Source: an uncultured Gammaproteobacteria bacterium (GTDB lineage Bacteria > Pseudomonadota > Gammaproteobacteria > PS1 > Pseudothioglobaceae). Taken from it: a stretch of DNA of 39,273 nucleotides. Below, piece after piece: positions 1 to 39,273 of the stretch. Location: positions 1 through 39,273 of the forward strand of contig CAJWTP010000009.1 in the NCBI GenBank assembly GCA_913047325.1, read 5' to 3'. The notes beneath the pieces were generated by a model that made no database searches, was not told the DNA's origin, and saw only the letters and a program-made list of their open reading frames with translations. Position 1 is the stretch's first letter, and the number at the start of each line of letters is the position of its first letter. Made by a program: the position numbers and the translations under genes.

Positions 1-535
1 CAATAATTCCAATTGTTTGCTTATCAATGGTATAGCTAAAATCACCTTGATTAGAACTTATAGCTGCTTTTTCCCATGAAATGTTCTCGTTGTTACTGCT
101 GCTTTCAATGAACTGAGAGAATAATCGCTGATTGGTTTTGCTGTCCTTTTCCATAATAATGAAGTCAGGCAAAATGTCGTTTTTGATTAGAGAGTGCATA
201 CCAAGATTGAGTCCGCAGATAGAGTTAAGTCTCAATCTGCCGCCGGTTCTTTGTTCAGGAAATGAAACAATACAAATTGGTCTATTTATTTTTTTAGCGA
301 AATTCAAAATAAACTTAGCGTCAGTAAAGGTCGTTTGAAATAGAAAAATTTTTTCATATTCATTATTATTAAAAAAACCCAGAGCTTCATCGGCAATATC
401 ATCATTTGTAATCAATTGATTAAAGCCTGCTATATCGGGACAGACTGATTTCAAGACGTTTTTAGCTTCAGTAAATTTAGATAATGCAAATTCAACATCG
501 AAAGTTTCTCTTGCTAGAGCTAAATATCCAATCAT
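1..535 (-). CDS. L-fucose/L-arabinose isomerase-family protein, N-terminal part (runs off left edge)
   Basis: The first 178 residues of a minus-strand protein are visible; the C-terminal part, which holds the metal and catalytic residues in this family, lies beyond the window. What is seen resembles the N-terminal Rossmann-like part of fucose/arabinose isomerase-like proteins: an early MIGYLALARETFDVEFA, a central FLFQTTFTDA, then PICIVSFPEQRTGGRLRLNS and CGLNLGMHSL. The ATG overlaps the stop of the upstream aldolase gene by four bases (ATGA), so the two are almost certainly cotranscribed and translationally coupled. Family members interconvert aldoses and ketoses, but many 'fucose isomerase-like' proteins have no known substrate. 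The pairing with an aldolase suggests an aldose-to-ketose step before aldol cleavage; this is inference. Family confident, substrate unknown. Confidence 0.72.
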   Translation of the reverse strand, partial: MIGYLALARETFDVEFALSKFTEAKNVLKSVCPDIAGFNQLITNDDIADEALGFFNNNEYEKIFLFQTTFTDAKFILNFAKKINRPICIVSFPEQRTGGRLRLNSICGLNLGMHSLIKNDILPDFIIMEKDSKTNQRLFSQFIESSSNNENISWEKAAISSNQGDFSYTIDKQTIGII

Positions 536-1554
536 TTAAATCCTTGATAGTCTGCGGTAAATTGTTTCGGTTTATCAATTTTATAACCATTTGAAAAAAA
601 TGTATCAAGAGATTTGGCATTATTGACGGTCAGGTCATTTAGCTTTTTTATGTAATTTAGAGAACTTGTTTTTAGTCCCCGGTCTACTTTTTCGATATCA
701 GGATAACTTTGAAATGGCTCTAGCCAGATAGTTCTACCAGCAAGATAGCCAGAGGCACCATATTTATAGGCCAATCTTAGGCAATTATAGAAAGAATCCT
801 TTCCCATGCCTGATGAGAGCATGACCCAGGGCTTGTTATTGGTAGCTTGAGACAGTTTTTGAAAGGCGCTTTCGGTTTCAAGTGTAATGTTATTTTCCAG
901 TTTTGCGCTATCTACTGGGCTCTCTAATTTGAATATATCAACCTTGTACTTCTCTTTTGCAAACTCTTTCACACTATCAATTACGTGTTCGGTATTTTTT
1001 TGTATTTGTTCCTGATACTCTTTGGTGTGATGGATATCGTCCTGAAAAGGATAAACCAGTAACTCCAGGAGAAAGGGGAGGTTGTATTTTTCGCATTGTT
1101 GGCCTATTGTTTGAATATATATTTTCTGGTGATCGACAGATTCCCTTTCAGCGTCAGGTCTGTACCATGCTAGAACCTTAACTGCATCAGCACCTAATTT
1201 TTTAATTTTTTCTACTGTCCAGTTATTGATATTTTTTGAATAGCGCCCCCTATTAGTCTCCTCAAAGTCATGATCCTCAAGCGTAACAATCAAGCCCTTA
1301 GAGTTGTTATAGCTAAGAAGATTGGGGATGGAGTAATAGGGATCCATTAGTATTGCTGTGGCTAAATGTGAAAGATTAGCGGTAATTAATTGTTTGCACT
1401 CAACAACTTCTTCGTATCTGTGTTCTCTATTTTTTGCAGCACTAATAATGTTAAAAATAGGGGGCCTCTGATCGACGGCCAGCATTTGGAAATGGTTGCT
1501 GTCTGAACAGAGTTTTTTTAAAGGGACAAATTTTCCAAGGGCCGGCTTTATCAT
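532..1554 (-). CDS. LacD-like class I aldolase (tagatose-1,6-bisphosphate aldolase family)
   Basis: 340 residues, slightly longer than LacD (about 326). It should be a TIM-barrel Schiff-base aldolase splitting a ketose phosphate into two three-carbon units in the cytosol. Family landmarks are present in order: AVDQR at 26-30, GADAVK ending in Lys126, FLLELL with Glu164, DIFKLESPVD with the expected Schiff-base Lys209, SSGMG at 247-251, and AGRTIW at 272-277. It is the first gene of a minus-strand pair with the overlapping isomerase-like gene, and it is divergent from a sugar ABC importer starting at 1991, so all may serve one sugar. The same fold includes LacD (tagatose-1,6-bisphosphate) and YihT (6-deoxy-6-sulfofructose-1-phosphate), so the substrate cannot be read from sequence. 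Family confident, specificity open. Confidence 0.8.
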   Translation of the reverse strand: MIKPALGKFVPLKKLCSDSNHFQMLAVDQRPPIFNIISAAKNREHRYEEVVECKQLITANLSHLATAILMDPYYSIPNLLSYNNSKGLIVTLEDHDFEETNRGRYSKNINNWTVEKIKKLGADAVKVLAWYRPDAERESVDHQKIYIQTIGQQCEKYNLPFLLELLVYPFQDDIHHTKEYQEQIQKNTEHVIDSVKEFAKEKYKVDIFKLESPVDSAKLENNITLETESAFQKLSQATNNKPWVMLSSGMGKDSFYNCLRLAYKYGASGYLAGRTIWLEPFQSYPDIEKVDRGLKTSSLNYIKKLNDLTVNNAKSLDTFFSNGYKIDKPKQFTADYQGFK

Positions 1555-1620
1555 TTAATATTTACTGATCTGTTAGTCAATTTATTGCTATATTAGGGCA
1601 TATTTGGCGCCCAGATTAAT

Positions 1621-1665
1621 ATACTTTCATTTACAGCCTTCTGTTGCTGCTGTAAGTGAAAGTAT
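1621..1665. repeat. 16-bp inverted repeat (hairpin or operator)
   Basis: Arms 1621-1636 (atactttcatttacag) and 1650-1665 (ctgtaagtgaaagtat) are complementary except for one position that can form a G-U pair; the loop is 13 nt. A T/G-rich stretch follows on the plus side. No gene ends just upstream on either strand, so a terminator role is not obvious. An operator or a structured leader of the minus-strand operon is possible. Confidence 0.6.
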
Positions 1666-1762
1666 GTTGTTTTGGGGTTTGTTCAGTACTTCCATAATCA
1701 TTATGATTATATTATAAGTTTAATCTTTATTTTTCCTTTTTATTCATATTTTTTCTTAATAG

Positions 1763-1791
1763 TTGACAAACGAACATCTTTAGTATATATT
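1763..1791 (+). promoter_or_regulatory. Candidate sigma70 promoter of ABC importer 1
   Basis: TTGACA at 1763-1768 and TATATT at 1786-1791 are separated by 17 bp. The predicted start near 1798 would leave a leader of about 190 nt before the binding-protein gene, and this leader would contain the direct repeats at 1863-1904. Seen by motif only. Confidence 0.5.
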
Positions 1792-1862
1792 TCTATTAAG
1801 TTTTGATATGATATGAAAAATATCGAACTTTGTAGGAGTTTAAAGTGAATTATACATATATA

Positions 1863-1904
1863 TAAATTCATGTATACTAATTATCTATTAAATTCATGTA
1901 TACT
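1863..1904. repeat. Two 16-bp direct repeats taaattcatgtatact
   Basis: Identical copies lie at 1863-1878 and 1889-1904, 26 bp start to start. They sit about 90-130 bp before the binding-protein start, in the predicted leader or the regulatory DNA. They may be regulator sites; no known consensus is recognised. Confidence 0.55.
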
Positions 1905-1990
1905 GGAGTTTAATTATTACTTAAATAATTGAGCTTTAAATTTTTATGTAATTTTTGTAAGTTTTTCAAATAATTATTGGGGAGAGATAA

Positions 1991-3241
1991 ATGAAAAGAA
2001 TATTTATAGTTTTGTTTGCATTTGTTATGTCCACCTTCAGCGTTAACGCTGACGAGATAAAGTTTGTTTGTTATCAGGATTCTAACGAGTGTGAAGTTAT
2101 TGCTGAAATGGCTACTATGTGGGAATCTTCAAGTGGCCACACTGTCAATATTGAGACTGTCGGATATCAAGTTGTGAGAGAGCAACTTGAAAACCTTTTG
2201 GAGTCTGACGCTGCACCAGACGTTGCAAGGGTGACTAATCTTGGTGGACTTAACAAGTTCTACTTAGATCTAACGCCTTACGTTGATGCCTCATATTGGG
2301 AGAAAAATTATGGAGCCACTTTGCCTTGGTACAGAAAACCTTCGGGTGATAATGGAATCTATGGCTGGCAAACACAGTTAACTGTAACTGGTCCATATGT
2401 CAATGTAACAATGTTTGAAGATGCTGGCGTTGATATGCCTGAAGAGGGTTCAAGCTGGGATGATTGGGCTGAGGCCTTAAGGCAAGTTAAATCTGAGCTT
2501 GGTCTTACAGCCGGTCTTGCACTTGATAGGACTGCGCATAGATGGGCAGGTCCTGCATTCTCATATGGAGCGCAATTTCACAAAGACGGCGTACCAATCT
2601 TAGTTGATGATGGTTTCAGAAAGTTTGCTGAGGTCTTTGTTGGTTGGCATGAAGAGGGCTTAATGCCTGCAGAAGGCTGGCCGGCAGGAGCAGGCACTGC
2701 ATATAAAAATGCGGCACCACTGTTCTTAGATGGTACTGTTGCTATGCATATGTCTGGTTCATGGATGTTAGGTAATTATGACAAAAACATAACTGACTTT
2801 GAATGGAAAGTTGTGCCAATTCCTTGTGGTCCAGGTGGTTGCGGAGCAATGCCTGGAGGTTCTGGTGTGGTTGCATTCAAGTCATCCGAGCATCCAGAAG
2901 CGGCGGCTTCGTTTATTAACTTCCTAGCGCAGACCGGTACTGCTGCACATTTTGCTTCAAACACAAGCAATATTACAGCGCACCAAGGGCTGCAAAAGCT
3001 AGGTATCGACTATTCAGGTGTTAGCCCGGTTGTTTCTGCTGGCCTTTCAACCTTTGCAGCTAATGCAGGTAAGGCAGCTGAATCAACACCGCAAGCATAT
3101 TGGTTCCAGGGTTACAACAAAAACTTTGCCATCTATGGTATCGTTCCTGACTACATAACCAAAGCCATTACAGGTGAGATGAGCCTAGATGATGCTTTAA
3201 ATGCAATAGATGCAGATGTAGCAGCCAAGATTGCTGAATAG
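1991..3241 (+). CDS. Sugar ABC importer 1, periplasmic solute-binding protein (family 1)
   Basis: 416 residues with a typical signal peptide: Lys-Arg at 2-3, a hydrophobic core, and a predicted cut after VNA at 18-20, leaving mature DEIKFVCYQD. The mature protein has features of MalE-like extracellular solute-binding proteins, including DAAPDVARV near residues 73-81, aromatic-rich segments such as GIYGWQTQL, and MSGSWMLGNYD around 254-264. Two close cysteines (27 and 34) and a second pair in IPCGPGGCGAMPGG could form disulfides. It is the first gene of an importer operon and has a strong Shine-Dalgarno (GGGGAGAG). A hairpin terminator follows it, which would make it more abundant than the membrane subunits. 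The ligand is probably a mono- or oligosaccharide, but it cannot be named. Confidence 0.85.
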   Translation: MKRIFIVLFAFVMSTFSVNADEIKFVCYQDSNECEVIAEMATMWESSSGHTVNIETVGYQVVREQLENLLESDAAPDVARVTNLGGLNKFYLDLTPYVDASYWEKNYGATLPWYRKPSGDNGIYGWQTQLTVTGPYVNVTMFEDAGVDMPEEGSSWDDWAEALRQVKSELGLTAGLALDRTAHRWAGPAFSYGAQFHKDGVPILVDDGFRKFAEVFVGWHEEGLMPAEGWPAGAGTAYKNAAPLFLDGTVAMHMSGSWMLGNYDKNITDFEWKVVPIPCGPGGCGAMPGGSGVVAFKSSEHPEAAASFINFLAQTGTAAHFASNTSNITAHQGLQKLGIDYSGVSPVVSAGLSTFAANAGKAAESTPQAYWFQGYNKNFAIYGIVPDYITKAITGEMSLDDALNAIDADVAAKIAE

Positions 3242-3270
3242 AGTTAATTAAGTTAATATTGGTTAAAGTA

Positions 3271-3305
3271 TAAGGCCGTCTCCTATGGCGGCCTTATTTT
3301 TTGTT
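3271..3305 (+). terminator. Rho-independent-like terminator between binding protein and permease genes
   Basis: Stem taaggccgtc (3271-3280) pairs with ggcggcctta (3287-3296), including one G-U pair, with a 6-nt loop. It is followed directly by a T-rich run (ttttttgtttt). It sits between the first gene and the first permease of one operon, so it probably works as a partial terminator that lowers expression of the downstream subunits. Confidence 0.75.
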
Positions 3306-3323
3306 TTATCTTAAGTTTTCAAG

Positions 3324-4379
3324 ATGTTAGATAATTTTTTAAATATTAATAACTGGTACCTTGTTTCCTTTTTCTATCTTTTAATTGGCTTCCTCCTATC
3401 AAGGGACGTTGTTGGACTGACGCCAAAACTGATGGCCGTAGTAGGATGGCCGATTGAACTTTCACAGAAGGTAGCAGGAACGAAGGTCTTGCCTTACTTG
3501 TTCTTATTTCCAAATTTATTAATTTTTGGCCTCTTCACTTTCATGCCACTATTTATGAATTTTGGCTTTTCTTTGACGGACGGTGCAAGTATCAACTTTT
3601 CATCTAGAGATTATTCCGGACTAGATAACCTTGCCAGGATCGTATCAGAAACACAAATAGATGTTGGAATTCAAAATATGGAGGATGATAAATTTATGGC
3701 TGCAGCAGCAGACACATTTATCTTTGTCGTTTTTCAAGTCCCAATCATGATTCTAATCGCTCTTTTTACTGCCATTGTTCTGAACAGGGAAATTGTTGGC
3801 AGGGGTTTTTGGAGGGCAGTATTCTTTTATCCTGTAATGCTAAGTCCAGTTGTAGTCGCTTTTTTGTGGACTTTGATTCTCAAGAGGCAGGGGCTTTTGT
3901 CTCAAAAACTTATTGATTGGAATTGGATTAGCGAGCCTATTCAGTGGCTGGTTGATCCGTCCTGGACCATGTTTTGGTCTGTTTTTGTATACACTTGGGC
4001 TCATCTGGGTTTCTATATGTTGATATTGCTTGCAGGGCTGCAGTCCATCCCGAGGGATCTGTATGAAGCCGCAGAGATGGACGGTACATCAGATCGGCGT
4101 GTTTTTTGGAGAATTACGTTGCCCTTATTGATGCCAATTTTACTGGTAGTAACGGTTTTATCTTTGATAAAGGCAGTTCAAGCTTTTGAGGAATTATTCG
4201 CCTTGCAAGTTGGTTGGGTGTCTCTTGTTTCTTACATTTTTGAGACCTCAGGCTTGAGGGGTCAAAAGACCGAATTCGGCTTAGGGATCGCGGCAATGGC
4301 GTCACTAATCGTAGCGCTAGTACTGATCATTCTTTCTTTACTGCAATTCTATCTTACTAGGAGGCAAGTGAAGTTATGA
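3324..4379 (+). CDS. Sugar ABC importer 1, MalF-type permease
   Basis: 351 residues and strongly hydrophobic. A first membrane segment (about 10-26) lies in an N-terminal extension of some 55 residues. The usual six-helix permease domain then starts at VLPYLFLFPNLLIFGLF. The EAA loop that contacts the ATPase is YEAAEMDGTSDRRVFWRITL. The gene ends by overlapping the next permease by four bases, so the two are translationally coupled. No good Shine-Dalgarno is seen before the ATG. If the true start were the internal Met37 the extension would be shorter, but the extension is hydrophobic and in frame, so I keep it. It forms the membrane channel with the next gene product. Confidence 0.82.
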   Translation: MLDNFLNINNWYLVSFFYLLIGFLLSRDVVGLTPKLMAVVGWPIELSQKVAGTKVLPYLFLFPNLLIFGLFTFMPLFMNFGFSLTDGASINFSSRDYSGLDNLARIVSETQIDVGIQNMEDDKFMAAAADTFIFVVFQVPIMILIALFTAIVLNREIVGRGFWRAVFFYPVMLSPVVVAFLWTLILKRQGLLSQKLIDWNWISEPIQWLVDPSWTMFWSVFVYTWAHLGFYMLILLAGLQSIPRDLYEAAEMDGTSDRRVFWRITLPLLMPILLVVTVLSLIKAVQAFEELFALQVGWVSLVSYIFETSGLRGQKTEFGLGIAAMASLIVALVLIILSLLQFYLTRRQVKL

Positions 4380-5812
4380 CTGCAGTTATTAATTTCTTTA
4401 CTAGAACTCAGGGCAAAAAGAAGCTAAGTCTTGTCGATTGGGTATCATATATTTTTCTATTTCTTGGCTTTTTAATTATTTTTCTGCCAGTCTTGTGGCT
4501 CTTATTAAATTCAATTAAGTCGCAATTCTTGTTACAAAAGTTAGACACAAATTTGTTGCCAATGGACTATGAGAGGATTGGAAGGGCGACCGTTTATGGT
4601 CCCGAGGGTAAAGAGATATTTATGATGAAAGACTTGCCTTCTTGGGTCTTGTATTGGAGCGATTTGAGTGAAGATGAAAGATCTCAGCACGATATTGACT
4701 CATTTATTTCTCAATATGGCGACAAAGAATTTTATGCACTGAGAAGCCATTTTGGACTTGTTCCTGGACAATCAAAAGAATTAATTATCAACAAAAATTT
4801 ACCCGAATGGCTGATTAAATATCCAAGCATGTTTCCGAGCGCTAAAAAGGAATACGACCCCGAATCAGTAATCAGTGTGCTAAACATTGAAGAGGTTAGG
4901 TTGTTGTCGGAATATTTAGGCCTCAAACCGTATAAGCCTAATGGCTTTACATCGCAAATTTTCGTCACTACAGTTGACTCTGAAACCAGTGAGGTTACAG
5001 AGTACTCGGTAAGTAGAATTAGCGCAAATAAAGACACAGTGAATGCCAGGTTAATCAGCAATCCGCAGGCCGGGATAGTGAAACTACCAAAAAATGAAAT
5101 CATTCTAAACAAAAGTTTGAAGCCGGCCTGGATTAATTACACCAACCCATTAACGAAGAACGTTGCTGGTATGGATTTTGATGCAGTTAGGTGTCTGAAT
5201 AATTCTGTTTTTGTCACTATCGTGGCAACCTTAATAACTCTTTTAATCAATTCCATGGCAGCCTTTGCGTTGTCCAAATATCGCTTCAATGGTCAAATCA
5301 TTTTTTTTATAATTATATTGGCTACCCTGATGGTGCCAGCATCAGTGCTGATTGTAGGTATATTCAAAATGGTATCGGTAACCGGTTTAACGGGGTCTTT
5401 ATGGGGAGTCATAATACCTGGAGCGGCAACCCCGACCGGGGTGTTTATGTTGAGGCAGTATATGCTGACCATTCCGGACGAGTTGTTGGAGGCTGCAAGA
5501 ATGGATGCTGCCAGTGAATGGACCATCTATTGGCGCATTGTTCTACCTCTGGCTCTTCCTGCGGTAGCTGTTCTCGGTATTCTGTCGATAATATGGAGAT
5601 GGAACGACTTGATACTGCCAATGATAGCTGTCTCGACGACCAAGGCCGCCTATACAATACAGCTTTGTTTATTAGACTTTCAAGGCGAATACATTGCACA
5701 GGAACACTACCAATTGGCAATGACAGTGGTGAGTTTAATTCCTACAACTTTGGTCTTTGTTTTTCTGCAAAAGTATATTACAACTGGAATAGCAACAACA
5801 GGAATAAAATAG
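4376..5812 (+). CDS. Sugar ABC importer 1, MalG-type permease with a large periplasmic insertion
   Basis: 478 residues, against about 280 for ordinary MalG-type permeases. Helix 1 (about 22-46) is followed by an insertion reaching roughly residue 265, after which the standard domain resumes (NNSVFVTIVATLITLL). The EAA loop is LEAARMDAASEWTIYWRIVL at 371-390. The insertion should lie in the periplasm because it replaces the first external loop. It carries three copies of one motif: EIFMMKDLPSWVLYW (80-94), ELIINKNLPEWLIKY (135-149) and EIILNKSLKPAWINY (241-255). Alpha-glucoside-type AglG permeases are also longer than usual, so distant kinship is possible. The gene overlaps the previous permease by four bases and is followed four bases later by the ATPase. 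Its transport role is clear; the insertion's role is unknown and may be docking of the binding protein. Confidence 0.83.
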   Translation: MTAVINFFTRTQGKKKLSLVDWVSYIFLFLGFLIIFLPVLWLLLNSIKSQFLLQKLDTNLLPMDYERIGRATVYGPEGKEIFMMKDLPSWVLYWSDLSEDERSQHDIDSFISQYGDKEFYALRSHFGLVPGQSKELIINKNLPEWLIKYPSMFPSAKKEYDPESVISVLNIEEVRLLSEYLGLKPYKPNGFTSQIFVTTVDSETSEVTEYSVSRISANKDTVNARLISNPQAGIVKLPKNEIILNKSLKPAWINYTNPLTKNVAGMDFDAVRCLNNSVFVTIVATLITLLINSMAAFALSKYRFNGQIIFFIIILATLMVPASVLIVGIFKMVSVTGLTGSLWGVIIPGAATPTGVFMLRQYMLTIPDELLEAARMDAASEWTIYWRIVLPLALPAVAVLGILSIIWRWNDLILPMIAVSTTKAAYTIQLCLLDFQGEYIAQEHYQLAMTVVSLIPTTLVFVFLQKYITTGIATTGIK

Positions 5813-5816
5813 TATT

Positions 5817-6833
5817 ATGGCAAATCTTAAGCTTATAGATATAAAAAAATCTTACGGAAAAACACAAGTTATACATGGAGTCAACCTTGAAGTATTAGAT
5901 GGTGAGTTTTGCGTTCTGGTAGGCCCGTCGGGTTGCGGAAAATCAACATTGCTTAGAATGATTGCCGGTCTAGAGGCGATCAGTGATGGTTCAATACTTA
6001 TCGATGAAGATAGGGTGAACGATATATCTGCCGCCAAGAGGGGGTTGGCGATGGTTTTTCAGTCATATGCATTGTATCCACATATGAGTGTTCGCCAAAA
6101 CCTTGCCTTCGGTCTGGAGAATTTAAAGCTAGACAAAACAGAAATTGAAAAAAGAATCCAAGAGGCTGCCAGACTGCTTAGGATGGAAGAGTATTTGAAG
6201 AGGCGTCCCGGACAGCTGTCCGGCGGACAGATGCAGAGAGTTGCAATTGGAAGGGCTATTGTGAGGGAGCCTTCTATATATTTGTTTGACGAACCATTAT
6301 CAAATCTAGACGCCGAGCTAAGGGTAGCAACCCGTGTTGAACTGAAGGCGCTTCATGAACGCCTAGGCAATACAATGGTTTATGTTACCCATGATCAGGT
6401 AGAGGCGATGACAATGGCAGATAAGATTGTAGTTTTGAATGAAGGGATTATCGAGCAGGTGGGCGCCCCATTAGAGCTTTATAATAGTCCGGCCAATAAA
6501 TTTGTTGCGGGATTTATCGGTTCCCCAAAAATGAATTTTTTGGACTACTCATCACTCCCTGAGAGTCTCAAAAAATTTGCCCCAGAAAACTCATCCATTT
6601 TTGGTATTCGACCCGAACATCTCTCAATTACAGAAGAAAATTCACTCCCTCTAGAGGTAAATAGCGTCGAACAATTGGGCTCTGACAGCTACCTCTACGG
6701 AGTCACCATTGGGGAGCAGGAATTATCTATCAAGCTGAATAATCAAACCGATATTAGGGCTCAACAGAAGGTTGATGTCGGTTTTGACCTGGACAATGCG
6801 CACTGGTTTGATTCTGCCGGCAAATCTCTCTAA
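5817..6833 (+). CDS. Sugar ABC importer 1, MalK-type ATPase
   Basis: 338 residues. The nucleotide-binding domain has Walker [10 protein letters not shown] at 36-44, the Q-loop in FQSYALYP (81-88), the signature LSGGQ at 134-138, Walker B YLFDEP with Asp158-Glu159, and the switch histidine His192 in VTHDQVEAM. The C-terminal part (about 235-338) is the regulatory TOBE-type domain of MalK/UgpC relatives, including GIRPE at 263-267. The protein is a little short compared with the 360-370 usual for this family. It begins four bases after the second permease stop and is the energy-coupling subunit of importer 1. The next gene is an amidohydrolase 46 bp downstream. Confidence 0.9.
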   Translation: MANLKLIDIKKSYGKTQVIHGVNLEVLDGEFCVLVGPSGCGKSTLLRMIAGLEAISDGSILIDEDRVNDISAAKRGLAMVFQSYALYPHMSVRQNLAFGLENLKLDKTEIEKRIQEAARLLRMEEYLKRRPGQLSGGQMQRVAIGRAIVREPSIYLFDEPLSNLDAELRVATRVELKALHERLGNTMVYVTHDQVEAMTMADKIVVLNEGIIEQVGAPLELYNSPANKFVAGFIGSPKMNFLDYSSLPESLKKFAPENSSIFGIRPEHLSITEENSLPLEVNSVEQLGSDSYLYGVTIGEQELSIKLNNQTDIRAQQKVDVGFDLDNAHWFDSAGKSL

Positions 6834-6879
6834 TTAGTTGTATCATAATGGCCTTAAATAACCTTAAAATTAAGGCTAA

Positions 6880-8244
6880 ATGAGCATTAATGACCAAGCA
6901 ACAATTTGGATAAAGAAACCATTAGCGGTGTGTGCAAAAGATAGCGCAGACGGTGTAGTGATCAGGGGTCAGAGAATTGTTGAGTTGGTTGGCTCGGGAA
7001 AGACCCCAGAGTCAGCGATTGATGAGATCTACGATGCCAGCGACAGCGTCGTTTTGCCGGGCCTGATAAATACCCATCATCACTTCTATCAAACCCTTAC
7101 CAGGTCTTACCCTGAGGCACTAAACAAGGAATTATTTCCGTGGCTAAAGAGTCTCTACAAGGTATGGGCTCATATCCAACCGGAGATGTTGGCGGTTGCC
7201 ACTGAATTGGCCCTGTCTGAGCTGTTATTGTCTGGTTGTACCACCGCAAGTGATCACCATTATCTTTTCCCAAGTCAGCTTGAAAACGCTATAGATATTC
7301 AAGCCGAAGAGGCTCAAAAATTAGGTATGCGTGTTGTTCTAACTAGGGGCTCGATGAGTTTAGGGGAAAGCGATGGCGGTCTGCCGCCACAAAGCGTTGT
7401 CCAGAGTGATGACGAAATCCTAATTGACAGCGAGAGAGTGATCAAGACCTATCACGACAGTGCCGAGGGCGCGATGACCCAGATCGCCTTGGCGCCGTGT
7501 TCGCCATTCTCTGTAACCACAGAACTGATGAAAGATACGGCAAAGCTTGCTGAGCGCTATGACGTCCGCCTCCATACCCATCTAGCGGAGACCATAGACG
7601 AAGAGAGTTTTTGCCTAGAGAGGTATAGCCTCAGGACTGTCGATTATCTTGAAAGTGTGGGCTGGCTATCTGAGCGTACCTGGCTGGCTCACGGAATCCA
7701 TTTCAATGAACGAGAGATTCAAAAATTGGGCCAATCTAAGGTCGGCATTTGTCACTGCCCTAGCTCCAATATGATGCTGGCTTCTGGCATCTGTCGCAGC
7801 CTCGAGCTCGAAGAGGCCGGCTCCGCTGTAGGTTTGGGTGTAGACGGTTCGGCTTCAAATGACGGATCCAATATGATAGCCGAGCTTAGACAGGCGATGT
7901 ATTTGCAGCGCCTGCGCTATGGCGCATCAAAGATTACCCATCAACATGCATATGACTGGGCAAGCAAAGGCTCGGCGAAACTATTAGGAAGAAGCGATAT
8001 AGGCGAAATAGCGACCGGAAGGCAGGCAGATCTAGCGCTATTCAAGCTGGATGAGCTGAGATTTTCCGGTAGCCATGACCCCTTGGCAGCGTTAATACTG
8101 TGCGGCGCACAGAGGGCAGACAGAGTCATGGTGGCGGGGAATTGGCGCGTCATTGATGGAAAAATTACCGACAGTGATGAAGCTCAATTGATTCATCGCC
8201 ATAGCGAGGCGGCGAAAAAATTACGCCAACTGGCTTCCGTTTAA
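6880..8244 (+). CDS. Amidohydrolase, probable 8-oxoguanine deaminase
   Basis: 454 residues, the size of cog0402-type amidohydrolases. Metal and catalytic residues are all visible: His66 and His68 in THHHF (65-69), His234 and Glu237 in HTHLAET, His271 in AHGIH, and Asp322 in VDGSASND. THHHFYQTLTR, together with CHCPSSNMMLASG, matches the group holding 8-oxoguanine deaminase and hydroxy-atrazine ethylaminohydrolase; the first is the likely native activity (8-oxoguanine to urate and ammonia). No signal peptide, so it should be cytosolic. It lies 46 bp after the importer 1 ATPase and may be read through from it, although it has no obvious link to sugar uptake. umuDC follows 83 bp downstream with its own promoter. 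Other aminohydrolases of this group remain possible. Confidence 0.78.
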   Translation: MSINDQATIWIKKPLAVCAKDSADGVVIRGQRIVELVGSGKTPESAIDEIYDASDSVVLPGLINTHHHFYQTLTRSYPEALNKELFPWLKSLYKVWAHIQPEMLAVATELALSELLLSGCTTASDHHYLFPSQLENAIDIQAEEAQKLGMRVVLTRGSMSLGESDGGLPPQSVVQSDDEILIDSERVIKTYHDSAEGAMTQIALAPCSPFSVTTELMKDTAKLAERYDVRLHTHLAETIDEESFCLERYSLRTVDYLESVGWLSERTWLAHGIHFNEREIQKLGQSKVGICHCPSSNMMLASGICRSLELEEAGSAVGLGVDGSASNDGSNMIAELRQAMYLQRLRYGASKITHQHAYDWASKGSAKLLGRSDIGEIATGRQADLALFKLDELRFSGSHDPLAALILCGAQRADRVMVAGNWRVIDGKITDSDEAQLIHRHSEAAKKLRQLASV

Positions 8245-8262
8245 TTTCTTTCATTTTTTTGA

Positions 8263-8291
8263 TTGACTGCTTATAACAGTTGGCCTATAAT
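8263..8291 (+). promoter_or_regulatory. Strong sigma70-like promoter of umuDC
   Basis: TTGACT at 8263-8268 and a perfect TATAAT at 8286-8291 are separated by exactly 17 bp. The predicted start is near 8298, inside the dyad at 8296-8322. An incomplete ACTG...CAGT symmetry (8266-8280) sits in the spacer, but it does not have the CTG-N10-CAG geometry of a classical gammaproteobacterial LexA box. Confidence 0.7.
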
Positions 8292-8295
8292 CTCA

Positions 8296-8322
8296 ACTTG
8301 AATATTGTTACAAAATTCAAGT
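8296..8322. promoter_or_regulatory. Perfect 8-bp dyad at the umuDC transcription start (candidate operator)
   Basis: Arms acttgaat (8296-8303) and attcaagt (8315-8322) are exact inverted copies around an 11-bp centre (attgttacaaa). The position over the predicted start suits a repressor operator. The TTGAA...TTCAA form recalls the operator reported for UmuDAb of Acinetobacter, an extended UmuD that represses SOS-type genes; that comparison is from memory. Confidence 0.6.
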
Positions 8323-8327
8323 AAAGG

Positions 8328-8909
8328 ATGAACAAGAATAACCATGGAGGCGCTAGAAAGGGCGCCGGCCGTAAAAAGAATTCAGGCAGCTTCAAGGAAG
8401 GGACTAAAGTGCTCAGGGTGCCGTTTAGCCTTGTTGATTCAATCCTTCCCTCTATCGAGATGTATAAATCTCAACTCAAGTCGGGAGTCGAGGTTATGCT
8501 CGCCAAGGAGAATACAAAAGAGCTTCTAGTGCCGATCTTTACCTCACGTGTGCAGGCAGGCTTCCCCTCGCCGGCAGATGACCACTTGGAGGACACGCTC
8601 GATTTGAATACCCACCTAATCCACCACAAAGAGGCCACCTTCTTTGTCAAGGCGCAGGGAGACTCTATGCTCGGTGCCGGCATCCATCAGGGGGACATAT
8701 TGATAGTTGACAGGTCTCTGACCGCTAAAAGCGGCAAGATAGTGATCGCCGTTGTTGATGGCGAGTTTACCGTCAAAAGGCTTCACAAATACAAAGGCAA
8801 TGTAACCCTTAAGGCTGAAAACCCTGACTTTGAAGATATCAAGATCGGGGGTACCAGTGAACTCATTATATGGGGCGTGGTGACCTCGGTAATACACCAG
8901 TATGACTAG
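8328..8909 (+). CDS. umuD: Extended UmuD-like protein (pol V autoproteolytic subunit, possible self-regulator)
   Basis: 193 residues, against 139 in E. coli UmuD. The C-terminal part is a clear LexA/UmuD S24 domain: cleavage site Ala77-Gly78 within [12 protein letters not shown], nucleophile Ser113 in GDSML, and base Lys150 in DGEFTVKRL. Cleavage would give the UmuD' partner of the polymerase. The first 50 residues are extra: a basic [11 protein letters not shown] (7-17) followed by [21 protein letters not shown], which looks like a small DNA-binding segment. The protein may therefore also act as a repressor, like UmuDAb. The aagga sequence touches the ATG with almost no spacer, which is unusual; an in-frame stop just upstream rules out a longer form. 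The stop overlaps the umuC start. Confidence 0.87.
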
Positions 8910-10188
8910 AGCTGGGCGGCAAAAGTTTGCCCTGGTCGACTGCAACAACTTCTATGCATCCTGCGAGAGAGTATTCGAGCCCAAACTAGAGGGCAAGGCG
9001 GTTGTTGTTTTGTCTAACAATGATGGCTGCGTTGTTGCCCGCTCCAATGAAGCCAAAGCGCTAGGCATCGGGATGGGTGTGCCTTACTTCCAGGTCAAAG
9101 GTCTAGTGCAGAAAAATAGCGTTCAGGTTAAATCCTCCAACTACCCCCTATATGGAGACATGTCCTCGAGAGTGATGAAGATTATCGATAACTACTCTCC
9201 CATTCAAGAGATCTACTCTATCGACGAGAGCTTCATAGATTTGACAGGTTTGCCGTTTAATCTGATAACCCATATGCAGTCCCTAAGAGGCCAGGTAAAG
9301 GAGTGGACAGGCATCCCGGTCTGTGTCGGTATAGGTAGAACTAAAGTCCTGGCGAAGCTGGCCAACCATATCGCCAAAAGCTATCCCAGATTCAAAGGGG
9401 TATTTGACATAGACACGCTCCCCCATCAAAGGTATTGCGATTTGTTAAGGTCGGTCAGGGCCAGAAAGCTATGGGGTATAGGTAGACAAAGCTCCAACAA
9501 GCTCGCCCGCATTAATATCAACTCCAGCTACGACTTTTATCGGGCCGATGTCGGTATTATTGAGACCCTGCTGGGGGTTAACGGAAAGAGGGTCTACCAA
9601 GAGCTCCGCGGCCACCCATGCATCCCTATTGAGCTTATCCCGCCAACCAGACAACAGATCGTCTCGTCTCGCTCATTCGGTTCTGATTTGAGCGACTTCG
9701 ATGAACTCAAGCAGGCACTCACAGTGCTAACCAGAAAAGCTGTCAACAAATTAAATAGCCACCAGCTCGCAGCCACAACGCTGACCGTTTTTATCTACAC
9801 CAACCCTCACAAAAAAGACAAACCCTGTGTCCATCTATCAAAAACAATAGGCATGACAACGGCAATCCAAGATGAGTCACAAATCATTCCGCTCACAGCA
9901 AAAACTCTAAGGCTTATCTATGAACCCGGACACTCCTTCTATAAGGGCGGCATAGTGCTCGGAAACCTGACCAAGAATTACCGCCAGCAGGACTTGTTTT
10001 CATCCACCCAAAACGAACAACCACAGATAAACAGCGACAACAGTTCGAGCGCTATGCAAAGCATCAATAGGCGCTTTAATGAGTCGCTCAAGTATGCCAG
10101 TGAGATTGGCAATGACAGGTGGTATCCGAGGGCTGAATTTAGGTCAAACAGGTATACCACTAGTTGGGATGAATTATTGACAGTTTGA
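8902..10188 (+). CDS. umuC: DNA polymerase V catalytic subunit UmuC (Y-family)
   Basis: 428 residues, the normal length. It is the translesion polymerase that copies damaged DNA with UmuD' and RecA. Catalytic acidic residues are in place: Asp13 in [15 protein letters not shown], and Asp108-Glu109 in [10 protein letters not shown]. The thumb and little-finger regions follow, then a beta-clamp motif QQDLF at 362-366. The tail [10 protein letters not shown]...[21 protein letters not shown] is typical of UmuC-type C-terminal ends. Its ATG lies eight bases inside the end of umuD, so the two are translationally coupled. Together with the upstream amidohydrolase, this stretch looks visibly richer in G and C than the transporter genes around it. 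Confidence 0.96.
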
Positions 10189-10340
10189 GTTGCCAGATTT
10201 GACATCAAAAACACTGTCGCAATCAAAATACAACAATCAATTAAAAAGTAAATAATTATTCCATGTACAATAAATCAAGCGTCTAGTGAATTGGCAATGT
10301 CAGGCGCTAAATTTTTATTAATACAAAGGGAGAAAGAGAA

Positions 10341-10706
10341 ATGTCAGCAGGAATTCATAAAATTGATTTTTCGTCACCAGATGAGGTCAGAAGCCCTGAC
10401 AAAACCACCGTTGAAATTATAGCGATTGGCAATGTAAACGTGGCACGCATGACGGTTCAGCCGGGATGGGTATGGTCCGAATGTATTGCGCCAGTGGCTG
10501 GCACAGAAAGTTGCCAGGCGCACCATCTCGGGATCGTTCAGTCAGGCCAACTACTGGTAGAGCACGAGGATGGAAGTACAGAGACGATAAGTCCGGGAGA
10601 TGTGTATGAATGCAAGCCCGGCCATCAAGCCCAGGTAGTAGGTGATGAGCCATGCGTGATGATTGAATTTAACAGTGAAACGGCACAAACTTACGCCAAA
10701 GGCTAA
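10341..10706 (+). CDS. Cupin-domain protein
   Basis: 121 residues forming one cupin barrel. Motif 1 is degenerate (CQAHHLGIVQSGQLLVEHEDG, with His61 and His62), and motif 2 is SPGDVYECKPGHQAQV with His95. It belongs to the small-cupin group with the PGWVWSECI pattern, whose function is not established. The Shine-Dalgarno (gggagaaagag) is good. It stands alone: umuC ends 152 bp upstream, and a hairpin at 10821-10841 separates it from the two-component genes. It might bind a small ligand or metal; no role is claimed. Confidence 0.75.
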   Translation: MSAGIHKIDFSSPDEVRSPDKTTVEIIAIGNVNVARMTVQPGWVWSECIAPVAGTESCQAHHLGIVQSGQLLVEHEDGSTETISPGDVYECKPGHQAQVVGDEPCVMIEFNSETAQTYAKG

Positions 10707-10820
10707 ACAGACCAAATAGGTAACAGCGGGGTGTATACGCGGAGACAAATCTAGTAGCACCTCTGACTGCTATCAGTGCTGTTAATTACACTAGATAGTT
10801 AGTTACTTTAAAGAGTAAAT

Positions 10821-10845
10821 AGGGCAAGTTTAGCTTGCCTTATTA
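10821..10845 (+). terminator. Possible terminator after the cupin gene
   Basis: Stem agggcaag (10821-10828) pairs with cttgcctt (10834-10841) with one G-U pair and a 5-nt loop. The following T-run is short (tatt), so the terminator is weak or this is only a hairpin. It lies about 115 bp after the cupin stop and 90 bp before the response regulator. Confidence 0.4.
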
Positions 10846-10928
10846 GGATATAGCGCCTCAAAAATTTGCTTTAAAAGTAGAGTTGTTTATACTTATCCCT
10901 TGACTAGTTATTACCTGGCGCTAAGTAA

Positions 10929-11600
10929 ATGAATAAAATTGCCGTTATAGACGACGATCGAGAGATTCTCGCGCTTCTAGACCAATACCTTACAAAAAAC
11001 GGGTTTGAGGTAGAGGGTTTTATGGATGGCGAAAGTTTCCTTAGAGAGGATGAATCACGATTTGACCTGGCTGTACTGGATATTGGCTTACCTGGTATTG
11101 ATGGGTTGGAGATTTGTCGAAGGTTACGGCAAAAATCAAACATACCTATTATCATGCTCACTGCTGCAAGTGATGACCTAGACCGTATATTGGGCTTGGA
11201 GTTAGGTGCCGATGATTATGTAGGGAAGCCTTTTAATCCTAGAGAGCTTCTAGCTCGAATCAAGGCGCTACTGAGACGAACAACTACAGAATCAGATGGA
11301 GCAATTATCCATTCCCAGATAGAAATGAACTACGCCGCTAGGAGTGTAACCGTCAAAGGTGAAAAAATAAACCTAACCGGAACCGAGTTTGACTTGCTTT
11401 GTGTTTTTTATAAAAAGATTGGTTTAGTTTTGAGCAGAGAGGAGATTGGCGAACTATTACACGGCAGAAAGGTTGAACCTTTTGATCGCTCCATTGATAC
11501 TATCGTCAGCCGTCTACGTCATAAACTTAGTGATTATTTTGAAGGGGAAATTATCCAGAGTGTTCGGGGTAAGGGGTACGTACTTCTTTTGAAAAATTGA
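10929..11600 (+). CDS. OmpR-family response regulator
   Basis: 223 residues. The receiver domain (about 1-115) has the acidic pocket Asp8-Asp10, the phosphoacceptor Asp51 in AVLDIGLPG, Thr78 and Lys100 in YVGKPF. The C-terminal winged helix (about 125-223) carries LTGTEFDLLCVF and IDTIVSRLRHKL, with GKGYVLL at the end. It should bind DNA as a dimer when phosphorylated by the next gene product. Its stop overlaps the kinase start (TTGA). It is the first gene of a three-gene unit ending with the AGE-family isomerase, so it probably controls sugar-related genes. The signal is unknown. Confidence 0.92.
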   Translation: MNKIAVIDDDREILALLDQYLTKNGFEVEGFMDGESFLREDESRFDLAVLDIGLPGIDGLEICRRLRQKSNIPIIMLTAASDDLDRILGLELGADDYVGKPFNPRELLARIKALLRRTTTESDGAIIHSQIEMNYAARSVTVKGEKINLTGTEFDLLCVFYKKIGLVLSREEIGELLHGRKVEPFDRSIDTIVSRLRHKLSDYFEGEIIQSVRGKGYVLLLKN

Positions 11601-13075
11601 CAACTAAAAAGACAATCTTTTCTTGGTTAATTCCAAAAACTATCATAGCCAGAATGACTTCAGTGCTCTTTATTGGCATTCTGATTGCTCAAATATTAGG
11701 GACTTGGCTATGGGTTGAGCAATTAAGATCATCCGAAAGAGACAGATTAACAGAGATATCCCAAGCAATGGGCGCGCGTATAGGTCAAACTATTGGTTTT
11801 TTTGAACAGTTACCAAAACAGTATCGACATGTTGTTCTTGACCAGCTTCGAGATATGGGTGGAACTCGTTTCTTTGTTTCAGTGAACAAAAAATATATCG
11901 ACCTAGTCCCGATCGCTGAATCTGAATTCTCTTTGCTGGTTCGGGATAATCTGAAAAAAAGCATGTTTGACCAGATGCTCCATAACAGTGCTAGCAACAA
12001 AGTTGGTCAGATTGAGGATTTGGATATAACATTTGTAGATTTTGATAATTTGAAAATACTCACCGGCGACAACCTAATGGTTGCATTGTCGCCTGAATGG
12101 AAAAGGTTTACTCTTCTTGAGCCAGACGATAAGAGTCCTTTTGCCGTAGTTCAATTTCCAATTGACGCAGAGGAATGGATGTATCTAACTGCGGTTGTCC
12201 CGAATGGGGAATTGCTATTAGGGTTTGAATGGCTCAATGGTGAACGATTATTTAATCTTTCGGCGGTATCATTGACCGTACTACTGCTCACTCTTTTATT
12301 TGTTCGTTGGATGGTTCTACCTCTTAAATTGCTGGCTGAGCAGGCCAATCTTTTAGGTAAAGGGCGTAACCCTCGTCAAATTGAAGAAAAAGGTTCTAAA
12401 GAGATGGTAGCTACAATCAGAGCGTTTAATTCTATGGTGAGGCGTATCCAAAAATTTATCTCAGATAGGGAACGATCATTCGCCGCAATTTCACATGACT
12501 TGAAAACTCCTCTTACCAGAGCCAGACTTAGAGTTGAAGAGATAGATGACAACCCTATAAAAGAAAATTTGATTGGGGATCTAGAATATCTTGAGACCAT
12601 GGTCAAGGGTAGCCTGCAGATTATGACAGATGGAATTGAGTATGAAAACACCTCTGTGATTGATTTGAATGATTTGCTAGGTACTATTTTGAAGAAAGAA
12701 GAAATTTTGGGACTACCTATCAAATTTAACATGGAAGAAAATATGACGATGAAGGGCAGGCCTGTAGCTATTGAACGTCTTTTCTCCAACCTAATTAATA
12801 ACGCTATGAGCTACGGTAAAGGTGTAGAAGTGAAAGGACACAGGGAGGCAAAGGGAATAGTGATAGAGATTATAGATAAGGGCCCTGGTTTGAGTGATAC
12901 CGACAAGGAAAACGTTTTCAAGCCCTACTATCGTCTAGAGCATAAACCAAGCGATACCCATTCAGGTTTGGGGATGGGGATAGCGCGAAACATTGCAAAC
13001 ATCCATGGCGGCGAGCTTGAACTTAAAGACCGTTCTGGCGGAGGCCTAATTGTTGAGGTTTATTTCCCTTTGTAA
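11597..13075 (+). CDS. Membrane sensor histidine kinase
   Basis: 492 residues starting at a TTG that overlaps the regulator's TGA; this start keeps the first membrane helix (about 21-40) intact. A periplasmic sensor region spans about 41-217, a second helix about 218-240, and a HAMP linker follows. The dimerisation helix has His300 in AAISHDLKTPLTRAR. The ATPase domain shows the N-box LFSNLINNAMSYG (395-407), the G1 box DKGPGLSD, the F-box VFKPYYRLEH and the G2 box GLGMGIARNIANIHGG. It should phosphorylate the regulator encoded just upstream. The architecture is EnvZ-like. The ligand is unknown; linkage to a sugar isomerase gene suggests a carbohydrate-related cue, which is inference. Confidence 0.92.
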   Translation: MTTKKTIFSWLIPKTIIARMTSVLFIGILIAQILGTWLWVEQLRSSERDRLTEISQAMGARIGQTIGFFEQLPKQYRHVVLDQLRDMGGTRFFVSVNKKYIDLVPIAESEFSLLVRDNLKKSMFDQMLHNSASNKVGQIEDLDITFVDFDNLKILTGDNLMVALSPEWKRFTLLEPDDKSPFAVVQFPIDAEEWMYLTAVVPNGELLLGFEWLNGERLFNLSAVSLTVLLLTLLFVRWMVLPLKLLAEQANLLGKGRNPRQIEEKGSKEMVATIRAFNSMVRRIQKFISDRERSFAAISHDLKTPLTRARLRVEEIDDNPIKENLIGDLEYLETMVKGSLQIMTDGIEYENTSVIDLNDLLGTILKKEEILGLPIKFNMEENMTMKGRPVAIERLFSNLINNAMSYGKGVEVKGHREAKGIVIEIIDKGPGLSDTDKENVFKPYYRLEHKPSDTHSGLGMGIARNIANIHGGELELKDRSGGGLIVEVYFPL

Positions 13076-13087
13076 CAACCTACTGTG

Positions 13088-14266
13088 ATGACACCAGAAT
13101 TCGGTGACAAGGAATTTTTGCTGGACCATATCCGCTCCATCATGTCTTTTTACCACCCCCGCTGTATTGACAGGGAAGCCGGAGGATTTTTTCAACACTT
13201 CCGCGATGACGGTAGCGTCTATAATTCAAAGACCCGGCATCTGGTCAACAGTACTAGATTCATCTTTAACTATGCGATGGCTGCGAGGCAATTTAACAAT
13301 AGCGAGTATCTAGATATTGTCAGACATGGCATAGATTATTTGCGCCAGTTCCACCTTAATAGCAAAACTGGAGGTTATGCTTGGATTTTGAATGACAAGG
13401 CGTCTCAAGACCCAACCAATTATTGCTATGGCCTGGCATTCGTACTGTTGGCTTATTCGGTATCCTATAAGGCTGGCGTTTCCGAAGCAAAGGGCCATAT
13501 AGAAGAAACATTCAACCTGATGGAAAAATATTTTTGGTCGGAGGGCGACGGTCTCTATTGTGACGAGATCAGTGCTGATTGGGTTAATGTATCCGAATAT
13601 CGCGGACAGAATGCCAATATGCATTCCTGCGAAGCACTCATTATGGCTTTCGAGGCAACTCAACAAGAGAAATATTTGCAGCGCGCACTTCTGGTTGCGA
13701 GAAATATTTGCCAAAGGCAGGCAAGCCTGGCTGATGGCCTTATATGGGAGCATTACGATTCTGACTGGCAGATTGACTGGTTATTCAATAAAGACACTCC
13801 AGGCGACTTGTTTCGACCTTGGGGTTTTCAAATTGGCCATTTGACTGAATGGGCAAAGTTGTTGATTATTCTAGAAAGATACATTAAGGAGGATTGGCTT
13901 TTAACTCGAGCTCTAGAATTATTCGACGTTGCCGTGGATAAGGGCTGGGACTCAGCTTCAGGTGGTCTTGTCTATGGTGTTGCACCCAATGGCAGCGTTT
14001 GTGATGGAGATAAATACTTCTGGGTTCAGGCTGAATCGATTGCTGCCGCTGCGCTACTAGCAAAGAGAACAGGCAAGAAGATTTATTGGGATTGGTACAA
14101 CCGTATTTGGAGCTATAGCTGGAAGCACATGGTAGACCATGAGTATGGCGCCTGGTTTCGAATTCTGGATTCAGATAACAATAAATATGACAACCTTAAA
14201 AGTCCTGCAGGCAAGACTGACTATCACACCATGGGCGCCTGCTACGAGGCATTGAATTCACTTTGA
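13088..14266 (+). CDS. AGE-family sugar isomerase/epimerase (mannose isomerase or YihS type)
   Basis: About 392 residues predicted to form an (alpha/alpha)6 barrel of the N-acylglucosamine 2-epimerase family. Active-site positions are conserved (numbered from a GTG at 13085): Arg51 in TRHLVNSTR, His180 in NANMHSCEAL, His252 and Glu255 in RPWGFQIGHLTEWAKLL, and His381 in KTDYHTMGACYE. The KSPAGKTDYH ending resembles D-mannose isomerase and sulfoquinovose isomerase (YihS) more than true renin-binding epimerases. Either the GTG at 13085 or the ATG at 13088 could start it; the ATG is preferred, though no clear Shine-Dalgarno is seen. It lies 12 bp after the histidine kinase, so it is probably cotranscribed, an unusual partner for a two-component system. 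No signal peptide, so cytosolic. Substrate not certain; D-mannose to D-fructose is the simplest guess. Confidence 0.82.
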   Translation: MTPEFGDKEFLLDHIRSIMSFYHPRCIDREAGGFFQHFRDDGSVYNSKTRHLVNSTRFIFNYAMAARQFNNSEYLDIVRHGIDYLRQFHLNSKTGGYAWILNDKASQDPTNYCYGLAFVLLAYSVSYKAGVSEAKGHIEETFNLMEKYFWSEGDGLYCDEISADWVNVSEYRGQNANMHSCEALIMAFEATQQEKYLQRALLVARNICQRQASLADGLIWEHYDSDWQIDWLFNKDTPGDLFRPWGFQIGHLTEWAKLLIILERYIKEDWLLTRALELFDVAVDKGWDSASGGLVYGVAPNGSVCDGDKYFWVQAESIAAAALLAKRTGKKIYWDWYNRIWSYSWKHMVDHEYGAWFRILDSDNNKYDNLKSPAGKTDYHTMGACYEALNSL

Positions 14267-14289
14267 ATTTCAAAAAGCACCCAGCCAAC

Positions 14290-15663
14290 CTACAATGGAA
14301 TTTTAATGTGGACACGGGTACCTTGGCCTTCTGAGAGAAGCTCTAACTCTCCATCATGCAATTCAACAATAGTTTTTGCTATTGACAAACCTAGGCCACT
14401 GCCTTCTCCATTTGTATCGGGTCCGTGAACGAATCTTTCCAACACTTTTGTAATTAACTCAGGGTCAATGCCTTTGCCATAATCTTGAACATAAAGGTGA
14501 ACGTCGGTATCATCCAATTTTATTTCAACATCGATCTTGCCGCCATTTGGACAGCCATAGACCAGAGCATTATCTATCAGATTATCGATTGCTTCACTCA
14601 AAAACGTTTCACTACCATGCAGCTCGATTTGACTCTCTTTACATTCAAGGGAAAGTGTTACATTCTGCTGCTGCGCTCGAAGGGCAAGGTTTGCCAATGT
14701 TTCTTGAGTTAATTTAACCAGGTCAAGTGCTTGAAATTCGGATTTAATGGATTGCTGTGAAACATGTTCCATTGAGAGCAATTGATGTGTTAGTCTGGAG
14801 GTTTTTCTTGCTGCTGTGACAACATCGCCGACTCTTTGCTTCATGCCTTCAAGGGTTTTGGAACGCTCGGCGGCTTCGGCCTGACTTTGAATGCCGGCTA
14901 TTGGATTCCTTAATTGATGCGCCGCATTGGCTATAAAGTCATCCTTTTCGGCAAAAGCACTTCTTAATTGGTCAAATAGCTTGTTCATCGAATTAACCAA
15001 GCTTGACACCTCCATTGGTACGATTCGCTTAATTCTACCTAGGTCGTCCGCCGATCTTTTCATAATCGCACTTTGCAAGTCCAAGAGCGGTTTGAGCCCA
15101 AATTTCACGCCAAACCAGACAATCAGTGAGGTTGACAATAACATAATCATCATTGTCACAAACGCACTACTAGCCAACTCTAGCAGTAAACGTTTTTGAC
15201 CTATCGTTGTCTGCCATACATAGATAGTAACCCAGTCAGGTGTTTCAAGAGCGGCGACAAATTCTCGGGAAGCGATAACTCTAACAGCCTGGTCACGATA
15301 AACTGAATCGAAAAAAACAGGCGTATAGGGTTTGACTATTGTATTTACCGGTAATTCTGGGGGATTAGCGTAACCAACATAAAGTGAGCCGCCTTTGTCA
15401 TCCCTAACTTGATAGAAAATCTGGTCATTTATAGTGTCGGTAAGAGTTTCAAGCAGTTGCTCTGTAAGTAAATCACCTTCACTAATGACTACGTCGCGCA
15501 AAATAACTTGCGAGATGGAATGTAGTAATTTGTCATAAATTTGCTGAGATTTTTTTTCTGAATCGTAATAAAGAGCAATGGTGCCAATAGAAACTATGAT
15601 CAGTAAAGGTAAAACAATTAAGGCTAATAATCGACCACGCAGAGAGGGCACTTTTAGACTCAT
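14290..15663 (-). CDS. tctE: Sensor histidine kinase TctE
   Basis: 457 residues. Helix 1 is at about 11-32, a periplasmic domain at about 33-160 of the kind found at the N-terminus of TctE/QseC-type kinases, and helix 2 at about 163-188. HAMP and the phosphoacceptor His249 in AAHQLRNPIAG follow. The ATP-binding part has the N-box SEAIDNLIDNALVYG, DYGKGID, and GLGLSIAKTIVELHDG. It is encoded after the regulator on the minus strand, and the two coding regions meet at base 15663 (one-base overlap). The pair is divergent from a tripartite tricarboxylate transporter operon, which is the usual TctDE arrangement. It probably senses an external carboxylate and controls that transporter. Confidence 0.9.
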   Translation of the reverse strand: MSLKVPSLRGRLLALIVLPLLIIVSIGTIALYYDSEKKSQQIYDKLLHSISQVILRDVVISEGDLLTEQLLETLTDTINDQIFYQVRDDKGGSLYVGYANPPELPVNTIVKPYTPVFFDSVYRDQAVRVIASREFVAALETPDWVTIYVWQTTIGQKRLLLELASSAFVTMMIMLLSTSLIVWFGVKFGLKPLLDLQSAIMKRSADDLGRIKRIVPMEVSSLVNSMNKLFDQLRSAFAEKDDFIANAAHQLRNPIAGIQSQAEAAERSKTLEGMKQRVGDVVTAARKTSRLTHQLLSMEHVSQQSIKSEFQALDLVKLTQETLANLALRAQQQNVTLSLECKESQIELHGSETFLSEAIDNLIDNALVYGCPNGGKIDVEIKLDDTDVHLYVQDYGKGIDPELITKVLERFVHGPDTNGEGSGLGLSIAKTIVELHDGELELLSEGQGTRVHIKIPL

Positions 15664-16331
15664 CAGTTTTCCTCGTCCATCATGTAACCAATTCCACGCG
15701 CAGTTGTTATTTGAATTTGATGGTCGCTAAGTTTTTTTCGTAAACGTGATACGCTCAATTCGACAGCATTCATGCTGATATCAGAACCTATGCCGTACTG
15801 CGTATCAGCAAGAAATGATTTTGAAACATATTGACCTTTTCTGCTTAATAAGATTTCAAATAAAGTCAACTCTCTTCGGTTGAGGGTCAATTCGTTGCCA
15901 TTGACGTAAAGTCTACGTGAAGTTCTATCAAATTCTAACTCGCCTATAGCCTCTTTTTTAGATGACAAATGAACATTTCTTCTAGAAAGCGCTCTTATTC
16001 GCGCATCTAATTCAGCCATTTTGAAAGGTTTGACAAGGTAATCGTCTGCACCGGCATCAAGACCATTGACACGGTCTATAGTGGCGCTTCGGGCAGTAAG
16101 AATAATTATTGGAAAAACCTGATTTCGTTTTCTAATATTTTTAGTTATAGAAATTCCATCCAAAGTAGGTAGATTGATGTCAATAATTGCCAGGTCCGCT
16201 CCTTCGCGAGCAAGGTGACTGTCAGCATGGCCACCATCGGTAAAAAAATCTACAGAATGACCTTCATCTAAAAGCACTTTCTCGATGCCTTCAGCGAGCA
16301 TTTTATTATCTTCTACTAGAACAATTCGCAT
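15663..16331 (-). CDS. tctD: Response regulator TctD (OmpR family)
   Basis: 222 residues. Receiver domain with the acidic pair Glu7-Asp8, phosphoacceptor Asp51 in AIIDINLP, Thr79 and Lys101 in YLVKPF; winged-helix domain from about 125, with LNRRELTLFEILL, MNAVELSVSRLRKKL and ARGIGYMMD. It starts 172 bp from the divergent binding-protein gene. Direct repeats at 16408-16425 in that gap have the spacing OmpR-type regulators need, so they are the likely target. Expected role: activation of the tct operon when its substrate is present. Confidence 0.92.
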   Translation of the reverse strand: MRIVLVEDNKMLAEGIEKVLLDEGHSVDFFTDGGHADSHLAREGADLAIIDINLPTLDGISITKNIRKRNQVFPIIILTARSATIDRVNGLDAGADDYLVKPFKMAELDARIRALSRRNVHLSSKKEAIGELEFDRTSRRLYVNGNELTLNRRELTLFEILLSRKGQYVSKSFLADTQYGIGSDISMNAVELSVSRLRKKLSDHQIQITTARGIGYMMDEEN

Positions 16332-16407
16332 TATTGTGTGCTTGATATTTTCCCAGTAAAAAAAGTATAAATCAAATTCACTAATGAAGTGAGTAGATTT
16401 GCAATAT

Positions 16408-16440
16408 CGACAGTCTGCCGACAGTAGATAAGTATATTAT
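16408..16440 (+). promoter_or_regulatory. Candidate TctD-binding direct repeats and -10 box of the tct operon
   Basis: CGACAGT occurs at 16408-16414 and again at 16419-16425, 11 bp start to start, about one helical turn. A TATTAT -10-like box lies at 16435-16440. The repeats therefore cover the -35 region, where no good -35 hexamer is seen. That is the classic layout for activation by an OmpR-family regulator. Confidence 0.5.
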
Positions 16441-16503
16441 GGCTTTATTAATATGAATTAATATTTGATTAATCTTTATAATCTTTCTATCATGGGCGCC
16501 TGG

Positions 16504-17601
16504 ATGAAAAATATTAACCGTTTAAAGTTTACTTCTTTTTTTTCTGCTTTAGTGCTTGGCGCATTATTTCTAATATCAAACAGTGTTTTTGCAGAGCTAA
16601 ACTTTAGTGGAAAAACTATTAAATGGGTGGTGCCATTCTCGCCCGGTGGAGGTGCAGACGTGTTGGCGCGCTTTTATGCTCCGTTGTTATCCCAAGAGTT
16701 GCCAGGCAAGCCGAATGTTGAAGTGCTTAATATGCCTGGCGCAGGCTCAACTAAAGGTGCAAATTGGTTTAGCTCGCAGGCGCCAATTGACGGTTCCGTC
16801 ATTTTTTCCACTTCAGGCTCTACTCAGTTTCCATTTTTATTGGATGATCCGAGAGTCAAATATGACTATAAAGATTGGGAGGTAGTCTTGGCATCATCAA
16901 CTGGCGGTGTTGCTTATCTACCCAAAGAACTAGGTGAAAGATGGAATAAGGATCCTAAATCGGTTTTGGATACGGATTTTATTTTCGCTTCACAGGGGGC
17001 AACCCGGCTTGACCTTATTCCATTGCTTGCTTGGGATATGCTTGGAATGGATGTAGAGCCAATATTTGGCGTTAAAGGTAGGGCTGATGGCCGACTAATG
17101 TTCGAACGTGGTTATGTAAATATTGATTACCAGACCTCTTCCTCCTTCTTATCAAAAGTCAAGCCTCTTGTGGACAAAGGTGAGGCTGTACCAATTATGA
17201 CATGGGGTGTTTTAGATAAACTAGGCAGTATTGTGCGTGACCCCAACTTTCCTGATATACCCACCTTTAGAGAGGTGTATTCAGAAATCAATGGCAAAGA
17301 GCCATCAGGCGATGGCTGGAATGCATGGAAAGCATTTTTCATTGCAGGTTTTTCAGCGCAAAAAATGGTGGTAATGAACAAAAACACCAGTCCAGAAATC
17401 ATTGATGCTTTTTCAGAGGCATTCAAAAAAATTATAGACCAAGAAAATTTTATTGAGATTTCAGAAAATTACTTGGGCGTATATCATCAATCAACCGGCG
17501 TTGATGCCCGTAGATTTAAAGAAATCGCTACACAGGTTGATCCTATAGCAATTGCCTGGATTAAGGATTGGCTAAAACTCAGTTACGATGTTGAGCTTTA
17601 G
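16504..17601 (+). CDS. tctC: Tripartite tricarboxylate transporter binding protein (TctC/Bug family), first copy
   Basis: 365 residues from the ATG at 16504. I prefer this to an in-frame TTG (16465) and ATG (16492) because it gives a clean signal peptide ending VFA (28-30) before ELNFSGK. No strong ribosome site is seen for any of them. The mature protein has the Bug-family ligand-binding loop VVPFSPGGGADVLARF, and the later NMPGAGSTKGANWF. It captures a carboxylate in the periplasm and hands it to TctAB. It is somewhat longer than usual (about 320). A second tctC follows 174 bp downstream, so this transporter seems to have two binding proteins; the wide gap could allow separate expression. 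Ligand unknown. Confidence 0.85.
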   Translation: MKNINRLKFTSFFSALVLGALFLISNSVFAELNFSGKTIKWVVPFSPGGGADVLARFYAPLLSQELPGKPNVEVLNMPGAGSTKGANWFSSQAPIDGSVIFSTSGSTQFPFLLDDPRVKYDYKDWEVVLASSTGGVAYLPKELGERWNKDPKSVLDTDFIFASQGATRLDLIPLLAWDMLGMDVEPIFGVKGRADGRLMFERGYVNIDYQTSSSFLSKVKPLVDKGEAVPIMTWGVLDKLGSIVRDPNFPDIPTFREVYSEINGKEPSGDGWNAWKAFFIAGFSAQKMVVMNKNTSPEIIDAFSEAFKKIIDQENFIEISENYLGVYHQSTGVDARRFKEIATQVDPIAIAWIKDWLKLSYDVEL

Positions 17602-17775
17602 CTTTAATAATGTATAAATTACCCCTCTAAGAAAAAATTTTATCGCCTGACAGTTTTATGACAGGATGAAGGATTATTATCTATCTCGTCTTATAGATTA
17701 ATAGTTAACCAAAGTATTAATTTTTTTGACTTTCTTCCTAATGTTGGGAAGGAATAATTATAGGAGAGACATATT

Positions 17776-18756
17776 ATGAAAAAAATATTCATAAAACTAG
17801 TATCCTTCTTGTTTATGTTTGGTGCGCTTTCTAGTTCAGCAATTGCAGTTGATAAGTTGCATTTTGTTGTACCTGGTGGTGCTGGAGGAGGTTGGGATGG
17901 ATGTGCTAGAGGTACCGGAGAAGCACTGGTTAAATCGGGCCTGCTTGAATCAGCGTCCTTTGAAAACATGTCTGGTGGTGGTGGTGGTAAGGCACTAGCG
18001 TGGATGATTAAAACGACACCTAAAAATACAATTATGGTGCAATCAACACCAATTGTACTTCGTTCGATTAGTCGTCATTCAGGATATGTGTCTGATAGTG
18101 CTGCAAGTGGCGTTTTGTCTTATAAAGATGTAACCCCAATTGCTGGAATTATCGGAGACTTTGGCGCGATTGCTGTTGCAGCTGATTCGCCTTTCCAGTC
18201 ATTCGCAGATGTTGTGAGCGCTTATAATGCGAATCCGAAATCTGTCAAGATGGCAGGAGGCTCGACTCGTGGAAGTATGGACCATTTGATTGGTGCTCTT
18301 GCTTTCCAATCTGCAGGCGCTAATCCAAATAACGTTGTCTACATACCTTATGACGGCGGCGGTGAGGCTTTAGCTGGATTGCTTTCTGGTGAGGCACAAC
18401 TTCTATCTACCGGCTTCAGTGAAGCTCTAGGAGCTGGTGACCAGGTACGTATCTTAGGAATCACTGCTAATGATCGTTCAGCTGATGCTCCAAGCGTTCC
18501 AACGCTAAAAGAGCAAGGCTATGATGCATATTTTGTTAACTGGAGAGGTTTCTTCGGTCCACCAAATATGAATGCAGCTGATAGGTATGAAATTGCAAAA
18601 ATGCTTGGAGACATGCAAAGCACTCCGGAATGGGAAGTTGTTCGTAAGCGTAACGCTTATGTCAATATCTACAATCCTGGATTTGATTTCATGGCTTTCT
18701 TAGAAAAGCAGACTGTAGAAATGACAGACCTAATGAAGAAATTAGGCGTTATTTAA
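17776..18756 (+). CDS. tctC: Tripartite tricarboxylate transporter binding protein (TctC/Bug family), second copy
   Basis: 326 residues, the normal family length, with a signal peptide ending SAIA at 21-24 before VDKLHF. The ligand loop is FVVPGGAGGGWDGCARG, close to the GGGWD form of classical TctC proteins that bind citrate-like acids. Later motifs include SGGGGGKALAW, GGSTRGSMDH, YIPYDGGGEALAGLLSG and NWRGFFGPP. The ribosome site is strong (taggagag). It stands immediately before tctB and is therefore the likelier partner of the TctAB membrane complex. It differs clearly from the first copy, so the two probably have different ligands. In the gap before it there is only a small cttcc/ggaag hairpin (around 17732-17751). 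Confidence 0.9.
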   Translation: MKKIFIKLVSFLFMFGALSSSAIAVDKLHFVVPGGAGGGWDGCARGTGEALVKSGLLESASFENMSGGGGGKALAWMIKTTPKNTIMVQSTPIVLRSISRHSGYVSDSAASGVLSYKDVTPIAGIIGDFGAIAVAADSPFQSFADVVSAYNANPKSVKMAGGSTRGSMDHLIGALAFQSAGANPNNVVYIPYDGGGEALAGLLSGEAQLLSTGFSEALGAGDQVRILGITANDRSADAPSVPTLKEQGYDAYFVNWRGFFGPPNMNAADRYEIAKMLGDMQSTPEWEVVRKRNAYVNIYNPGFDFMAFLEKQTVEMTDLMKKLGVI

Positions 18757-18783
18757 GATTATTGTAAAAAGGGAGAAAGGTGA

Positions 18784-19248
18784 GTGACTATTAACTATAC
18801 ACGTATAAGTGCACTCATCTTTCTCCTTTTATTTCTTGTTTATTCTTATCTAGCTGGTGAAATTGAAGTTTTTGTCTTTGATGAAGACGCTGACTTTAAT
18901 GCAAGAACGTTTCCTAAGTTTATTTCCTATCTTGGTATCGTCGTCTCTTTTTTGACTTTAGTTTTATCCAAAAACGAAAATGAGAAACTTGGTCAATATG
19001 AATGGCTAAAAGTCTTCGTTTTGTTTGTCTTAGTTTTTACCTATGGCATTATTATCAAATCGGTTGGATTCTTTTTATCTACTAACCTATTCCTATTAGT
19101 TTCTTATTATTATTTAGGTGTTCGTAGTTACAAAACTTTATTGCTTTGTTCATTCCCCGTTGTAGCCGGCTTGCAATTTATGTTGCATGGATTACTAGAC
19201 GTTTATATACGTGACCCTTTTCTTCAATTTCTAGGAGTGATTTCATGA
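18784..19248 (+). CDS. tctB: Tripartite tricarboxylate transporter small membrane subunit TctB
   Basis: 154 residues starting at GTG, with gggag eight to ten bases upstream. Four hydrophobic segments are visible (about 8-22, 42-58, 76-92 and 100-140, the last probably double), as expected for TctB. Segment 1 is followed by an acidic external stretch (EIEVFVFDEDADFNARTFP) that contains the TctB-type ARTFP sequence. The stop overlaps the tctA ATG by four bases. It forms the membrane complex with TctA. Confidence 0.87.
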   Translation: MTINYTRISALIFLLLFLVYSYLAGEIEVFVFDEDADFNARTFPKFISYLGIVVSFLTLVLSKNENEKLGQYEWLKVFVLFVLVFTYGIIIKSVGFFLSTNLFLLVSYYYLGVRSYKTLLLCSFPVVAGLQFMLHGLLDVYIRDPFLQFLGVIS

Positions 19249-20753
19249 TCGAAGGAATACTGATTGGTATCGATACCGCCTTCAGCGGCTATAACATTAT
19301 TATGGTCATGATGGGTTGCTTTGCCGGCACTATTATTGGTATGTTGCCGGGTCTCGGTCCTATGTCAGCAATAGCGCTCATGATACCTATCACTTATGGA
19401 TTTGATCCTGCTTCGGCCATGATACTAATGGCGGGTGTCTACTATGGCGCAATTTTTGGTGGATCAACATCCTCTATCCTTATTAATGCTCCTGGAGTTG
19501 CAGGTACAGTTTCAAGTTCTTTTGATGGTTACCCGATGGCTAAAAATGGTCAGGCAGGGAAGGCATTGGCTATAGCGGCTTACGCCTCTTTCTCTGGTGG
19601 TACGATTGCTGCACTATTTTTATTAGTTGCTGCCCCTCAACTGGCAAGGGTAAGTTTAAGTTTTCAGTCGGCCGATTACTTTGCTCTTATGTGTGTTGGC
19701 CTTTTATCAATCGCTGCATTCGCTAGCAAAGGGCAATTCCTAAAGGCCATGATTATGACCATGTTTGGATTGGCATTGGCAACTGTTGGACAGGACTCAT
19801 TGTCTGACATTACTCGATTTCATTTTGGCAATATCAACTTGATGGATGGGATTAGTTTCGTTTTACTGGTAATGGCAACCTTTGCCATGAGCGAAGCATT
19901 TATGATTATATTTAAAAAGATGGATATTAGTTTTTCAGCCTCTGACGTTAGTAAAGAAAAATTAGGGTCTATTAAATTATCCAAAGAAGAGGTTAAGGAA
20001 ATGGTTCCGGTCGTTGGTCGGACATCTGTACTTGGTTTCTTGGTGGGTGTGTTGCCAGGAGCAGGAGCTACAATTGCGAGCTTCTTAGCTTGGGGTTTTG
20101 AGAGAAGCATAGCCTCAGCAAAAGAAAAATTAAAGTTTGGCAAAGGCTCGATTAAAGGTCTAACAGCACCTGAAACGGCAAATAACGCTGCCTGTACTGG
20201 GTCTTTTGTACCTCTTTTAACTCTAGGTATTCCGGGCTCGGGAACGACCGCTGTTATGTTAGGCGCGTTGTTGTCTTTCGGAGTTCAGCCAGGGCCAAGA
20301 CTCTACATTGAACAGCCTGAGCTTTTCTGGGCTGTTATTGTTTCTATGTACATTGGTAACGTCGTTTTATTGGTCTTGAACTTACCTCTGATTCCTTATA
20401 TTGCCCGTATATTGGCGATTCCTAAAAACATTTTAGTGCCTTTGGTTTTGTTTTTCTCTGTTACCGGGGTTTATTTGATTTCATTTAATGCTTTTGATAT
20501 CTATTTTATGGCCATTGTAGCCCTACTTTCGCTTGTTCTTAGGATTTTAAACTATCCTATGCCGCCATTAATATTGGGTTTTATTTTGGGCGGAATGATA
20601 GAGAAAAATTTACGCCGAGCTTTGTTGATTAATGACGGATCTTTTTCATTTATGTGGGAGAGGCCGATCAGTCTTGCCTTATTTGTTATTATGATTTTGA
20701 TTGTTTTACTGCAAATATATCAAGGACTACGAAAAGAAGAAAAACAGAATTAA
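19245..20753 (+). CDS. tctA: Tripartite tricarboxylate transporter large membrane subunit TctA
   Basis: 502 residues and about a dozen membrane helices. Conserved family stretches are present: GTIIGMLPGLGPMSAIALMIP (about 29-49), YYGAIFGGSTSSILINAPG, GVLPGAGATIASFLAWGFE, and PETANNAACTGSFVPLLTLGIPGSGTTA (in two adjoining pieces). The two PGLG/PGAG signature regions are the hallmark of TctA. It is translationally coupled to tctB and is the last transporter gene, followed by a small NTF2-like gene after 75 bp. It carries the substrate inward, presumably driven by an ion gradient. Regulation by TctDE is inferred from the divergent layout. Confidence 0.95.
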   Translation: MIEGILIGIDTAFSGYNIIMVMMGCFAGTIIGMLPGLGPMSAIALMIPITYGFDPASAMILMAGVYYGAIFGGSTSSILINAPGVAGTVSSSFDGYPMAKNGQAGKALAIAAYASFSGGTIAALFLLVAAPQLARVSLSFQSADYFALMCVGLLSIAAFASKGQFLKAMIMTMFGLALATVGQDSLSDITRFHFGNINLMDGISFVLLVMATFAMSEAFMIIFKKMDISFSASDVSKEKLGSIKLSKEEVKEMVPVVGRTSVLGFLVGVLPGAGATIASFLAWGFERSIASAKEKLKFGKGSIKGLTAPETANNAACTGSFVPLLTLGIPGSGTTAVMLGALLSFGVQPGPRLYIEQPELFWAVIVSMYIGNVVLLVLNLPLIPYIARILAIPKNILVPLVLFFSVTGVYLISFNAFDIYFMAIVALLSLVLRILNYPMPPLILGFILGGMIEKNLRRALLINDGSFSFMWERPISLALFVIMILIVLLQIYQGLRKEEKQN

Positions 20754-20785
20754 ATTTCTGGGATACTTATCTCGAAAACAAGCAA

Positions 20786-20810
20786 AACCAATCTCTAAAT
20801 TGGTATTTTA
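20786..20810 (+). terminator. Weak hairpin after tctA
   Basis: Stem accaat (20787-20792) pairs with attggt (20799-20804), followed by attttact. It is short and AT-rich, so it would be only a partial terminator between tctA and the next gene. Confidence 0.3.
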
Positions 20811-20828
20811 CTAAGTGATATCATAATT

Positions 20829-21239
20829 ATGAATAGCCAAGACCAAAGCCCAGAAATTATTATCGATCGTTGGGTTGAATATTTCAATAATGGCGATTTG
20901 GGATCAATTCTAGATTTGTACCATGATAGTGCCACTTTATTACCAACTTTTTTGCCAAACGCGCTATCCACTTCAGAACAAATACAGGACTATTTTATTA
21001 GAGCCATAGAAGGCCAAGCTTCGGTAGAAATTGATTATGATAAAACTATAAAAAAGAAATTATCAGAAGATATGTATTTGATGACTGGCGCATATATTTT
21101 CTGTCTCAAGACAAAAAACAATGCAAAATACCTGTCTTGGTTTACTTTCTTGATTGATTTGTCAGTCGATTCTCCAATTAGGCACCATCACTCCTCTAGA
21201 GTGCCATTTGAGTTCGCCCTAAATCGGTCAACTCCCTAA
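20829..21239 (+). CDS. SnoaL/NTF2-like small protein (CaMKII-association/DUF4440 type)
   Basis: 136 residues. The N-terminal helix region IIDRWVEYFNNGDLGSILDLYHDSATLLPTF is typical of the NTF2-like cone fold. The end, with HHHSSRVP, matches the SgcJ/EcaC and CaMKII-association group, where it closes the last strand. Such proteins are small ligand-binding folds or enzymes with very varied roles. It lies 75 bp after tctA on the same strand and may be read through the weak hairpin between them; no clear Shine-Dalgarno is seen. It is convergent with gnd, 48 bp away. A role in handling the imported acid is possible but unproven. Confidence 0.75.
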   Translation: MNSQDQSPEIIIDRWVEYFNNGDLGSILDLYHDSATLLPTFLPNALSTSEQIQDYFIRAIEGQASVEIDYDKTIKKKLSEDMYLMTGAYIFCLKTKNNAKYLSWFTFLIDLSVDSPIRHHHSSRVPFEFALNRSTP

Positions 21240-21287
21240 CGGTAAATCTGCCATTAAGGTCAACATCATCATTCTGAAGAAGAGTTA

Positions 21288-22712
21288 TCACTGATTTATC
21301 CATTCTGTATGGAAATAATCGCCCCTAGGCTTGTCTATACGTTCATAACTATGAGTGCCAAAGTAATCTCTTTGAGCTTGCAGCAGGTTAGCAGGTAATT
21401 TGGCAGAGCGATATCCATCGAAATAGCATAGAGATGATGTCATAGCAGGAACGGGAACTCCATTAATTAGAGCGAGCGAAGCGATTCGACGCCATCCCTC
21501 TTGACAGGCTTTTATTTTGTCGTTGAAAAATGGGTCGAGCAAGAGGTTTTTTGTATCTGGATTATTATCATAGGCGGCTTTAATTTTGTTTAAGAAAGCT
21601 GAACGGATAATACACCCGCCACGCCACATCATAGCAATAGCGCCATAGTTAAGTTTCCAGTTGTATTGTTTCGCTGCCTCGGAGAGGAGGGTATAGCCTT
21701 GGGCATAAGAAACAATTTTTGAGGCATAAAGCGCATCATGAATGTCATTAAGAGTTTGAGTTTTATTTCCTTTAAATCTGGCGCTAGAATTGCTAAACAA
21801 CTTTGACGCTTCGACTCGTTCCTGTTTGATAGTGGACAGGAATCTAGAGAAAACCGCTTCCCCGATCAAAGTCAGCGGAGTGCCGAGTTCAAGTGCGGCT
21901 TCTGCGGTCCATTTGCCGGTCCCTTTTTGCTCGGCAGTATCAAGAATATTATCAATTAGCGGGCTACCGTCTTTATCTTTAAAGGCCAAAATGTCAGCGG
22001 TAATTTCAATCAGATAACTACTCAAATCACCCTTATTCCATTGTTTAAAGACCTGGTGCATTTCATCATTTGTCATCTCCAGTACATCTTTCATTATTTG
22101 GTACGCTTCACATATCAATTGCATATCGCCGTACTCAATGCCGTTGTGCACCATTTTGACAAAATGTCCTGAACCATCCCCGCCTATCCAGTCGCAGCAA
22201 GGTTCATTGTTTTCTACTTTGGCTGATATTGACTGAAAGATATCTTTGACTTCAGGCCAGGCAGAAGTTGAACCGCCTGGCATAATTGAAGGTCCTTTAA
22301 GGGCTCCTTCTCCTCCTCCAGATACCCCGGCTCCGATAAAGTAAAACCCTTTTTCTTCTAGCGATTTAGATCTTCTAATTGAATCAGAATAGTGAGAGTT
22401 GCCACCATCGATGATAATATCGCCTTTGTCCAAATGGGGAATCAGTTTGTCAATATAATTATCAACAACTTTACCTGCTTTGACCATCATCATCACTTTT
22501 CGAGGTTTTTTAATGCTATTAATGAAATCAGCGATATCGGCGCAACCAACAATATTTTTTTCTTTAGCACGAATATTAGTTAAATCATCAATTTCCTTTC
22601 TAGAGCGGTTATGTACAGAAACTTGATAGCCATGACTTTCTAGGTTTAACGCCAAATTCACACCCATGACTCCTAAACCTATTAAGCCTATGTCTGATTG
22701 ATTGTTGTTCAT
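21288..22712 (-). CDS. gnd: 6-phosphogluconate dehydrogenase, decarboxylating
   Basis: 474 residues, full length for the long (E. coli-type) enzyme. It oxidises and decarboxylates 6-phosphogluconate to ribulose-5-phosphate, giving NADPH. The nucleotide site GLIGLGVMGVNLALN (9-23) and NRS (35-37) suggest NADP. Substrate and catalytic residues are present: SGG at 131-133, Lys186 and Asn190 in HFVKMVHNGIEYGD, and Glu193. Having both this and Edd (37038) gives 6-phosphogluconate two fates, the pentose phosphate and Entner-Doudoroff routes. Its upstream region carries two phased TTGNNNCAA elements (22790-22808) like those before importer 2 and gtsA, suggesting joint control. Confidence 0.97.
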   Translation of the reverse strand: MNNNQSDIGLIGLGVMGVNLALNLESHGYQVSVHNRSRKEIDDLTNIRAKEKNIVGCADIADFINSIKKPRKVMMMVKAGKVVDNYIDKLIPHLDKGDIIIDGGNSHYSDSIRRSKSLEEKGFYFIGAGVSGGGEGALKGPSIMPGGSTSAWPEVKDIFQSISAKVENNEPCCDWIGGDGSGHFVKMVHNGIEYGDMQLICEAYQIMKDVLEMTNDEMHQVFKQWNKGDLSSYLIEITADILAFKDKDGSPLIDNILDTAEQKGTGKWTAEAALELGTPLTLIGEAVFSRFLSTIKQERVEASKLFSNSSARFKGNKTQTLNDIHDALYASKIVSYAQGYTLLSEAAKQYNWKLNYGAIAMMWRGGCIIRSAFLNKIKAAYDNNPDTKNLLLDPFFNDKIKACQEGWRRIASLALINGVPVPAMTSSLCYFDGYRSAKLPANLLQAQRDYFGTHSYERIDKPRGDYFHTEWINQ

Positions 22713-22789
22713 AATTTTATTAAATGGGAGCTGCTTAAAGAGATAAATAAAATGAACTTAAAAAAGTATAAACTAGGTTATTTTTTGTT

Positions 22790-22808
22790 TTGTGTCAAAT
22801 TGTATCAA
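22790..22808. promoter_or_regulatory. Phased TTGNNNCAA array upstream of gnd (2 copies)
   Basis: TTGTGTCAA (22790-22798) and TTGTATCAA (22800-22808), one base apart and so exactly 10 bp in period. On the gnd strand they read TTGATACAA and TTGACACAA; the second contains a perfect TTGACA, with TAGTTT 17 bp further. They lie about 78 bp before the gnd start and just after the lacI-type gene. Confidence 0.6.
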
Positions 22809-22828
22809 GATATGCAGCTATTTGATTT

Positions 22829-23836
22829 TTATAGGTTTATAACGCTTTTCCTTTCAATAAGTTCAACTGGAAAATCACAGTCGACTTTCAAGTCAAGGTC
22901 GTAGCAACCATTTAATAGTCGTCTTGTCGCTGCTACTGCCATTCTGTTAAATGGAATGCGCACTGTGGTGAGGGGAGGGCTTGTATAGGTAGCTATATTC
23001 ATGTCATCATAACCCATTACTGAAATATCATTAGGCACATCTAATCCTTTGCCTGTTATTGCGGCGATAGCGGACATCGCTGATTGGTCATTTCCACAGA
23101 AAAGGGCAGTGAAGGGTTTATCTTGCTTTAATAAGTCTAGCGCACCTTCATATCCCTTTTTAAAGGTGTAATCCCCTTCAAAAATTAATTCCTCAGGGAT
23201 ATCAACATGATTGTCATTCATTGCATTCATGAATCCTTGGTGTCTCTGATTACCGTCATAAACTTTAAACCAACCAGTAATGCAAGCGATATCTCTGTGC
23301 CCCTTGTCAATCAAGTATTGTCCACAAACATAGCCAGCTTGATAGTGATCGAAATAAAAACACTTGTCATCGATTAACTCAACTCTATTGTTTAGTAATG
23401 TAATGTCAGAAAATTCATTTTCGATCTGAAGAATTTCACGCGCTGGAAGATCTGAACCCCAAATAATTATTCCGTCACAACCTTTATTGATGAGACTATC
23501 AAATGAATCTCTAGCAGCGCTAGGGTTCTGTTTGGAATTTAATTCACCATCGGAAAAAATCAAATGTACGTCGAAAGGCTTGAGTTCACTTTCAATTTTT
23601 CTTAGGGTATTTCTGTTTATTTCACCAGATGTTTCAGTGCCCCAGATGCCTATTGTATTAATCTTTTTTGATACTAATGAGCGCGCTGCGATGTTTGGTT
23701 TAAAGCTTAAAACCTCCATAGCGTGGTTTACTTTCAACAGAGTTTTGGATGAGACAGAGCCTTTTCCAGAAAGAACTCTGGAAACAGTTCCAACACCAAC
23801 TCCAGCTAACTTTGCTACATCCCTTATTGTTGCCAT
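22829..23836 (-). CDS. LacI/GalR-family transcriptional repressor
   Basis: 335 residues. The helix-turn-helix is at the very start (TIRDVAKLAGVGVGTVSRVL, 3-22). The hinge is NIAARSLVSKK, and a periplasmic-binding-protein-like effector domain follows from about residue 60, with the family sequences GYVCGQYLIDKGHRDIACITG, ALFCGNDQSA and DISVMGYDD. It is divergent from the importer 2 operon. The only palindrome of the right type, TGGAACCGGTTCCA at 23992-24005, lies just downstream of that operon's predicted start. It therefore most likely represses importer 2 and the beta-glucosidase until a sugar effector appears. It may also control itself. Confidence 0.95.
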   Translation of the reverse strand: MATIRDVAKLAGVGVGTVSRVLSGKGSVSSKTLLKVNHAMEVLSFKPNIAARSLVSKKINTIGIWGTETSGEINRNTLRKIESELKPFDVHLIFSDGELNSKQNPSAARDSFDSLINKGCDGIIIWGSDLPAREILQIENEFSDITLLNNRVELIDDKCFYFDHYQAGYVCGQYLIDKGHRDIACITGWFKVYDGNQRHQGFMNAMNDNHVDIPEELIFEGDYTFKKGYEGALDLLKQDKPFTALFCGNDQSAMSAIAAITGKGLDVPNDISVMGYDDMNIATYTSPPLTTVRIPFNRMAVAATRRLLNGCYDLDLKVDCDFPVELIERKSVINL

Positions 23837-23927
23837 AATTACTCAATTCTATTTATGGATTATAACTCATTTTGTGCTATTCTGTTGGTATATATAGGTT
23901 TTTTACTATTTATGACTATTAATCTTT

Positions 23928-23966
23928 TTGACATAATTTGACACAATTTGACACAATTTGACACAA
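23928..23966. promoter_or_regulatory. Phased TTGNNNCAA array upstream of importer 2 (4 copies)
   Basis: TTGACATAA (23928-23936) is followed by three identical TTGACACAA units (23938-23946, 23948-23956, 23958-23966), each separated by one T, giving an exact 10-bp period. Each contains TTGACA. The third unit can serve as a -35 box for TATAAA at 23970-23975 or TAAAAT at 23972-23977. The block is therefore both promoter and probable binding array. Confidence 0.65.
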
Positions 23967-23991
23967 AAGTATAAAATATTAAGGTCTAAAA

Positions 23992-24005
23992 TGGAACCGG
24001 TTCCA
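23992..24005. promoter_or_regulatory. LacI-family operator palindrome
   Basis: TGGAACCGGTTCCA is a perfect 14-bp palindrome with the central CG usual for LacI/GalR operators. It lies about ten bases after the predicted transcription start of importer 2 and 155 bp from the divergent repressor gene. Binding here would block transcription of the importer. Confidence 0.75.
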
Positions 24006-24078
24006 ATGATATTTATGTATTTGGAATTAAAGTTGTTTTAAGTAAATTTTTATAAATATATATATAGGAGAGAAACTC

Positions 24079-25323
24079 ATGTTACTTAAATGTTTTAAGA
24101 AAACTGCTCTTGTTGCAACAGCGCTATTAACTGGCATTGTCAATGTGGCATCGGCAACAGACCTTGAAGTTACACACTGGTGGACTTCAGGCGGGGAAGC
24201 CGCTGCTGTCGCTGAATTTGCCAAGGCATTCAACTCAACAGGTCATAATTGGGTTGATGGAGCTATCGCTGGATCTGGTGGTGTAGCGAGACCAATCATT
24301 ATCAGTAGAATCATTGGCGGTGAGCCAATGGGCGCGACACAACTTAACCACGGTCGTCAGGCTGAAGAGTTAATCGAAGCAGGTTTGCTTTTGGATTTGA
24401 CTGATGTTGCTGAAGCTAACGGATGGGAGGATGTTATTTTTCCTAGCAATCTACTAGACGCATGTACTGTTGATGGTCGCGTTTATTGTGCGCCTGTGAA
24501 CATTCACTCAGCACAATGGTTGTGGCTGAGTCATGACGCGTATGAGAGTTCAGGTGTTGCTGTTCCAACAAATTGGGATGAGTTTGTGGCTGCAGGTCCT
24601 GCACTTCGTGCTAACGGTATTGTTCCTTTAGCAATGGGTCAGCAAGGCTGGCAAGTAGGTTTGGCTTTTGGTGTTTTATCTGTAGCGTTAGTCAGCGAGG
24701 ATGCTTGGTACGCTGTAAATCGTGACAAGGATGCTAAAGTCGCAGCTGGTCCTGAATATGCTCGTGTATGGAAAGCTTTTGATGATGCGCGCAAAATGGC
24801 TATTGGCTCGAATATAAGTGACTGGAATCGAGCTACCAATCTAGTAATTACTGGTAAAGCGGGTGGTCAGATCCACGGAGACTGGGCGCAAGGTGAGTTT
24901 AGCGTTGCCGGTTCAGTTGCTGGTAGGGACTATTCATGTCTTCCGGGTTTAGGAAATCGTGAAATTTTGGACACTGGAGGAGATGCGTTTTATTTCCCAG
25001 TTCAGGATGATGCTGATGTCGAAGCGGCACAAAAAGAGCTTGCTGCACTTCTGGTATCGCCAGCAGTTCAAGTGGCATTTAACCTGAAAAAAGGTTCGTT
25101 GCCAATCCGTGGTGACATCGATATGTCAACTGCGAATGATTGTATGCAGAAGGGTTTGAAGATTCTTGCAGGTGGAAATGTTCTTCCTTCAGGAGACATT
25201 CTTCTTTCACCTGATACACAGAATCAGATTCAAGAACTGATGTCAACATTTTGGAGTGACTTGTATATGAGTGCTGAGGATGCTCAAGCTAAATATGCTA
25301 AGATCATCTCAACTGCTGACTAA
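24079..25323 (+). CDS. Sugar ABC importer 2, GtsA-like periplasmic binding protein
   Basis: 414 residues. Signal peptide about 1-26 (ending ASA before TDLEV), then the family start LEVTHWWTSGGEAAAVAEF, shared with the gtsA product at 30487 (VEVLHWWTSGGEAASVNYL). Other family features are CAPVNIHSAQWLWLS, NWDEF and the later HGDWAQGEFSVAG. It is clearly a divergent paralogue of the glucose/mannose-binding GtsA. With a cytosolic beta-glucosidase gene at the end of its operon, the ligand may be a glucoside rather than free glucose; this is inference. Ribosome site taggagag is strong. Controlled by the LacI operator and the phased array upstream; a hairpin terminator follows. Confidence 0.88.
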   Translation: MLLKCFKKTALVATALLTGIVNVASATDLEVTHWWTSGGEAAAVAEFAKAFNSTGHNWVDGAIAGSGGVARPIIISRIIGGEPMGATQLNHGRQAEELIEAGLLLDLTDVAEANGWEDVIFPSNLLDACTVDGRVYCAPVNIHSAQWLWLSHDAYESSGVAVPTNWDEFVAAGPALRANGIVPLAMGQQGWQVGLAFGVLSVALVSEDAWYAVNRDKDAKVAAGPEYARVWKAFDDARKMAIGSNISDWNRATNLVITGKAGGQIHGDWAQGEFSVAGSVAGRDYSCLPGLGNREILDTGGDAFYFPVQDDADVEAAQKELAALLVSPAVQVAFNLKKGSLPIRGDIDMSTANDCMQKGLKILAGGNVLPSGDILLSPDTQNQIQELMSTFWSDLYMSAEDAQAKYAKIISTAD

Positions 25324-25338
25324 GCATTAATAAAAAAG

Positions 25339-25375
25339 ACTGTCGAGCTTATCTAGGGCTCGGCAGTTCTTCATC
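25339..25375 (+). terminator. Hairpin between importer 2 binding protein and permease genes
   Basis: Stem actgtcgagc (25339-25348) pairs with gctcggcagt (25358-25367) with one G-U pair and a 9-nt loop, followed by tcttcatct. The T-run is poor, so it is probably a partial terminator or an mRNA-stabilising end for the abundant binding-protein message. Confidence 0.6.
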
Positions 25376-25436
25376 TGATAATCCTAGTTTCTATTAAATA
25401 TTTTTTAACCATTTCTTGTAAATTATAATAATAATT

Positions 25437-26738
25437 ATGCTTACAAAAGTTCAGTCTGAAAGATTATTTGTTGGTTCAGTAGCGTTGGCCTTTGTTTCAT
25501 TGATATTAGCCACTGTTGGGATAAAATCCCAGCTATTTCAAAATATTCAGTACCTAATTCTACTTTTTTCCTCCCTTTCAGTAATTTGGATTGGATTTAA
25601 GGCTGGCAAATTTATATTTATTACGAATCGACTTCGAAAGCAAGCACTAGGCTGGCTTATTGCAGCAACATTCTCAGCAACGCTTTGGTTATTTGCTCAA
25701 AAAGATATTCAGTTAATATTTCCAGTACTTAAAGGCTATCGCAAAGTCTGGAATACATTCGAGCCTTTCGCTTTGTTCGCGACAGTTGTTTGTATTTTAT
25801 TTGCTTTAATATTGTTTATCGTTGGATCGAGAGATTCTAAATTAGTGCGCCCAGGATTTATTGAGCGCTCCCTTGTTAATAATTTGTCTAGCAAAATTGC
25901 AGCATTGCCTATGGTGTTTACTGCTATAGGTGTTTTCGTTATAGCAACCTTGTGGACGGTTTATCATTCGTTTACGAATAGCCGTATGCTTCCAAAAAGT
26001 GAGTTTGTTGGGCTTGGTCAATATGAGCGTCTCTGGAGCTCTGATCGCTGGTATATCTCGATAGAGAATCTTGCAATTTATGGGATCTGTTCGTTGATTT
26101 TTTCACTTTTTATTGGTTTTATGTTGGCGGCCTTATTAGATCAAAAAACAAGGTTTGAAAACACTTTTAGGACAATTTTTTTATACCCATTTGCTCTTAG
26201 TTTTATTGTTACTGGTTTGGTTTGGCAATGGATTCTAAATCCAGATTATGGCGTTCAGAAAATTGTTCGCTCGTTAGGGTTTGACTCCTTTGTATTTAAT
26301 CCACTCTATGATTTAGATATAGTTATTTATGGGATTTTGGTTGCTGGTCTTTGGCAGGGGACAGGTTTTATTATGTGCCTGATGCTGGCAGGTCTGCGCG
26401 GAATTGACCAGGAAATCTGGAAGGCAGCCAGAGTTGACGGTATTCCGATGTGGAAAACCTATATACGCATCGTGATTCCAATGATGCGTCCAGTTTTTAT
26501 CACAACACTTGTTATTATTGCCGCTGGAATAATTAAAGTATACGATTTGGTTGTTGCTCAAACCTCTGGTGGTCCAGGAATCTCTTCAGAGGTACCTGCA
26601 AAATATGTATACGACTATATGTTTAGCGCTCAAAATCTGGGTCAAGGCTTTGCTGCCTCTACTATGATGTTAGTGTCTGTTCTGATTGTTTTGATTCCTT
26701 TTGCCTATTTAGAGTTTGGGAGACGCAAGCATGGCTGA
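25437..26738 (+). CDS. Sugar ABC importer 2, GtsB-like permease with extra N-terminal membrane domain
   Basis: 433 residues, against about 290 for the GtsB copy at 31871. The first 150 residues are an added hydrophobic region with about four predicted helices (10-29, 37-58, 70-87 and 108-130). The ordinary permease domain starts near KIAALPMVFTAIGVFV (153-168) and continues with NSRMLPKSEFVGLGQYERLW, which matches the GtsB pattern. The EAA loop is WKAARVDGIPMWKTYIRIVI (328-347). The stop overlaps the next permease start by eight bases. It forms the channel with the next gene product. The extra domain is unexplained; it may regulate or anchor the complex. No strong ribosome site is seen before the ATG. 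Confidence 0.85.
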   Translation: MLTKVQSERLFVGSVALAFVSLILATVGIKSQLFQNIQYLILLFSSLSVIWIGFKAGKFIFITNRLRKQALGWLIAATFSATLWLFAQKDIQLIFPVLKGYRKVWNTFEPFALFATVVCILFALILFIVGSRDSKLVRPGFIERSLVNNLSSKIAALPMVFTAIGVFVIATLWTVYHSFTNSRMLPKSEFVGLGQYERLWSSDRWYISIENLAIYGICSLIFSLFIGFMLAALLDQKTRFENTFRTIFLYPFALSFIVTGLVWQWILNPDYGVQKIVRSLGFDSFVFNPLYDLDIVIYGILVAGLWQGTGFIMCLMLAGLRGIDQEIWKAARVDGIPMWKTYIRIVIPMMRPVFITTLVIIAAGIIKVYDLVVAQTSGGPGISSEVPAKYVYDYMFSAQNLGQGFAASTMMLVSVLIVLIPFAYLEFGRRKHG

Positions 26739-27639
26739 TTCTGCCGTTGTACATTCGATAGATGGACCCAGCGGGCCAAAACCACGCAAAACGCTGAGCC
26801 GCAGAAATATCATTCTTTACGGGACATTGTTCGTCGTTGCGGTATATTACCTGATTCCGCTTTATGTGATGTTGGTTACATCGGTCAAGGGTATGCCGGA
26901 AATTCGCATGGGGAATATTTTTTCATTGCCCCTTGAGATAACTTTCGAACCTTGGGTCAAAGCATGGAGTCAGGCTTGCACAGGGCTCAATTGTGACGGC
27001 TTGTCACGAGGATTCTGGAATTCAGTTAAAATCACCGTACCTTCGGTTGTTATATCGATCGCAATCGCATCAATTAATGGCTACGCTTTGGCAAACTGGC
27101 GCTTTAAGGGAGCCAATCTGTTTTTTACTATATTAATATTTGGCGCATTTATTCCTTATCAGATTATGATTTATCCACTTGTAATACTGTTACGTGATTT
27201 GGGACTTTATACAAAATTACCTGGCTTAATTCTTATTCATACTATTTTTGGAATGCCTATTTTGACACTATTATTTCGTAATTATTTCACCACCATCCCT
27301 GAAGAGCTTTTTAAAGCTGCTAGAGTCGATGGGGCCGGATTTTGGGGAATATACTTCCGCGTCATGATGCCGATGTCACTACCAATATTCGCCGTCGCTA
27401 TTGTTTTGCAGGTGACGGGTATTTGGAATGACTTTCTATTTGGAGTGATCTATACCAAGCCGGCAAACTACCCAATGACTGTTCAACTAAATAACATTGT
27501 GAACTCTGTTCTAGGGGTGAAAGAATATAACGTAAATATGGCCGCTACCTTGTTGACGGGACTGGTGCCTTTGGCCATCTATTTTATTTCAGGCAAACTC
27601 TTCGTGCGCGGTATTGCTGCCGGCGCAGTTAAAGGATAA
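26731..27639 (+). CDS. Sugar ABC importer 2, GtsC-like permease
   Basis: 302 residues from the ATG at 26731, chosen because GGGAG lies eight bases upstream; an in-frame TTG at 26716 is less likely. A 25-residue cytosolic tail rich in Pro and basic residues precedes helix 1 (IILYGTLFVVAVYYLIPLYV). The EAA loop is FKAARVDGAGFWGIYFRVMM, and the end KLFVRGIAAGAVKG is the GtsC-type C-terminus, nearly the same as the 32740 copy (KYFVRGLTAGAVKG). A CTGLNCDGL segment in the external loop parallels CTGSECEGL in that copy. Overlaps the previous gene and is followed eight bases later by the ATPase. Confidence 0.88.
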   Translation: MADSAVVHSIDGPSGPKPRKTLSRRNIILYGTLFVVAVYYLIPLYVMLVTSVKGMPEIRMGNIFSLPLEITFEPWVKAWSQACTGLNCDGLSRGFWNSVKITVPSVVISIAIASINGYALANWRFKGANLFFTILIFGAFIPYQIMIYPLVILLRDLGLYTKLPGLILIHTIFGMPILTLLFRNYFTTIPEELFKAARVDGAGFWGIYFRVMMPMSLPIFAVAIVLQVTGIWNDFLFGVIYTKPANYPMTVQLNNIVNSVLGVKEYNVNMAATLLTGLVPLAIYFISGKLFVRGIAAGAVKG

Positions 27640-27646
27640 ATAAAAA

Positions 27647-28741
27647 ATGAATAGTATAGAAATTAAAAAACTGTCTCTTAATTTTGGCGAAGTTGTGGTC
27701 CTCAAGGACCTCAATCTAACGATTGAAAAAGGAGAATTTTTGGTGCTCTTGGGAGCTTCAGGTTGCGGCAAATCAACATTGCTGAACTGCGTCGCCGGAC
27801 TCTTGGATATTACTGATGGGCAGATTTTTATCAATGGGAAAAACGTTACCTGGGATGAACCTGCGCAGAGGGGTATTGGAATGGTATTTCAATCCTATGC
27901 ACTTTATCCGCAAATGACGGTCAAGGGCAACCTGTCGTTCGGTCTGAAAAATGCAGGCCTACCAAAAGAGGAAATTGAAAAACGCGTCAAGCACGCTTCA
28001 GAGATTCTGCAGATTGAATCGCTTTTGGATCGTAAACCTGCTGCCCTGTCTGGTGGCCAACGCCAGAGAGTTGCAATAGGTCGTGCTTTGGTTCGGGATG
28101 TTGAAGTTTTTCTGTTTGATGAGCCTTTATCTAATTTGGATGCTAAGTTGCGTACTGAGCTCAGAGTCGAGATTAAGCGGCTACACCAGAAGCTCGACAA
28201 TACCATGATTTATGTGACCCATGACCAGATTGAAGCCATGACTTTGGCAGACCGAATTGCCATTATGAGAGACGGTCTCATTCAGCAATTGGATACCCCT
28301 AAGAAAATTTATAGCAATCCTGTCAACAAATACGTTGCTGGATTTATTGGTTCGCCGAGTATGAACTTCTTAAAGGGCACAATATTGCAGAATAACAAAC
28401 CCATATTTAAGTTGGAAGGGGGGTGGTGTGAATCACCTGATCTGAGTAATTACATATTTCAAGAAAGTATTAAGGCTGAAACGCAGGTTTGGTTAGGTAT
28501 ACGTCCTGAGAGTGTTGTGGTTGGAGGTGAGGCCGAAAATATGCCGGTGAACTTTAGTCTCGAAGTAGAAGTTTTTGAACCTATGGGGGCGGACACATTG
28601 GTATGGTCACAGATAGGCGGTCAGGAGTTTCGTTTTATGATTGATGGCAATACTTCAGTAAACGTTGGTGACAGAGTTACAGTTGGTTTTGACCCAGCTC
28701 ATGCGTCAATCTTTGATTTTGACAATGAGGAGCGTTTGTAA
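27647..28741 (+). CDS. Sugar ABC importer 2, MalK/GtsD-like ATPase
   Basis: 364 residues. Walker A GASGCGKST at 36-44 (Ala replaces the usual Pro), Q-loop FQSYALYP, signature LSGGQ at 134-138, Walker B FLFDEP with Asp158-Glu159, and switch His192 in VTHDQIEAM. A MalK-type regulatory domain follows from about 235, with GIRPES near 285. It powers importer 2 and starts eight bases after the permease stop. A 206-bp gap with inverted repeats separates it from the beta-glucosidase gene. Confidence 0.92.
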   Translation: MNSIEIKKLSLNFGEVVVLKDLNLTIEKGEFLVLLGASGCGKSTLLNCVAGLLDITDGQIFINGKNVTWDEPAQRGIGMVFQSYALYPQMTVKGNLSFGLKNAGLPKEEIEKRVKHASEILQIESLLDRKPAALSGGQRQRVAIGRALVRDVEVFLFDEPLSNLDAKLRTELRVEIKRLHQKLDNTMIYVTHDQIEAMTLADRIAIMRDGLIQQLDTPKKIYSNPVNKYVAGFIGSPSMNFLKGTILQNNKPIFKLEGGWCESPDLSNYIFQESIKAETQVWLGIRPESVVVGGEAENMPVNFSLEVEVFEPMGADTLVWSQIGGQEFRFMIDGNTSVNVGDRVTVGFDPAHASIFDFDNEERL

Positions 28742-28947
28742 ATATGGCTCAAGATTGATAATTAAAAGATTCAATTTGGGGTAGTGGTGACCTCCATGTA
28801 GAACTCTCCTATTGGTTTGTCCATCAAAATTGAATTTGTTAGGAGATTAACGGCTTAGCTGATGGCGACTTCTCCTGCCATCAGCAAAAGCTTTAATTGA
28901 AGTTGCTAGTGATTAAATGATAAACAACAATATATATTTTCGGAGTA
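28742..28947. other. Structured intergenic region with two inverted repeats
   Basis: Two exact inverted repeats are seen. The first is attcaattt (28769-28777) with aaattgaat (28827-28835), enclosing 49 bases. The second is gctgatggc (28858-28866) with gccatcagc (28877-28885) around a 10-base loop. The second hairpin is followed by aaaagcttt, not a good T-run, so neither is a standard terminator. They may stabilise or process the mRNA, or be a small RNA. No protein gene is seen. Confidence 0.45.
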
Positions 28948-30282
28948 ATGATGTATAAATTTCTAAAAGACTCAAAATTATGTGACCCAAAATTTCTTTT
29001 TGGGGTAGCCACCGCATCTTATCAAATTGAAGGCGCAACAAGCGTTGACGAGCGTTGTCCATCAATTTGGGATACTTTCTGTGCTAAGCCTGGTGCAGTC
29101 TACAAACAACATAACGGGGATGTCGCCTGCGATCATTACCATCTATATCAGGATGATGTTAACTTGATTGCAAGTCTGGGTATGGGTGCCTATCGCCTTT
29201 CAATAGCGTGGCCTCGAATCATCAAGTTCGATGGAAGCATTAACCAAAAAGGTCTCGATTTTTACGACCGAGTCATTAGTGCACTGGAAGAGAAAAATTT
29301 AACCATCATGGCTACGCTCTATCATTGGGACTTGCCACAATATCTAGATGACGAGGGTGGCTGGCTGAATCGGGAAACTGCCTATAAATATGCCGAATAT
29401 GTTGAAGTTGTGAGTTCATATTTTGGTGACAGAATTGATTTTTATGCCACCTTGAATGAACCATGGTGTAGCGCCTTTCATGGCTACCGTGACGGCAAGC
29501 ATGCCCCAGGAATTACAGACGATAGGTCCGCCTTTCTGGCTTCCCATAATTTACTACTAGCCCATGGTCTAGCTGTCCCCATATTAAGAAAAAATGCGCC
29601 AAGTTCCAAGCACGGTATTGTGCTTAACTTTACCCCTGCTTATCCAGCTAATGAGTCTGCCAAAGATGTCGCTGATTTTGCTGATGAATACAATCATTGG
29701 TTTATTAAGCCGATTATGGAGGGTGAATATCCCGAGAGTGTCTATCAGCACTATATTGACGTGATGCCAACTATCGAAGATGGTGATATGGGTATTATTA
29801 ACGCCAAAATTGACTTTTTGGGGGTTAATAACTATTCCCGAGGTGTAATCGATCAGGACGGCCAATATCCAAACTATAAAGAAGTTCATTTGAGTGATGT
29901 TGAGCGCACCCATATTGGCTGGGAAGTTTATCCCGAAGGGTTACTTAAGTTGCTGACAGACCTTAATCAAACCTACCAATTGCCTCCTATCTATATCACT
30001 GAAAACGGAGCCGCTGTAGATGACCAAGTTGTCGATGGTGCTGTGGAGGATGAACAGCGCTGTCGTTATTACCAGAACCATTTATCCTCTGTTGATCAGG
30101 CGATCCGTAAAGGAGTCGATATTAGGGGATATTTTGCTTGGAGCTTGATGGATAATTTTGAATGGGCTGAGGGATACAAGATGCGTTTTGGTATAGTCTA
30201 TGTTGATTATAAAACGCAGAAAAGAATACCTAAACGTAGCGCATTATGGTTTAAAGAATTTTTAGATTCCCGTCAGCAATAA
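28948..30282 (+). CDS. Glycoside hydrolase family 1 beta-glucosidase
   Basis: 444 residues, the usual size of bacterial GH1 enzymes. It removes terminal beta-linked glucose (or galactose) from short sugars with retention. Acid/base Glu171 is in TLNEPW and nucleophile Glu352 in YITENGA. Other family marks are FLFGVATASYQIEGA near the start, YHWDLPQYLDDEGGW, HNLLLAHG, and YFAWSLMDNFEWAEGY. There is no signal peptide, so it acts on imported sugars in the cytosol. Two ATGs are adjacent (28948 and 28951); cggag spacing suits the second slightly better. It sits between importer 2 and gtsABCD and links them: importer 2 may bring its substrate and its glucose product enters the downstream pathway. 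Confidence 0.95.
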   Translation: MMYKFLKDSKLCDPKFLFGVATASYQIEGATSVDERCPSIWDTFCAKPGAVYKQHNGDVACDHYHLYQDDVNLIASLGMGAYRLSIAWPRIIKFDGSINQKGLDFYDRVISALEEKNLTIMATLYHWDLPQYLDDEGGWLNRETAYKYAEYVEVVSSYFGDRIDFYATLNEPWCSAFHGYRDGKHAPGITDDRSAFLASHNLLLAHGLAVPILRKNAPSSKHGIVLNFTPAYPANESAKDVADFADEYNHWFIKPIMEGEYPESVYQHYIDVMPTIEDGDMGIINAKIDFLGVNNYSRGVIDQDGQYPNYKEVHLSDVERTHIGWEVYPEGLLKLLTDLNQTYQLPPIYITENGAAVDDQVVDGAVEDEQRCRYYQNHLSSVDQAIRKGVDIRGYFAWSLMDNFEWAEGYKMRFGIVYVDYKTQKRIPKRSALWFKEFLDSRQQ

Positions 30283-30356
30283 TTGTTTTTATTGAGCAAG
30301 ATTTCGCACACTCTTTCTTTCAATTAACTGAATAACAAGTTAAGTTATGAATTAGT

Positions 30357-30385
30357 TTGTTTCAATTTGTAACAATTTGAAACAA
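30357..30385. promoter_or_regulatory. Phased TTGNNNCAA array upstream of gtsA (3 copies)
   Basis: TTGTTTCAA (30357-30365), TTGTAACAA (30367-30375) and TTGAAACAA (30377-30385), each separated by one T, so the period is 10 bp. The whole block with one flanking base each side (30356-30386) is a near-perfect 31-bp palindrome, with mismatches only at the two linkers and the centre. No well-spaced -10 box is seen, so this is more likely a regulator array than a promoter repeat. It lies about 100 bp before gtsA. Confidence 0.65.
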
Positions 30386-30486
30386 ATCGGAACACTATGT
30401 TGCTTAACTATCAATAAACTGGAGTCTCTACTCAATGTTGGGTAGATTTGTTTCATAACTAAATATTTCAATGGAGAGAGAAAATT

Positions 30487-31743
30487 ATGAAAAATACGAT
30501 GAAAATATCAACGCTAGCGGCCACAGCGCTTCTAGCAACTACAACATCGGTAAGTGCCGGTGATGTAGAAGTTTTACACTGGTGGACTAGCGGAGGCGAA
30601 GCTGCAAGTGTAAATTACTTAAAAGACAAGTTGAGTGATGCCGGGGTTGGTTGGACTGACTTCGCTGTTGCTGGTGGTGGTGGTGAAAACGCCATGACCG
30701 TACTTAAGTCTCGCGCTATATCAGGCAACCCGCCAACTGCAGCGCAAATCAAAGGTCCATCCATTCAAGAATGGGGCGATCTTGGATTCTTAGCAGATAT
30801 CGATGGTGTTGCTAAAGCTAACGACTGGGACAACCTATTACCTGCAGTGGTTTCAGATGTAATGAAGCACGATGGTAAATATGTTGCTGCGCCAGTAAAC
30901 GTACACCGCGTTAACTGGATGTGGTCTAACCCAGAAGTATTCCGCTATGCTGGTGCAACTATCCCAACAACATGGGATGACTTTATGGTGCAAGCTGCGA
31001 AACTTGAAAAAGCTGGCTTTATTGCTCTAGCACATGGTGGACAGGCTTGGCAAGATGCAACGTTGTTTGAAGCAGTTGTACTTGGTGTAGGTGGAGCTGA
31101 TTACTACAACAGTGCCTTTGTTAGTCCGGTAGATTTAGATGTTTTGAAGAGTGACACTACAGTAGAAGTCTTCGAAACTTTCGGAAATCTACGTCAGTTT
31201 ATTGACGCTAATTCACCGGGACGTGACTGGAATGTTGCAACTTCAATGGTAATGGAAGGTAAAGCAGGTATGCAAATAATGGGCGATTGGGCAAAAGGTG
31301 AATTTAAAGTTGCCGGTATGAACGTAGGTACCGATTACGTATGTACTGCGGCACCAGGTACTTCAGGTGGCCATACTTTCAACATCGACTCATTTGCTTT
31401 CTTTGCACAGTCAGATGCTGCTAGAACTGCAGCTCAAAACACAATGGCAGCTGAAATTTTGGGTACTGATTTCCAGACAGTATTCAATCTTAATAAGGGT
31501 TCTATTCCTGCACGCCTAGGTGTGTCAAGAGCTGAGTTCGATTCATGTGCTCACGACTCAATGGATGCCTTTATTGCGGCTTCTGCCAGTGGTTCTCTAG
31601 TACCAAGCTTTGCTCACGGTATGGCAGTATCTTCAGCGGTATCAGGAGCAATTTATGATTCAGCCACAAACTTCTTCAACTCTGACCAGAGTGCGCAAGA
31701 AGGTGCTGATCAACTAGTTGCTGCGGTTGCAGCTGCAATGTAA
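30487..31743 (+). CDS. gtsA: Glucose/mannose ABC importer binding protein GtsA
   Basis: 418 residues. Signal peptide about 1-24 (ending VSA before GDVEV). The mature start VEVLHWWTSGGEAASVNYLK, the sequence FAVAGGGGENAMTVLKSRA, and PVNVHRVNWMW, MQIMGDWAKGEFKVAG and FNLNKGSIPAR are all characteristic of Pseudomonas-type glucose-binding GtsA. It captures glucose (possibly mannose) in the periplasm. It is the first gene of a long plus-strand unit reaching to glucokinase. A ribosome site (ggagagag) precedes it, the phased TTGNNNCAA array lies 100 bp upstream, and a strong hairpin follows. Glucose specificity is inferred from family and gene neighbours. Confidence 0.88.
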   Translation: MKNTMKISTLAATALLATTTSVSAGDVEVLHWWTSGGEAASVNYLKDKLSDAGVGWTDFAVAGGGGENAMTVLKSRAISGNPPTAAQIKGPSIQEWGDLGFLADIDGVAKANDWDNLLPAVVSDVMKHDGKYVAAPVNVHRVNWMWSNPEVFRYAGATIPTTWDDFMVQAAKLEKAGFIALAHGGQAWQDATLFEAVVLGVGGADYYNSAFVSPVDLDVLKSDTTVEVFETFGNLRQFIDANSPGRDWNVATSMVMEGKAGMQIMGDWAKGEFKVAGMNVGTDYVCTAAPGTSGGHTFNIDSFAFFAQSDAARTAAQNTMAAEILGTDFQTVFNLNKGSIPARLGVSRAEFDSCAHDSMDAFIAASASGSLVPSFAHGMAVSSAVSGAIYDSATNFFNSDQSAQEGADQLVAAVAAAM

Positions 31744-31812
31744 GACAAGGGGTTATGTAAGTAAATACTGATTTTTACATCTCCTTTTGTAAAGTAGATA
31801 CTTATATACACT

Positions 31813-31845
31813 TAGGGCGCCTCAATTTAGGCGCCCTATTTCATC
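31813..31845 (+). terminator. GC-rich hairpin between gtsA and gtsB
   Basis: Perfect stem tagggcgcc (31813-31821) with ggcgcccta (31830-31838) and an 8-nt loop, followed by tttcatc. The T-run is short, so it is probably a partial terminator or a 3' stabiliser that raises GtsA over the membrane subunits. Confidence 0.65.
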
Positions 31846-31870
31846 AAAAAATATTAAAATTAGTGACGCT

Positions 31871-32740
31871 GTGCTTAATTATTTAGAAAAACATTTACCA
31901 AAAATTGTATTGGCTCCAACAACAATTGTGATGATTGTTTGTATGTACGGCTTCATCGCTTGGACCGGCTTATTGTCATTAACCAAAAGCAGAATGATGC
32001 CGCAATGGGAATTTGTCGGACTTGACCAGTATGTTCGCCTGTTTGCCAATCCGCGCTGGGATGTCGCAGTTGACAATCTCTTTATTTTCCTAATATTATT
32101 TATCATCATAGCGCTCGTATTAGGCTTATTGTTGGCGATATTCCTTGACCAAAAGATTCGCGTTGAGGGCGCCATAAGAACCATCTACTTGTACCCGATG
32201 GCAATCTCTTTTATTGTTACCGGTACGGCATGGAAATGGATTCTTAATCCTGGATTGGGGATCGAAAAGCTATTCAGAGATTTAGGTTTTGCGGGGTTTG
32301 AATTTCGCTGGCTGGTAGATTCAGATATGGCAATTTATACTATTGTCATTGCAGCTGTGTGGCAGTCCAGCGGTTTTGTGATGGCTCTATTTTTAGCAGG
32401 GCTGAGGGGGGTTGACGACAACCTCACTAAGGCTGCTAAGATTGATGGCGCATCAACAGTTCGGCTTTACTGGCACATTATATTGCCATTAATGAGGCCG
32501 GTATTTTTTAGTGCCATTGTGATTCTTACCCATATCGCTATTAAAAGTTTTGATTTGGTACAAGCATTAACCGGAGGTGGGCCGGGTTATTCCTCTGATT
32601 TGCCGGCAAATTTTATGTACACCTTTTCATTTAACAGAGCACAAATCGGAATGGGTGCTGCTAGTGCAATGATTATGTTGTTCGGTGTTTTAGCCGTTCT
32701 AATCCCTTATTTATATTCTGAATTACGAGAGAAAAAATAA
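31871..32740 (+). CDS. gtsB: Glucose ABC importer permease GtsB
   Basis: 289 residues with six predicted helices. It starts at GTG 31871; an in-frame ATG at 31931 would remove part of helix 1, so the GTG is preferred despite no clear ribosome site. GtsB-type features are LPKIVLAPTTIVMIVCMYGF, VGLDQYVRLFANPRW, RTIYLYPMAISFIVTGTAWK, GLRGVDDNLTKAAKIDGAS (EAA loop) and GGGPGYSSDLPANFMY. It lacks the extra N-terminal domain of the importer 2 homologue. The last base of its stop is the first base of gtsC. It forms the membrane channel with GtsC. Confidence 0.9.
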   Translation: MLNYLEKHLPKIVLAPTTIVMIVCMYGFIAWTGLLSLTKSRMMPQWEFVGLDQYVRLFANPRWDVAVDNLFIFLILFIIIALVLGLLLAIFLDQKIRVEGAIRTIYLYPMAISFIVTGTAWKWILNPGLGIEKLFRDLGFAGFEFRWLVDSDMAIYTIVIAAVWQSSGFVMALFLAGLRGVDDNLTKAAKIDGASTVRLYWHIILPLMRPVFFSAIVILTHIAIKSFDLVQALTGGGPGYSSDLPANFMYTFSFNRAQIGMGAASAMIMLFGVLAVLIPYLYSELREKK

Positions 32741-33609
32741 TGAACCGACAAACGCCATTGAGTATTAATATCGGTCGTGTAATGATCTACCTATTGTTGG
32801 TTGCATTTGCTTTGCTTTATCTAGCTCCCTTATACGTGATGATTGCAACTTCATTCAAAGATATTGAAGAAATTCGAAGTGGTAACTTGATGGCGCCTCC
32901 CCTTAGTCCAACTTTTTATGCTTGGACAAAGGCCTGGTCATCGGCCTGTACAGGTAGTGAATGCGAAGGTTTGGCGCCGTTTTTTTGGAATAGCGTTAAA
33001 ATAGTAGTGCCGGCAGTTTCAATTTCAACAATCATTGGTGCATTTAACGGCTATGCGTTAGCAAAATGGAGATTCAAGGGCAGTGAGTTTTTATTCGGCG
33101 CTCTTCTTTTTGGTTGCTTTATCCCGTTTCAGGTAATACTCTTGCCAATGGCAAAGCTATTGGGTTCGCTAGGTTTGGCTAACACGGTTACCGGATTGGT
33201 AATGGTTCATGTTATATATGGTGTAGCTTTTACGACACTCTTTTTTCGTAATTATTACGTCGGAGTGCCGACAGAATTAGTCCGCGCAGCAAGGCTTGAC
33301 GGGGCAGGATTTTTAAACACCTTTAGGTATATTTTTCTGCCGCTTTCAACCCCCATCTTTGTAGTAACCGTGATATGGCAATTTACTCAAATATGGAACG
33401 ACTTTCTATTCGGCGTAGTTTATTCGGGCGCCGGAACTCAGCCAATAACCGTGGCGCTTAACAATCTTGTTAACACTTCTGTTGGCGGCAAAGAATACAA
33501 TGTCGATATGGCTGCAGCTATTATTGCCGCTCTACCGACACTTGTGGTATACGTGGTTGCTGGAAAATATTTTGTTAGGGGTTTGACAGCAGGAGCGGTT
33601 AAGGGATAG
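32740..33609 (+). CDS. gtsC: Glucose ABC importer permease GtsC
   Basis: 289 residues. Helix 1 (IGRVMIYLLLVAFALLYLAPLYV) is followed by the external loop with CTGSECEGL. The EAA loop is VRAARLDGAGFLNTFRYIFL, and the end is KYFVRGLTAGAVKG. It overlaps gtsB by one base (TAATG), so the two are coupled. The 89-bp gap to gtsD contains no gene, only a small gggac/gtccc pairing (33624-33628 with 33663-33667). It completes the channel of the glucose importer. Confidence 0.92.
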   Translation: MNRQTPLSINIGRVMIYLLLVAFALLYLAPLYVMIATSFKDIEEIRSGNLMAPPLSPTFYAWTKAWSSACTGSECEGLAPFFWNSVKIVVPAVSISTIIGAFNGYALAKWRFKGSEFLFGALLFGCFIPFQVILLPMAKLLGSLGLANTVTGLVMVHVIYGVAFTTLFFRNYYVGVPTELVRAARLDGAGFLNTFRYIFLPLSTPIFVVTVIWQFTQIWNDFLFGVVYSGAGTQPITVALNNLVNTSVGGKEYNVDMAAAIIAALPTLVVYVVAGKYFVRGLTAGAVKG

Positions 33610-33698
33610 TAACTTAGTATGATGGGACGGGTAAATAACAATGTATGTTAAATTTTGTGTTTGTCCCTCCATTATTTTTGCAACAATAGGATAGCGAT

Positions 33699-34793
33699 AT
33701 GGGAAGTATAAGACTTAATAAAATTAACAAATCTTTTGGCGCCACCGAGGTACTAAAAAATATTAACCTAGAGATCAGTGACGGTGAATTTTTGATATTG
33801 GTCGGACCCTCAGGTTGTGGAAAATCTACCTTGATGAATCTGATAGCTGGTCTTGAGGATATAACCAGTGGCGAAATAGTAATCGATGGCAAAGATATTT
33901 CTAGCGAGTCGCCAAAGGACAGAGATATTGCGATGGTGTTTCAATCATATGCCCTCTATCCAACTATGGATGTTGCCAGAAATATTTGTTTCGGTTTGGA
34001 AATGAGAAAGACTCCCAAGAAGGAACAAGAGGCAATACTCAAAGAGGTATCCGAAGTCCTTCAGATTGACCAACTATTAGACCGCAAGCCGGGGCAATTG
34101 TCAGGTGGACAGCGCCAGAGGGTTGCTATGGGTAGGGCCCTTGCACGGTCTCCAAAAGTTTTTTTGTTTGATGAACCGCTATCAAATTTAGATGCCAAGC
34201 TTAGGGTTGAAATGCGGACAGAGATAAAGAAGCTGCATCAACGACTCAAAACTACTATAGTTTATGTAACCCATGACCAGGTTGAGGCAATGACATTGGC
34301 AGATCGAATTGCAGTACTAAAGGATGGCGAGGTTCAGCAACTTGGCACCCCTTATGAAATATACAATGACCCTGTAAGCCACTTTGTTGCGGACTTTATG
34401 GGTTCTCCAGGAATGAACTTTATTGAATGTGTTGTCAAAGACAAAAAATTGATAATCGAGAGCTCTGGCCAGCGCTATGAATTAACAGTTCCCTGCGAAA
34501 AAGAATTGGTTGATTCTAAGCTGGACACCGTTCTTCTTGGCATCCGTCCTGAAATGCTCACTGAAGTTACACCTGAGGCTAGCAGTCCATATATCCAGGA
34601 AATCAGTTTCGACGTCCTTGTAATTGAACCAATGGGCGCAGACACCGTTGCGATTGGTGAATGGAATAACACAGAAGTGATTGCAAGACTTAACCCAGAC
34701 TCCGGCAAGCATGCCGGAAAAGAATTCAAACTTCAGGTTGACACAAGCAAAGCGGTTTTGTTTAATCCTAATTCAGGTCTACGATTGCGTTAA
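33699..34793 (+). CDS. gtsD: Glucose ABC importer ATPase GtsD (MalK family)
   Basis: 364 residues. Walker [10 protein letters not shown] at 36-44, Q-loop FQSYALYP, signature LSGGQ at 134-138, Walker B FLFDEP with Asp158-Glu159, switch His192 in VTHDQVEAM, and a regulatory domain with GIRPEM near 279-284. It drives glucose uptake with GtsABC. zwf begins only 12 bp after its stop, which ties uptake directly to glucose-6-phosphate oxidation. Most of its length aligns by eye with the importer 2 ATPase at 27647, so the two sets probably arose by duplication. Confidence 0.92.
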
Positions 34794-34805
34794 TAGAGTA
34801 AATCT

Positions 34806-36278
34806 ATGTCAGGACCTCAAAAACAAAGTACAAGTTTTGTCCTATTTGGAGCGCTCGGCGACCTATCACTGAGAAAAATATTTCCTGCCTGGTTTTATCT
34901 TGAGCGTGGAGGGCTGCTAGACGATTCATTAAGAATACTGGGGGTTGCTAGGGAGGATATTACAACAGAGCAATTCCAAGAAAAAATCATTGATGCGCTT
35001 AATTTATTTGTTTCTAGCGAGTTTATTGATGTAGATGTCTATAAAAGGTTGGTAGCGCGTATAGATTACTGTCACTTCGATTTAACAGACCCGCCAAGCT
35101 ACCAAAAGATAAAAGGCGCTTTAGAGGGCTGGGATAGCGCTACCTCATACTATTTAGCTATACCACCAAAACTCTTTGAGACGGTTTGCGATAATCTATA
35201 CGAAACCGGTCTCGTCAACGAGCAAAGTCGCATTGTAGTGGAAAAACCTATCGGTTATAACCTTGAATCGTCGAATGAGATTAATGACAAGATTCTAAAG
35301 CATTTCAGTGAGTCACAGATCTACCGCATAGACCATTACCTTGGCAAGGAAACGGTACAAAACCTTATCGCTTTGCGTTTTGCTAATTCATTGTTTTCTA
35401 GCCAATGGAACAGCAAGAGCATTGAATATATTGAAATAACTGCAGCCGAATCCGTAGGAATTGAGGATCGTTGGGGCTATTTTGACGGTGTTGGACAGAT
35501 GCGAGACATGGTTCAAAGTCATCTCCTGCAATTGCTATGTCTTATCACGATGGAGCCACCTAATCAGTTGGACGAACAAAGTATACGTTATGAGAAAACT
35601 CAGGTATTACGTGCCTTAAAACTTCTTTCAGAGGGTGACATATCCAAAACCCTGATTAGAGCCCAGTACGGTGACGGCGAAATTGGAGGAACTCCAAAAT
35701 CAGGATATTTGAATGAGGAGGGCGCAAATGCTCAAAGCGAAACAGAGACCTTTGTCTGCTTTCGGGCAGAAATAGCCAACTGGAGATGGTCAGGGACGCC
35801 CATTTATCTGAGGACAGGAAAAAGGATGACAGATAAAGTCACCAAGATTGTGATTCATTTTAAATCTGACGATCACTTCATTTTTGATCAGGACCAGAAA
35901 GGTTCTACCACAAATAGCCTTATCATGAAGCTTCATCCAACAGAAGGCATCTATCTACAGGTGCACACAAAAAGACACGGTGTAAGTGAAGGTATGAGGC
36001 TAAGGTCAGACCCTATGAGTCTGGACTTTGCCAAAACCCATAAATTATTAAATATTCCGAGTGGCTATCAGAGACTTTTGTTAGATGTCCTTAAAGGCAA
36101 CCAGAGTCTGTTTTTATGCAGAGAAGAAATAGAGCTTGCATGGAGGTGGTGCGATGACGCGATAGAGGCTTGGAACAAATCATCACAACAGCTTCATACC
36201 TACCCCTCGGGAAGCTATGGGCCTGAAATCACCAAAACTTTTATCGAGCAATACGGACATCATTGGCATGAAGACTAG
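34806..36278 (+). CDS. zwf: Glucose-6-phosphate 1-dehydrogenase
   Basis: 490 residues, full length. It oxidises glucose-6-phosphate to 6-phosphogluconolactone with reduction of NADP (or NAD), in the cytosol. The nucleotide loop is FGALGDLSLRK (14-24); the substrate signature RIDHYLGKE (174-182) carries His177 and Lys181; EKPIG with Lys147 and the catalytic His239 in MVQSHLLQL are present. It follows gtsD by 12 bp and overlaps pgl by 11 bases, so it is in the middle of one operon. First committed step of both the Entner-Doudoroff and oxidative pentose phosphate routes. Confidence 0.97.
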   Translation: MSGPQKQSTSFVLFGALGDLSLRKIFPAWFYLERGGLLDDSLRILGVAREDITTEQFQEKIIDALNLFVSSEFIDVDVYKRLVARIDYCHFDLTDPPSYQKIKGALEGWDSATSYYLAIPPKLFETVCDNLYETGLVNEQSRIVVEKPIGYNLESSNEINDKILKHFSESQIYRIDHYLGKETVQNLIALRFANSLFSSQWNSKSIEYIEITAAESVGIEDRWGYFDGVGQMRDMVQSHLLQLLCLITMEPPNQLDEQSIRYEKTQVLRALKLLSEGDISKTLIRAQYGDGEIGGTPKSGYLNEEGANAQSETETFVCFRAEIANWRWSGTPIYLRTGKRMTDKVTKIVIHFKSDDHFIFDQDQKGSTTNSLIMKLHPTEGIYLQVHTKRHGVSEGMRLRSDPMSLDFAKTHKLLNIPSGYQRLLLDVLKGNQSLFLCREEIELAWRWCDDAIEAWNKSSQQLHTYPSGSYGPEITKTFIEQYGHHWHED

Positions 36279-36987
36279 AAAAACCAGTTATTTACCTGAA
36301 GATGTTCACTGGTTCAGTGTTAACGATTCAGAGACTCTGGTAGTTGACTTAGCTAAAAGGATTGAACAACTATTAACTCAATCTATCGATGAAAATGGTC
36401 GGGCGAGTATGGCTGTTTCAGGTGGCCGCACCCCGGTTGATTTATTCGAAGCGGTCTCCAAACTGAAGCTTGACTGGTCAAAAGTTGACCTTACCTTGGT
36501 GGACGAGCGCTGGGTAGAAGTTAAGCACAAAGACAGCAATGAGTCATTGGTGAGAAAACATCTTATGAAAAATAATGCCTCTAAGGTTTCATTTACCTCG
36601 CTAATGGGAAGTTCTAAAAGCGCCAAAGATGGGCAAGCGGAATGTGAAAAATCACTCCAAAATATCAAACAACCATTTGATGTGATTATTTTGGGTATGG
36701 GAAATGATGGCCACACTGCATCGCTGTTTCCTTGCTGTGCGGAATTAAGCGAGGCGATGGATCCAAGCAATTCCCAAAGATGTATTGCAACGACACCAAA
36801 AAATGCTCCATACGACCGCATGTCGCTCACTTATGCAACAATAAAGAGCGCTAAAAATCTCATCCTCCATTTGAATGGTTCGGACAAACTCAACACTCTT
36901 GAGCTTGCAATGTCTTTCAAGGATGCAAAAAAAATGCCTATCTTTGCTTTTATGGAGCAACCACTAGAAATATATTGGAGTCCCTAA
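36268..36987 (+). CDS. pgl: 6-phosphogluconolactonase
   Basis: 239 residues from the ATG at 36268; a longer in-frame start at 36217 would overlap zwf by 62 bases and is less likely. It hydrolyses 6-phosphogluconolactone to 6-phosphogluconate. Family motifs (numbered from this start) are SGGRTP (51-56), DERWV (79-83) and GMGNDGHTASLFP (143-155), typical of the DevB/SOL type. It overlaps the end of zwf and precedes edd by about 50 bp, exactly as in many Entner-Doudoroff operons. Confidence 0.95.
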   Translation: MKTRKTSYLPEDVHWFSVNDSETLVVDLAKRIEQLLTQSIDENGRASMAVSGGRTPVDLFEAVSKLKLDWSKVDLTLVDERWVEVKHKDSNESLVRKHLMKNNASKVSFTSLMGSSKSAKDGQAECEKSLQNIKQPFDVIILGMGNDGHTASLFPCCAELSEAMDPSNSQRCIATTPKNAPYDRMSLTYATIKSAKNLILHLNGSDKLNTLELAMSFKDAKKMPIFAFMEQPLEIYWSP

Positions 36988-37037
36988 ACCTAATCCCAGA
37001 AAAAATTAATAACTACATATACCAATTTTTTACAATT

Positions 37038-38855
37038 ATGAGTACAACAATTGTCAATCCAAAGCTGCAAAAGATTACTAAAGAGATAATTAGTCGAAGT
37101 AAAAAAAGCCGTGCAGATTATCTTGCCCGCATGGATGAAATGGCTCACTCTAAGGTTTCCAGAGGGATTTTGTCTTGTGGCAATCTAGCCCACGGTATTG
37201 CTGCCTGCGGAGGAATCGAGAAAGAGACCCTTAAGTCAATGATCCACTCAAATATCGCCATCGTTTCATCATATAACGATGTATTGTCTGCGCACCAGCC
37301 TTATGAACGATTTCCAAAGATAATCAAAGAAACAGTCTCTGAGATGGGAAGTGTGGCGCAGTTTGCGGGCGGTGTTCCGGCAATGTGTGACGGCGTTACG
37401 CAAGGTCAAGACGGGATGGATTTAAGCTTGTTTAGTCGTGACGTAATTGCCATGTCAACAGCTATAGCTCTTTCCCATAACCTTTTCGATGCTGGGTTGT
37501 GTTTGGGGGTATGTGATAAGATAGTGCCAGGTCTGTTGATGGGAGCGCTTAGTTTTGGCTATCTTCCTTTTGTTTTCATGCCTGCCGGACCTATGCCTTC
37601 AGGAATTCCAAATAACGAGAAATCACGCATACGTCAGCTATATGCAGAAGGCAAGGCGACCCGGGAGGATTTACTTGAATGCGAGTTATCTTCCTATCAT
37701 AGCGCCGGCACCTGTACATTTTATGGCACCGCGAACAGTAATCAGTTGTTAATGGAAGTTATGGGGCTGCATTTGCCTGGCTCTTCATTTGTACCTCCGG
37801 AGACAGAATTGAGAGACCAACTTACAAGAGAAGCTGCAAAGCTGTCAGTTAAACTCGCTCGTACAAACTCACATACCAATCTAGCAAAAATTGTTAGTGA
37901 GAAGACTATCGTCAATGCAATAGTTGCCCTTCTGGCGACTGGTGGCTCCTCTAACCATACAATGCACCTAGTGGCCATAGCGCGAAATGCCGGTATCATC
38001 ATTAATTGGGATGATTTTTCAAGTTTATCGGCTATAGTTCCCAGTATCACACGTATTTACCCTAATGGTGATGACGATATTAATGTTTTTCATGCCGCCG
38101 GTGGAGTACCATTTCTGGTGAAGACCTTGCTAGAAGCTGGACTACTTCATGAAGATGTTGAGACAATATTAGGCTCTGGACTTTCTAATTTCACTAAGGA
38201 ACCTATACTAAAAGACAACAAGATTGATTGGCGAGATGCACCAAAAAGCTCTGCCCAATTAGATGTCTTGCGACCTGCAAGTTCGCCTTTTTCCAAAACA
38301 GGCGGCTTAATTCTGTTAACAGGGAACTTAGGGCGTTGCGTTATTAAGGTCTCTGCGGTTGAAAAAATACATAGAAAGGTCAGTGCTCCAGCTATGGTTT
38401 TTGAATCTCAGCAATCTCTAAAGAAAGCCTTCGAACTTGGTAAAATGGACAAGGATTTGATTGCAGTTGTAAGGTTTCAGGGCCCGCAGGCATGCGGCAT
38501 GCCGGAATTACACCAACTGACAACTTATCTCGGCGTCCTGCAGGACAGGGGATTTAAGGTCGCTCTGGTCACCGATGGTCGTTTATCTGGAGCTTCTGGC
38601 AAGGTTCCATCTGCCACTAAGCTTTGTCCGGAAGCGAAAACAGGAGGCTTAATAGCAAAAATACAGAATGGAGACCTTATAGTTTTAGATTGTGAACAAA
38701 AGAAGCTCGAATTAATGGTAGACGAGACAGAGCTAAATCAGCGAGAGCTGGCGCCGTTTAGTAGCAAAAAGAGCGATTATGGCATGGGCCGAGAGTTATT
38801 TTCAGGCATGAGAGAGAGGGTAAGTTCAGCGGAATCAGGGGCGACAACTTTTTAA
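37038..38855 (+). CDS. edd: Phosphogluconate dehydratase
   Basis: 605 residues from the ATG at 37038, matching the E. coli length (603); an earlier in-frame TTG start would overlap pgl. It dehydrates 6-phosphogluconate to KDPG, the signature step of the Entner-Doudoroff pathway. The family's iron-sulfur ligands are probably supplied by Cys117 in [12 protein letters not shown] and Cys159 in GVCDKIVPG. The second IlvD/Edd signature, [17 protein letters not shown], is near the end. No clear ribosome site is seen. The KDPG aldolase gene (eda) is not in the window; it may follow glk. Confidence 0.96.
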
Positions 38856-38883
38856 TAGTCATTTTTTTTATAGGAGATAGGCG

Positions 38884-39207
38884 ATGAATATTGACAATAT
38901 AGAGGGAAAAATAGTTAAGGAGGATGACCGGTATAAGGTAGTAGATAACACCATACTAAATAATCTTGTTGTAAGTTCAACGCTACTTCACGCAGACAAA
39001 TCTACCACTGGGCACAAACATGAGGGGCAAGAGGAAGTTTATATGTTTATGAAAGGCAGTGGCAAAATGGAGCTCGATGATAAGTTAATAGAAGTCAAAG
39101 AGGGCGATCTAATATTAATTGAGGACGGTGTATTTCACCGGGTCCACAATACCGGTTCATCAGACCTATATATGGTATGTATTTTTGATGGCGGCAGGAA
39201 TCATTAA
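38884..39207 (+). CDS. Small cupin-domain protein in the Entner-Doudoroff operon
   Basis: 107 residues with both cupin motifs intact: GHKHEGQEEVYMFMKGSG (His44, His46 and Glu51) and GDLILIEDGVFHRVHN (His85). The four residues should hold a metal ion. A strong ribosome site (taggagatag) precedes it, and it lies between edd and glk with gaps of 28 and 4 bases, so it belongs to the glucose operon. It resembles the cupin of mannose-6-phosphate-isomerase-like proteins. A cupin-type sugar-phosphate isomerase is a possibility, as no pgi is seen here, but a ligand-binding or sensing role is just as likely. Confidence 0.82.
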   Translation: MNIDNIEGKIVKEDDRYKVVDNTILNNLVVSSTLLHADKSTTGHKHEGQEEVYMFMKGSGKMELDDKLIEVKEGDLILIEDGVFHRVHNTGSSDLYMVCIFDGGRNH

Positions 39208-39211
39208 TGTT

Positions 39212-39273
39212 GTGAGTGATAATAATACTTTCAACTTGGTAGGGGATATTGGGGCAACGAATGCGCGCTTCTC
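39212..39273 (+). CDS. glk: Glucokinase, N-terminal fragment (runs off right edge)
   Basis: Only about 20 residues are visible, from a GTG at 39212, four bases after the cupin stop. They include FNLVGDIGATNARF, the ATP-binding phosphate-1 motif of the E. coli-type Glk family. Glucokinase would phosphorylate glucose delivered by GtsABCD or freed by the beta-glucosidase, feeding Zwf. aggaa lies about 12 bases upstream, somewhat far. The position at the end of a gts-zwf-pgl-edd operon supports the call. Confidence 0.8.
   Translation, partial: MSDNNTFNLVGDIGATNARF

Follow-up and report, generated by a model that had tools for sequence, protein, structure and literature searches.

Three sugar-gene promoters in a 39,273-nucleotide stretch of an uncultured gammaproteobacterium (contig CAJWTP010000009.1; the whole stretch is called the window below) carry helically phased arrays of a short repeat, and these arrays are most probably operators of a GltR-type response regulator encoded in the same window at positions 10929 to 11600. 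The arrays themselves, their phase, their conservation and the linkage of the regulator to gtsA were all observed, and we propose that GltR reads these sites, with its binding, signal, phosphorylation and activating role as predicted parts of the scheme.

The proposed targets are gnd (6-phosphogluconate dehydrogenase; 21288 to 22712, negative strand; TIGR00873 above cut-off), importer 2 (a binding protein, two permeases and an ATPase; 24079 to 28741, positive strand), which is followed by a beta-glucosidase (28948 to 30282), and the gtsABCD-zwf-pgl-edd gene run (30487 to 38855, positive strand). Direct reading bore out the initial annotation, which had reported TTGNNNCAA units in strict 10-bp phase upstream of all three. 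The array upstream of gnd has two units (22790 to 22808, negative strand), reading TTGATACAA T TTGACACAA in gene sense. Importer 2 is preceded by four units (23928 to 23966, positive strand), the first of which, TTGACATAA, has one mismatch. Upstream of gtsA, a three-unit array (30357 to 30385) and one weak extra unit, TCGGAACAC (30387 to 30395), together span 30357 to 30395 on the positive strand. The window contains five exact two-unit matches in 10-bp phase versus 0.01 expected, and none of 100 shuffles reached five; the contention that the phased arrays exceed chance thus holds. In the whole assembly (1.66 Mb in 93 contigs, 89.9% complete), seven exact two-unit places were found versus one for a reversed-pattern control. 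Five of the seven are the window arrays, and the remaining two lie within open reading frames, named by eye from their translations as kdsB-like (C3:18437) and ilvD-like (C11:22438). When up to one mismatch was allowed, the assembly yielded 16 places versus 3 for the control. The arrays are real and are concentrated at the sugar genes of the window, in support of the idea that a helically phased regulator site is common to glucose uptake, glucoside uptake and pentose-phosphate flux.

The initial annotation had held that absence of the arrays from orthologous promoters would speak against it. In the exact form they are indeed absent from nearly all such promoters, and in a directional form they are present. 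Two exact phased TTGNNNCAA units were found at none of 13 relatives' gtsA loci and none of nine relatives' importer-2 loci, and each of the genus's 28 remaining genomes contains between zero and three exact TTGNNNCAA array places. The unit that is kept in relatives is a degenerate 10-bp direct repeat, TTTGNNACA(A/C), mostly directional, with TTTGNNACA as the constant part of the 10-bp phased repeats at congeners' gtsA, importer 2 and gnd promoters. Two-unit sites were sought up to 200 bp upstream of each gene, and their mismatches were scored at ten fixed letters. At period 10, this gave 0 to 2 mismatches in 8 of 8 gtsA promoters (8 of the 13 relatives' loci were scored, L019 to L023 being judged by eye), 0 to 1 in 7 of 9 importer-2 promoters, 0 in 8 of 13 gnd promoters, and 0 to 1 in 14 of 21 eno promoters; the window's genome contributes one eno promoter to this set, and it has no site. 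At the seven eno genes without a site, dnaJ closely precedes eno. First-order shuffles reached 0 to 1 mismatches in about 1% of cases and 0 to 2 in about 10%. Over the genus, a pattern with up to two mismatches gave high counts for both matches and control and was set aside.

A matrix was built from 37 relatives' sites, with the window's genome excluded. This matrix, which leans toward the tandem consensus because its training sites were picked by likeness to that consensus (at most two mismatches), ranked sites in the three window arrays first to fifth, at 27.1 to 29.7 bits (27.1 at gnd; 29.7, 29.7 and 27.1 at importer 2; 28.6 at gtsA). The best of 30 shuffled windows reached 16.7 bits, and the best score elsewhere in the window was 14.1. 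The antisense scores of the arrays were 7.0 at importer 2, 11.5 at gnd and 21.4 at gtsA, so that direction is clear at gnd and importer 2 and weaker at gtsA. Given these scores and the loss of symmetric arrays in relatives, the array unit is a direct repeat and its palindrome is largely incidental. The description of the unit as palindromic was accordingly dropped, as it behaves as an OmpR/PhoB-type half-site and symmetric arrays are mostly missing in relatives. A palindrome-specific regulator, considered as a separate candidate, was ruled out because symmetric arrays are not kept there.

Direct repeats one helical turn apart are typical for OmpR/PhoB-family regulators. An OmpR-family response regulator and its partner kinase are present in the genome: the GltR-type regulator that we propose as the array reader (10929 to 11600, positive strand; NCBIfam OmpR model at 212 bits, below the cut-off of 331; PF00486 match) and a GtrS-type sensor kinase (11597 to 13075, positive strand; NCBIfam EnvZ model at 193 bits, below the cut-off). 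The kinase is followed by a sugar isomerase/epimerase-like gene (13085 to 14266, positive strand; NCBIfam D-mannose isomerase model at 236 bits, below the cut-off), and a TctD-like regulator with a kinase (14290 to 16331) is the second OmpR/PhoB-family regulator of the window. No GltR equivalog was among the listed NCBIfam hits.

In the available sections of a ChIP-seq study of Pseudomonas aeruginosa, the GltR consensus is GTNACAAA, GltR activates the glucose-importer operon (gltB), phosphorylation tightens its binding, and signalling depends on the glucose-binding protein GltB (PMC7927077). An older study, as far as its accessible text goes, gives the GltR motif as tgGTTTTTc and assigns the protein a repressor role (PMC4081096). 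The array unit matches GTNACAAA as published in those sections, the comparison being with the consensus itself. The exact GTNACAAA core is found in relatives as GTAACAAA, GTGACAAA and GTCACAAA, and the window units match GTNACAAA in a 10-bp-period pattern with at most one core letter changed. This core-letter pattern has 7 matches versus 0.33 expected at a period of 10 bp and none at 11 bp. The regulator, which had been called possibly undescribed, is thus better sought in a known family, since the unit fits the GltR consensus and the window encodes a GltR/GtrS-type pair.

In the window, the regulator gene lies 19 kb upstream of gtsA. We surveyed the linkage in the best 80 of 594 gtsA loci. 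A relative of the regulator scoring at least 165 bits was present in 47 of these, and L086, where the regulator is cut by a contig end and scores 150 bits, was taken as the 48th GltR-linked locus; ten loci with weaker regulators (97 to 120 bits) were counted as unlinked. Of the 48 linked loci in this set, 47 have the regulator upstream of gtsA and one, L091, has it downstream. Relatives of the kinase are found between the regulator and gtsA, and in 37 loci the distance from the kinase end to gtsA is at most 450 bp.

The directional pattern TTGNNACANTTTGNNACA occurs at 31 places in 29 genomes of the genus, and its reversed control at none. Only one of the 31 places is within an open reading frame; the directional form is therefore rare in coding DNA, where equal abundance had been named as a second finding that would count against the arrays. 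Sorted by downstream gene, the places fall at gnd (10, one of them 571 bp away), eno (8), importer 2 (5, two overlapping), serC (4), gtsA (2, including that of the window) and an oxidoreductase-like gene (1), the last place being the one inside an open reading frame; eno, serC and the oxidoreductase were named by eye. At importer 2 of G017 and G021, the array is lost. The window and the four serC loci gave no Rfam match at the gathering threshold. We found gltR in 14 of the 29 genomes and a piece of gtrS in one more (G005). TTGNNACANTTTGNNACA is present in 11 of these 15 genomes, as opposed to 3 of the 14 without either gene (G003, G015 and G024; Fisher p 0.009), and 4 of the 15 contain no exact TTGNNACANTTTGNNACA; these four, like the importer-2 losses in G017 and G021, weigh against GltR as the reader. 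The gltR of G003 may be unassembled, since a contig ends 1,256 bp from gtsA in this genome.

The eno promoters bear on an alternative in which the arrays at eno, serC and perhaps gnd belong to a regulator other than GltR, the likeness to GltR sites being a family resemblance among OmpR-type half-sites. Such a reader would account for the two-unit eno sites that persist in G004, G013, G018, G024 and G028, genomes in which no gltR or gtrS was found. These sites weigh against GltR as the sole reader. However, the sole OmpR-family regulator of G004 and of G028 is a core one, present in 9 of 9 genomes scanned, and it is also found in G001 and G026, where gnd and eno both lack an array. Moreover, the site in G028, a genome 99% complete, has one core letter changed, and G013, G018 and G024 are 57 to 75% complete; the check covered OmpR-type proteins. 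We regard a different reader of these arrays as unlikely. The eno sites in genomes where gltR was not found may be relics or may serve a second reader.

The position of the arrays relative to the promoter bears on the sign of regulation. Distances were taken from the end of the promoter-proximal clear unit to a −10-like hexamer, all such hexamers being predicted from sequence. In the window, these are TATACT for gnd (22765 to 22770, negative strand), 19 bp past the array; TAAAAT for importer 2 (23987 to 23992, positive strand), 20 bp past the array; and TAAACT for gtsA (30415 to 30420, positive strand), 29 bp past the third unit. The distance is 19 bp in 9 of 9 array-bearing gnd promoters and in 11 of 14 eno promoters (18 bp in G012, 20 bp in G028 and no clear hexamer at 19 bp in G004), 20 bp in 8 of 8 array-bearing importer-2 promoters, and 29 to 30 bp in 4 of 4 serC promoters. 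It is 29 bp in 9 of 9 aligned gtsA promoters, where a weaker unit occupies the 19-bp place; the value of −106 for gtsA of G010 stems from an earlier AATAAACT, and the alignment shows this promoter in the common register. A two-unit array with its end 19 bp ahead of the −10 would have its center near −41.5, a usual position for an activator. With steps of about 10 bp, the arrays would all face the polymerase from the same side of the helix, and the phased distances at five promoters, with the arrays upstream of the predicted −10, suggest activation.

The same geometry weighs against a reading in which the arrays are GltR sites of a repressor that is released on phosphorylation (Daddaoua et al., 2014). 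Repression and release are reported for P. aeruginosa GltR in the accessible text of PMC4081096. The arrays, however, lie upstream of the predicted −10 rather than across it, and at phased distances, and the available sections of PMC7927077 describe activation of gltB together with tighter binding on phosphorylation. We consider the repressor reading quite improbable.

Importer 2 appears to be subject to a further control. Because its predicted −10 abuts a LacI-type operator, TGGAACCGGTTCCA (23992 to 24005, positive strand), kept in 10 of 10 orthologous importer-2 promoters compared (three differ by one letter), the LacI-family repressor encoded at 22829 to 23836 (negative strand), the likely partner of this operator, probably adds a second, substrate-specific lock at this promoter. 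It is hardly credible that the arrays themselves are HexR, ArcA or LacI-type sites, even though the metabolic context would fit and the letters TTGT and ACAA resemble the HexR consensus. The pattern TGTAATTWAATTACA, which we take to be HexR-like, has two matches in the window versus 2.72 expected. The consensus TTGT-N7/8-ACAA, as given in the available part of PMC5902321, likewise has two versus 2.07 expected, neither of them at an array, and RpiR-type proteins do not follow the arrays, with none found in array-bearing G023 and three in array-less G026. ArcA repeats are mainly 11 bp apart in the portion of PMC3798270 at hand, as opposed to 10 bp in the genus and its nearest relatives, and the LacI-type operator is a palindrome separate from the array. 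With HexR matches at chance level and the LacI-type operator lying apart, the earlier judgment that the element is neither a HexR nor a LacI site was confirmed.

Repeat spacing differs among gtsA promoters. The period-peak test, run with the GTNACA core alone, covered 75 gtsA loci; the threshold test covered 76 of the 80, with L087, L096, L151 and L157 excluded from both and L119, whose regulator is in pieces, excluded from the former. A peak at period 10 was found in the 9 nearest GltR-linked promoters (z 14.7) and in 11 further GltR-linked promoters (z 8.6, with lesser peaks of at most 5.5 elsewhere), and a weak one (z 4.2) in 27 loci that showed no such GltR. The 14 Vibrionaceae and 14 Halomonadaceae promoters showed period 11 (z 14.2 and z 5.4, respectively). 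The core is nearly symmetric, and the period test is therefore silent on direction. The Aliivibrio locus L106 was grouped with the Oceanospirillales type in this test; the regulator tree places it in Vibrionaceae. At least 9 of 10 letters matched at 10-bp spacing in 13 of the 48 GltR-linked promoters and at 11-bp spacing in 11, and the remaining 24, which count against the GltR reading, reached this threshold at neither spacing; the corresponding numbers for the 28 other promoters were 2, 2 and 24. In a tree of 48 regulators, one branch (100/100) sets off each spacing, with 25 unlabelled rows not counted. The two spacings, in two branches of one regulator family, offer a natural system for studying how OmpR-type proteins read repeat spacing.

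If GltR reads the arrays, each 10-bp unit (TTTGNNACA, resembling GTNACAAA) would hold one winged-helix DNA-binding domain in head-to-tail orientation, so that an array of two or more units would line up the bound regulators along the same side of the helix. The GtrS-type kinase would respond to a sugar signal, probably GtsA loaded with glucose, by analogy with GltB of P. aeruginosa, and would thereby become active. Phosphorylated GltR would then fill the array, the edge of which is placed 19 to 30 bp before the −10 in steps of about one turn, and the filled array would recruit RNA polymerase and switch on gtsABCD-zwf-pgl-edd, importer 2 and gnd. Importer 2 would additionally be under its LacI-type operator.

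Compared with the published account, the GltR regulon is apparently enlarged by gnd and, in relatives, by eno and serC. Among the listed open-licence literature, we found neither a GltR-type operator in the form of a 10-bp repeat array nor gnd, eno or serC as GltR targets, which is weak evidence of absence. A broader scenario joins these observations, and we put it forward tentatively, as a possibility about which we are more doubtful than confident. In this small-genome gammaproteobacterial genus, GltR may have been promoted from a regulator of glucose uptake to a hub of central carbon metabolism through phased arrays at gtsABCD-zwf-pgl-edd, the second importer, gnd, eno and serC, the last of these acting in three genomes via an unrecorded small RNA or leader. 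Spacing would have switched between GltR lineages (10 bp here, 11 bp in Vibrionaceae), and the eno array would have outlasted the loss of GltR, either decaying or being read by a second protein. For bacteria known mostly from assemblies, the arrays open glucose regulation to study from sequence alone, with sites, reader and promoter geometry becoming predictable. As for the dispute over P. aeruginosa GltR (a repressor with tgGTTTTTc versus an activator with GTNACAAA), conservation here favors GTNACAAA and the activator geometry.

Three known systems invite comparison. The sites of Escherichia coli OmpR are 10-bp head-to-tail half-sites with GAAACA- or GTAACA-like cores, and the window's regulator scores highest with the OmpR model of NCBIfam; this score is below the equivalog cut-off, and the regulator, unlike OmpR, is linked to sugar uptake. 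E. coli ArcA, in the portion of PMC3798270 at hand, is an OmpR/PhoB-family regulator of carbon metabolism with two to five helix-phased direct repeats, which resemble the arrays here except that their spacing is mainly 11 bp rather than 10 bp. The third system is GltR/GtrS of P. aeruginosa, where, according to the available parts of PMC7927077 and PMC4081096, an OmpR-family regulator and its kinase act on the glucose-importer promoter as main target through a GTNACAAA-like site, and the regulon comprises genes of glucose uptake and sugar breakdown. The protected sites at gltB span −44 to +15, and those parts describe no repeat array there, whereas here 10-bp arrays of at least two units lie upstream of the predicted −10 and the apparent targets include gnd and, in relatives, eno and serC.

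In the window, the GtrS-type sensor kinase gene ends in a stop codon that overlaps a single TTTGTAACAA unit (13069-13078). This unit may be a remnant that predates the relocation of the glucose importer gene gtsA 17 kb away, because the gtsA array of relatives (loci L089, L090 and similar ones) begins at exactly that site, the end of the GtrS-type gene. Positions 14290-20753 hold a TctD/TctE-like two-component pair adjoining tripartite transporter genes, which were named tctCBA-like by eye.

A candidate small RNA or serC leader was found at the serC loci of three genomes of the genus, G006 (L168), G025 (L183) and G010 (L187). It lies about 85-90 nt after a TATAAT that is itself located 3' of the array, and comprises two hairpins, the second of which is strong and followed by 9-10 T, with a similar arrangement in all three genomes. 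A consensus fold was obtained from the three loci, and the two that were folded with shuffles gave z values of -4.9 and -4.3. An Rfam search of the serC loci at the gathering threshold returned no match to the candidate. In G023 (L191), the array is followed by serC, and the candidate RNA is absent.

Genome G028, in which no gltR was found, carries two identical, near-perfect inverted repeats, TGTGTCAAACTTTGACACA, at C1:584472-584490 and 586416-586434, about 1.9 kb apart.

The core of the array units recurs at the GltR-linked promoters among the Vibrionaceae gtsA loci (L108-L127), where its spacing is 11 bp as opposed to 10 bp in the window's relatives. Eleven of the 15 Vibrionaceae GltR-linked loci reached the threshold (9/10 letters of the two-unit site) at the 11-bp spacing.
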